A stretch of DNA of 64,000 bases from Chamaelirium japonicum. Lineage: Eukaryota; Streptophyta; Magnoliopsida; Liliales; Melanthiaceae. Positions within the stretch are counted from its first letter, which is position 1. Every line of letters starts with the position of its first letter. Below are positions 1-64,000 of the stretch, in pieces. A program made the translations under genes and the position numbers. The notes below the pieces were generated by a model. The model had not been told where the DNA came from. It searched no databases and saw only the letters and a list, made by a program, of their open reading frames with translations. Location: NCBI GenBank assembly GCA_947650365.1, contig OX393550.1, positions 118,434,874 through 118,498,873 on the forward strand, in the 5' to 3' direction.

Positions 1-755
1 CCCTAGATCATAATAGATGTTAGTTTATTTTATGTGTTCTATGCTGAGCTTTTCATCGATAATATATGATTTAATTTCGGATTTGCTATGATGATTTAAT
101 AGTTCTCACATGGTATTGTCATGCATGCCTTGTAGTTAACATCAGTCGTCTTGTTAATCAAAGCCCAATTTCATTGTATAATTAAAGCTTAGATCCATTG
201 TGCTTAATCTTGACAATCGATGCTCTGCTATGTTAGCTTTGATCCATTGTGCTCTATTTAGACAATCGATGCTCTGCTTTATTACTCCATGCTTGAATTT
301 AAATCATGCTTATGTCATTAATCTCGTATTAAAGCTTTAACGATCGCATCTCGAGGAAGCACGGGATTTGTTTCCCGCATGCTACTCGCATAAATTTAGA
401 ACACCATAATTTAACATAGCATCTACGACGATCTAGCGGTGAATTCGACCGCCTTAGTATCTCATCCATATCCAAACTTCTACACTGCACCGTATTACCT
501 TAGTTAATTTGCATGCTTTAATCCTATTTATCTTATTTTTCTGTCACAATCTCATCAAATCAACTCAACAACATTGCTCATTAAGTAATTTAGATTAAAT
601 AGTTAATAACCCTAGATTAGATAGTCTCCTCATTAGCAATCCCTGTGGGATCGACCTCGTAATACGTACCGCTCCTACAAAGCGATTCGTGCACTTGCGA
701 GTTATAAATTAGATCAAATTAAACCCTTAATTTAGGATTAGTTTCGATCGCATCA
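1..755 (+). repeat. 5' LTR of family I copy A, U5-side 755 bp only
   Basis: Ends ...GATCGCATCA at 755, six bases before the primer site. It aligns without gaps to 6676-7430. By eye there are seven substitutions, all transitions, so about 99% identity. Confidence 0.92.
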
Positions 756-761
756 AGGTTT

Positions 762-779
762 TGGCGCCGTTTTCGGGGA
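762..779 (+). promoter_or_regulatory. tRNA primer-binding site of copy A
   Basis: TGGCGCCGTTTTCGGGGA starts with the TGG that pairs with a tRNA CCA end. Copy B has the cleaner form TGGCGCCGTTGCCGGGGA (61488-61505, minus). This motif is familiar from several plant LTR families. I do not assign the tRNA with certainty. A six-base spacer separates it from the LTR end. Confidence 0.8.
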
Positions 780-885
780 TTGCAACGGAGCTTTCGAATT
801 TAGGTTATTTCTTATTTGCCTTAGTTAGTTTTAGTTTTGTTAATTTAATTTTATTTTTAGATTAGTTTCTTAATCTTTAACCAAA

Positions 886-2651
886 ATGACTAACCAAACA
901 ATGACCCTAAAAGAATATATGAACCTTACAAGGTCAACAAAATATCACGATCCATCTTCAACAGTAATGACCAACTCACATTCACCCCAATCAATGACCC
1001 TAAAAGAGTATATGAACCAAACAAGGACAACCAGATATCAGGATTGTACAAACTTTTCAACTGAACTAGAATATTCTGGAAGAAATTCACCGAGTAGGAG
1101 TTTACATGGCCATATACAACATAATTCACCATGCTATGACACACATGATTCTAGATGGCAGAGTTATCACGATTCTAGATGGCAGAATTTTCAAGATGCA
1201 AGTAGGCAATATTATCAAAATTCTAGTTGGCAAAATCATCACGGCTATAGTTGGAAAAATGAATCATCTGCAAATAATTTTCAAGAACCTTATGATTATA
1301 TGCCATCAAATGAGGAGACTCTTGAAGAGACACTACAAATGTCTATGCTCAATCAACTTATGCAGAACCATCAAAGCAACATGCAAGAGCAAATAAATGC
1401 TTTTGAAAGAATTGAATCACATTTAATATCATTAAGGAAGCAATACTTCGAGATCAATCTCAACCTGAGTCTAACTCCGATGAAGATTATGAGGATTATG
1501 AGAACACAATTAGCACCTCAATAGATAATGAAGCTTATGAGGAGACCAAGATGGACATCCCTATAGAAGATGAACTTACCAAATCTGATGTTCTTAATCC
1601 TTTGGAAGATTGTCCGAGCAATATTGATAATATTAATACGGATATACTTTTTAAGGATACTAATGATCTCCCATCCAACGTTGACGTCATCAATGATGAC
1701 GCCATAGATAGTATAATTGATGAAGAAGCCTATGCTCCCCCTTATGACGATGATGAAAGTTATGTTCTTCCATCCAGTTTAAATGTTACTAATGATAATA
1801 AAATCTATAAGATGAATATGATCGACAATCTTATGGAGAACACGATTCTTCAATCATCTTTTAATGATCCATTGGAGGCGTGCTTAACAAATTTTGATGA
1901 CCCGAACGATGATCTGACCGATATTATATTGGATATCACTCATGATCTTCCTTATGATATTAATGATGATATATTTCCTAAAGAAACCAAGCCTCTATCA
2001 ATGAATCTTGAAATTAATGATATCATGATTGATAATCCATCCATTATCGAAAAATCATACAATGACCTACAAATTTTGCCATCTGAGTTTCAACATACAC
2101 ATTTGGGTGATGAATATATATTTTTTGATTTAATTTTTTCTCCATTCATCGAAAATCAGAAAATTCAATTATATAAACTTTTCAAAGATAATATACATGA
2201 TACATGGTGGAATAGAGAGTACAATAATGAATCTTATATTGTTCCATTTGAAAAGAAAAATCATGAAGAACAATATAGGATGAACCCTAATAGAATAAAG
2301 GAGAGTCACGTAGAAACATGCCCGAAGTATACTATAGCATATAATTTCTCAATTGATGACTACTCTCTTTTCTTTTTGAAAATTCCATCTGCTGAAAAAC
2401 ATATTTGTATTATAGCAGTCATTTTTTTTCAGTATCTGCTCGTCTTTATTAGTCTATTTAGTCGGTTTATTCTTTTCTTTGTAATACTAACATTTTGTAG
2501 GAAACGAGGATGCAAAGAAATTATACGGTACTATCCATCCTTAAAACTTTGTACTTTTATTTTATATACATGTCCTGTAAAAATGCTATCATATAAGGTC
2601 ATCATCTCATTCATGAGCATGTCTAATTCATACATTGAGGACAATGTATAA
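886..2651 (+). pseudogene. Gag-like ORF of family I copy A, frameshifted
   Basis: The frame opens at 886, 107 bases after the primer site, with an N-terminus matching the intact 523-residue ORF of copy B. It has the twice-used MTLKEYMN motif and a run of 8-residue W-Q-N repeats. Compared with copy B, one base is missing near 1422, just after the IESHL residues. The true frame then continues from about 1430 through the Met at 1551 to 2651. The second half is rich in Asp and Asn. No zinc knuckle or catalytic motif is present, so it is called gag-like from position and context only. The C-terminal tail from about 2425 differs from copy B and may be non-coding read-through. Confidence 0.8.
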
Positions 2652-2654
2652 TTT

Positions 2655-2669
2655 AAGTTTGGGGGTGTG
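2655..2669 (+). promoter_or_regulatory. Internal polypurine tract, duplicate of the 3' PPT
   Basis: AAGTTTGGGGGTGTG is identical to the 15 bases at the 3' LTR boundary (4274-4288). It lies just past the ORF and is followed by ATG, so AAGTTTGGGGGTGTGATG matches the PPT/LTR junction of copy B. The same internal tract is at 59561-59575 in copy B. Confidence 0.7.
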
Positions 2670-4273
2670 ATGTACCTTTTTGCAAAATCCTGTATGTATT
2701 CAATTTCTACAAAATTTTTCTGTTCTTATTTTGAGTTTAAAAAAAAAATTTGTTTTTTAAAATAATAGTAATAATGCATTAACTTACGCTGTAGTGGGAC
2801 AGCTCGGCACATACATCTTCGTGTATGTGTCTAGTCTGTAGTCCCCTACGAAAACTACAGCGTTCGTATAGAAGTCTATAGGAATTTGCATTTGCATGTT
2901 TTTATTTTCTTTTTCATATTTTAGTTTCTTATCGTATTACTTTTGCCTTCCTTTTCGTTCTTTTCGGAAAAAAAAAAAATTATTAGATATATATTTCACC
3001 TTTATTTTAGGTTTTGTAATATAATTCTATCGTACTCGAATAGGACTATAAGGCACTTGGTAATCAAGGTATAAAGTCCAAGGATTAGCTAGAAAAAGTA
3101 TGTTTAATATGGTTCTGACCCTTAGTAACCTTTTAGAGATTGTCAAAACAAACTTGACTTGACTTTTCACTTCACATCTGACTTACACCTCTAGGGTCTA
3201 GATTCAAAGCTTTCATATCACCTAATAGTCACTTGGAGTCCTGATGAACCATGCGGATCTGGTTCACTTGGTTTGAAAAAAAAATATCATTAGAAAAGCG
3301 ACCAGTGAATTCTAAGGTATAGCGGAAAGGGCTACCTATTAGCATGGTCTAGGACCTGATTATATAAAAGTCTTAACCTGTATGCCCTAGTATGAGTGAA
3401 GCCTGGTCGATAGGGTTATGAGAATGATCCTATGGATGCAGAGTGAATCAAATATAAAGGCAACATGAGGATGGCTACCTAACTCATGAGAGCGTTGGCA
3501 GTGTGTCATGGGCATAGAGTGCAGCTGGCATGGTACAAGTTAGGAAGGGATATATAATTAGATCCAGAAAAAAAAATGAGACCGGAAAAAAATAAATAAA
3601 TAAATAAAAAGCGAAAAAAAAAAGAAAAGAAAAAGAAAATAGTGTGAAAGCTGTCGTTATAAACAATGTGGGGAAACTGGAATATCACATATAAAGCCGA
3701 AAGGTATTAAGGTGAATATCCACAACTCTCACTAGCCTGTCTAGATTAGCTGGTTTTGACTCAGGTTCTAAGGTCGACTTTGATCGTTCTAGGAGACTGT
3801 TAGAATGATATGAATGTAGAGAACCAAACCCCCAGTTGTGTTTAGCCCAGACAGCACCGTGCACTCGAGTATAGTTGACCTTGACCTTTTCTAGCGGGAA
3901 ACTAATAGTTAGAACCTAAAGTGCTTACTTCGAAAGCCGAAGCTTGGGCTAGATACCTTGTGAGTCTTATGCCTTAGAAATTCTATTTTTTTAGTACTTT
4001 TTAATTATTCTACGAAACCGACTTTTCTTATTTCTTATTTTTATTTAAAAAAAATATTAAAAAAAAAAATGAAAAAAAAAAGGTTTGAATTTTGTGGGTA
4101 GATTCACTGCAAACCCTCACGAGACAAAACTCGTCCACTGGGGTAACCTAGGGGTTTAACGGCTTGTTGCACATGCTAAGTGCAATCGCGATTCCTGCGA
4201 AAGTGAGTTAAGTTATTTTTATTCTTTTATTATTTTATTATTTTGTTTGTTTTCTCGAGGACGAGAAAGATTC
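2670..4273 (+). other. Non-coding interior of copy A between the two polypurine tracts
   Basis: There is no convincing coding frame. The stretch has homopolymer A/T runs (near 2740, 2970, 3580, 4040) and one strong hairpin (2786-2863). It is recognisably homologous along its length to 57970-59560 in copy B, so it is a conserved part of the family rather than random filler. Confidence 0.75.
2786..2863 (+). other. Conserved hairpin (RNA structure candidate) in family I interior
   Basis: ACGCTGTAGT (2786-2795) pairs perfectly with ACTACAGCGT (2854-2863). GGGAC (2796-2800) pairs with GTCCC (2841-2845). CACATACA (2808-2815) pairs with TGTATGTG (2822-2829) around a short TCTTCG loop. Copy B keeps all three stems (59358-59437, minus). 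A U-G closing pair of the apical stem in A is U-A in B. Confidence 0.65.
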
Positions 4274-4286
4274 AAGTTTGGGGGTG
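4274..4286 (+). promoter_or_regulatory. 3' polypurine tract of copy A
   Basis: AAGTTTGGGGGTG sits immediately upstream of the LTR start TGTTGAGCGTCC. It would prime plus-strand synthesis. The same tract borders the copy B LTR (57957-57969, minus). Confidence 0.9.
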
Positions 4287-4914
4287 TGTTGAGCGTCCAT
4301 TTGGTGCGAATTATCCTTTCTTTTTCATGCACGTAGCATCACTTTGCTACGTAAAACTTTCATAATACACGTAAACTGCATGAGTTTCTTTGCACCACGA
4401 TCTAGTAGACTTTCATACGAACCCAACGATATATTGGTTCACTCGCATACATTACATGCATGAAAGATACAGAGCCCAAAAGTTCAAATTATCCTTTTAT
4501 CGATAATCGTGTTTAAACCTGACAAACGTCATTTCATGTGTGTCTTTCAGGGAATCGATCTGGTTTTCAATGCAGTCAGCTCAAGGACTTCATGACCAAC
4601 CCGTGGATATTCTCATAGGGATTCGATGGAAGATGCACAGCCCGTTTGGAGGCCTATTTTGAAGAACGATGGAAAACGGATAATTGCGAGGATTTAGACG
4701 AAAGAAGACTTCAATGAACCGATACAGTGCATGATTTGACTAAGAAGACCTACATGCAAGCAATGAGGATGACGTGGATAGTTGACGAGTTCAATTGGTT
4801 CGATGATGGTCACCAAAGCCCGTATTATCCTGTTTACTTTCCTTTCTCGTTATTTTTGTGATTTTCTTTATTCATTTCTTCTCAAAACCGAGCCAAGCCT
4901 ACGTACAGCCGTGC

Positions 4915-5560
4915 ATCTAATTGATCACAGCCCTCCATGACATACAACCCATGCATGCATGCATGTATTATCACAGCCATTCGGGATTCCTACCTGATTC
5001 CCTCTCTAGATCTAAATCCAGATCCCAGCTCTCTTTTCTCAAAATCAATCGCAGCCGTTCCTCTCTTCTCTAGACTAATCACATCCATCCTTTGCAAGCC
5101 CATCAATGCATACGTTGAAACCCAAGCCCAACTCCGCAACAACCCTATGCATGCAAAACCTAGCCGCGCAGCTCCATCAAAACTGGATCTCCTTCCTATA
5201 TGCTTACCCATGCATCTCTCTGATGCAATCACAACCGTCAGAACCAATGCATGCACTCACCGTCCAAACTCGGTCCGACCCGATCACAACCATCCGTCCA
5301 AACCCATGTATGCAGCCCAATCACAGCCGGCCCTTTTGTTTCCCTCTCTATCCAAAACCGGACCGAAACCCAGCGGCCCACCCTCCAACTCATCCCTCAT
5401 TAACTACCAACCATCCGATCCAGCAGCCCAAACCCATGCAGCCCCTGCATTCGACCCAGCCGTCCGATCCCATCTAAAACCCAGCGACCCAGCTCTCCAC
5501 TTCTCTCTTTCTCCCGTCCATGCACTCGATCATAGCCGTCCATTCCCATAACAGCAGCCC
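4915..5560 (+). repeat. U3 cluster of CATGCA motifs and ATCACARCC modules
   Basis: ATCACAGCC, ATCACAACC or close variants recur roughly ten times in this LTR (for example near 4923, 4971, 5079, 5229, 5282, 5321 and 5528, with later ones near 5824 and 6317). They alternate with TGCATGCA-type sequence near 4950, 5150, 5245 and 5305. Copy B LTRs carry the complement (GGCTGTGAT / CATGCATGGG). CATGCA is the RY element bound by seed B3-domain factors, which makes an enhancer role possible but unproven. Confidence 0.5.
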
Positions 5561-5891
5561 GATCTCTTTCCTTAACCGTCTCTGATCCTTGCCATCCGGA
5601 CGTCTCTCTCTCTTCCACCGAATCTCTCTCCCACCGAACTTCTCTCTCTAATTCTCTCTCTTCCTACTTTCTCTCTCTAGTCCGATACTCTCTCTCTTTC
5701 CTTTCTCTCTCTATCTACCCGATCAGGCCCAGCTTTCTCTCCCTAGTTTTTCTCCACCGAACGACCCTTTCTCTCCCCTAACTTGTCTCTCTCTCTAACC
5801 CGACTTCCTCTCTCTTGCAACCGATCACAACCATCCTTCGTAAACCCAACAACCGTTCGATCGATGAACCCATGCAGAGACCCCTGCGAAC

Positions 5892-6151
5892 CAGTGTTTT
5901 GAAAACCGGACCGGACCGGGCGGTTCAACCGGTTTGGACCGGAACCGGAACATGCTTTGGTTCGGTCTTTGAATAAACCGGTTTGTATGTTAACCCAGGG
6001 ATCAAACCTTCCCATTGAAGAATTTAGTAGATATCTATATAAAAAAACATATTTTCATACGGTTCAAACGGTTGAACCACCGGTTTGAACCGATTTAGAC
6101 CGAACCGTATGCCTTTTCGGTTCGCCTTCCGGTCCGGTTTTGAAAACACTG
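5892..6151 (+). mobile_element. hAT-type MITE (260 bp) inside the copy A LTR
   Basis: The termini are 23-bp inverted repeats starting CAGTGTTTTGAAAACCGGAC, with one mismatch between ends. They are flanked by the perfect 8-bp duplication CTGCGAAC (5884-5891 and 6152-6159). Eight-base duplications are the hAT signature. There is no transposase. The interior is full of CCGGTT/AACCGG words. The copy B LTRs lack it. Confidence 0.88.
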
Positions 6152-6356
6152 CTGCGAACTTCTCTCTTTCTCTCTCTGAATCTCTCAACCGGACTTCTCT
6201 CTCTCCTCCCTAATTCTTCTGCGACCCAAGCCTCCAGATAGCAATCTTCTATTTCTAGTGCGTCTCTATCTTTCCCACGTCTCGCTCTCTCACTCCTTCC
6301 TATTCTGCATACATATCACAACCGTCCATGTGTCAAATCCTCTCTCTCTCTCTACC

Positions 6357-6362
6357 TATATA
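6357..6362 (+). promoter_or_regulatory. Candidate TATA box of copy A LTR
   Basis: TATATA in the context CCTATATAGGG follows the pyrimidine-rich tract, about 1.07 kb before the LTR end. Copy B has TATATAATA at the equivalent place in both LTRs. Confidence 0.5.
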
Positions 6363-7430
6363 GGGGGCTCGCGAAAACAAGGAGGGAGGCTTTGGACGAC
6401 CAAAAACTCACCCATCACCACCGGACCTTTGCCATCACACCACCCTCTACCCCTTAGAACCCCTCTGAAAACCCTAAGCCTCCACATCCGTACCGTCATC
6501 GAAGCCACGACGTGAACGAGCCGAAGCGAAGAAAGCATCAAGTGAACAAGATCGAAGAAGACGGAATCTACGGCGCAATCTTCAAAGATGATCTGTACTT
6601 CGTTTCTTTTCATTTTTTCCCTTGATGTAACAAAACCCATGTCTAGCTAAACTGCATGCTAAGGCCGAGATGAAACCCTAGATCATAATAGATGTTAGTT
6701 TATTTTATGTGTTCTATGCTGAGCTTTTCATCGATAATATATGATTTAATTTCGGATTTGCTATGATGATTTAATAGTTCTCACATGGTATTGTCATGCA
6801 TGCCTTGTAGTTAACATCAGTCGTCTTGTTAATCAAAGCCCAATTTCATTGTATAATTAAAGCTTAGATCTATTGTGCTTAATCTTGACAATCGATGCTC
6901 TGCTATGTTAGCTTTGATCTATTGTGCTCTATTTAGACAATCGATGCCCTGCTTTATTACTCCATGCTTGAATTTAAATCATGCTTATGTCATTAATCTC
7001 GTATTAAAGCTTTAACGATCGCATCTCGAGGAAGCACGGGATTTGTTTCCCGCATGCTACTCGCATAAATTTAGAACACCATAATTTAACATAGCATCTA
7101 CGACGATCTAGCGGTGGATTCGACCGCCTTAGTATCTCATCCATATCCAAACTTCTACACTGCACCGCATTACCTTAGTTAATTTGCATGCTTTAATCCT
7201 GTTTATCTTATTTTTCTGTCACAATCTCATCAAATCAACTCAACAACATTGCTCATTAAGTAATTTAGGTTAAATAGTTAATAACCCTAGATTAGATAGT
7301 CTCCTCATTAGCAATCCCTGTGGGATCGACCTCGTAATACGTACCGCTCCTACAAAGCGATTCGTGCACTTGCGAGTTATAAATTAGATCAAATTAAACC
7401 CTTAATTTAGGATTAGTTTCGATCGCATCA

Positions 7431-9641
7431 GTCATTCTCACCTATCTTATTGTTTCCTATTTTTTAGGAAATCCATACTTGTAACCACCGAACAACTCCA
7501 CTTTGGTGGTCGTTCCCCTGCTTACCATGGAATATTAATGGAAGGTCGTGAGAATCTCATATATAATTTATGAGAATCTCACTACCATTCAATTATTTGA
7601 TTAGAGAGTTTTTTAAGATGAGTTATGACTAATTACAGGGTGTGCAACTCATTTTATGCTTTCACCCAGTCCTTACAATTCCATCACATGAATGCATGAG
7701 CAATATGTATTCATCGCATGGTTTGTAAATCTCCATCCATCTCATGGTGGAGACGTCCATCCATCTCATGGTAGAGTCCAAAGACCTTTCATCTCACGGT
7801 GGTGGTGTGCTGTCACGCCCCAGAAATCTGAACCTGACTCCTGGGGTGTGAATTAAGAAAAAACCAAGGGTTTTAGGGTTTGGCCAACTGTCTACTCCAA
7901 TTAGGGTCTCTCACAGGGCTTCTACTCTCTCAAGGAATATTTTAAAACTTACTTTTTACGAAAAGATTTTTATTTTGAAAGAAAATATAAAGGTACCATT
8001 TCATCGACAATGAGATGATCACGCTTGACCCTCAACCGGGCTATCCTCTCAACATGTGCGGCCTGCCAGTGCCCCACGTGCTGACAGAAGTTCCTCTAAA
8101 GGTAGCACGAGATGCAAGCCTCTAACGGCGAGCCGAGTAGCCTCGCCCGCTCTCTAACGCTCGGGCACTGGTTCACATATCCTATCTAATGGGCTAGTCA
8201 ATTAGGTCACTTCAAGATTAATATTTTATTGTGAGCTATCCTAGGCTTGGGGCCTTGAGGAGAGGCCTACCCAAAGAGAACACAGCTGTATCATTGCCAC
8301 TAATAGCATACACTAAGCCAAACCTAGTTCGATTACAATACCAGAAAGAAAATGACTACTACAAGACCTACTATAATCTAAGAGTCCACCGCCGTCCTAA
8401 CTCAGCCGCTGGCCTCGCTGCTGCGGCTACCCCTGAGTCTCTGAACCTGCAGAAGAGCCTACTCGTGGGAATGAGTAGCCCCCAAAATGAATTGGGAGAT
8501 TAGCCAAATAAATGGCTAGTGACAAGCTAACTGCCTAGGTAATTAATGGCGCCCGCATTTATAAACAAATTATTGATTAACCTAATTGTCCGACTATATT
8601 TTCACTCACGCCCTAAGTGTCCATGCATTTTCTACATTTGCATACAATTCCTACTGTCACTAGGTTATCGAAAGTACCATTTTACAATTAATAAAATTAA
8701 ACACACACAATGTGAACCCCGGATATTTTGTTCATCCTGTCCCCGGTCGGGCATTACTATAGGGCCTTTTATTTCGATGTAGAGGGCCAATTCTCTCGCC
8801 GCGCATACTCCGACACCATGTGCAAAGTCACCCATATGATCATAAGGGGTTTCCCGTCTTTCACGGTGGAGCTCTACCGCCCAACTTGCTTTCCTTGGGG
8901 GCTTCAACTACCCCGGGACAGGATTGCTAGACCAATCCCTCTTCGAGGGCACCACCTATTGGCTTTACCACAATCCCTGCCCGTGACCCCCTAGCCTACT
9001 AATCTTCGGCTGTATGCGTAGGGTGGTTCATGGCCCTTACGCGCACGGGGTCCGAATCTTTCCACATGATAGAATATCACACCAATATAATAACAAAGCA
9101 ATTTTGATGATTTACCCCAGGATTCGTACCGCGCTCACAACCCATGCATCACAATAACTATAAAGAATTTATTCTCGCCCGTATTCCCGTGTGCCCGGGT
9201 CTCCACACTCCATCCATGAGAGTGAGCCCGATAATTATTATTTAATCATTAATTCTTAATATTAAGGGGATTCCTACTTACGGTGTCAAAGCAATCAGAA
9301 AATTTATTATTAAATTATATTATTAAGCATGCGTCGCCGGACTCGCGACTCTGCATGCAAGGCGGGGTCCATTCGACCACATGCGACGATGTCCGGCGGG
9401 ACCCACATGCAGCGTTATGGACACCAACCCTTAATTTCTATAACAACATAGTTAATTATCTAAACAGCGTGCAGTGTCACCTGAAAAGTGTGCTCGGGCT
9501 GATGCTGCTAAGCGCCCTCCGCTCCGCCTCCGACTCGGTCCATGTGCCCACTAACTGCCAAACATACCAGCGGCGCATGGTCATTAAGTGCTACTAAAAT
9601 ATTATTGGCTTAGGCTCTGATTGGTCGAGTCGAGAATTTCT
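7431..9641. other. Old repeat-derived sequence without a supported gene
   Basis: From 7811 the sequence starts TGTCACGCCCCAG, a beginning common in plant LTRs. I found no matching second LTR, primer site or CA end. Short open frames here show no family motif. Best read as a decayed LTR or solo-LTR region, with that reading weak. Confidence 0.4.
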
Positions 9642-10091
9642 GCGTCATCTGACGCCGGTCTACTGGCACACAAACCGATGCGCCAAAGATAGCGTCATTG
9701 GACACCGGTCTACTGGCACGCAAATCGATGTGCCAAAGATAGCATCATCGGACGCCGGTCTATTGGCACGCAAATCGATGTGCCAAAGATAGAGTCATCG
9801 AACGTCGGTCTATTGGCACGCAAATTGGTGTGCCAAAGGTAGCGTCATCGGACGCCGGTTTACTGGCATGCAAACCGAGGTGCCAAAGGTAGCATCATCG
9901 GATGCCGGTCTATCGGCACGCAAACCGATACGCCAAAGGTAGCATCATCGGGCGTCGGTCTACTGGCACGCAAATCGATGTGCCAAAGATAGCATCATCG
10001 AACGTTGGTCTACTGGCACGCAAATCGATGTGCCAAAGATAGCATCATCGGACGTCGGTCTATTGACACGCAAACTGGTGTGACAAAGGTA
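9642..10091 (+). repeat. Tandem array, nine units of exactly 50 bp
   Basis: Units start at 9642, 9692, 9742, 9792, 9842, 9892, 9942, 9992 and 10042 with no indels between copies. Each has the consensus gcgtcatcggacgccggtct followed by a hairpin-forming half with TGGCAC and GTGCCA about ten bases apart. A tenth unit begins at 10092 and decays. Confidence 0.93.
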
Positions 10092-10949
10092 GCGTCATGG
10101 TTAGTCGGCATTGCCGACGCCAAAAGCCACATTAGGGTCCAAATGCACTAATCCGGCCAAACGGTCATAACCGCGTCGGTCGGTGGCAAAATCGACAAAA
10201 GCCGACCTCGGTCGGGCTTAGGTGTTAGAGGTCGGTTTCTTGCGCAAAAGGCTATGCGAGGTGGTTTGGCTCGCATCGGCACCCACAACCTTGCTATGAG
10301 CGTGACCCGGGGAGGTCGGGCCCGCAACCATGAGTGTGGCCCAAAGGGCTTGATCGACATTGTGGGGAGGTCGGGGTTGGTGTGCCAAGCCACAACTTGG
10401 CGTGATATCGTCGGGGCTACCTACCGCCGGTCCACCGGTTGTCAAGCAACCGGCAACGATCGTGCAAGGAAAGGGTTGCGGTTTAGCTCGGTCGGCGCGA
10501 TGGTGTTTGGACGTGAGATAGCGTCGAGCCAGGGGTGATCGGGTGCGCTATCCATTGCCCGGCTGCCAACGGCGAGGCCATCGGCAACCTCGACCACAAA
10601 ACCAGCCGGGGCAGTGCCTAACTAGTCGAGCCGATCGGATGGGGGTTTGGCTTGGCTTGGTCGGTCTTGCCGACTGTACTGCCGCCAGCCACTTGGCCGG
10701 CATTCAGGGCTGCAACCATGGCAAATGCCACGGGGGTGGGGTCGATAGGGTCCACACACAAAAATATTACCGGCATCGGACGACTTCGCCAGCTACACAG
10801 CCACCGGCCACATGGTCGATGGCCATGGTTGCGTATATCACGATGGGGAGGGGTATGGACGGTTGCACAGTCGCCAGCCACCGAGTCGGCGGCCATGGCC
10901 ATGGCATGAGGCGAACGGAGGGGGTGGTTGGGGTCGGTCAACCCACAAC

Positions 10950-10950
<1 letters not shown>
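10092..10950. other. GC-rich sequence flanking the 50-bp array
   Basis: The open frames have low-complexity products and no recognised domain. Words such as GGTCGG and CGGCC recur. There is no supported gene. Confidence 0.4.

Positions 10951-10954
<4 letters not shown>

Positions 10955-10995
<41 letters not shown>
10955..10995. repeat. (CA)n microsatellite
   Basis: About 20 uninterrupted CA units. Confidence 0.95.
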
Positions 10996-10998
<3 letters not shown>

Positions 10999-10999
10999 A

Positions 11000-11485
11000 A
11001 AGAAAAACAGAGAAGGGGAAAGAGGGCTAACTTGGGGCTCCTCCCTCCAAGCTCCGGCGGCGGCTCTCCTCCGGCGGCTCCTCCCTGGCGCCGGCTACGC
11101 GCAGCCACCACAGAGAAGGGAAGGCCGAAAGTGAGGGGGTCGTCGATTGCGATTGCTCCGACCGGTCGGCTTTCCTTCTTCGGTGCCAGCATGGCTCTCC
11201 TCCGGCCATGCGCGTAGTACAACACAAAGAGTGGGAGAGAGGGGCAGATCTAGAGGGGAGACATGAGGGGTCGGAGTGGGGTGAGGGGGTTCGGACTGAG
11301 AAAAGGGGGGAGAGGGGGAGTGGGGCAGGGTTTTAAAGGGAGAGGAGGGGCGGCGGCCTGCGGGGTAGGGGGCCTTGGCGCGGCGGGTGCAGGGTAGGGG
11401 GCGGCGGACCGGCGACTTTGGGGGGAGGGCCGGGGTCAGATCGGGTTTGGGGGAGAGAGGGTCCGAGAGAGGGGGGTGAGAGAGC

Positions 11486-11490
<5 letters not shown>
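11000..11490. other. G-rich, purine-skewed sequence between microsatellites
   Basis: Long runs of GGGG, GAGAG and GGCGG, with no coding or element signature. Confidence 0.4.

Positions 11491-11524
<34 letters not shown>
11491..11524. repeat. (GA)n microsatellite
   Basis: Seventeen AG units within purine-rich sequence. Confidence 0.93.
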
Positions 11525-11530
<6 letters not shown>

Positions 11531-11593
11531 GGGGATGGGTCACGGGTTGGGCTGGGGTTTGGGGGGTTCGGGTAGTGGGTTTTAGGTTAGTTA

Positions 11594-13245
<1,652 letters not shown>

Positions 13246-13257
13246 GCTTTGATACTA
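13246..13257 (-). promoter_or_regulatory. Decayed copia primer-binding site, minus strand
   Basis: GCTTTGATACTA is the complement of the copia site TGGTATCAGAGC with two transition-type mismatches. It is followed two bases later by an LTR-like TGTTGG at 13260, the same geometry as in copia E (52196-52210). Confidence 0.55.
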
Positions 13258-13259
13258 AT

Positions 13260-15600
13260 TGTTGGTCCCCGTGTTCGCGGGGCACGGCGAAAGTGTGGTA
13301 TGTAGTGGGCCCGTGTTCGATGGCTAAAATGCTCTATGAAATTGGGTTGAAAAATATTCAGCGAAAAATCGGGATGCGAAATTTTTTGCATCCAATTGAT
13401 CCCAAATTTCTACCATTACTAGATAATGAATAATAATAATTTACCATGGCATTAAAATAATTAAATACAATTATTTACACTATCTATGGATTATCAAGAT
13501 TATTACCTCTTAGGACTTATAGATGTCTAAGTTTGTAGATCCATTGATAAAGATGAAGTCCAAAAACTCCTGATCTCACTACCGTTTGGATTCAACACTT
13601 ATCCCATGCACGTAGATGGCGATGGTAGACTTGTGGGAGTCTTCTCCTTTCTCATAATCCTCACGATGGCGCTCGATAAAGACGATCCAGATCCACAGTG
13701 TACAAACCCGAAGGGAGGAAGACCTTATTCCTTCTTTTCGTTCTTCTCTCTTTTTCTCTTTCTCTTTTCTTTCCTTCTCTTGTCCCTTGGATGAAACTCT
13801 CTAGGAGAGTGGGACCACGATTTTGGCTTGCTTCGGATGGCCAATGGGAGCGGCTAGGGTTTGGTTTTTAAGGCCAAAATCCTATTATAGGATCTCCTCT
13901 TTTTGGGGAGATTGAGATCCCTTGGATCTCTACCCTCTTAACCACTTATTATTGCTACCATAAGAGGATTTTGGCTAGAGTTAATCCCTTGTCCGAAATT
14001 CTTATGGGTATTACCCATAATCGGTGGCCAAAAACACCCAAGTCACACCCACGGGTTCTGGCACCCACTAAAGCAGAGAAAGGATTGCGCACTTATTAGC
14101 TTGATTTAACTGCGGTCAAACCCTAACTTGTACCATGACTTCTCCTAGCCCAACTAGGCAATCAATATGAGAAAGTAATTAATTAATTTAATAATTAATT
14201 ATCTCATAATATCTATCTAGGATAATTACGATAATACCCCTGTACTTAGGGGCCATCTTCTTTGTCCACCAAGATATTGACCAAAGAGGGAGATAAAGTT
14301 GCACTCCATCCCTAGACACTTATGGCAACTCCTATATTTTAGAAATGTCATCAAAGTCCACTTGACTGGGCTCTGATGATTTCTTCTAGAATGTCTTAGT
14401 GCCAACTTAGCCCTTAATAACACTTATAACCTTTCCGAGGAAAAGTTAACTTAGTCATCCTTAGTCAAGTCCTAGTGATCCTAGAATGATCCAGGGATCA
14501 CACATGACTAATTAGCATATATTAATATACATGTCTTCATTCTCCGAGCCTGGGGCCCACTAGGTAGTTCCCATTGAGGAACCCTAGTCAAACTAGATTT
14601 TTTTTCTTCTGTAGAGGATCTTAGGGAGAAGCCGTTTAGGTAAACCTAAGTTATATCTCCTAATCCATATGCCCCTTGTTTTACTGGTCTCTATGGTATT
14701 AACCATAATAAGTAAATCCTAACGGCATTAGGTTAGATCCGCTTAGCTATAAGAGGTGGCTAGGAGTTGGAATATTTAGGAACCTGATAACCTTGACTCC
14801 TACTAATACCATGGCCTAGGCCATACCTATAACCACTACTAAGTTACTTCTGTACTCTGAGGTTATTAGTAATTATGTGAGTACCCTTTACTCTACTATA
14901 CTGTACTTAAACCTTTCTAAATCGATGTATGTACAACAAACTGAGATCAGTACTGACTGCCCCTCTCAGGTTTGTCCACCCAATTGAGTTATGACTTCTC
15001 AATATTTTTGTGATCAGCCCCTTGTACATTAGTACGGCTGGCCAGCCTTGGTGATCAGCCCTTCATAATAGTCACTCAATGAGACACCCAGTCCCCCTCA
15101 GAGGATATGGAATTCCAAAGATTGCTTGTGTTCCCTAGTACCTAATACTAACCACCCAATCTACCTAGGTTTAGATCTGTCAAAGACCGTATTGATTGGT
15201 AGGTCAAAGTAGAGAATACCAGCCTAAGGTTTGCAACACATCCTAGGATTGTAGTTCAGTCAACTAGTAGTAGAGGTCCTATGGTCTTGGATAACAGTAA
15301 TTAAGACTGATTTTTTCTCTTGATTCCGTTCGATGCATTCTGGTTACATCAACATATCTTGACTTAGAATATAATACCAATAGCTAAGATAAGCTATCTC
15401 TTCCTAGGAGAAAGCTAGTATGTTACAGTCTCTCATGTTTGGTGTCCAGTCTAGAAACAACTACGAACCTACATCCGTATATATGGTGACTTATATCTCT
15501 TGTATGTAGATCTCCCGCACGTACCCGAGTCACCTTAAATACACTAATATGGACTAGTGGATTTTTGCATCTTATGCACAGTAGTGTGTGAGTTATAGTA
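13260..15600 (-). other. Probable LTR and flanking debris of a minus-strand copia relic
   Basis: The segment begins TGTTGG beside the decayed primer site, as an inverted U5 end would. I cannot find the opposite LTR end or polypurine tract, so the right limit is arbitrary. No protein family is recognised. The sequence is AT-rich with scattered CT-rich stretches such as 13735-13790. Confidence 0.3.
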
Positions 15601-15719
15601 AAGCGATCCTAATCAAGTATTATCATTGCTGGAATTGGCATGTAGGACATGTTAATCCTAATAGCAACTTCAGTGGGAGTGTCCCTATATAAGAAATTGT
15701 ATTTGAGGAGATACGGTTT

Positions 15720-17477
15720 TCGATCTATGTACCTGTAATATACGAGGGACAAGTAGATCATCAGGATGAACCACCTATGGTAGTTCCTGATCAACCAGTT
15801 CCTGACATCCTAACTGATGTAGAACAAGTTGCAACTGAGCATATTATAGAGGAACTTTAAAAAAAGAAACTGATAGGTTTCAAGAGATCCAAGAGAAGAT
15901 ATAGAGCGGCAATTTCTAGCGACTATGAAGTATACCTCCAAGAGTCAAAGAAATCTGACACTCTTATCGAACTGTCTCCATATCCCGAACCGTTTTTCAT
16001 AAGCAGAAGAGATTCTGCAAATTGGTTAAATGCCATGAAAGAAGAGATAAAATCCTGGCAGATAATCAAGTCTGAGATTTAATAGTGTTACCTAAATAGG
16101 CTAAGGTCATCGGCTGCAAAGTAGGTCTATAAGATCAAGATTGATACCGCAGGTAATATCAAACGACATAAAGCAAGACTTGTAGCTAAGGGATTTATTC
16201 AAAGTGACGGCATTGATTATCATGAAAAATTCTCTCTAGTTTCTAAGAAGGATTTATTAAGGATAATATTGGCTTTGGTAGCTCACTATGATCTTGAGTT
16301 ACAACAGATGGATCTTAAAATAAATTTTCTAAATTAGGATCTAGAAGAGGAGGTATATATGGTGCAACCTGAGAGTTTCACCTTAGATAAAGGTAGTAGC
16401 TAGTCTACAAGTTGAAGAAGTTATTATACGGACTGAAATAAGCATTTTGAAAGTGGTACTTGAAGTTCCACAATGTTATTACCTCCTTTGGTTTCACAGA
16501 GAACATTATGGATCATTGCATTTACCTAAAGATCTGTGAAAGTCATTATATGTTTCTGGTCTTTTATGTTTCTTCTGGCTAGTAATGACTTAGGGATGAT
16601 ACACATGATGAAACAGTCTCTCTCAGAAATTTGACATGAAGGACTTAGATGAGGCATTCTATATAATTGGCATTGAGATCATCAGGGACCGATCTCAAAG
16701 ATACCTAGGTTTGTCTCAAAGAACATATATTGATAAAGTTATGAAAATATTTAATATGGAGAACTTTTTACTAGGTATTTCTCCCATTGTTAAAGGTGAC
16801 AGATTCTGCTTATCCCAAAGTCCAAGAAATTCTCTTGAAAAAGAGGCTATGAAAAACATTCCATATCATCTACAGTTAGTAATTTGATATATTTGGAGGT
16901 CTATACAAGACCTGACATCAACTTTGCAGTAGGTATATTGGGTATAAGTACCAGAGTGATCCTGGCATGGATCACTGGAAGGGTTCCAAAAAGGTCATGA
17001 GATATCTTCAAGGGACGAAAGATTTTATACATACATATCTAGACACTTTAAGCACTTGGAGCTTATTGGCTATTCAGACTCTGGCTTTGCTGGGTGCCTA
17101 AATATGAGGAAGTTAACGTCGAGCTATGTGTTCCTATTGGCAGGAGGTGCACTAAGCAGACCCTTACAGCGTCGTTGACTATGGAGGCCGAGTTCATTGC
17201 ACTCTACGAGGCAATATCAAAGGCTTCTTGGCTAATGAATTTTGTCACAAGGAATAGGATTATGGATTCTATATCTAGGCCTATCAAGATCTATTGTGAC
17301 AACATGGTTGTTGTGTTCTTCTCAAAGAATAACAAAAGCGAAAGTCATAGCAAGCACATCGACATAAAGTATCTTATCGTGTGGGATGATCAATCAGCTG
17401 ATAAGATCATTGTTGAGCATATTGGTATGGAGCTTATGGTTGCAGATCCAATGACCAAGGGATTATCACCCGTTTAG
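15720..17477 (+). pseudogene. Ty1/copia pol relic F (linker, RT, RNase H)
   Basis: Reading across several frames, the plus strand gives the acidic pol linker near 15730-15840. RT follows with the [10 protein letters not shown] and DGIDYHEKF segments near 16170-16230 and the LELQQMDLK block near 16300. An RNase H end follows, with IYCDNM, the SKHIDIKY block and VADPMTKGLSP up to 17477. Many stops and frameshifts break it. The RT active-site YVDD is not preserved where expected (about 16560-16590). Gag, protease and integrase are missing upstream. Confidence 0.82.
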
Positions 17478-17924
17478 TATAAGGGTAATGTGGATGACAT
17501 GGGACTTCGAAGCTCATTATATATTTGATTATACTTATACTTTTCCTTTTCAACAGCTAAAGTTTTTATTTCCGTCTCACTTTGGATATTTATACTTAAG
17601 TTTATGAGACATATAGTAGGACCTCAGAGTAAAGTTTTTTTTATTACTCATAAAGTTTGATAACCTAAAGTGCTTATTCAAAGAGGATTGGTCATACCGT
17701 AATGCGTGGAAGAGAGTGTCTGCTCGTAAGGGCATAACCGTTACAATTCATGTGACTATAAATTTTTGTCTAAGTGAGGGAATATCTTTTAAAGTTATGA
17801 GCATAGTTTGCTTTCGCAAAATACAGTATGTGCACACTAAGATCTTTTCAAACTAAGTCATTACCCATTAGCGTGTGTGTTTTTTTAAAATAAAATTTTG
17901 CTTTGTTTTTGGGTTTCGTTTACC

Positions 17925-17935
17925 AAGTGGGAGAG
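17925..17935 (+). promoter_or_regulatory. Polypurine tract of copia relic F
   Basis: AAGTGGGAGAG follows the RNase H end and precedes the LTR-like start TATTGGG. Copia E has the same AAGTGGGAGA tract. Confidence 0.7.
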
Positions 17936-18193
17936 TATTGGGTTTTGGCTCGACTTCACCCAGCCAATCTTGGACTCGGTTGGTCTAGTGGGTAATTAGT
18001 TGCGGCTCCGAGGTATATGGTTAATTAATCTTGAACCAACCCTAATCCTAAGTGTTGGGATTAGATCTAGGGTTTGAGTGTGTATGGGTCCCAACTCCGG
18101 TGCAACAAGGATGCACCACACCTACCGCACCTCATTAGTAAACTAGAACCTATTGCAGACCTAAAAGTGGAAATAAGGGGCTATGGTTAAAGG

Positions 18194-18201
18194 TATATAA
18201 A
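18194..18201 (+). promoter_or_regulatory. TATA box candidate in LTR of relic F
   Basis: TATATAAA followed by a GGGGGCGCG stretch, about 260 bp into the LTR. Confidence 0.5.
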
Positions 18202-18402
18202 GGGGGCGCGCTGATCCTCTCTCCTATCCGATCGGTGCAATCCCTAGAGGAGAGAGAGAGAGAGAGATCACCAATGGGTGCGATCCCCCCTCTCCACTGT
18301 TTGTCCGTCCGCAAAAAATCTCAAGAGAAGTGAGAGAGATGACCGGATAAGTCTGACTTCCCCCCCTTCTCCTTCGTTCCTCTCTTGCTCGAGAGCAAGA
18401 TC

Positions 18403-18403
18403 A

Positions 18404-18476
<73 letters not shown>
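18403..18476. repeat. (GA)n imperfect microsatellite
   Basis: GA repeats with a few GATA and GAAA interruptions. A shorter one is at 18248-18267. Confidence 0.9.
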
Positions 18477-18481
<5 letters not shown>

Positions 18482-18799
18482 GGCTGCTGCAGGCCCAATT
18501 GTAGCCCTCCCTCCCCTCCTTCGATCCTTTGGTTCGTGAGCAAGGTCAAAAGGAGAGATCGCATACGCCCTTCCTCCATCTTTTTGGGATTTTTTGTTCT
18601 TCCTTATATCGGAATAGATAGAGAGAGGATTCTATGGCATCCCGATTTCTCTCTTGTCTTGTTGATCTTATGAGGTCTCCACGGGGTTTTCGGTCACCAA
18701 GAAAAACCAGAGTTAAAGGCTCCCACTGGCGATCATCGCATTGCATCGTCGCCATCTTTTCCTCCATCACAATTAGGATCTTGTGAGAGGAAGATCCAC

Positions 18800-20600
18800 C
18801 TGCATCAATCTAATTGCGGATTATCATCACCCGACAAATTATGACCGGAGGTACGTACGTTTCAATCCACCACTTCCACATATAGTCTATGTTAATCGTT
18901 TTCAAAGCTTATGGTTCTCGATAATAGAGACGATTGCTTGCTTATGTGTAGATTATTTCTTACAAGCAGCTGTTGCTACTGTCGTTCTCAAGTTCATATA
19001 TTAATTTTTTCCGGCTTCACCAATGGCTCCACCACCCTTTTGATCCCTAAACATATCATCATCAATCAAAACAGCAACAAATTTAGAATCAAATACCACA
19101 CAAACACACTATATTTTAGAAAGTAATCATATACTCTAAATATGAACTAAATTGATCGATCTTTCAGGTCATGTGCATGAGGAGGAGGTCCAACAAGCCC
19201 ATGTCCCCAATGGTCTTCCCTTATCTGCTTCCGCAGGATCGGGTTCCCAAGCCCGCTCATTATCTCCACTAACTTCAATGTACATACTCCACCGCCTCAT
19301 ACCTCTCCGACAACCACTGGTCCCTTGCCTGTCTCTTCGGGTCCTCCTCCTCCTCCTCTCCGCAGATTTAATTATTCTTCTTCTCCTCCTCCTTGTTCTG
19401 ATCAAGCGAACATTTCTGTTTGAGATCGAACAAATCCTCAAACAATGCATATGATGTACGAGTTCATTATAAGCATATGTATTGTTTTTCGGTATATATG
19501 TGTGTATTGTACTTGTTAATATGATAATGATACAGTCTAGAGCTTAACCTAACTCAACAGCCCTTAAACCATACTTGCAGGATACATTTATCTTGTTGAT
19601 CATTTGGCACTTGTTCGTGAATTTTAAAGACTTTTTTAAATATGCTACGTTCATTACTCATCCAACTACCAATCAACCTAAGTCACATCAAATTAGAATG
19701 TACCCAGTGCATGAAAACCAAATCCTACCTAAATTTATTTCAACCTTAACCTAGGTTGACTCATTTGGCTAGAATTTCTGCCTCAAATAATTCTGATTAC
19801 TATGCTACTCATTTTTCGTTAAAAATCCTGTCTTGGCCACAAATCATCATATGCATGCTTGTTCAATATTACAAATTGCATTAGGATGTAATTCTAAGAA
19901 GCACGGATACACTTGGGATATGCTTCCCCTTTGCCTTGAATCCGTTCCGATAACATCCAGATAAAAAAGAAGAGGAAGAAGAACAAATCACAATATGTTA
20001 ATCGTTGACTCTCATTATGGGCATTGAAATTAGCCCACGAATAAAACCTAGCCCACACGCAATTACCGATACACGAAGCCCGGCCCATGCACAATGGCCT
20101 GGAAAGGAAAAAGATCAAACCTGACTCGAATGGACACAAGTGATCCCACCCCATACAAGTGAGGCCCACCGTGTTCACTCAAGCCCAAAAAGGGGCCAGA
20201 TGAATCAACCTGAAAGTGGGGCCCACTGACCCCTTCATGCAAAACCGTGACCCCCTCCCCCACGGGGAGGTGCAGCAGGCCAGAAAAGAAAATAAAGAAA
20301 GAAAGAAAAGAAAAGGAAAGGAAAGGAAAGAAATCTGCCTAGTGCGGGGGAGGTAGCATGGATGTCTACACAAACTGTGTGTCCACATCGATCCCTCGAT
20401 CCGACGGACAAAATGATAAGTCGTGTCGCCATCGATTAAATATGCAAAGATGGCTTATATCCTAAAAGATTGAGCCAAATCTAGCTCATAATCACATGCT
20501 ACAAAAACATAAAAGGGATAAAGGTTGTTTTTCCCAAAAAAGGAAAGATAAATCCCAATAGTTATGGGGAGAGATATTCAAGGGATTCAAAAAATCTTCC
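18800..20600. other. Sequence without a supported gene
   Basis: Open frames up to about 100 codons (for example at 19152) are Leu/Ser-rich and resemble no family I know. A pyrimidine-rich patch lies at 19330-19400 and a purine-rich patch at 20280-20330. Confidence 0.4.
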
Positions 20601-20626
20601 CATATCTCTTTCATCCCATCTCCGCC

Positions 20627-20634
20627 TATAAATA
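20627..20634 (+). promoter_or_regulatory. TATA box candidate of an LTR-like region
   Basis: TATAAATA in CCTATAAATAGAGG, the same form as in the Tat D LTRs, with tandem repeats about 190 bp downstream. It suggests the promoter of another plus-strand LTR whose limits I cannot see. Confidence 0.5.
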
Positions 20635-20813
20635 GAGGGGCAGGGGGATGACTTCAAAAGTCACAAACTAGAGACGCGACGGCTCTGCAAAAAAGGAGGC
20701 TCGCTCTCGATGACCCAAGGCTTCACGTGGCACGGGTAAGCGCATCCCACGGGAATGGCTTAGCCCATAAAAGTCCTTTCCAACGTGAAGACCTTGTACA
20801 ATAGATCAAAGCT

Positions 20814-21190
20814 TCAACTCCATTCACGAAGAAAAGAGCTCGGATAAGAAGACCCGAAGTTAACACCACCCCGTCGTCTTCAACAAGCTTTCAACTCTAA
20901 AAACGCCAAAGAAGCCCGAAGAAAAAGATCAAAATGGCGCCACACCTATCGTCTTTAACAAGCATCCACTCCATTCACAAAGAAAAAAGTTTAGTAAAGG
21001 AGACCCGAAATCGACACCACCTCGCCGTCTTCAATAAACCTTCAACTCTAAAAATGCCAAAAAAGCCCGAAGAAGAAGATCGAAGTGGTGCCACACCTGT
21101 AGTCTTCAATAATCATGATCCGTTCTATTTACGAAGAAGAAAGTTTGAAGAAGGAAATCCGAAGTGGCACCACAAACAACATAAACCTTG
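20814..21190 (+). repeat. About 2.5 imperfect copies of a ~151-bp repeat
   Basis: The marker CATTCAC(G/A)AAGAAAA is at 20821 and 20972, with a decayed form near 21127. GACCCGAA is at 20851 and 21002, decayed near 21155. AAGCCCGAAGAA recurs at similar spacing. Confidence 0.75.
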
Positions 21191-22230
21191 ACGTGTAACC
21201 TTTCTGAAGCTTGTCTTAGGAGAAAAAGGCCTCAAAAATCTTTCGACAGCCGTAACTTTTCATACGTGCGTCGAATCAATACGTATAAGGTGTCATTATG
21301 TCGACACCAAATAATCGATCAAAGTGGAAGTGAAACATCGTACGCCTTAATGTGTGGCTCTTTCAATATTCATCTTCATAAGAAGTTGACTTTAAAGTTC
21401 GGGTTGACCAGTTTTTCAGTTCGTGTCTTTAAGACGCATCGGCACATAATAATTCACCTGCCACTTTCGACACCCAATTGCACCTAACTACCGTGTTCAT
21501 TAGGGACTGCAGTCGGGCCCCAGTGATGATGTGGCAATTATCATGGCCCCACCCCCAGATGAGAAGGAGTATTTCCATGCTTGTGAAGTTTGTACAGCCA
21601 ACTTAATAGGCTTGGATGAGATGCTATTCAACCAACCCAATGGAAGATAGCTCTTCGTGTTTGAATGATCCTTATGTGCAGATTCTACTTGAATCGGATT
21701 GATTGATAAGTAGTGATATCTCAATCTCTATCTAGTTGGAGAGGTTCCATATATTGAAATTGTATAGTCATGTCTTTTGTGTGCAAGTATGATTTTCTGA
21801 TCGGGCTTGAGTGTGATTTAGCAGTTCTTCATAGTCACCTTTAATTGGTGAATATCGAAGTCTGATGGTATTCATCAGGCATCGAGTGCGTGGGTGGACA
21901 TGGGTGATCCCCGACCAATGATCGATCGATCGGTCACTATTAGTCGATGACGGTCCGGGGGATCGACTATTCTTGCGGCATCTCTCATAAAATATTAAAC
22001 TTTGGTAAATCGGTTTACCGGTCGATTGATTGCTTACCAACTGTCCATTGCTTTGAATGCCATGGCACGGAGGATAGCACGTGCTGACAAAGTTGGACCG
22101 ACCACCCCCTGACTAGTTTGGAACTGTCAGCAGTCGAGAGAGGGTGATAATCGGTGACAATATGTTGTTTGGACCCGAGTGACAAGACTAAGCTTAGACT
22201 TTTAATCAAATACCAATACGCCAGTCTTGG
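21191..22230. other. Sequence without a supported gene
   Basis: No domain, repeat period or element boundary recognised. It may belong to the LTR of Tat G or of the element with the TATA at 20627. Confidence 0.35.
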
Positions 22231-22239
22231 ACTTTGTCA

Positions 22240-22960
22240 TTGTGTGCCAAGATAGTAAGCTTGGACATTTGCTCGAGGGCCAAGACATCGGCAGTGGCGT
22301 CTTGGATTTTATCTTTAAGTACCAAGGATGAATCTTTGGACTTGCTGTATGCCGAAGCGGAGACGGCTGCCTCGGACTTTGTCTTTACATGCCAAGGTTG
22401 TCTTCTTGGACTTGGTGTATGCCGAGACGACGACGCTTTCCTTAAACTTTGTCTTGGAGTGCCAAGACTGTCTCTTTAGACTTGGTACATACTGAGGCAG
22501 TGAAGCATGCCTCGAACTTTATCTTCGAGTGCCAAGAGCAGAACCTTAGGTTTGTCGAATGCTGAGGTGACGATCACCTCGAACTTTATCTTTGAGTGCC
22601 AAGGGCAGGGCCTTGGCCTTGTAGAGTGCTGAGGTATTGGTCGCCTTAGACTTTTATCTTTAAGTGCCAAGGGCAGAGCGTTGGGCTTGTAAAGTGCCGA
22701 GGCATTGGTCACCTCAGACTTTATCTTTGAGTGCCAAGGGTAGGGACTTGGGCTTGTTGAGTGTCGAGACGTTGGTCGCCTCGGACTTTGTCTTCGAGTG
22801 TCAAGGCAAGGCCTTGGGCTTGTAGAGTACCGAGGCATTAGTCACCAAGGATTTTGTCTTCGAGTACAGATGCAGGGGCCTTGGGCTTGTAGGGTGCCGA
22901 GGCGTTGGTCGCCTCGGACTTTATTTTTGAGTGCCAAGGGCAGGGCCTTGGACTTATTCT
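22240..22960. repeat. Tandem array of ~67-70-bp units
   Basis: The word GAGTGCCAAG(G) recurs near 22460, 22529, 22596, 22664, 22731 and 22932, with variants at 22320, 22390, 22799 and 22863. Each is followed by a GGGCTTGTAGAGTGCCGAGG-type block. About ten or eleven units abut the 106-bp array. Confidence 0.85.
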
Positions 22961-24690
22961 CATCGCCTCGAATGAATATAATCGACAACTTAGATTGACC
23001 TGGATTGTAAGGAGCCTTTTTGTCCCGTTTTTGTTTCAAGCTTCCGACTCAAATGGGCGGAATCAAAGTCTTTGGTTGACCTGGGTTGCCAAGAGCATTT
23101 TATTGGACTTTAGCTTCGAGGGGCATAATCCATTTTACTTCTAGCATCCAACTTGAATGGGTTGAATCGAAGTCATTGGTTGACATGGATTGCTAGAAGC
23201 CTTTTCGTTGGTCTTTAACCTCGAGAAAGCGTATCTAATTTTGTTTCAAACTTCCGACTTGAATGGGTGGAATAAAAGTCTTTGGTTGACCTAGATTGTT
23301 AGGAGCCTTTTTATCGGACTTGTGCCTTGAAAAGGCGTAGCCGATGTTGCTTCGAGCTTCCGACTTGAACTGACAGAATCGAAGGCTTGTTTTGACTTGG
23401 GTTGTCAGGAGCCTTTTATCAGACTTTAGTTTTGAAAGGGTGTAGTCGATGTTGCTTCAAGCTTCCAACTTGAACTGGCAGAATTGAAGACTTAGTTTGA
23501 TCTGGGTTGCCATGAGCCTTTTTATTAGACTTTAGCCTTGAAAGGGCATATCTGATATTGCTTTGAGCTTCTGACTTGAACTGGCAGAATCAAAGGCTTA
23601 GTTTGTCCTAGATTGCCAGGAGCCTTTTTACCGAACTTTAGCCTTGAAAGGGCGTAGCTACTGTTGCTTCGAATTTTTGACTTGAACTGGCGAAATCGAA
23701 AGGTTAGTTTGACTTGAGTTGCTAAGAGCCTTTTTATCGGACTTTAGCCTTGAAGTTGTGTAGCTGATGTTGCTTCAAGCCCCTGACTTGAACTGGCAGA
23801 ATCAAAGGCTTAGTATGAACTTGGTTGCCAGGAGTCTTTTTATCAGACTTTAACCTTAAAAGGGCGTAACCGATGTTGCTTCGAGCTTCCGACTTGAATT
23901 GGTGGAATCAAAGGCTTGATTTGACTTGGGTTTCCAGGAGCCTTTTTATTGAACTTTAGCCTTGAAATGGTGTAGCTGATATTGCTTTAAGATTCCAACT
24001 TGAACTAGTAGAATCAATGGCTTAGTTTGACCTAGGTTGCCAGTATGACCCTTTTATCCAAATTTAGCCTTGAAAGGATATAGCCGATATTGCTTCGAGC
24101 TGCCGACTTGAACTGGCAAAATCGAAGGCTTAGTTTTACCTGGGTTACCAGGAGCTTTTTTATTGGACTTTAGCCTCGAGAGAGCATAACAGATTTTGCT
24201 TCGAGCTTTCGATTTGAACTGGCGAAATCAAAGGCTTAGTTTGACCTGGGTTGTCAGGAGTCTTATTATCGAACTTTAGCCTTGAAAGGGCATAATCGAT
24301 ATTGCTTCGAGCTTCTGACTTGAACTAGCGAAATCGAAGGCTTAGTTTGACCTGGGTTGCCATGAACCTTTTTATCGGACTCTAGCCTTGAAAGGGCATA
24401 GCCGATGTTGCTTCGAGCTTTCGACTTGAATTGGCAAAATCAAAAACTTAGTTTGACCTGGGTTATCAGGAACCTTTTTATCAAACTTTAGGCTTGAAAA
24501 GGCGTAGCTAATGTTTCTTCGAGCTTCCGATTTGAACTGGCATAATCGAAGGCTTAGTTTGACCTGGGTTGCTTGGAGTTCTTTTATCAGACTTTAGCCT
24601 TGAAATCGTATAGCCAATTTTGTTTCGAACTTCTGACTTGAATTGGTGGAATCGAAGTCTTGGAGTTAACTTGGGTTTCCAATAGCCTTT
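22960..24690. repeat. Tandem array of ~106-bp units, about 16 copies
   Basis: The word CGACTTGAACTGGCAGAATC or a variant recurs near 23046, 23146, 23254, 23361, 23467, 23572, 23679, 23784, 23890, 23996, 24103, 24210, 24316, 24422, 24526 and 24633. Lying just past the minus-strand Tat integrase end (24735-24876), it fits the variable 3' region of a Tat element. A lone unit is misplaced at 53985-54090. Confidence 0.9.
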
Positions 24691-24734
24691 ATGTGTCTTG
24701 AATGGGTTAAATTAAACTTCAAAAGATTTAAGCT

Positions 24735-24876
24735 TTGATGGTCAGCCTATAGGGACCTTTACTATCTCTTTACTCTATGACATATGGTCCCTCCCAAGAC
24801 GGAGAGAATTCACCGCTGGCAGCTTCCTTTGTGTTTGGGAAAATGGCTCTGAGTATCATGTCTCTTTTGTTGAATT
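24735..24876 (-). pseudogene. Tat G integrase C-terminal end (left half, split by copia C)
   Basis: The minus strand reads MILRAIFPNTKEAASGEF then SWEGPYVIE, closely matching the integrase end of Tat D (VLRAVFYNTKEHSSGKLAPN, WEGPYIVE). A stop follows the E. The matching upstream residues (KRAYDRR) are on the other side of copia C at 53914-53985, so C inserted within this codon run. Gag of the same element is at 54330-55295 and 63885-64000. The remainder of pol is not found between them. Confidence 0.85.
24872..24876. repeat. Left target-site duplication of copia C (imperfect)
   Basis: GAATT on the left against TAATT at 53914-53918 on the right: four of five bases match, plausible for an old insertion. 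The split integrase frame supports it. Confidence 0.6.
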
Positions 24877-26825
24877 TGTTGTAGCTCGTGTGTCCTGAGC
24901 GTGGATTTTCTGTATTAACATTAATAAAGATGACTTAGGTTATTGCTTTAATTAGAATACTACTTTGGTATATGTTAATACACATATAATAAAAGGACCC
25001 TAGGGAACACAGTAGGCCATTGAGACGCATGGTGGATCCATACTTGGGAGACCTAGTGGACCAGTTCTATGTAGACCTAGAACTAGTTCACAGCTTTGGT
25101 GATGTCGTTCGCTTCACCGAGAATAAGTTGTTGGCAGGTAGAGGATGTGGTGAAGTCTCCACCGCGAGAACATGGGATTCCCATTCACCTGACCAAGTAC
25201 GATGATCGTGTTGAACAAGAACCAAGATGGTGCATAGTTCAGTGATTCAAACATTGGTGCATAAACCGTCTTACTACTATAGATAATCTGTCCTTAACCC
25301 TAAGGGACCATGTACACTGGGCCAACCAGTTGAGTGGTGCTTTGATGTGCCAACGTGTGCGGATCTTTTATAGTCCAATATCACGGTACGTTGGGTTACC
25401 CGACTGGCGCTTGAGTGGCATGCAATCTCTATAGGTTATTCGACGTCCAGTGTTGGATGGGTGCGTTTTGATGAGTCAATCTGTCCACACAGTTAACCCA
25501 GGTCTGGTGGTTGTCAGTATGACTGACGATGTTCCGGATACTAGGCATAGCACCGGAAGGTGTGTGGTGTTATAGATGACAAGTCATCAAATCTTAGTTA
25601 GATGATCGATCGGGATCTGACGGTGCTCCCCAACGCCCGAGTCGTATCATGGCACCAGTAATAGGAGGGACTAAAAATTATCAGAGTATAGTAAAGAATA
25701 GGGTCACGAGGGAGTAACATAAGTTTAGGATCACTAGAGTTCAACTCGTGTCGCACTCTGGGTGGCTGCACGGGTTAATTGGATTAGGACTGATTAACGG
25801 AACTTTTGGTGTATCACCGGAACAGTTAATCAGGGATCCGATTGGAGCTAGAGATACTAAACCCTGAAGGTTTCACCCTATCGTTGTGTATAGAAATTGT
25901 TCCCCAACCTGGTTGGATACGTTGGATGCGAAGTAGCGCGATGGAGCGCAAGCCCAGAGCCTAAGAACCTAATTCACATATGTTAGGTGTCATAGGGATA
26001 TTTTGGTAAATACTGAAATATGACTCAGAACATATTGAATATCGATCCTAAAATGAGCGGAATAATTCCAGAAGCTCATAGGTACTGACGGAACTCGATT
26101 CCGAGTAGCACACCTCTCTCAATCTCTCCTACAGTGTTTCACTTTTCGTGAAGGACGTTTTCGTCCAAGCTTCACGATAGCTAAATGGAATCCCTAAAAA
26201 TCGCCCCCCCCCCCTCTCATCCCAATCACTAGGGGGCCGGCCCTATCTTGCGTATGTGAGTTGGGGCCGGCCCTATAAAGTGATTGGAGGGAGAGGGGGC
26301 CGGCCCTAGGGTGCTCCCCTCTCCAGAAAACCAAACCCCTCTCCATTCTCCCCTTTTTATGGTTTCGGCCAAGGAAGAAAAAGGAAGAAGAAGGAGGAAG
26401 GAAGGAGAAGGAAGAAGAGAGAAAGAGAAAGAGGAGATCTCGCGGCTCGCCATTATCTTTGCAACGAATTCCTATATCAGCTTGTAGTCCTTGCACTCAG
26501 ATATAGGACTTCGAGGATTCCTCCATTCGCAAAGGACAAGGTGCCATCCGACAACTTCCCTTGTGATTCACGTGCGGTTTATCATCGTTCCATTCTCTTC
26601 GGACCATAGATCCATAAGGTATGATGATTCTAAACACCTAACTAGATGCATGCATGTCTTCTGTAGATCGTAGTATGCCTCTAGGGTGTCCGCACATATG
26701 CTAAGATCATAGATTTGCATATAGATTGATTTGTAGAATTAATTGTAATTAAACATACACCGTAAGATCTTCGGATCTACCTTTTGCTTCTGCTGCGACT
26801 CTGATAATAGGATCCAATTCCAACA
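24877..26825 (+). repeat. 5' LTR of copia C (1949 bp)
   Basis: TGTTGTAGCTCG to GATCCAATTCCAACA, directly followed by the copia primer site. The inverted LTRs of copia E and the partial copy at 53145-53913 are homologous. Confidence 0.9.
26274..26280 (+). promoter_or_regulatory. TATA box candidate in copia C LTR
   Basis: TATAAAG in CCCTATAAAGTG. It is conserved in the partial plus LTR near 53367. Confidence 0.4.
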
Positions 26826-26827
26826 AT

Positions 26828-26839
26828 TGGTATCAGAGC
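26828..26839 (+). promoter_or_regulatory. Copia primer-binding site of element C
   Basis: TGGTATCAGAGC, the classical plant copia site complementary to the initiator methionine tRNA end, two bases after the LTR. Confidence 0.95.
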
Positions 26840-28783
26840 ATGCTTCGGTGTGTGTTTCATGCATAAATTCATGAAAATATTATATAAATATATGATGACA
26901 TATGTTTTCGTCGGGGTTCGGCATAGATCATGCATATGGATTGTGCTATGTATCGTTTCTTTGTAGGTGCCGGGCTGAATAATAATCTGTGATTGCATGC
27001 CTCCGGGGGTCGGACCCCGGATTTAATTTTTGTATTGATTATTTTTGTGCTTGTGGATTTTAAGGCTCTAGATGGGCGGGGGTGGAGGTTGATCACCCTT
27101 GGTTTCCTGGCCATGTTTTCTAGGATTGTTTCCTTTTTTTTCTAGCAAAATTGTATACGAACGACCACTTGCTTAGAACGTGTTAGTTTTCGGTCACAGG
27201 AAGAAGGAGATGATACTACATCCACGGTTCGGGAAAGTGGTACCATGGAGTGCAAAGACGACCCGGTGAAAGCGTGCACGTTGGCGATGCTCGGGATCAT
27301 CGTCGAAGATCGTGCAGAACGGAAGAATAGGATATCTTGGCTGTGCTATTCAGGTTCAGGGGTCGGACCTTAGACTTGATTCAGTTTGGATGTTTTTTTT
27401 ATTAATCTCTTTACTTAGTGTTTAGAGAACCCCGATGATAATTTAATTATCTATCTTTCTTGTGAGTTAGTCTCTAGATCAGGCTTAGGGTTAGTACTTA
27501 GCTTATGGATTCATCGGTGTCTCTATATGGTTCTAACACGTGCGAATCCGATGGCTAACTAAAAGAAAAGATGGTAACCGCCCTCGTGGTAGTTCAGCTA
27601 GCCAAGTACTTTGCGCCGAGATAGACGCAGTGTTAGATTTATTTAGAGATAACTAATATCCCCATAAGAAGTATGATAACCCTAGTGGGATGCCTTTTCC
27701 CCACATGGTCCTAACGACCAAGTTAGGTTAGGATTCCACTAAGTGATACCCATTTCTAGTTGACGTTAGATGGTAGTATGAACTCATCATGATTTGGTTA
27801 TGCTATCATTAGGTTGAGGTTCGGCGAAGGTTATCGGATGTCCCTATTTAGCAAGCATCGAAACCTATAATGAGATGAGATCTACTATGACATCAGACAT
27901 CAAATTATGAATGAGACGTCATTCTAATGGGAGTCCTTTCCACGTTGACCTTAGGCTAGGATCCAGATCTTAGGATTATGGGCAAACTAAGTATCGGGAT
28001 CCTTGGAATCTATGTATTGTGATCCTTATAAAAAAAGCGAAAGCTGAATATTCAAGGTAGGGATTATGATATTTTCCAAGGATACTAATGCTTTGCGGGA
28101 AGGTTTGTAATCCTAGTGGGAGCGCGGTAGACCAGGGTCTAGATCTAGGAGGTCGTGACCTTTCTAGATATGTATAAAACCTCACAAAGAAGGGATATGT
28201 AAGAGGTTCTCTCCAAAGGAGAGCCCCTAACCTCCACAATCAACCGGCTAAGGGTCTGGGTCGGAGGTACGTAGTTCGATATTCCCACCGGGTGAGAGCT
28301 GTGTTTCCTTCCATACCGGTTCACCTATTAGTTTCCTTTGGGGCATGGAGGATACCGGTGTCAGTGGGTGACAGTTTTTTTCCTGCACCGCGGGAGCCTA
28401 TGAACCCCCCTGTCGACACCACCTAGATTTATGGGAAGCATCCGAAAGCTTATGTGAAGCTGTCATTGCTGCGCATGGCGGGTCACATAAAACTAACCAA
28501 AAGGAGACTGGGAGGTCTTTCAGTTTGCCATGAGTAATTCTGATAAAGACTAGGTCGTAAACGCCTCGTTGGCAGAAGCGGTTGCACGCTCTCACCGAGA
28601 TATTGTCTCTAATTCAAGGCTGATAGTCTCAGTGCTCGATCCCAAGGAATTTAGATTCCTGGATGTCTCCACTTGAGGTAGTAAAGACATAGCGGCTGGA
28701 GTAAACATTATCTATTTTTAAATTTCATAAAATAGATTATAGTAGACCCTAATTTTTGCTTTAAACCATTGTTTACAAAAATT
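26840..28783 (+). other. Untranslated leader of copia C
   Basis: 1.9 kb with no coding frame of note. Homologous, inverted leader sequence is at 50379-52195 in copia E, so the long leader is a family trait. Confidence 0.75.
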
Positions 28784-31700
28784 ATGACCAAGCTCGACCC
28801 CCTTGCCTCCATCCTTAATGATAACAAACTTACGGGACTAAACTATGAGGACTAGAATCATAACCTTATGCTAGTCCTAAGGGTTGGCAAACACTCAATT
28901 GCCCTAAGTACCCCTCAACCGGCCATGCCGGGACCAAGTGCTACTGAGGCCCAGTTGAAGGAATGGAAAGACTGGCTATATGCTGATGAGATGTGCCAGT
29001 GCTACATAGTGGCATCCTTGCAGACCGTCCTTCAGAAGCAAGTCGAATATATGGCCCTTCGCTTTAAACATGATGCTCTATTTAAAGAAAATGTTTGAGG
29101 GTCGTAGTCGAGTAACTTGGTTCCTTCGATGTCATCTTGGATGCAGAGATCCAGACCGATATTTTCCTTGTGTCTCTGTCAGGAACGTTTAAGGGCTTCA
29201 TTACCAACTTTAACCTTAACCGATTGGAGATGACTAACGCAGAGCTCCTAGCGGCTTTCCAGGCGGCAGAGGATGGGATGAAAGCAGTAGCCCAATCCCT
29301 GAACGTAGAGCGGAAGTTTTCTCTGAAAGCCAAAGGCAAGTTTCAAACAAGAAAGTCTAAGAAGCCCGTAAAGATGGGCCAGGTGTAGTTGTAGGTTCCT
29401 AAGCAGGATGGTCCAACGAAGCCCAAAGAAAAATATTTTTAATGCGGCAAGAAGGGGCACTAGAAGGGTGACTGCCGTGCGACTCCCAAAAAGGCTAAGA
29501 CAGGTATATCTCAAATCCACATTGTGGAATCCCTTGTAGCATCAAGTTGTTCTCCAGTCTCATGGATTGTGGATTTTGTTTCCACTAACTATGCTTGCAA
29601 TAATTTGCAGCGATTCAAGGAAACAAAAAAACTGGGTGATGGGGAGATCATCCTAAGCATAGGAACTAAGGTCGAGACAGAGGTTGAAGAAGTTGGAGAT
29701 GTCGTCTTGCAGTTTCTTGATGGAAGAAGTTTATTACTTAGAGACATGCTTTATGTACCGTCCTTGAGACAAAACTTAATTTATGTTTCCTTATTGAATA
29801 ATGAAGGTTTTTCAGTTTTATTTGATGCTTCTGGTATGTCAATTAAATTGAATGGTTCATTTGTTTGTAAGGGAAAGACACAGAATGGTCTCTATGCAAT
29901 TAACTCCAATCATAAGTAGGATAACATAACTGAAGCCTATGTGGTTAATTCATCTAAAAGAAAAAATTCCTCAGATAATCCAACACTCTTTTGGCATCTA
30001 AGGCTTGGACATATCGCCTCAGATAGGATTCACAGGTTAGTTAAGGTAGGACTTTTAAGTCCAGATGTTTCAGAGAGCCTACCAACGTGTGAGTCTTACC
30101 TGGAAGGTAAGATAACTAAAAGAACTTTCCGAGCCAAAGGTAGCAGATTTCAGGAGGTATTGGAGTTGGTACACACTGATGTACGTGGGCCAATAAGTAT
30201 CCGTGCTATAGGAGGCTTTGAATATTTCATCACCTTCACGGATGATCACTCGTAGTTTGGATGCATGTACCCAATGCGGCGGAAGTCTGAATCCTTTGAT
30301 AAGTTCAAGGAGTTCAGAGATAAAGCAGAAAAGCAGATGAGTAAGAGTATCAAGTCTCTTCGATCGGATCGAGGAGGCGAATACCTATCGGATGAATTTA
30401 TTGGGTACCTGCGTGAGCATGGGATTGTATACCAGTTGACTGCACCAGGGATACCGCAACAAAACGGTATATCTGAGAGGAGAAACTGAACTTTGTTAGA
30501 CATGGTTCGGACTATGATGAGTTATGCAACATTGCCACCTAGTTTTTAGGGATATGCCCTAGAAATGACAGCATATACCTTGAACTTTATTCCATCAAAG
30601 TTAGTACCTCTAACTCCTTAGGTGCTGTGGTTGAAGCGAAAGCCAAGCCTGCAGCACTTTAGGATTTGGGGTTGTCCAGCACATGTGTGAAAGGACAAGC
30701 GAGATAAGATGGAGTCAAAGACTAAGGTATGTTTATTTGTTGGATATCCAAAAGGGACAAAGGGTGGTTTATTTTATGATCCTGAGGATAGAAAGGTTAT
30801 CGTCTCGACGAACACCGTATTCCTAGAGCAAGATTATTTAATAGATCATAATCCCACCAGTAAAGTAGTTCTTGAAGAATTGCTTGGTACTGATAGGAGT
30901 ACGCAGACAGAAAATACAGTAGGAGTCGATATCACTAAGATAAACGATAATATAGAATCGACTCCTACGGAACCACCGCAGGCTCATCGTAGTGGAAAGA
31001 TAACAAAAGCTCCTGATAGATACATTGGAGAAGTCTTCTTGGTAGATCCAGAGTTTCAGAAGGATAATCCTCTAAACTATGACGAAGCGATGGTATCCTC
31101 TGACCATGCAGCATGGCAAAAAGCCATGGAGGCAGAACTGACATCGATATCCCAAAACTCGATCTGGACACTTGTAATACCGCCTCACAATACTAAACCT
31201 GTTGGGTGTAAATGGGTATACAAAAGAAAAAGAGGTACAGATGGTACCGTTGTGACTTACAAAGTTAGATTAGTCGCTAAGGGTTATACCCAGCACGAAG
31301 GGTCGACTATGACGAAACCTTTTCACCAGTGCCTATGCTTAAGTCTATCTAGATCCTCTTGTCCATTGCAGCCCATTATGATTGGGAGATCTGGCAAATG
31401 GACGTCAAGATCGCATTCCTCAACGGGGATTTGGAAGAAGACATCTATATGTCTCAGCCTCCAGGCTTTGTAGCAAAAGGTCAGGAAAGTCTAGTGTGCA
31501 AGTTACAAAGGTCTATTTATGGACTGAAGCAAGCATCCAGAAGTTGGAACATGCATTTTGATCAGGCTATCCAGTCTTATGGATTTGAACAGAACATGGA
31601 TGAACCATGTGTTTATAAGATAAGCGATAAGACTGCAGTAGTTTTTCTAGTACTTTACGTAGACGATATCCTGCTCATTGGAAACGATATTGGAATGTTG

Positions 31701-32099
31701 TCTACAGTGAAGGTGTGGTTATCCTCTCAATTTGACATGAAAGATCTGGGTGAAGCGAGTTATGTTCTGGGGATCAAGGTAACTCGAGATCGCCAGAACA
31801 AGATTCTATCGTTGTCACAGTCAGCCTACATAGATACTATCTTGGTCAGATTCAGTATGTACAACTCCAAGAAGGGACTCGTTCCATTCAGACATTGAAT
31901 TAAATTGTCCAAGGATCAGGGTCCTAAGACTCCTGAGGAGAGAGCAGAGATGCAGAAGATACCTTATGCTTCGATTGTAGGGAGTCTGATATATGCTATG
32001 CAATTCACGAGACCAGATATATACTATGCAGTAGGCATGATGGGCAGATATCAGTTAAATCCGGGTCAAGGACACTGGACTGCTGTGAAAAGTATACTC
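28784..32099 (+). pseudogene. Copia C gag-pol, truncated in RNase H
   Basis: Gag begins at the ATG at 28784 (MTKLDPLASILNDNKLTG) and contains a first in-frame TAG at 28853, probably from a Trp codon. A CCHC knuckle (CGKKGH...GDC) lies near 29442-29476, interrupted by stops. The protease region is 29524-29919. Integrase runs from about 29941: HLRLGH zinc part with its last Cys changed to Tyr, HTD and FTDD aspartates, RSDRGGEYLS and NGISERRN. RT spans about 31100-31900 with LYVDDILL intact and a one-base deletion near 31304. RNase H stops at 32099 where copia E begins. More than ten stops or shifts make it dead. Confidence 0.9.
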
Positions 32100-34020
32100 T
32101 GTTGGAATTGGATCCTATTATCAGAGTCACAGTGAAAGCAAAAAATAGATCCGAAGATCTTACGATGTATGTTTCATTACAATTAATTCTACAATACAAT
32201 CTACATGTAAATCTTTGATCTTAGAATATGTGCGGACACCTTAGAGGCATACTACGATCTACGAAAGCATGCATGTATCTAGTTAGGTATTTAGAATCAT
32301 CATACCTTGTGAATCTATGATCCGAAGAGAATGGAACGATGCTGAACCGCAAATGAATCACAAGGGAAGCTGTTGAATGACACCTTGTCCTTTGCGAATG
32401 GAGGAATCCTTGAAGTCCTATCTCTGAGTGCAAGGACTACGAGCCGACGGAGGAATTCGTTGCGAAGACGACGATAAGACACGAGATCTCCTCCTTTTCT
32501 TTCTCTCTTCTTCCTTCACGTTCCTTTCTCCTTTTTCTTCCTTCTTCTTCCTCTTTCTTCCTTGGCCGAAACCACAAAGAGGGAGAGAAGAGAGGGAGGG
32601 TCGAGTTTTTTCTAGAGAGGGGAGAGCTAGGGCTGGTCCCCTAATGCTCTACGCAAGCTAGGGACAGCCCCATATGGATTAGGATGAGGGGTGCTTAGTT
32701 TTAGGGTTTCAGAATACCTATCGTGAAGCATGGACGAAAACGGCCTTCACGAAAAGTGAAACACTATAAGAGAGATTGAGTGAGGTACGCTATTCAGAAT
32801 CGAGTTCCGTCAGTGCCTATGAGTTCCTGAAATTATTCTGCTCATTTTAAGATCTATATTCAATATGTTCTGAGCCATATTTCAGTATTTACCAAAATAC
32901 CCCTATAGCCCCTCACACATGTGAATTAGGTTCTTAGGTTCTGGGCTTGCGCTCCATCGCGCTACTTTGCATCCAACGTATCCAACCAGGTCAGGGAACA
33001 ATTCCTATACGCAATAACAGGGTGGAACCTTTAGGGTTCAGGATCTCTAGCTCCAATCGAATCCCTGATTAACTGTTCCGGTGATACACCGAAAGTTCCA
33101 TTAATCAGTCCTAATCCGATTAACCCGCGTAGCCACCCAGAGTGCGATGCGAGTTGAACTCTAGTGATCCTAAACTTATGTTACTCCCTCGTAACCCTGT
33201 TCTCTACTATACTCTGATAATCCTTAGTCCCTCCTATTATTGGTGTCATGATACGACTCGGGTGGTGGGGAGCACCGTCAGATCCCGATCGATCATTTGA
33301 CTAGGATTTGATGACTTGCCATCTATAACACCACATACCTTTTGGTGCTATGCCTAACATCCGGAACGTCGTCAGTCATACTGACAACCACCTAGCCTGG
33401 GTTAACTATATGGACAGATTGACTCATCAAAACACACCTATCCAATACTGGACGTCGGATAACCTGTAGGGATTGCATGCCACTCAAGCGCCAATCGGGT
33501 AACCCAACATACCATGGTATTGGACTATGGAAGGTCCGCACACGTTGGTACATCAAAGCACCACTCAACTGGTTAGCCCAGTGTACATGGTTCCTCAGGT
33601 TAAGGACAGATTATTTATAGTAGTAAGATGGTTCATGCACCAGTATCTGAATCACTGAACTATGCACCGTCTTGGTTCCTGTTCAACAAGATCATCGTGC
33701 TTGGTCAGGTGAATGGGAATCCCATGTTCCCGTAGTGAAGACTTCACCACATCATCTACTTGCCAACAGCTTATTCTCGGTGAAGCGACCAGCATCACCA
33801 AAGCTGTAAACTAGTTCTAGGTCTACACAAAACTGGTCCACTGGGTCTCCCAAGCATGGATCCACCATGCGTCTCAGTGGCCTACTGTGTTCCCTAGGAT
33901 CCTTTTATTATATGTGTATTAATATATACCAAAGTAGTATTCTAATTAAAGCAACAACCAAAGTCATCTTTATTAATGTTAATACAGAAAATCCACGCTC
34001 AGGACATACGAGCTACAATA
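32100..34020 (-). repeat. 3' LTR of copia E (1921 bp, inverted)
   Basis: TGTTGGAATTGG at the left through CGAGCTACAATA at the right, next to the polypurine tract. The expected terminal CAACA reads CAATA, a one-base decay. Confidence 0.88.
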
Positions 34021-34031
34021 ATCTCCCACTT
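34021..34031 (-). promoter_or_regulatory. Polypurine tract of copia E
   Basis: The minus strand reads AAGTGGGAGAT directly before the LTR. It lies a few bases beyond the pol stop at 34035. Confidence 0.85.
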
Positions 34032-34034
34032 GGC

Positions 34035-36363
34035 CTAGCGGGAAATAACAGTCTTAACTCCCATGGCATCTACGTGCTTCTCAAAAGCCATGGTCGGTAA
34101 CGCCTTTATGAAAGGGTCCGCCATGTTATCTGCAGATACCACCTGAGTCACTACAATCTCCCCTCGCTTCTACAAGTCTCGGATAATGTAGTATTTATGC
34201 TCAATGTGCTTACTCTTCTGGTGAAATCTTGGCTTCTTGGATTGTGCTATTGATCCACTATTGTCGCAGTAAAGGACAATAGGATCTTGAGCTCCCTGTA
34301 CACATCCTAAGTCCGTAAGGAACTTTTTAAGCCACACCGCCTCCTTGGCTGCTTCGCACGCTGCAACGTACTCAGCCTTTGTCATCGAATCCACGATGCA
34401 TCCCTGCTTCACGCTCCTCCAACTAACAGCTCCTTCTCCCAATGAAAGCTCAAACCTTGATGTTGATCTCCTGGATTTCGGATCTGCTACAAAGTTAGAA
34501 TCCGTATATCCAATCGGCATTAGTTCCTGTGAAGAGTAAACTAACTCATAATCTCTTATCCTATGGAGATACTTGAGTATACTTTTTATAGCAGTCTAGT
34601 GCCCTGGACCCGGATTTGACTGATACCTGCCCATCATGCAAACTGCATAGCATATATCTAGTCTCGTGCACTGCATAACATACATCAGACTCCCTACAGC
34701 CGAAGCATAAGGTATCTTCTTCATCTCTGCTCTCTCCTCGGAAGTCTTAGGACCCTGATCCTTGGACAATTTCATTCCATGTCTGAATACAACGAGTCCC
34801 TTCTTGGAGTATTGCATACTGAATCTGACCAAGATAGTATCTATGTAGGCTGACTGTGACAGTAAAAGAATCTTGTTCTAGTGATCTTGAGTTACCTTGA
34901 TCACCAGAATATAACTCGCTTCACCCAGGTCTTTCATATCAAATTGAGAGGATAACCACACCTTCACTGTAGACAACGTTCCAATATCGTTTCCAATGAG
35001 CAGGATATCATCTACGTAAAGTACTAGAAAAACTACTACAGTCTTATCGCTCCTCTTATAAACACATGGTTCATCTACGTTCTATTCAAATCCATAAGAC
35101 TAGATAGTCTGATCAAAACACATGTTTCAACTTCTAGATACTTGCTTTAATCCATAAATGGACATTTGCAACTTGCATACCAGACTTTCCTGACCTTTTA
35201 CGACAAAGCCTGAAGGCTGAGACATATAGATGTCTTCTTCCAAATTCTCGTTGAGAAATGCGGTCTTGATGTCCATTTGCCAGATCTCTCAATCATAATG
35301 GGCTGCAATGGATAAGAGGATCTGGATAGACTTAAGCATAGCCACTGGCGAAAAGGTTTCGTCATAGTCGATCCCTTCTTGCTGGGTATAACCCTTAGCG
35401 ACTAGTCTTGCTTTGTAAGTCTCAACGGTACCATCTGGACCTCTTTTTCTTTTGTACACCCACTTACACCCAACATTTTTAATATTGTGAGATAGTGTTA
35501 CAAGTGTCCAGACCAAGTTTTGGGACATCGATGTCAGTTCTGCCTCTATGGCTTTCTACCATGCTGTATGATCAGAGGATACCATCGCTTCGTCATAGTT
35601 CAGAGGACCATCCTTCTGAAACTCTTGATCTACCAAGAAGGCTTCTTCAATGTATCTATCAGGAGCTCTTGTGGTCCTTCCACTGCAATGAGCCTGCGGT
35701 GGTTCCGTAGGAGTCGATTCTATAGTATCGTTTATCTTAGTGATATCAACTCCCACTATGTTTCTGTCTGCGTACCCCTATCAGTACCAAGCAATTCTTC
35801 AAGAACTACTTTATTGGTGGACTTATGGTCTATTAAATAATTCTGCTCCAGGAATACGGTGTTCATCGAGACGACAACCTTTTTATCCTCAAGATCATAA
35901 AATAAACCACCCTTTGTCCCTTTTGGATACCCAACGAATAGACATACCTTAGTCTTTGACTCCATCTTATCTCACTTGTCCTTCCGCACATGTGCTAGAC
36001 AACCCCAAATCCTAACGTGTTGTAGGCTTGGCTTTCGCTTCAACCACAACTCCCAAGGAGTTAAAGGTACTGACTTTGATGGAATAAAGTTCAAGGTATA
36101 TGCTACCGTCTCTAGTGCATATCCCAAAAACTAGGTGGCAATGTTGCATAACTCATCATAGTCCGAACTATGTCTAACAAAGTTTGGTTTCTCCTCTTAG
36201 ATATACTGTTTTGTTGCAGTGTCCCTGGTGCAGTCAACTGTGATAAAATCCCATACTCACGCAGGTACCTAATAAATTTATCCGATAGGTATTTGCCTCC
36301 TCGATCCGATCGAAGAGACATGATACTCTTACCCGTCTGCTTTTCTGCTTCAGCTCTGAACTC
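34035..36363 (-). pseudogene. Copia E pol, right-to-left: integrase core, RT, RNase H
   Basis: From 36363 leftward: the rest of the integrase (RSDRGGKYLSDKF; the later conserved site reads NSISKRRN instead of NGISERRN), the pol linker with EPPQAH, and RT ([20 protein letters not shown] near 35380, YVDDILLIGND near 35010). RNase H follows with GYTDSNFVADPKSRRSTS near 34500, VLYCDNSGS near 34270 and KHIEHKYY near 34190, then a stop. The tail runs to the final stop at 34035. Many in-frame stops. Confidence 0.9.
36359..36363. repeat. Left target-site duplication of Tat D
   Basis: AACTC, repeated exactly at 48776-48780. Removing D restores the integrase codons KEF|RAEAEKQ of copia E. Confidence 0.95.
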
Positions 36364-37068
36364 TGTGGGTGCAAATTTTGGTAAGAAGTCTGCATATAGC
36401 GAGACCCACCGGCCCTGCCTGGTGGGCCCCCGAAGACTACCGCGGGACCCACCGGCTCTGCCTTGTGGGCCCAGGAGCCTGTGGAATCCCCCGAAGACTA
36501 CCGCGGGACCCACCGGCTCTGCCTGGTGGGCCCAGGAGCCTGTGGAATCCCCCAGGAGACGGCAGCGGGGCCCACTAGCCTTACCTGGAGGATCCCCAGA
36601 TACGACAGCAGAAACCGACATTTACCCCGGAATTTCTTCCCGGGAATTCTATAAATAGCAGAACCTTCGAATGTAAAGGGATCCGAAATCCGATTTTCCA
36701 GTTCTGAAATCTGATTTTCAGAAACCAGAGCTCTGGATTTCAGTTTCCATCCCTTCACTTCCTCTCTTCGATCTTCCTCTTGTCTTTGAAGAGATCAGAG
36801 TGGTTTCAGTGATACTCGGCCTGTCGAGATCACTTCGATACAAGTGTTAGTGTTTTTCGGGTTGCTCCCTATAGCACGGAGACGTAGGCTTCAGCTGAAC
36901 TCTGAGATCACCTCTTTCGCGTCAACTCTCTGATTGCATCTCTATCTGCTTGTGTATTGAGTACTGCAACTTCAATCAATCAATAGATCGAACAACGATC
37001 TTCGACTCGAACCTTCAATTGACTGGTGAGGCGAAGTCTTCGGGTCGGCACAAAGATTTTCCCCCACA
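36364..37068 (+). repeat. 5' LTR of Tat D (705 bp)
   Basis: TGTGGGTGCAAA to TTTTCCCCCACA. The first third holds three ~70-bp GC-rich direct repeats built on GACCCACCGGCTCTGCCTGG, each with a CCCACC/GGTGGG hairpin. Confidence 0.96.
36650..36657 (+). promoter_or_regulatory. TATA box of Tat D 5' LTR
   Basis: TATAAATA in TTCTATAAATAGCAG. It is identical in the 3' LTR at 48358-48365. Confidence 0.75.
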
Positions 37069-37071
37069 GTT

Positions 37072-37089
37072 TGGCACCGTCTGTGGGAT
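37072..37089 (+). promoter_or_regulatory. Primer-binding site of Tat D
   Basis: TGGCACCGTCTGTGGGAT, three bases past the LTR end. This is a form common in plant Tat elements. The tRNA is not assigned here. Confidence 0.85.
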
Positions 37090-37235
37090 TAAACGAAAAG
37101 CCAAGTCCTCTCTACAACAACTATCAGATCAGTTAAGTAGCCAACTGATCGATAGTCAAACTTCCTCGCCCCTTCGGTTGAGCAGACAACCAGCAGGACA
37201 CCGGCACTCTCATTGTACCCTTTGCTCTCTACTAA

Positions 37236-40200
37236 ATGGCGAGGACGGAGCATCAGGGGCAACCAGAAGGAAGTAACACTCGACAATCTCATCCTGAGAC
37301 TCGTTCAATGAGTCAAAGGCTAAATTTCGGACAGCCCCTTGCTGTCCCCGATGTGGGGGTTCACTCAGGAAGTGGGAGATCAGTCGACCGACCGATCGCC
37401 CCTCCTCCTCAATCAATTGGGCAGACTGCTCTTCCTTCTGCTGCGAACCCTCCATCGACTTATCAAATTTTGGCGGTCGACTTTCAACTGCTTCAACTGG
37501 CTAAGCAGAATGCCGATCTCACTGCTGAAATAGATGCTCTCAAGAAAGCAGCCTCTGAAGTCGGGATCGCTCTTTCGATTCCCTCGACCAACGAGAGAGT
37601 CGATCTTCCACGACAATCAATCCATTTCGAGCAACGGAGGTCAATAGGCACTGCTGCCCTTGAAAGGATTCGTCGTGACCCAACTCCCTCTGCTGCCCCA
37701 TGGAAGCAGAGTGTTTGGGATCGCCTCGATGACGAGTCCTCCCAATCTTCTTCTGGTCGCAACTGCGACAGGAAGGCACCTTCAAAGCCTGACATATCAA
37801 GGAGACGCCAGATGAAGGGGGCTCCCTCGAAGGGTAGAGGTTCTCCTTCCATTCCACTTCAGTATGGGCTCGGATCGGATCTTCGCCACCGACTCCAACC
37901 TACTTACACTCAGAGGCCTGAACAAGACCTCTCGATCTTGCCTCTCGATCTACATCCAAATCGGGGGCATGGTCGTAGAGATGGGTACTCCTCTGCCGGA
38001 CCTCTCCATCGGAGCTTATTCGAGTCAACATTTCCAAGGGGGTGGAGAACTCCCACTCTCCCCAAATTCAACTGCATCAGAGGAGATCCAACCCTCCATG
38101 TACTCGCCTTCAAGCAAGCTCTGACGTCGCACGAAGAAGAGAACAACGTACTCTGCCGCACCTTCGTGGGGAGTCTCGACGAACCATCCCTCGATTGGTA
38201 CCATAATATCCGAGCTGGGTCCATCACCCAGTTCAGTGTTTTGGCCAATCTCTTCGTGCAGCATTATCAGCTGAACTTGAAGCCGAAAAAGAAGCTCGAC
38301 TCCCTCTACCGGTTGAGGATGGGTGCCGATGAGAGTCTCCGAAGCTTTACAAGGAGATTCCGCAACGAGCACGCCGCCCTCTCCGGAAGACATCTGGATG
38401 ATGAAGCCATCATGTTGGCTTTCCAGAACGCTCTTCGCTTCGACCTACACATCTATAATGACTTCATCCGTAATCCACCTCCTTCCCTGGGTGCAATGTT
38501 TGATCGAATCCAGAGAGAGATTGAGGTTGAGGACGATCAAGTCACTCGAAAAGGACGAGAGTCGAAGCGAAGGCCAGCTGAGAAAAAAGCTCCGAAGTAT
38601 GCTTCCAAAGCTCACAACGCTGAGGCAGCAACCCCCCCTGCCAATAAACGGTCGAAAAACGACGGACGACGATCCCCAACGAAAACCACTTTCACTGAGT
38701 GGAATTTACCTGTCGAACAGATCCTCGACCGCATTCAACACGAAGAATTCCTTCGAAGGCCCAATCCTCTTCAGCCAAACACCAAATTCATAGCTGACAA
38801 AACGGTCTATTGCGACTTCCACCGAAGTCACGGCCATTCCACCGATCGGTGCTATCGGCTAAAATTTCATCTCGAAGACTTGCTGCGAGAGGGCCATCTC
38901 CAAGAGTTCACCAAAGAAGGACAAGATCAACGCCGACCCTCTGCGAAGGGAAAAGAAGCTTACTGGGTCCATCAAATCTCTTCCAACCGATCTCCTCTTA
39001 TTGTGAGTGCCAACGTCTTCGGTATTCATGGATCATTGCATAATCAATCGGTGACCGGGAAGGAAGTTGACGGGCAAATTCGACGTATCTTTCACGTTCG
39101 CTCTTCTGCAAACAAAGAGGACACCTGGATCGAGAAACCTGTTGAAGGTTTGGCTTGGCCCTCCATCGTCTTCAATGACACCGACCTTCAAGGAGTTCAT
39201 ACTCCACATCGTGACCCCTTGGTCTTAAAGCTCCTCATCGATGGAAGCACTGTCAATCGAATCCTCATCGACACCGGAAGCTCCATCGACATTATGTTCT
39301 CAGACTGCTTCAAACGTCTGGGACATAAATACTCTAGCCTCAACGTTGTCCTAACGGTGATCACAGGCTTCAACGGTGAGCAAAGCATCACCATGGGAGA
39401 ATCATGATTCACACTCGATCTCAGCCGAGAAACTCGAGTCTCGGTGAGATTTGCTATTGTCGAAGGAACGTCCAGCTATAACGCCATTCTCGGGCGACCT
39501 TTCCTCCACCAGATTAATGCCATCTCCTCTTCTTACCATCAACTCCTCAAGTTTGCAACGGGAGAAGGCATTGTCTGCATTCGAGGTGATCTACAAGCCG
39601 GTCGTTCTTGCGAAGCCGCTGCTGCGAAAATAAATCGCAAGATCAATATTGCTCCTCCAAAGCGACCACTAGATGAAGCCGGCCCTTCTTCCAAATAGCA
39701 ATCAAAGGAGATTCCACTGACCGAGCCCCCACCAATCGAGTGGGAGGCCTCACTATCAATCGAAGAAATCATTCCAATCAATATCGGCAGTGGAGATCTC
39801 CCTCAACAAACATTCATCGGTATCGGTCTCAGCGACACAGAAGCGCGAGATATGGTATCCTTCCTTCAGTCCAACATCGACGTCTTCGCGTGGTGCTTAA
39901 TTCGAAGATATGCCTGGGATCAATCCAGATGACGATTGTCATCGCCTAGAAATCAAAGAAGAAGTGAAGCCTATCAAGCAAAAGCCATGCACAATCCGAC
40001 CAGAACTACAAATTGCCGTTCAAGAAGAGATCAGTAAGCTACTCGCAACAGGCTTCATCCGTGAAGTAGAGTATCCTACTTGGATCTCCAATATAGTTGC
40101 TGTCCCAAAGAAGAACGGGAAGGTCAGAGTGTACATTGACTTCACCAACCTCAACAAAGCTTGTCCCAAAGATCCATTCCCCATGCCAAGAATAAATAGA

Positions 40201-43113
40201 CTCGTCGATGCCACTGCTAGCCACGAGCTGTTATCTTTCATGGATGGGTACTCCGGATACAATCAAATTTCACTTCACACTGATGATCAAGAAAAAACGT
40301 GCTTTGTGACTAGCCGAGGTCTCTACTATTACAACGTAATGCCATTCGGCCTCAAAAATGCTGGTTCTACCTATCAAAGGTTAGTCACAAAAATGTTCAA
40401 AGATCAGATCGGTCGCAATGTCGAAGTCTACGTCGACGATCTCCTCACAAAGAGCTCCACTCGAGGAAAGCATCTATCCGATCTAAAGGAAACCTTTCAA
40501 GTCCTTCGAAAGTATCGCATGAAGCTCAATCTGGCCAAGTGTGCTTTCGGAGTACAATCGGGCAAATTCCTAGGTCACCTTGTGACCAGGAGGGGCATCG
40601 AAGCCAACCCAGATCAAATTCGAGCTATTCTGGATATGCCCTCACCTACAAACCGAAAGGAAGTTCAACGCCTCACTGGTAGGTTGGCAGCTCTTAATCG
40701 ATTCATCTCAAAATCTTCCAACAAGTGTAAACCACTCTTTGACAAGCTACGAAAGGCGGATACATCTGGGTGGAGTCCAATTTGCGAGGTAGCTTTTCAA
40801 GACATCAAGAAGTATCTGTTGCAAGCTCCTATCCTGACGGGTCCACTTCCAAAAGAAGATCTAGGGCTCTATCTCGCCGTCATCGATCAAGCAATTAGTG
40901 CGGTCCTGATTAGCAGAAGGGAAAATATTGAGCAGCCGATCTACTATATTAGCCATACACTTCTCCCTGCTGAAACTCGTTATTCAAAGATTGAGAAGGT
41001 CATACTAGCCTTACTCACTGCATCACGTCGTCTCCAACCCTACTTTGTCTCTCATCAGATCACAGTCATTTCAGAACACCCACTCAAAGATATTGTTGAC
41101 AAAGCTGGTCGAGCAGGTCGAATGACCAAATGGGTGATCGAAATGAGTTCCCTGGGGATACAATTTGAACCTCGCACCTCAATTAAGGGGCAGACAATTG
41201 CTGATTTTCTAGCTGACTTTCCAGTCGAAGACCCCATTACTTGGGAAGAAGATGACGATATGCGCCTTGAAGATGAAGCTGATCCTCCTTTCAATCCAAC
41301 TACAAAAGTCGATCCAAGCCTTGAGGCTATTGCCACAACTCCTCCATGGAAACTTTATACAGATGGAGCTTCAGGTGCTATCGGTTCAGGAACTGGGATA
41401 GTCTTGATATCCCCCGAATTTGATCATCTCCAGAAGGCCACTCTCCTCGGATTCAATGCCACTAACAACGAAGCCGAATACGAAGCACTTATTTCCGGAC
41501 TCGAAATGGTTGAATCCTTAGGGGTAGATCGAATCATCATCTACAGCGATTCCCAGCTGATCGTAAGGCAAATCAACGGGGAGTACACAGCTCATGAAGA
41601 AAGAATGCAGAATTACTTGGCTCTAGTACGACGTCTTCAACAACGTTTTACTAACACCGAATTCATTCAAATTCCAAGAACAGAGAATCGAGAAGCAGAT
41701 ACTTTAGCCAACGCTGCCTCAGTTCTTGGAGATTCGCTTGGAGGTAGACGAATACAAATCGATTACCAAGAATCGCCAAAGACCACCCCCGAGCAACAGA
41801 TCTTCGCCACTACAGAAAGATCTGGGGGTGGAGGACAATTGGCCTCGAACCCTATCACTCCAAATGAGCTCGAAGATTGGAGACACCCAATTTTTGACTT
41901 CTTCAAACATGGCAAATTGCCCGAAGATCCAAATCAAGCCCGAAGACTTCAAAGAAACCTTTCATGCTACATCATTCAAGGAGAAGATCTATACTTCAAA
42001 TCTCATAACGGGATGTTACTCAAGTGTGTTGGCCCTGAACAAGCAAAGGCAATCCTGATTGATATCCACTCTGGAGCCTGCGGAAATCATTCAGGAGGAA
42101 GATCTCTTGAGGCCAAAACAAAATTGCAAGGTTATTACTGGCCTACAATGGCAAGGGATGCTAACCTAGTGGTTCAAAGGTGCGAGCCATGCCAACGACA
42201 CGCTCGGGCTATCCATCTCCCTGCAGATGAGCTTCATCAACTATCAAGTCCATGGCCTTTCCATCAATGGGGATTGGACTTCCTGGGTCCTTTTCCCCCA
42301 ACTCCGAGCAAGAAGAAGTATCTACTACTGGCCACAGATTACTTCACCAAATGGGTCGAAGCTGTGCCACTCTTCTGAGAGACTGACGATGAAGTGATCA
42401 AGTTCATCCGCCATAACATCTTCTCAAGGTTTGGCACACCTCAAGTTCTTGTTGCTGACAATGGGGCTCAATTCGACTCCGACAAGTTTCGTGAATTCTG
42501 TCTCAACAATGAAATCAAACTTTTTTATTCAACTCCAATATACCCTCAATGCAATGGTCAAGCTGAACCCTCCAATAGAGCCATTCTTGGTATACTCAAG
42601 AAGAAACTCAACGATAAGAAAGGATTATGGGAACAAGTCCTACCTGAAGTTCTTTGGGGATATCGCACAACTCCGAGAAGATCAACAGGATTCTCACCCT
42701 TTTGTCTGACATATGGATCGGAAGCAGTACTCCCAACAGAGAACATATCAAGTACTTTGAAGACGAGAGCAGTCGAAGAAGGAATAAACGAAGAACTCCG
42801 AGTCGATAATCTGGATTTCTCCGCAGAACTATGAGATCGAGCAACCCTTCGTGTGGCCAAATATCAACAAAAGATCAAACGAGCCTATGATCAGAAGGTT
42901 TACAAGAGACAGTTCCCAATTGGCAGTCTGGTCCTCAGAGCAGTTTTTTACAACACAAAGGAGCACAGCAGCGGGAAACTAGCTCCCAACTGGGAAGGAC
43001 CCTACATTGTTGAATCAATAGGAGGCAAAGGGTCTTACCGGCTGGTTTCGCCAGAGGGAAATAGATTGCCACGAGCTTGGAATGCTAGACATCTCAAATT
43101 GTTCTATCCATGA
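37236..43113 (+). pseudogene. Tat D gag-pol polyprotein with nonsense mutations and one frameshift
   Basis: Starts at MARTEHQG. The gag homology spans about 38040-38500 (LPKFNC, DPTLHVLAFKQAL, LYRLRMGADESL). A CX2HX4HX4C knuckle (CDFHRSHGHSTDRC) is near 38811. The protease motif LIDTGSS is near 39270. RT has YVDDLL near 40430, then RNase H, then archaeal-type RNase H (LYTDGASG near 41355, YSDSQL near 41545). Integrase has the HHCC finger (42066-42200), DFLGPF, ADNGAQFD (about 42457), NGQAEPSNRA (about 42553) and WEGPYIVE near 42990, ending at 43113. Breaks are TGA at 39405, TAG at 39696, a one-base shift near 39897, TGA at 42376 and TGA at 42832. Catalytic residues are otherwise intact. Confidence 0.95.
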
Positions 43114-43710
43114 TGTAAATTCCATGATGAATAAAGTTCCCTTTCAATGTTCAAATGCCTAGCTTTTTCAATTTAAGTTCTGAAGCAGTTTCAAATTATC
43201 TACATTCAAATTACAGGGTCGTTTAACAAGTTTGGGTGCTTGAGTTGCGACTCAACCCCCTACAGGCAAATGTTAAACAGTTTCGGGTTGTCATGCAAAG
43301 CAACCTTCAAGTTACTGATCAATTTTTTTGGGAGTTTGTGTTGCGACACTACCCCTTCCTTACAAATGTTAAATGACCTTCAATTTCGATCAATTTCGAT
43401 ATCGTCTAATAGGTTTGGGTGTCTGAGTTGCGACTCGACCCCTCACATATGAATGTTAAACGAATTCAAGTTCAATTTTTAAGTTACTTAACCAGTTCGG
43501 GTGATCAAGTTGCGACTTGGCCCCTTACATTCAAAGTGTACATATATTCAAACATTCCAGAACACAACATTCAAAGAATTCAATATCAGAGACATTCAAT
43601 TTCAAATAACCAAAAAGATATCTTCATTATCAAAAAGATTGAAGTACAGGAGTGAGTTTCTATCTGTGAAGAGTTTGCAGGTACAACAACCAAAGAAGAG
43701 ATAGACTACA
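43114..43710 (+). other. Spacer between pol and the antisense ORF, with degenerate repeats
   Basis: GTTTGGGTG.(C/T)TGAGTTGCGACT..ACCCC and similar blocks recur near 43230, 43335, 43415 and 43500. No coding sequence. Confidence 0.6.
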
Positions 43711-44280
43711 TCAGGGTTTGGCTACACTGTACGTGCGCGACTTCTCTCCTTCGGATCCACCACGAGCTTTACTCGCCACAGAAGCTTTAGAAGATCGGAC
43801 ACTGCTAGCATGAACCCTGAGTGCTTCCACCGCCTTCTCGGCCGTCTCCCTGAAACTCGCGCATTCAGCCCGCATATGCTCCAACTCCTTTGTGAGAGCC
43901 TCCTCCTTGGCAGTAGAAGCGGCCTCCTTAGCAACAAAAGCCGCATCCCTGGCAGCAAGCTGAGCCTTCAACTCCTTTATTTCAGTTGCGCGTTCAAATG
44001 ACAGAGTCTCGATCTTATAGAAGCAGTTCTTCAATTCTTCGAGCTCGTGACCCCGAGCCTCATAGCCATTCTGCCAGCCTTTGCTTTCGAGCTTCTCCTT
44101 GCGAAGAGCCTCGATCTTGGCTTTTAAGGCCTCCTTCTTGGAAAAGAGAATTTCTCTCAGCTTATCCTTCTTTTCGGTCGCAGCCTCCAGTTCAGCTGCC
44201 AAACGGGACACCTCAGATGAAGCTTCCCGCTCTCCTACCTTCCTGAAAAGTTTGCTCGCGAACTTCAAAACTGCTGAGTT

Positions 44281-44354
44281 CTGCAAGTAAGCATAAAAGT
44301 TAGAATTATTTCTGACAATACAACTCAAAGGTCAAGTCCAACAGAGGCACATAC
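44281..44354 (-). other. Predicted intron 2 of the antisense ORF
   Basis: The minus strand reads GTATGT at the donor and TTGCAG at the acceptor, 74 nt, AT-rich inside. Flanking exons join the EEAFDRLEVV segment to the NSAVLKFASKL coiled-coil frame. Confidence 0.6.
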
Positions 44355-44491
44355 CACTACTTCAAGCCTGTCAAAGGCTTCTTCTAGAGTAGCATCCGGA
44401 AGATTGCAGAGCTTCCGAATCACACTCGTTGGGTGGTTGATGTCAACCTCAACCAAGTTCTTCAATTTCTGAGTCATGCCAGCAAGAGTAC

Positions 44492-44579
44492 CTACGATCA
44501 ATACAAAAGTTCGAAGAGTTAGAATATTTTCAAATTTTCGAAGACAAGGCAATCAAAGAAGGCAAACTAGTGTGGATAC
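44492..44579 (-). other. Predicted intron 1 of the antisense ORF
   Basis: The donor is GTATCC and the acceptor GATCGTAG, 88 nt, AT-rich inside. It separates KAPRVDSL from TLAGMTQKLK. Confidence 0.5.
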
Positions 44580-46608
44580 CTAAGGAATCGACCCGAGGTG
44601 CCTTTCCCTTCCCACGATCGGAGCTCTTACCCTTGGGGGTCGACTTCTCCTTGGTGGTGATTGGCTCCGGGTGAGGTAGGGGAACCCCATCGCCCACGCG
44701 GCTCTCTCTCTCCATATGTATGGGAGAGGGAACACCCCGGGGAGGTGAGATCCCCCTTCATCCTGTTGCCCGCTCGATTGCTCGAGCCCAGCCATAATGG
44801 CAGCCATTTCTTCAGCCAGAGAGCGAGAACGGGGGTGGAGGTTGCTCAACCTCCAGACCCCCGCTTATAGTCGCGCCTTCGAGACGAGGAACGTCTGGAG
44901 GCAGTTGATCGAGGGGCGTGGGGTTGCTTCCAACCCCACCACTCCCCGAGAACTTAATCTTCAGGCGCACTGGGCGCTTCTTCAACTCTTCGAAGTGGTA
45001 GGCGGGAACCACCTTCTGACCATCGTCCGCCGCGTCCATCACCACTTCCATACGACGGGCCTTAGCCTCGTCAATCGGTATGGGCTGAAAATCCTCTTCT
45101 TCGCCACCAGTGGGGGTGGGAGGAATTTCTTCCTCGCCACCCCCTTTCACTTCATCGCCACCAATGGGGGTGGGAGGAATCTCTTCCTCACCACCCCCTC
45201 TTCTAGTATCGCCTCCAGTAGGAGTGGGAGGAATCTCATCACCCTCCTGGTCTCCCCCGTCATCATCATCCTCATCCTCGCTATTATTATCTTCATCATC
45301 TTCGCCGTCTTCTTCTTCTTCTTCTTCTTCTTCTTCTCCTTTCTTTTCTTCTTCTTCTTCTTCTTCTTCTTCTTCTTCTTCTTCATCATCATCTTCCTTT
45401 TTCTTTTCTTCTTCTTCATCTTCCTTCTGCTCGACAAGGATTTTCCTTTTCTTCACAGGGCCTCGGCGTATCACCAACTTCTCTTCAGTAGTAGGCAATC
45501 GGCGCCTCGCACCATACGCCTTCTTCTCAGCCCGGATTCTTCTGATAACCTTGCCCGATTGAGGATCCTCCTCATAATCGGAATACAAGACTTCATTATC
45601 TTCATACCGGGCTTGTAATCGATAGAGGAGATTGGCATTGCCATACCTGACCGGGCAGTTAGAAAACTACTTCCATGATCTAGTACCGCATGTCAATTCC
45701 AAGAACAGATTGTCGATAGCACCAACCCGCTCCGATGGCCAAGCTAGTTCACCTCCCGCGTAGTACATCTTTATTTCCTTGTTCACGTCATTGCGGGGAG
45801 TCTCGGGCACTGAGAGTGGAGTCCAGGCACCGGAAACTGAAAGCGGCCACTCAGTGTAAAGTTTATCAGAGGGGACAGTGTCGGCGATGGGGCGTAAGGC
45901 AGAAACACCTGTCAAATTGAAGAACGGGATGTCTTTCCTCGAAGCCCATCTGTAATGATAGAAAAAGTATCCCAATTCGATCCGAACCTCTTCATCATCA
46001 GGGATGCTAGAGTACCACTCCCTTAGCTCATTCTGGAAGTCGGATTCTACGCGGCAGAAAGCGTAGATTATCCTCCATGCGTTCCCAGTAAGCTGTCCAG
46101 TGCAAAGGCCTGATGTATTTAGTAGCCTCGCGGCGAACGGCAGCAGTGGAAGGCGCAATCCGCAATTCAGCTGGCCTACTGAGACCACTGTCCCCATCAC
46201 CTGCTCCATGCTGGCGACATTCACGAACACTGTCCGCTTGTCAATACCAAAGCCAGACAGAACTCCCGACAGAGATGGCTGATTCTTCCCCTCTGTGAAA
46301 CAGGCCAGCAGCTTTTGCTACTTTGCCCTCTTCACCTCGGTGAGCTTGCCACCCGTGTTGTACACATAGGCAGGATCCTTTGTCAGCAACATCAGGGGGC
46401 CCAAAATGAACTTCGCCTTGGGAATGTGCTCTGGCCTTAATGGAGCAGAAGCAAACCCAACTCCCATGTGTCTCTTGCCTAACTGACCCAGCTCCATGAG
46501 CACCGCCTTGCCCTTGCCACGATTCTTCGGAGGGGATGAAACTTCGGCAATCTCCTTCCCCTTCCTCTTCGAGGGAACCATCTTCTTCGCGCTACCAGAT
46601 GAAGCCAT

Positions 46609-47040
46609 TCCACCGATCGGGAGAGAACAGAGAACAAAGAACAAGAAGATCGAGAGCAAAGAGTCTGGACTTCGAAAAATTCTGAACGTGTGGGGCGAAA
46701 ATGACAGCCAAAGAAGCTTATATACCCTGAGGGAATTGGCACGCAAATCGAGAGGACACGTGTCATCATTATATCAAATCCCGTGTTTTTGCAGGGACAC
46801 ATGGCGTCAATCCGTAGCAAGCGTAAAACCAGGTGAACCGTCGGACCAGACGAAGCGTCGGACCACCGGTCCAAGCGAACCGTTGGTCCAAGCGAACCCA
46901 CCGGCCCAACTGGACCGCCGGTTCAAAAGATTCCCCGATCCAGATGAACTGAAGATTCAAACAGAAAAAATCAAACTCCATCACCACTCAAGACTTTACC
47001 CAAAGACCTCGCAGAAAAATAGACTCCTCTGCCACCTCGA
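46609..47040. other. 5' flank of the antisense ORF, between it and the tandem array
   Basis: No sense gene. Read on the minus strand this would be the promoter and leader of the antisense ORF. An imperfect TATA-like TATAAG (minus) is at 46717-46722. GGTCCAAGCGAACC and GGTTCAAAAG words near 46860-46930 form a short repetitive patch. Confidence 0.4.
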
Positions 47041-47061
47041 CTCGGCAGGTTCGAAACTTAA

Positions 47062-47965
47062 CCTCGACCGGTTGAATTTAATCGATCGGTCAGACTTGAC
47101 CGATCGGACTAATTCATCCGATCGGTCGATTTTCTACTGGATCAGGCAAAAAACTTGACTTTTTGCCTGATCCCGTCAACCTCGACCGGTTGAATTTAAC
47201 CGATCGGTCAAATTCACCCGATCGGTCGATTTTCTACTGGATCGGGCAAAAAACTTGGTTTTTTGCCCGATCCCGTCAACCTCGACTGGTTGAATTTAAC
47301 CGATCGGTCAGACTTGACCGATCGGTCAAATTCACCCGATCGGACGATTTTCTACTGGATCAGGCAAAAAACTTGGCTTTTTGCCCGATCCCACCAACCT
47401 CGACCAGTTGAATTTAACCGATCGGTCAGACTTGACCGATCGGTCCATTTTCTACTGGATCAGGCAAAAAACTTAGCTTTTTTCCCGATCCCGCCAACCT
47501 CGATCGGTTGAATTTAACCGATCGGTCAGACTTGACCGATCGGTCAAATTCACCCGATCGATCTATTTTCTACTGGATCAGGCAAAAAACTTGGCTTTTT
47601 GCCCGATCCCGCCAACCTCGACCGGTTGAATTTAACCAATCGGTCAGACTTAACCGATCGGCCAAATTCAACCGATCGGTCGATTTTTTACTGGATCGGT
47701 CAAAAAACTATGTTTTCTGACCGATCACTTCAACCTCGACTGGTTGAATTTAACCGATCGGTCAGACTTGACCGATCGGTCAAATTCAACCGATCGGTCG
47801 ATTTACTACTGAATCGGTTAGAAAATTATGTTTTCTGACCGATCACTTCAACCTTGACCGGTTGAATTTGACCGATCGGTCAAATTCAACCGATCGATCA
47901 AAATTAACCGATCGGTCAATTTTGACCGATCAGTCTGAAACTGACCAATCAGCCTTATTTTTCGA
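47062..47965 (+). repeat. Tandem array in Tat D, eight units of 118 or 100 bp
   Basis: CCTCGACCGGTTGAATTT or a variant starts units at about 47062, 47180, 47280, 47398, 47497, 47616, 47732 and 47850. Short units lack one or another 18-bp block of the CGATCGGTCAGACTTGAC type. The first five or six units contain GATC(A/G)GGCAAAAAAC then TTTTTTGCCCGATC-like arms forming a long hairpin. CCGATCGG palindromes fill the rest. Confidence 0.92.
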
Positions 47966-48060
47966 CACTAACACTCGGAAAAGCTCCTTTTCATTTATAA
48001 CAGGGGGTCGTTAGCCTTGCACCCAGAATCCAAGCCAGCCAAGGTGGCCTCTTAGCCAAC

Positions 48061-48074
48061 TTGGAGGGGGTAAC
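48061..48074 (+). promoter_or_regulatory. Polypurine tract region of Tat D
   Basis: TTGGAGGGGGTAAC directly precedes the 3' LTR TGTGGGTG. Confidence 0.75.
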
Positions 48075-48775
48075 TGTGGGTGCAAATTTTGGCAAGTCTG
48101 CAAACAGCGAGACCCACCGGCCCTGCCTGGTGGGCCCCCAAAGACTACCGCGGGACCCACCGGCTCTGCCTGGTGGGCCCTGGAGCCTGTGGAATCCCCC
48201 GAAGACTACCGTGGGACCCACCGACTCTGCTTGGTGGGCCCAGGAGCCTGTGGAATCCCCCAGGAGACAGCAGCGGGGCCCACTAGCCTTACCTGGAGGA
48301 TCCCCAGATACGATAGCAGAAACCGCCATTTATCCCGGAAGTCCTCCCCGGGAATTCTATAAATAGCAGAACCTTCGAATGTAAAGGGATCCGAAATCCG
48401 ATTTTCCAGTTCTGAAATCTGATTTTCAGAAACCAGAGCTCTGGATTTCAGTTTCTATCCCTTCACTTCCTCTCTTCGATCTTTCTTTTGTCTTTGAAGA
48501 GATCAGAGTGGTTTCAGTGATACTCGGCCTGTCGAGATCACTTCGATACAAGTGTTAGTGAATTCGGGTTGCTCCATATAGCACGGAGACATAGGCTTCG
48601 GCTGAACTTCGAGATCATCTCTCTCGCGTCAACTCTCTGATTGCATCTCTATCTACTTGTGTATTGAGTATTACAACTTCAATCAATCAATAGATCGAAC
48701 AACGATCTTCGACTCGAACCTTCAATTGACTGGTGAGGCGAAGTCTTCGGGTCGACACGAAGATTTTCCCCCACA
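48075..48775 (+). repeat. 3' LTR of Tat D (701 bp)
   Basis: Pairs with 36364-37068. Differences include a short deletion near position 20 and scattered transitions. A TATA box is at 48358-48365. Confidence 0.96.
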
Positions 48776-50378
48776 AACTCCTTAAACTTATCAAAGGATT
48801 CAGACTTCCGCCGCATTAGGTATATGTATCCAAACCTCGAGTGATCATCCGTGAAGGTGATGAAATGCTCGAAGCCTCCTATGGCACGGACACTTATGGG
48901 CCCATATACATCATTGTATACCAACTCCAATACCTCCTGAGATTTGCTATATTTGGCTAAGAAAGTTCTTTTAGTCATCTTGCCTTCCAGGCTAGACTCA
49001 CACGTTGGTAGGCTTTCTGAAACATCTGGACTTAAAAGTCATACCTTAACCAACTTGTGAATCCTTTCTGAGGCTATGTGTCCAAGTCTTAGATACCAAA
49101 GGAGTGTTGAATTATCTGAGGGATTTTTTTTTTTAGATGAATTAACCACACAGGCTTCAGTTATGTTATCCTGCTTATGATTGGAGTCAATTACATAGAG
49201 ACCATTATGTGTATTTCCCTTACAAACAAAGGAACTATTCAATTTAAAACTAAAAAGCCTTCATTATTCAATAAGGAAATAGAAATTAACTTTTGTCTCA
49301 AGGACGGTACATAAAGTATGTCTCTAAGTAATAAACTTATTCCATCAAGAAACGACAAGACGACATCTCCAACTGCTTCAGCCTCTGTCACGGTCTCAGT
49401 TCTCATGCTCAGGATACTCTCCCCATTACCCAGTTTTCTTGTCTCCTTGAACCCCTGCAAATTATTACAAGCATGGTTAGTGGAACCAGAATCCACAATC
49501 CATGATACTAGAGAACAACCGGATGCTACAAGGGATTCCACTATATGGATTTGAGATATACCTGTCTCAGTCTTCTTGGAAGCCGTGCAGCAGTCACCCT
49601 TCCAGTGCCCCTTCTTATCGCATTGGAATCATTTTTCTTTGGGCTTCGCCGGACCATCCTGCTTAGGAACCTGCAACTGCACCTGACCCATTAATACGGG
49701 CTTCTTAGACTTTCTTTTTTGAAACTTGCTTTTGGCTTTCAGAGAAGACTTATACTCTACGTTCAGGGATTGGGCTCCTGCCTTCATCCCATCCTCTACC
49801 GCCTGGAGCGCCGCTAGGAGCTCTGCGTTAGTCATCTACAACTGGTTAAGGTTAAAGTCGGTAACGAAGCCCTCAAACGTTCCTAACAGAGACGTAAGGA
49901 AAATGTCGGTCTAGATCTCTGCATCCAAGATGACATCGAAGGAACAAAGTTCATTCATATAGCCAAACAATTTCAGCATATGATCCCGAACTAAAGTCCC
50001 CTCTGCCATCTTTATGGACACCAATTTCTTGATGATCAGGTAACGAGTTACATGACTACGACCCTCGAATATTTCCTTTAAATAGAGCATCATGTCTGAA
50101 GCGAAGGCCATGTCTTCGACTTGCTTCTGAAGGACGGTCTGCAAGGATGCCACTATATAGCACTTGCACATCTCATCAGCATCTAGCCAGTCTTTTCATT
50201 CCTTCAACTGGGCCTTAGTAGCACTTGGTCCTGGCATGGCCGGTTGAGGGGTACTTAGGGTAATTGAGTATTTGCCAACCCTTAGGATGAGCATAAGGTT
50301 ATAATTCTAGTCCTCTTAGTTTGGTCCTGTAAATTTATTATCATTAAGGATGGAAGCAAGAGGGTCGAGCTTGATCAT
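48776..50378 (-). pseudogene. Copia E gag, protease and integrase N-terminal half
   Basis: Gag starts at the ATG complementary to 50376-50378 (MIKLDPLASILNDNKFTG). It has the LQTVLQKQVEDMAF and MTNAELLAALQAVEDG segments and a decayed CX2CX4HX4C knuckle near 49600. The protease begins near 49541, with WIVDSGSTNHACNN at about 49465-49500. Integrase begins with HLRLGH-type residues near 49090, has CESSLEGK where the last zinc Cys would be, and VYNDVYGP and FTDDHSRFGYIY near 48830-48920. It is cut by Tat D within KFKEF at 48780. Several in-frame stops. Confidence 0.9.
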
Positions 50379-52195
50379 AATTTCTGTAAACAATGGTTTA
50401 AAACAAAAATTAGGGTCTACTACAATCTATTTTATAGAATTTAAAAATATATAATGTTTACTCCAGCCGCTATGTCTTCACTACCTCAAGTGGAGACATC
50501 CAGGAATCTAAATTCCCTGGGCTCGAGCACTAAGACTATCGGCCTTAAATTAGAGATAGTATTTTGGTGAGAGTATGCAACCACTTCTGCCAACAAGGTG
50601 TTTACGACCCAGTCTTTATCAGAATTACCCATGGCAAACTGAAAGACCTCCCAGTCTTCTTTTGGCCCACTTTATGTGACCCGCCATGCGTAGCAACGGC
50701 GGCTTCACACAAGCTTTCGGATGCTTCCCACAAATCTAGGTGGTGTCGGTAGGGGGGTTCATAGGCTCCCGCGGTGCAGGAAAAAACTGTCACCCACTGC
50801 CACTGGCATCCTCCATGTCCCAAAGGAAACCACTAAGCGAACCAGCATGGAAGAAAACACAGCTCTCAGCCGGTGGAAATATCGAACTACGTACCTCCCA
50901 CCCAGACCCTTAGCCGGTTGATTGTGGAGGCTAGGGGCTCTCCTTTAGAGAGAACCTCTTACACATCCCTTCTTTGTGAGGTTTTATACATATCTAGAAA
51001 GGTCACGACCTCCTAGACCTAGACGCTGGTCTACCGTGCTCCCACTAGAATTATAAACATTCCCACAAAGCATTAGTATCCTTGGAAAATATCATAGTCC
51101 CTACCTTGAATACTCAGCTTTCACCTTCTTGCAAGGATCACATTACATAGATTCCAAGGATCCTGATACTTTACTAGTTTGCCCATAATCCTAAGATCTG
51201 GAGCCTAGCCTAAGGTCAATGTAGAATGGACTCCCACTAGAATAACGTCTCGTTCATAGTTTGATGCCTGATGTCATAGTAGACCTTATCTCATTATAGG
51301 TTTCAATGCTGACCAAATAGGGACATCCGACAACCTTCGCTGGACCTCAACCTAATGGTGGCATAACCAAATCGTGATGAGTTCACACTACCATCAAACG
51401 TCAACTAGAAACGGGTATCACTTAGTGGAATCCTAACCTAACATGGTCACTAGGACCATGTGAGGAAAAGACATCCCACTAGGGTTATCATACTTCTTAT
51501 GGGGACATTAGTTATCACTAAACAAATCTAACACTGCGTCTTTCTCGGCGCACAGTACTTGGCTACCTGAACTATCACAAGGACGGTTATCACCTTTCTT
51601 TTTAGTTAGCCACCGGATTCGCATGTGTTAGAAGCATATAGAGACACCGATGAATCCATAAACTAAGTACTAACCCTATTCTTGATCTAGAGACTAACTT
51701 ACAAGCAAGATAGATAATTAAATTATCATCGGGGTTCTCTAAACACTAAGTAAAGAGAATAACATGCACGTTTTCGCCGGGTCTTTGCACTCCATGGTAC
51801 CGTTTGCCCAAACTGTGCATGTAGCATCATCTCCTTCTTCCTATGATCGAAAAACTAACACGCTCCGAGCAAGTGCTCGTTCGTGTACAATTTCGCTAGA
51901 AAGAAAAGGAAACAATCCTAGAAAACATGGCCAAAGAACCGAGGGTGGTCAACCTCCACCCCCGCCCATCTAGAGCCTTAAAATCCACAAGCTCAATAGT
52001 AATCAATGCAAAAATTAAATCCAAACCCCCGGAGGCATGCAATCACTGATTATTATTCATCACGGCACCTGCAAAGAAACGATATATAGCACAATCCATA
52101 TGCATGATCTAAGCCGAACCCCGACAAAAACATATATCATCATATATTCACATGATGTTTTCATGAATCTATACATGAAATACACACCGAAGCAT
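50379..52195 (-). other. Untranslated leader of copia E
   Basis: Homologous in inverse to the copia C leader at 26840-28783. No coding frame supported. Confidence 0.75.
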
Positions 52196-52207
52196 GCTCT
52201 GATACCA
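52196..52207 (-). promoter_or_regulatory. Copia primer-binding site of element E
   Basis: The minus strand reads TGGTATCAGAGC, intact, two bases from the LTR end at 52210. Confidence 0.95.
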
Positions 52208-52209
52208 AT

Positions 52210-53146
52210 TGTTGGAATTGGATCCTATTATCAGAGTCGCAGCAGAAGCAAAAGATAGATCCGAAGATCTTATGGTGTATGTTTCATTACAATTACTTCT
52301 ACAAAACAATCTACATGCAAATCTATGATCTTAGCATATGTGTGGATACCCTAGAGGTATACTACACTCTACGGAAGCATGCATGCATCTAGTTAGGTGT
52401 TTAGAATCATCATACCTTATGGATCTATGATCCAAATAGAATGGAACGATGATGAACTACACATGAATTGCAAGAGAAGCTATCGGATAACACCTTGTCC
52501 TTTGTGAATGGAGGAATCCTCGAAGTCCTATCTCTGAGTGCAAGGACTACGAGCCGATGGAGGAATTCGTTGCGAAGATAATGGCAAGCCGTGAGATCTC
52601 CTCCTTCTCTTTCTTTCTTCTTCTTTCTCCTTCCTTCCTCCCTCTTCTTCCTTCTTCTTCCTCTTTCTTCCTTGGCCGAAACCACAAAGAGGGAGAGAGG
52701 AAAGGGGGTCGGGTTTTTCTGGAGAGGGCAGAGCTAGGGCCGGCCCCTCCCTCTCTATTTTTCATATAGGGCCGGTCCCCTACTGCTCTACGCAAGCTAG
52801 GGCCAGCCCCATATGGATTAGGATGAGGGGGGTCGGTTTTAGGGTTTTAGAATACCTATCGTGAAACCTGGGCAAAAACGCCCTTCACAAAAAATGAAAC
52901 ACTATAAGAGAGATTGAGTGAGGTGCGTTATTCGGAATCGAGTTCCGTTAGCGCCTATAAGCTTCTGAAATTATTCTGTTGTTTTTAAGATCCATAGTCA
53001 ATATGTTCTGTGCCATATTTTAGTATTCACCAAAATACCCCTATGTCCCCTAACACATGTGAATTAGGTTCTTAGGCTCCGGGCTTATGCTCCATCGTGC
53101 TACTTCGCATCCAACGTATCCAACCAGGTCAGGGAACAATTCCTAT
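52210..53146 (-). repeat. 5' LTR of copia E, U5-side 937 bp (inverted, truncated)
   Basis: Matches 32100 to about 33010. It breaks off after CAATTCCTAT, where the intact LTR continues ACGCAATAAC. Confidence 0.9.
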
Positions 53147-53913
53147 CTTAAAATAAGCAAAATAATTCCAGGAGCTCATAGGCACTGACAGAACTCGATT
53201 CCGAGTAGCACACCTCACGCAATCTCTCTTACAATGTTTCACTTTTCGTGAAGGGTGTTTTCATCCAGGCTTCACGATAGCTAAGTAGAAACCCTAACCC
53301 CCCCCCCCCTCATCCTAATCACTAGGGGGCTGACCCTAGCTTGCGTATGTGAGTTGGGGTCGGCCCTATAAAGGGATTGGAGTGAGAGGGGGCCGGCCCT
53401 AGGGTGCTCCCCTCTCCAGAAAACCCGACCCCCTCTCTCTTCTCCCCTTTTTGTGGTTTTGGCCAAGAAAGAAAGAGGAAGAATAAGGAGGAAGGAAGGA
53501 GAAGGAATAAGAGAGAATGAGGAGATCTCGTGGCTCGTCGTCGTCTTCGGAACGAATTCCTCCGTTGACTCGTAGTCCTTGCACTCAGAGATAGGACTTC
53601 GAGGATTCCTCCATTCGCAAAGGACAAGGTGCCATCCGACAGCTTCCCTTGTGATTCACGTGAGGTTCATCATCGTTCCGTTCTTTTCGGATCATAGATC
53701 CACAAGATATAATGATTCTAAACACCTAACTAGATGCATACATGTCTTCCATAGATCGTAGTATGCCTCTAGGGTGTCCGCACATATGCTAAGATCATAG
53801 ATTTGCATGTAGATTGTTTTGTAGAATTAATTGTAATGAAACATACACCGTAAGATCTTCGGATCTTTCTTTTGCTTCTGCTGCGACTCTGATAATAGGA
53901 TCCAATTCCAACA
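53145..53913 (+). repeat. 3' LTR of copia C, U5-side 769 bp
   Basis: Matches 26043-26825 from ATC(C/T)TAAAAT onward to CCAATTCCAACA. It is joined head to head to the inverted copia E LTR with about two bases of overlap. Confidence 0.9.
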
Positions 53914-53985
53914 TAATTATCTTCTTATGTCTCTTCTGTCATATGCCCTCTTGATTTTTATTTATAATTGGTCACATGAGCTACT
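53914..53985 (-). pseudogene. Tat G integrase fragment (right half)
   Basis: The minus strand gives VTNYK, then after a one-base loss IKRAYDRRDIRR, matching VAKYQQKIKRAYDQKVYKR of Tat D. It continues across copia C at 24876. Confidence 0.7.
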
Positions 53986-54090
53986 GCCTTTGAAAGGGCA
54001 TAACCGATTTTGCTTCGAGCTTCCGATTTGAACGGGTAGAATCAAAGTCTTTGGCTGATCTGGATTGCGAGGAGCCTTTAGGTGCCTTAA
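53985..54090. repeat. Lone, misplaced unit of the 106-bp array
   Basis: CTTTGAAAGGGCATAACCGATT through GATCTGGATTGCGAGGAGCC matches a unit of 22960-24690. It lies upstream of the Tat G integrase end in element sense, opposite to the main array, which points to a rearrangement in G. Confidence 0.7.
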
Positions 54091-54329
54091 ACAGGCAGAA
54101 TAGAATTTCCAGAGACTTCAACTATGAGAAAAAAATATATTTTATTGATAACCAAAACTCACGGTTATAATTTTTTAGAGGTTGCCCGACAGACGTTATA
54201 AATCCGCCTTTTTAGATGCTTATCCACTTTACAGAAGGGTGCTTGCTGATACTGGTATACATGACCACCGTTTGCTTTTGCATCCACGTATCATGTTGAC
54301 ACCATCCTTTACTGATACTGTTTTTCCTT
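54091..54329. other. Junction sequence between the array unit and Tat G gag
   Basis: No recognised domain. RT and RNase H of G would belong between gag and integrase but are absent here. Confidence 0.4.
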
Positions 54330-55295
54330 CTCCTAGCCTGGTTTCTTATTATAGAGGTAGCCCTCGAGTCGCCCTTCTTGGACTAGGTCTTCGATATGGT
54401 CCTTCAGTCGCCAGCAGGTTAAAGTCAGGTGCCCGTGGCTACAATGGAATTCATAGTAGACCATAGTGTCCTTGGTCTACTCCGAGTTTGGAGGAAGACG
54501 TTGCAGCCAATTGTAGAATGGCTCATTCTGTATATAGGCGAATATATCTTCGATCAAGGTGTTCATCTTGGTGAACACTCTCTGCTCCCTTGGAGCTTTC
54601 CTTTTCCCTGCCGGAGGGGCTTTCAGTTCTTTATTCCATCTCTTGGCTAGCCCCTTCTGGTCAGACGTAGCGTTGGCATGCTTCTTATAGCGTGCATCCT
54701 TTGAGGCGTCATCTGCCTTCTTGTGTCAAGAGTTGCGAGGTTTGCATGGATTGCGCAACCTTCTGGCCCGCTAATTGTTCTCTACCTCCATCACCTATTG
54801 TACATGTTTGAATATCGCCTCCAAGGAGCTGGGAGGATGCCGGATGAAGTAGGTATAGACGTGGAGCTCTAGCCAGATGGTATTCTGGAATGTCAGCATG
54901 ATGGCCTCCTCATTTTAGGATCGACCAGTGAGTTCAGAATTCTCATTTTGAAACCTTGTTTTGAAGCTCTTTAGGGACTCGTCGGAGCCCATCTTTAGCC
55001 GGTAAAGAGTGTCTAACTTCTTTTCCGGCTCTAGGTTCAACCGATAGTGATCTATGAAGAGTTCCGCCAACTCCTCAAATGTGGCTATCATTCCGGTAGG
55101 CAGAGTGTAGTACCAGTCGAGGGTAGATCCCTCGAGGCTTTCTTTGAATATACGGCAAATAGCATGGTTCTCGTACTCGTATGGCATCATGGCTTGCTTG
55201 AAGGCCAGGATATGGAGAGCATGGTCTTCCTTAATGCAATTAAACTTTGGCAGGCTCAGTGTTCACCACCCCACAGGAAATGAAGTTGCGAGTAC
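54330..55295 (-). pseudogene. Tat G gag, C-terminal two thirds
   Basis: From 55295 leftward: TSFPVGW, stop, TLSLPKFNCIKEDHALHIL, then MMPYEYENHAICRIF, LYRLKMGSDESLKSF, FIRHPPSSLEAIF and the knuckle region (EFHCSHGHLTLTC, first Cys lost), then LKDHIEDLVQEGRLEGYL near 54340. It parallels the Tat D gag closely, so G is a Tat element of the same group. Stops, for example at 54914, inactivate it. The upstream part continues at 63885 beyond copy B. Confidence 0.9.
55291..55295. repeat. Left target-site duplication of family I copy B
   Basis: AGTAC, repeated exactly at 63885-63889. Removing 55296-63889 restores the gag frame SAGPLHPE|VLATSFPVGW. Confidence 0.93.
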
Positions 55296-55577
55296 TGATG
55301 AGCGTCACTTTGCTACGTAAAACTTTCATAATACACGTAAACTGCATGAGTTTCTTTGCACCATGATATAGTAGACTCTCATACAAACCCGACGGCATAT
55401 GGGTTCGCTCTCATACACATCATGCATGATAGTTATCTTGTCTGATAATCCAAATTATTTCTTTCATCGATAATCGCATATTGGAATCTTATGGACGTCA
55501 TTTCATGTGTGATTTTCAGGGAATTGATCCGGTTGTCGATGCAGTCAGCTCAAGGACTTCATGACCAAGCCGTGGAT
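55296..55577 (+). repeat. Inverted U3 fragment (282 bp) at the left end of copy B
   Basis: Begins TGATGAGCGTC like a family I LTR. It lacks the next ~43 bp by deletion between two AGCGTC words, then matches the copy B U3 almost exactly to GATGCAGTCAG. After that it follows the copy A version (CTCAAGGACTTCATGACCAA) to GTGGAT. Confidence 0.85.
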
Positions 55578-55585
55578 CAAAAACT
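55578..55585 (-). other. Retained LTR-to-primer-site spacer at the copy B U5 end
   Basis: The minus strand reads AGTTTTTG immediately past the U5 end CATCA. This equals the six-base spacer plus TG that follows the 5' LTR at 61504-61511. A normal 3' LTR would be followed by flanking DNA. Confidence 0.75.
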
Positions 55586-57956
55586 TGATGCGATCTAAAC
55601 TAATCCTAAATTAAGGGCTAATTTGATCTAAATTATAACTCGCAAGTGCACGAATCGCTTTGTAGGAGCGGTACGTATTACGAGGTCGATCCCACAGGGA
55701 TTGCTAATGAGGAAACTATCTAATCTAAGGTTATTAATCTATCTACCTAAGTTGCTTAATGAGCAATATTGTTGATTTGATTCGATGAGATTGTGAAAAA
55801 GTAAACTAATCAAGATTAAAGCATGCAGATTAACTAATTAAGGTAGTGCGGTGCAGTGTGGAAGTTCAGATATGGATGCGATATTCTAAGCCCTAGAATC
55901 CGCACAAGTAGCAATCTAAATTGTATTTTTATATGATTTCCAGGATTCTCACGGAGATTCGAAGTCAATCTATCCCCGCGGAAGGTATTCAATAAGAAGC
56001 ACAATTAGGGTGAACTAATGTAGCGATCTTTCTCGCTTCATAGGAATAAGATGGAATACTTCTCTGTAAAATTCGTAGTGATAACAAAAGCCAAGACTAT
56101 GTAATAATTCCCCGTAAAACTTTCCGTAATAACGAAGAATAAAACTATGAAATCGACTTCTGTAAAACCCTGATAATAACGGAGAATAAATCGGACTTAC
56201 TGTATGCAATTCCTATCAAGGTTTCATGAGATAAATAAGATCACAATATTTCATTGAACGAACGGAAATATAGAAATAACATAAAAACAGAGTTTAGATC
56301 TGACTACAGGGTTTCATCCAGGTCTTAGAATATGGTGGTTAGCCACGGATGGCCATGCGAGCGCTGATGGCGGATGCTCCTTTGAAGATGACGAACCCGG
56401 CGATGATTGCGTAACCGACGAAGATGGTACGGGTTGTAGATGAACGATGGTAGTGTATGGTCGTGAGAGCTAGGGTTTAGTCGTAGGTGGAAGGTGGTGG
56501 CCGGTGGATGTGGAAGATGATGGTTTGTATTCGGTGGTAGATGGCAGAGGTTCTTCGGATCGGTCCTAAGTTCCGGGGGTAATGAAGATGGAGATGATGA
56601 TAGGTTCGGGTATGTGGTTAGATGGCCCCTCCCCTCGGTTCGTCGGTTGGGGTATTATATAGAGAGAGGTCCGGACGTATGAGGTGATAGCCCGAGAGGG
56701 GACGTGCATGGCTGGGTTTCTCAGTTTAGAGAGATAGAGAGGGATATCTAGAGAGATATAGAGAGAGAAAATCAAGGAAAGAGAGATAAGATCGGTGCAG
56801 AAGAGAGAGAAGATCGGTGCAGACCGATCGGGTCGAGGATGAGAGAGGTGTGCGGTTGGGTTAGAGAGAGAAACGTTCGCCATCTTTGTAGGAGGAGAGA
56901 GAGAGAAGTTCGGGTAGAGAGAGATGTGCGGTGGATTGGTTTTAGGAAAGAGAGAGTTATTCGGCTGGGGGGGTACTCGGGCTGCTGGGTTCGGTGATTT
57001 AGTGGGAAAGAGAGGGAGAGCTTTGATGGGATCCGGTTACAGCTGGGCCTGCATGCCATCGGACGGCTGTGATGCTGGGAAGGAGACGTGGATCCGGAGC
57101 TGAGCTGCTGGGGTTTTAAAAGGGTGAAAATCTGGGCCGCTGCATGCATGGGTTTTTAAGGATCGGGTGGCTGTGATGGTAGGACTGCGGACGGCTGGAA
57201 TTAAGTGGGAATGAGAGGTGGGTGCAATGGGGTTTTGATCAGGAACTGCGGATAGAGCTCGGGTGCCAGGGACGGCTGCGTACATGTGTGCATGGGTGCA
57301 TTATGGCGAGTTGTTTGAAGACACGGACGGCTGCGATTGCATCGGCGAGAGATGAATGCATGGGTTTTTATGTTGGGACCGAACGGGATTCAAGGGCTGC
57401 ATGCATAGGTTTTTAAATCGGATGGTTGGGGTTTGATGGAATGACGTGCATGGGTAATGCATGCATGGGATTGTTGGATCGGACGACGGTGATTAATGAG
57501 ATGAAAGGCTGGGTGCAACGGGGTCACGTGGAAAGCTTGGTCACCCACTTATCATCATCCGCATTCATCATCGGTCCTTCAGAATTGTTCGCATACGGCC
57601 TGCACAACTTCCATCGCATTGCCGTGAGAATATCCATTGCTTGATCATACCGCTCTTGAACTGACTGCATCGACAACCGGATCAATTCCCTGAAAATCAC
57701 ACATGAAATGACGTCCATAAGATTCCAATATGCGATTATCGATGAAAGAAATAATTTGGATTATCAGACAAGATAACTATCATGCATGATGTGTATGAGA
57801 GCGAACCCATATGCCGTCGGGTTCGTATGAGAGTTTACTATATCATGGTGCAAAGAAACTCATGCAGTTTACGTGTATTATGAAAGTTTTACGTAGCAAA
57901 GTGACGCTATGTGCATGATAAAGACAGGATAATTCGCACCAAATGGACGCTCATCA
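55586..57956 (-). repeat. 3' LTR of copy B (2371 bp)
   Basis: TGATGCGATC (inverted U5) to GCTCATCA (inverted U3). About nine substitutions and one 2-bp indel against 61512-63884. It contains GA-rich tracts (56690-56960) and repeated CATGCATGGGTTTTTA / CGGACGGCTG modules (57060-57490). Confidence 0.95.
56653..56661 (-). promoter_or_regulatory. TATA box candidate, copy B 3' LTR
   Basis: The minus strand reads TATATAATA. It is identical at 62579-62587 in the 5' LTR. Confidence 0.5.
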
Positions 57957-57969
57957 CACCCCCAAACTT
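57957..57969 (-). promoter_or_regulatory. 3' polypurine tract of copy B
   Basis: The minus strand reads AAGTTTGGGGGTG right before the LTR TGATGAGC. Confidence 0.9.
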
Positions 57970-59560
57970 AAATCTTGCTCGTCCTCGAGTAAGAAAAGAA
58001 AAATAAACAAAGTAAATGACAAAATAAAAACTCCTAACTCACTTTCGCAGGAATCGCGATTGCACTTAGCATGTGCAACAAGCCATTAAACCCCTAGGTT
58101 ACCCCAGTGGACGAGTTTTGTCTCGTGAAGGTTTGCAGTGAATCTACCCACAAAATTCAAACTTTTTTTTTTTTGTTTTTTTTTTTGAAAATATAAATAA
58201 GAAATAAGAAAATTCGGTTTCGTAGAATAATTAAAAAGTACTCAAAAATAGAATTTCTAAGGCACAAGACTCACAAGGTATCTAGCCCAAGCTTCGGCTT
58301 TCGAAGTAAGCACTTTAGGTTCTAACTATTAGTTTCCCATTAGAAAAGATCAAGGTCAACTATGCTCGAGTGCACGGTGCTGTCTGGGCAAAACACAACT
58401 GGGGGTTTGGTTCTCTACATTCATATCATTCTAACAGTCTCCTAGAACGGTCAAAGTCGACCTTAGAACCTGAGTCAAAACCAGCTAATCTAGACAGGCT
58501 AGTGAGAGTTGTGGATATTCACCTTAATACCTTTCGGCTTTATATGTGATATTCCAGTTTCCCCACATTATTTATAGCGACGGCTTTCACACTATTTTCC
58601 TTTTTCTTTTTCTTTCCTTTTTTTTTTTTTTTCGGTCTCATTTTTTTTCTGGATCTAATTATATATCCCTTCCTAACTTGTACCATGCTAGCTGCACTCT
58701 ATGCCCATGACACGCTGTCAACGCTCTCATGAGTTAGGTAGCCATCCTCATGTTGCCTTTATATTTGATTCACTCTGCATCCATAGGATCATTCTCATAA
58801 CCCTATCGACCAGGCTTCACTCATACTAGGGCATACAGGTTAAGACTTTTATATAATTAGGTCCTAGACCATGCTAATAGGTAGCCCTTTTCGCTATACC
58901 TTAGAATTCACTGGTCGCTTTTCTAATGATATATTTTTTTCAGACCAAGTGAACCAGATCCGCATGGTTCATCAGGACTCTAGTTAACTATTAGGCCGAT
59001 ATGAAAGCTTTGAATCTAGACCCTAGAGGTGTAAGCCAGATGTGAAGTGAAAAGTCAAGTCTAGTTTGTTTTGACAATCTCTAAAAGGTTACTAAGGGTC
59101 AGAACCATATTAGACATACTTTTTCTAGCTACTCCTTGGACTCTATACCTTGATTATCAAGTACCTTATAGTCCTATTCGAGTACGATAAAATTATATTA
59201 CAAAACCTGAAATAAAGATAAAATATATATAGATATATATAAATTTTTTTTTTTCGAAAAGAACGAAAGGGACGGCAAAAGTAATACGATAAGAAAATAA
59301 AATAAGAAAAAAAAAATAAAAACATGCAAATACAAATTCCTATAGATTTCTATACGGACGCTGTAGTTTTAGTAGGGGACTACAGACTAGACACACATAC
59401 ATGAAGATGTATGTGCCGAGCTGTCCCACTACAGCGTGAGTTGATGCATTATTATTAAAAAAACAATTTTTTTTTTTGGTTTTTTTTTTTTTAATTCAAA
59501 ATAAGAATAAAAAAAATTTGTAGAAATTAGATGCATACAGGATTTTACAAAAATGTATAT
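57970..59560 (-). other. Non-coding interior of copy B
   Basis: Collinear with 2670-4273 of copy A. It holds the conserved hairpin at 59358-59437 and homopolymer A/T runs. Confidence 0.75.
59358..59437 (-). other. Conserved hairpin, copy B
   Basis: The outer 10-bp stem ACGCTGTAGT/ACTACAGCGT and the GGGAC/GTCCC stem are unchanged from copy A. The apical stem is CACATACAT/ATGTATGTG. Confidence 0.65.
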
Positions 59561-59575
59561 CACACCCCCAAACTT
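59561..59575 (-). promoter_or_regulatory. Internal polypurine tract, copy B
   Basis: The minus strand reads AAGTTTGGGGGTGTG, followed by ATATACAT. Same place as 2655-2669 in copy A. Confidence 0.7.
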
Positions 59576-59800
59576 AAATTAGACATTGTCCTCAATGTAT
59601 GAATTATATATGCTCAGGAATGAGATAATAGCATTATATGAAAGCATTTTTGAAGGACATATATATAAAATGAAAGTATGAAGTTTTAAGGATGGATAAT
59701 ACCTTAAAAGTGCTTTGTATGATAGCTTCCTGCAAAATGTCAGTGCCATAAAGAAAAAAAAAACAAAGCGACTAAACAGACTAATAAAGAGGAGCAGATG

Positions 59801-61372
59801 CTAATAAATAAAGAAAAAAATAACTGCTATAATACAAATATATTTTTTAGCAGATGGAATTTTTAAAAAGAAAAGAGAGTAGTCATCAATGGAGAAATTA
59901 TATTCTATAGTATATTTCGGGCATGTTTCTACATGACTATCCATTCTTCTATTAGGATTCATCCTATATTGTTCTTCATGATTTTTCTTTTCAAATTGAA
60001 CAATATAAGATTCATTATTATACTCCATATTCTGCCATGTATCATCTATATTATCTTTGAAAAGTTTGCAAAATTGAATTTTCTGATTTTGGATGAATTT
60101 AGAAAAAATTAAATCAGAAAATATATATTCTTCACCCAAATGTGTATGTTGAAACTCAGATGGCAGAATTTGTAGATCACTGTATGATTTTTCGATAATG
60201 GATGGGTGATCAATCATGATATTTTTTATTTCAAGATTCATTGATAGAGCATTGGCCTCTTTAGCAAATATATCATCATCAATGTCATAAGGAAGATCAT
60301 GAGTGTTATCAAATATAATATTGGTCAGATCGTAGTTCGGGTAACCATAATTTTTTAAGCATGCCTCCAATGGATCATTAAAAGATGATTGAGGAATCTT
60401 GCTCTCCATAAGATTGTCGATCATATTCATTTTATAGATTTTATTATCATTATTAACATTTAAACTGGATGTGAGAACATTACTTTCTTTAATAATCTCA
60501 TCATCATCGTTATAGGGGGGAGCATAGGCTTCTTCATCAATTATACTATCTATAGTGTTATCATTGATGACATCAATATTGGATGGGAGATCATTAGTAT
60601 CCTTAAAAATCATATCCATATTAATGTCATCAATATTGCTCGGACAATCTTCCAAAGGATTAAGAAAATCAGATTTGACAAGTTCATCTTCTAAAGGGAT
60701 GTCCATCTTGGTCTCCTCATAAGCTCCATTATCTATTGAGACGCTAATTATGTTTTCATAATCCTCATAATCTTCATCGGAGTTAGACTCAGGTTGAAGT
60801 TGATCTCGAAGTATTGCTTCCTTAATAACATTCAAATGTGATTCAATTCTTTCGAAAGCGTTTATTTGCTCTTGTATATTGCTTTGATAGTTCTGCATAA
60901 GCTGATTGCGCATAGACATTTGTAGTATATCTTCAAGAGTCTCCTCATTTAGTGGCATATAATCATAAGGCTCTTGAAAATTAGTAGCAGATGATTCATT
61001 TTTCCAACTATAGTCTTGATGATTTTGCCAATAAGAATTTTGATAATATTGCCTACTTGGATCTTGAAAATTTTGCCATCTAGAATCATGATAATTTTGC
61101 CATCTAGGATCATGTGTGTCATGGCATGATGAATTATATTGTATATGGCCATGTAAACTCCTAATCGGTGAATTTCTTTCAGGATATTCTATTTCAGTTG
61201 AAAAGTTTATAGAATCCTGATGTCTGATGGTTCTTGTTATGTTCATATACTCCTTTAGGGTCATTTCTTGGGGTGAATGTGAGTTGGTCATTACTGTTGA
61301 AAATGGATCTTGATATTTTGTTGACCTTGTAAGATTCATATATTCTTCTAGGGTCATTGTTTGGTTAGTCAT
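59801..61372 (-). CDS. Intact gag-like protein of family I (523 aa)
   Basis: An uninterrupted frame starting 115 bases after the primer site; copy A has the same start. Residues 5-23 and 36-54 are two copies of a segment with MTL(E/K)EYMN(L/I)TR. Residues 88-127 are five 8-residue repeats, such as DPRWQNYH, DSRWQNFQ and NSYWQNHQ. Residues about 145-195 are Gln/Leu-rich and could coil. From about 200 to 400 the chain is strongly acidic and Asn-rich. I see no zinc knuckle, DTG protease, RT or integrase motif, and no domain I can name. The last residues (IIAVIFFFIY) may reflect read-through past the true end. Position and the nucleocapsid-like length suggest a gag role. This is inference only. 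Confidence 0.8.
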   Translation of the reverse strand: MTNQTMTLEEYMNLTRSTKYQDPFSTVMTNSHSPQEMTLKEYMNITRTIRHQDSINFSTEIEYPERNSPIRSLHGHIQYNSSCHDTHDPRWQNYHDSRWQNFQDPSRQYYQNSYWQNHQDYSWKNESSATNFQEPYDYMPLNEETLEDILQMSMRNQLMQNYQSNIQEQINAFERIESHLNVIKEAILRDQLQPESNSDEDYEDYENIISVSIDNGAYEETKMDIPLEDELVKSDFLNPLEDCPSNIDDINMDMIFKDTNDLPSNIDVINDNTIDSIIDEEAYAPPYNDDDEIIKESNVLTSSLNVNNDNKIYKMNMIDNLMESKIPQSSFNDPLEACLKNYGYPNYDLTNIIFDNTHDLPYDIDDDIFAKEANALSMNLEIKNIMIDHPSIIEKSYSDLQILPSEFQHTHLGEEYIFSDLIFSKFIQNQKIQFCKLFKDNIDDTWQNMEYNNESYIVQFEKKNHEEQYRMNPNRRMDSHVETCPKYTIEYNFSIDDYSLFFLKIPSAKKYICIIAVIFFFIY

Positions 61373-61487
61373 TTTGGTTAAAGATTAAGAAACTGCTATA
61401 CTCTAAAGATAAAATTAAACTAACAAAAACAAATAAAACTAACTAAGGCAAGTAAGGAATAACCTAAATTCGAAAGCTTCGTTGCAA

Positions 61488-61505
61488 TCCCCGGCAACGG
61501 CGCCA
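61488..61505 (-). promoter_or_regulatory. tRNA primer-binding site of copy B
   Basis: The minus strand reads TGGCGCCGTTGCCGGGGA, six bases (AGTTTT) from the LTR end at 61512. Confidence 0.88.
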
Positions 61506-61511
61506 AAAACT

Positions 61512-63884
61512 TGATGCGATCTAAACTAATCCTAAATTAAGGGCTAATTTGATCTAAATTATAACTCGCAAGTGCACGAATCGCTTTGTAGGAGCGGTAC
61601 GTATTACGAGGTCGATCCCACAGGGATTGCTAATGAGGAAACTATCTAATCTAAGGTTATTAATCTATCTACCTAAGTTGCTTAATGAGCAATATTGTTG
61701 ATTTGATTCGATGAGATTGTGAAAAAGTAAACTAATCAAGATTAAAGCATGCAGATTAACTAATTAAGGTAGTGCGGTGCAGTGTGGAAGTTCAGATATG
61801 GATGCGATATTCTAAGCCCTAGAATCCGCACAAGTAGCAATCTAAATTGTATTTTTATATGATTTCCAGGATTCTCACGGAGATTCGAAGTCAATCTATC
61901 CCCGCGGAAGGTATTCAATAAGAAGCACAATTAGGGTGAACTAATGTAGCGATCTTTCTCGCTTCATAGGAATAAGATGGAATACTTCTCCGTAAAATTC
62001 GTAGTGATAACAAAAGCCAAGACTATGTAATAATTCCCCGTAAAACTTTCCGTAATAACGAAGAATAAAACTATGAAATCGACTTCTGTAAAACCCTGAT
62101 AATAACGGAGAATAAATCGGACTTACTGTATGCAATTCCTATCAAGGTTTCATGAGATAAATAAGATCACAATATTTCATTGAACGAACGGAAATATAGA
62201 AATAACATAAAAACAGAGTTTAGATCTGACTACAGGGCTTCATCCAGGTCTTAGAATAGGGTGGTTAGCCTCGGATGGCCATGCGAGCGCTGATGGCGGA
62301 TGCTCCTTTGAAGATGACGAACCCGGCGATGATTGCGTAACCGACGAAGATGGTACGGGTTGTAGATGAACGATGGTAGTGTATGGTCGTGAGAGCTAGG
62401 GTTTAGTCGTAGGTGGAAGGTGGTGGCCGGTGGATGTGGAAGATGATGGTTTGTATTCGGTGGTAGATGGCAGAGGTTCTTCGGATCGGTCCTAAGTTCC
62501 GGGGGTAATGAAGATGGAGATGATGATAGGTTCGGGTATGTGGTTAGATGGCCCCTCCCCTCGGTTCGTCGGTTGGGGTATTATATAGAGAGAGGTCCGG
62601 ACGTATGAGGTGATAGCCCGAGAGGGGACGTGCATGGCTGGGTTTCTCAGTTTAGAGAGATAGAGAGGGATATCTAGAGAGATATAGAGAGAGAAAATCA
62701 AGGAAAGAGAGATAAGATCGGTGCAGAAGAGAGAGAAGATCGGTGCAGACCGATCGGGTCGAGGATGAGAGAGGTGTGCGGTTGGGTTAGAGAGAGAAAC
62801 GTTCGCCATCTTTGTAGGAGAAGAGAGAGAGAAGTTCGGGTAGAGAGAGATGTGCGGTGGATTGGTTTTAGGAAAGAGAGAGAGTTATTCGGCTGGGGGG
62901 GTACTCGGGCTGCTGGGTTCGGTGATTTAGTGGGAAAGAGAGGGAGAGCTTTGATGGGATCCGGTTACAGCTGGGCCTGCATGCCATCGGACGGCTGTGA
63001 TGCTGGGAAGGAGACGTGGATCCGGAGCTGAGCTGCTGGGGTTTTAAAAGGGAGAAAATCTGGGCCGCTGCATGCATGGGTTTTTAAGGATCGGGTGGCT
63101 GTGATGGTAGGACTGCGGACGGCTGGAATTAAGTGGGAATGAGAGGTGGGTGCAATGGGGTTTTGATCAGGAACTGCGGATAGAGCTCGGGTGCCAGGGA
63201 CGGCTGCGTACATGTGTGCATGGGTGCATTATGGCGAGTTGTTTGAAGACACGGACGGCTGCGATTGCATCGGCGAGAGATGAATGCATGGGTTTTTATG
63301 TTGGGACCGAACGGGATTCAAGGGCTGCATGCATAGGTTTTTAAATCGGATGGTTGGGGTTTGATGGAATGACGTGCATGGGTAATGCATGCATGGGATT
63401 GTTGGATCGGACGACGGTGATTAATGAGATGAAAGGCTGGGTGCAACGGGGTCACGTGGAAAGCTTGGTCACCCACTTATCATCATCCGCATTCATCATC
63501 GGTCCTTCAGAATTGTTCGCATACGGCCTGCACAACTTCCATCGCATTGCCGTGAGAATATCCATTGCTTGATCATACCGCTCTTGAACTGACTGCATCG
63601 ACAACCGGATCAATTCCCTGAAAATCACACATGAAATGACGTCCATAAGATTCCAATATGCGATTATCGATGAAAGAAATAATTTGGATTATCAGACAAG
63701 ATAACTATCATGCATGATGTGTATGAGAGCGAACCCATATGCCGTCGGGTTCGTATGAGAGTCTACTATATCATGGTGCAAAGAAACTCATGCAGTTTAC
63801 GTGTATTATGAAAGTTTTACGTAGCAAAGTGACGCTATGTGCATGATAAAGAAAGGATAATTCACACCAAATGGACGCTCATCA
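61512..63884 (-). repeat. 5' LTR of copy B (2373 bp)
   Basis: Ends GCTCATCA at 63884 against the AGTAC duplication. Near-identical to 55586-57956. TATA candidate at 62579-62587. Confidence 0.95.
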
Positions 63885-64000
63885 AGTACCTCGGGATGCA
63901 GGGGTCCTGCCGAAGTGATTATGAGCCTGCGGTCTTGATAGCGATGTCCCATGTCAGTGGTCTGCCTTCGTCAGTTGACTAACTCATAAGCATATGCGGC
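63885..64000 (-). pseudogene. Tat G gag, upstream part, cut by the window end
   Basis: The minus strand from 64000 reads through one stop to RYQDRRLIITSAGPLHPE, matching the RRDGYSSAGPLH region of Tat D gag. It continues in frame at 55295 once copy B and one AGTAC are removed. Confidence 0.85.

Follow-up and report, generated by a model that had tools for sequence, protein, structure and literature searches.

U5 mutants of RSV studied by Oh et al. in 2006 reportedly gave aberrant integrations that retained PBS bases. In the available part of a study of Mre11-deficient cells, HIV-1 and MLV are described with U5 joined to host DNA through unprocessed bases that include at least two PBS bases, and HIV-1 3' junctions there keep 2, 4, 11 or 15 PBS nucleotides (PMC2797772). 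Two-LTR circle junctions can also carry unprocessed U5 with PBS or tRNA sequence, and HIV RNase H leaves one tRNA base, according to the portion of a further paper available to us (PMC5618025). Among plants, template-switching LTR-retrotransposon complexes have been described in Triticeae, rice and maize (Sabot and Schulman 2007, PMC1950507). In these, two elements in direct orientation share a third LTR and the outer LTRs are normal.

The window, the whole 64,000-nucleotide stretch of Chamaelirium japonicum DNA analysed here, contains a composite unit at 55296-63884. A normal insertion has one U3 and one U5 outer end and a 5-bp target duplication on both sides; this unit has the duplication, a perfect AGTAC on either side (the chance of a 5-bp match is about 1 in 1000 by arithmetic), and has U3 termini at both outer ends. 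At its inner U5 end the six-base spacer and the TG of the PBS are retained and are followed by an inverted U3 piece. The original prediction had claimed this anatomy, and direct reading of the boundaries confirmed both the AGTAC-flanked U3 ends and the spacer plus TG, which equal the spacer and PBS start of copy B, the element that makes up the rest of the unit. The features are as follows.

54171-55295, resuming at 63890, minus strand: gag of the host element, decayed, with in-frame stops, split by the unit (tblastn gag alignment)
55291-55295, no strand: target-site duplication AGTAC, left copy (read directly)
55296-55577, plus strand: inverted U3 piece, 282 bp (direct reading)
55296-55306, plus strand: U3 terminus TGATGAGCGTC of that piece, with 43 bp absent right after it (LTR comparison)
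55307-55548, plus strand: body of the piece, 242 bp, B-like, with 1 mismatch to the 5' LTR of B and 2 to its 3' LTR
55549-55577, plus strand: tail of the piece, 29 bp, of another subfamily, differing from B at 9 of 29 positions
55578-55585, minus strand: AGTTTTTG, the unprocessed spacer AGTTTT plus TG beyond the U5 end, equal to the native 8 bases of B
55586-57956, minus strand: 3' LTR of copy B (LTR comparison)
57957-61505, minus strand: internal region of copy B, with its polypurine-tract side at 57957 and the PBS at 61484-61505
61504-61511, minus strand: native copy of the AGTTTTTG bases, made up of the spacer AGTTTT (61506-61511) and the first TG of the PBS (61504-61505)
61512-63884, minus strand: 5' LTR of copy B; the right outer terminus of the unit is the U3 start of this LTR (direct reading)
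63885-63889, no strand: target-site duplication AGTAC, right copy (read directly)

As in the complexes of Sabot and Schulman, where a single 5-bp duplication around a complex insertion indicates joining before integration, one duplication surrounds the whole unit; in contrast to them, the join in the window is inverted and contains a cDNA end that escaped processing, both outer ends are U3, and the three direct LTRs and two internal regions of a template-switching complex are absent (PMC1950507). With HIV-1 and MLV, as far as the available part of that source goes, the window unit shares the unprocessed bases, but the viral events are abnormal U5-host joins, whereas the window unit and a second insertion on contig C9 have a normal 5-bp duplication by way of a second U3 end (PMC2797772). 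Two-LTR circles, in the accessible text on them, show the same kind of cDNA-end errors before integration and have U5-U3 in direct order, whereas the window unit has an inverted join and is an integrated product; its extension also suggests two tRNA bases rather than the one left by HIV RNase H (PMC5618025). No U3-U3 or inverted-LTR insertion was recognised in our literature search, part of whose results were almost wholly off-topic. The window and C9 units are a new variant of aberrant LTR-retroelement integration, and we propose a class of U3-U3 composites, having an inverted unprocessed-U5 join, two U3 ends and a 5-bp duplication, that contains both the window unit and C9:13219538-13224965.

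Copy B has near-identical direct LTRs (9 differences over 2371 aligned bases) with TGATG...CATCA ends, the PBS TGGCGCCGTTGCCGGGGATTGC after its 5' LTR and the purine-rich tract AAGTTTGGGGGTG before its 3' LTR. We take the PBS to match tRNA-Asp and the element to be of the Athila/Tat-like Ty3 type, plant elements with which it has in common the PBS, purine tract, TG..CA termini and 5-bp duplication. It differs from that type in its longest ORF (59801-61372, 523 aa), the only one scanned, in which no Pfam family was found; copy B is therefore probably non-autonomous.

Copy B sits inside the gag of another element, so nesting is present locally. When the flanks are joined with a single AGTAC, the tblastn gag alignment runs gap-free through the junction (142 of 323 residues identical, E 1e-85), which bears out the claim that gag continuity is regained once the unit is removed. 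The alignment has 27 gap positions, all away from the junction, and the host gag has in-frame stops. To the right of the junction about 19 residues align, 9 of them identical by hand count, and the right flank of the unit gives a further gag match.

The plus-strand letters at 55578-55585 are CAAAAACT, the reverse complement of AGTTTTTG. Since the U5 end CATCA of the 5' LTR of copy B is followed by AGTTTT and next by TGGCGCCGTTGCCGGGGATTGC, AGTTTTTG corresponds to the spacer with the opening two bases of the PBS, and we infer that its TG derives from the tRNA. A donor origin for the CA at the inner join seems unlikely, because at loci of the donor type GGAT is followed by A and not by C in all 30 read of the 182 places in the genome that match the 32-mer CAGCTCAAGGACTTCATGACCAAGCCGTGGAT, which starts 3 bases before the tail.

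The U3 piece is a mosaic. It had been described as a fragment from a different family member, which holds for the last 29 bp only; the 242-bp body, with its single mismatch to the 5' LTR of B, does not fit that description. The 43 bp missing after the U3 terminus are present in both copy B and copy A, a correction to the original prediction, and the deletion, which could have occurred after insertion rather than before, sits at a 6-bp AGCGTC repeat. The body-tail junction sits at the shared stretch ATGCAGTCAG. In 1.52 Gb, the deleted U3 start (exact 18-mer) and the body-tail junction (exact 29-mer) each occur at one place, with no second exact copy of either; point-changed copies would escape such a search. 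An intact donor copy of the piece was rejected as a candidate on this ground, and a mosaic donor might lie outside the present assembly.

Searches for other insertions with AGTTTTTG past the U5 end or with U3-U3 termini, as originally proposed, returned both. Fourteen places matched the AGTTTTTG-type search: nine are PBS with changes, one (L041) has an unrelated context, and four are extensions, namely the window unit and three further two-LTR insertions (L055, L057 and L059/L060). In these three, AGTTTTTG abuts non-element DNA with no 5-bp duplication (one has 23-24 bp), and they resemble the aberrant HIV-1 and MLV joins as described in the available part of that study (PMC2797772). The extension in L057 may be +1 instead of +2, one base of its join being common to the target, and the last bases of the extension in L055 and L059/L060 could be host-derived. 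The C9 insertion (L097) has U3 at both ends and is flanked by a CAAAG duplication; its two LTRs meet tail to tail via AGTTTT, which one arm keeps, while the other arm lacks its last 6 LTR bases, and the unit is a near-complete LTR palindrome. It was the only match to the one exact form of U5-U5 inverted join searched.

These U5-end searches covered exact ends of one type; copy A, from another subfamily, has the spacer AGGTTT against AGTTTT in copy B. Candidate +0 ends occurred at three places: the C9 unit and L095/L096, which read alike where shown and lie about 99 kb apart on opposite strands. Five places had candidate +1 ends, two being PBS with point changes and three (L089, L092 and L093) having no other end found; L093 is part of a nest, where an 801-base stretch (L094) gave no match to an LTR. 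All 17 candidate +3 ends read TGGT and look like CpG-decayed PBS. Fourteen control copies were fetched, and among the seven resolved at both ends six run from a normal U3 start to a normal U5 end and are flanked by a 5-bp duplication; the seventh (L075/L076) has no duplication. For the other seven pairs no U5 end turned up in the fetched piece, an internal U5 match in L081/L082 being spurious.

We consider, with a probability of roughly 0.8, that a composite linear cDNA, its unprocessed U5 end capped by the U3 piece beforehand, was inserted in a single integration event, and that integrase used the two U3 ends. At its U5 end the cDNA of copy B would have kept AGTTTTTG, made up of the spacer and a dinucleotide copied from the primer tRNA, a sign that primer removal was incomplete and that 3' processing had not taken place. 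The inverted U3 piece would then have been added to this end, by extension or by joining, so that the molecule now ended in the U3 terminus of that piece. Both termini of the molecule now being U3 (TGATGAGCG... at each side), integrase would have processed them and joined them to the gag of another retrotransposon, with a normal 5-bp duplication as the result. This reading is drawn from one genome assembly; the perfect 5-bp duplication lying exactly at two U3 starts and the gap-free empty-site junction speak for it, as do the two further junctions within the U3 piece, unique as exact strings and each at shared sequence. The C9 unit, with its unprocessed U5 join and 5-bp duplication, and the three AGTTTTTG ends lend support to the earlier proposal that cDNAs were joined inverted before integration and two U3 ends used. 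That proposal named both end joining and template switching as routes; both still stand, with the source of the U3 piece changed to a mosaic. We infer that addition of the U3 piece preceded integration, and that it came about more probably through template switching by reverse transcriptase, between templates packaged together, than through end joining by the host. Microhomology is absent from the inner join, which suits end joining no less than template switching; the mosaic, for which no second exact match was found, tilts the balance towards template switching over ligation of two finished cDNAs. Non-homologous end joining by the host may nonetheless have ligated two such cDNAs ahead of integration, after one had broken at a point 325 bp from the U3 end, and within the composite-cDNA reading this route takes the smaller but still substantial share of the odds. 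The retained unprocessed end fits it, as do the unequal arms of the C9 unit and the need of Ty1 two-LTR circles for ligase IV, cited from the available part of a review (PMC12786077), but it leaves the chimeric U3 piece with its two additional junctions unexplained. Autointegration was set aside, since it would give circles and not linear U3-U3 molecules.

Other origins fit less well. Copy B could have inserted normally, with AGTAC followed by TGATGCGATC, and a later double-strand break near the left end been repaired with filler copied from U3 sequences and a 5' LTR/PBS region; the U3 and U5 termini have TGATG in common, a filler would be patchy like the mosaic, and the join lacks microhomology. 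Such repair is improbable, however, as the filler must reproduce the 11 bases of the U3 start at precisely the position of the duplication and stop no more than two bases from where the cDNA naturally ends, and two random repairs are unlikely to have given the C9 unit a like architecture with its own 5-bp duplication. A collapsed or chimeric assembly join within the repeat family would suit this repeat-rich region, read here from one assembly. We regard it as very improbable: the U3-piece junctions are absent elsewhere in the assembly, gag is matched again in the right flank, the perfect duplication would have to be placed by chance, and other contigs carry the C9 unit and the three further U5 extensions. 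Least probable of all are successive insertions, in which an older element or solo LTR gave the U3 piece and copy B came later; nesting does occur here, but the only duplication surrounds the whole unit and copy B has none of its own (AAACT against AGTAC), which ruled against its separate insertion.

Genomic copies usually show processed cDNA ends only. These insertions preserve an unprocessed end and its fate, and so offer a fossil record of how the primer is removed, how 3' ends are processed and which ends a retrotransposon integrase chooses. Tentatively, the reverse transcriptase of this family may cap a failed U5 end with a second U3 by inverted template switching, integrase accepting U3-U3 as it does U3-U5 and inverted-LTR loci arising in one step; the AGTTTTTG ends would suggest that RNase H often leaves two tRNA bases. 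For the Arabidopsis element EVD, the available part of a 2024 study reports that LTR hairpins were sought as the first source of silencing small RNAs, and that short reads, in a search limited by insert size, gave no close opposite-orientation LTR pair and one antisense nested insertion (PMC11624286). A close inverted LTR pair of the kind sought there, to judge from that part of the study, is present in the C9 unit, which on the composite-cDNA reading formed before integration. U3-U3 insertions are a possible one-step route to inverted LTR loci, and, if this is true, such stable loci would readily qualify as candidates for the LTR hairpins that have been put forward as the trigger of transcriptional silencing of retrotransposons.

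The composite insertion at window 55296-63884 begins and ends with the U3 start of an LTR retrotransposon, TGATGAGCGTC forming its left outer terminus on the plus strand and its right outer terminus on the minus strand. Our reading of the boundaries bears out the description of this unit in the original prediction, with the following parts:

55291-55295 and 63885-63889, target-site duplication AGTAC
55586-57956 and 61512-63884, minus strand, LTRs of copy B, the retrotransposon making up most of the unit
57957-57975 (at the 3' LTR) and about 59560-59580 (about 1.6 kb inside the element), purine-tract-like stretches of copy B

Copy B is young, as its LTRs differ at only 9 of 2371 aligned bases, and the lack of any Pfam domain in its longest internal ORF suggests that it is probably non-autonomous. 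It is probably of the Athila/Tat group, with a primer tRNA that would be of the tRNA-Asp type; this primer site and the repeat content of the window suggest a plant genome. The two purine-tract-like stretches are near-identical, reading CACCCCCAAACTTAAAT on the plus strand.

We rebuilt the empty site in silico by joining the flanks with a single AGTAC and compared it with the gag ORF at 37236-39407. The host gag, from another retrotransposon, aligned at 142/323 identical residues (tblastn, E 1e-85), with no gap at the junction and 27 gap positions elsewhere; right of the junction the alignment covers only about 19 residues, 9 of them identical (counted by hand). Removal of the unit thus restores gag as had been claimed, although the host gag carries several in-frame stops, and the outer ends therefore behave as true integration ends. 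A single additional match to this ORF (residues 73-120, E 7e-9), in a different frame, lies in the right flank outside the window.

Elsewhere in the window, 52210-53913 holds a large imperfect inverted repeat made up of several blocks (77-95%); stretches resembling it lie at 24876-26825 and 32100-34021. There are also two tandem arrays, and part of the first recurs at 53985-54079:

23025-24690 and 47060-47923, tandem arrays with repeat units of about 106 and 118 bp, from alignment offsets

Among 14 relatives fetched as controls, seven were resolved at both termini; in six of them a 5-bp duplication directly abuts the U3 start and the CA end of U5. The seventh, a family pair, lacks the duplication, and its left flank may hold purine-tract bases:

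G000:C3:36377370 and 36385000, L075/L076

Copy B's own 5' LTR ends its U5 in CATCA, and AGTTTT and TGGCGCCGTTGCCGGGGATTGC come next, in that order. At the inner join, AGTTTTTG separates CATCA from the inverted U3 fragment (the U3 piece, 55296-55577), so six spacer and two primer binding site (PBS) bases were kept beyond the U5 end, in agreement with the predicted spacer plus TG. The donor tail of the U3 piece occurs at 182 genomic places, and the next bases were A[TC]TCTC in all 30 read, so the two extra bases cannot be accounted for by the U3 donor. For Sireviruses, the portion of PMC2829016 consulted describes intervening bases added to the outer ends of linear cDNA and taken off by integrase.

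We searched one assembly (1.52 Gb, 3253 contigs), in which the window occupies G000:C2:118434874-118498873, with exact strings of one U5 type. U5 plus AGTTTTTG without the following PBS base G occurs at 14 places: nine with a changed PBS, one unrelated and four extensions, the unit's own included. The search for further such copies thus yielded three, all two-LTR elements with located U3 ends and none (0/3) with a 5-bp duplication. Their LTR differences (1/2872, 54/1580 and 22/2367) indicate events of different ages. In L055 and in the third copy, L059/L060, the last bases of the extension could be host DNA; L057 has a target duplication of 23-24 bp with one mismatch and an extension of +1 or +2, one base at its join being common to extension and target.

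G000:C7:24110800-24120700, L057, positions 391-422 and 7062-7095, unprocessed U5 end, two LTRs
G000:C3:59404000-59413900, L055, full-length and very young (1/2872 LTR difference), AGTTTTTG at the U5 end, without target duplication

Extensions end at +0 in three places (two independent) and at +1 in at most three of five, and all 17 candidates for +3 read TGGT (next bases only). By hand arithmetic, random bases would give TG plus non-G after AGTTTT in about 5% of cases; we observed it in 4 of at most 9 cases, and in 3 of at most 8 once the index case is set aside. This speaks for TG belonging to the cDNA end, although cases are few and several are only candidates. One and the same join of U5 plus AGTTTT to non-element DNA recurs at two places that lie on opposite strands with about 99 kb between them and may represent an inverted duplication:

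G000:C1:65121136 and 65220433, L095 and L096

The search for other insertions with U3-U3 termini found a second on C9:

G000:C9:13219538-13224965 (L097, L098, L099), LTR palindrome, tail to tail via AGTTTT

This natural inverted-LTR locus has no internal region. It is one of the +0 places, its U5 end plus AGTTTT being joined to an inverted LTR that lacks its last six bases. Its outer ends are U3 starts at 13219538 and 13224965, flanked on both sides by CAAAG, and its arms (2691 aligned bases) show 56 differences and six gap events. It shares the window unit's defining features: an inverted join, an inner unprocessed U5, two U3 ends and a 5-bp duplication. No further U5-U5 join of its exact form was found in the genome search, so the class looks rare.

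Tnt1 end processing was reportedly addressed by Feuerbach et al. in 1997. Cereal template-switching complexes (PMC1950507) share the single duplication of the window unit but differ in their direct orientation and normal outer LTRs. Retained PBS bases are described at HIV-1 junctions in repair-deficient cells (PMC2797772), and unprocessed or PBS-containing ends in two-LTR circles (PMC5618025), in the parts of those sources consulted. In the open-licence literature searched, we identified no account of a U3-U3 insertion that carries a normal duplication, which is weak evidence of absence.

The U3 piece is a mosaic, a feature not visible in the first reading. Directly after the terminus it lacks 43 bp that copy B and a related copy, copy A, carry between two AGCGTC repeats, a form found at one place in the genome (exact 18-mer search). 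The 242-bp body departs from copy B's 5' LTR at one position (G to A at a CpG) and from the 3' LTR at two, whereas its last 29 bp differ from copy B at nine positions and match another abundant subfamily. The proposed origin in a different family member therefore holds for the tail and not for the body. The body-tail junction, also unique (exact 29-mer search), sits within or at the edge of the shared stretch ATGCAGTCAG. Two of the three junctions of the U3 piece thus lie at shared sequence, the pattern expected if reverse transcriptase switched templates; the junction with the U5 end lacks such sequence.

End joining fits the inner join itself and the C9 case as a route to the inverted join, but the mosaic slightly favours template switching for the window unit. 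Had the architecture instead arisen by post-integration repair, that repair would have had to recreate the 11-base U3 terminus right at the duplication, come to a halt no more than two bases from the cDNA end, and produce the same architecture a second time on C9.

In the most likely course of events, the primer tRNA was incompletely removed and 3' processing failed, so that the resulting U5 end was of no use to integrase. On this reading, three copies had such an end joined to other DNA, with no 5-bp duplication; in the window and C9 units it was capped by an inverted LTR end, after which integrase joined the two U3 termini.
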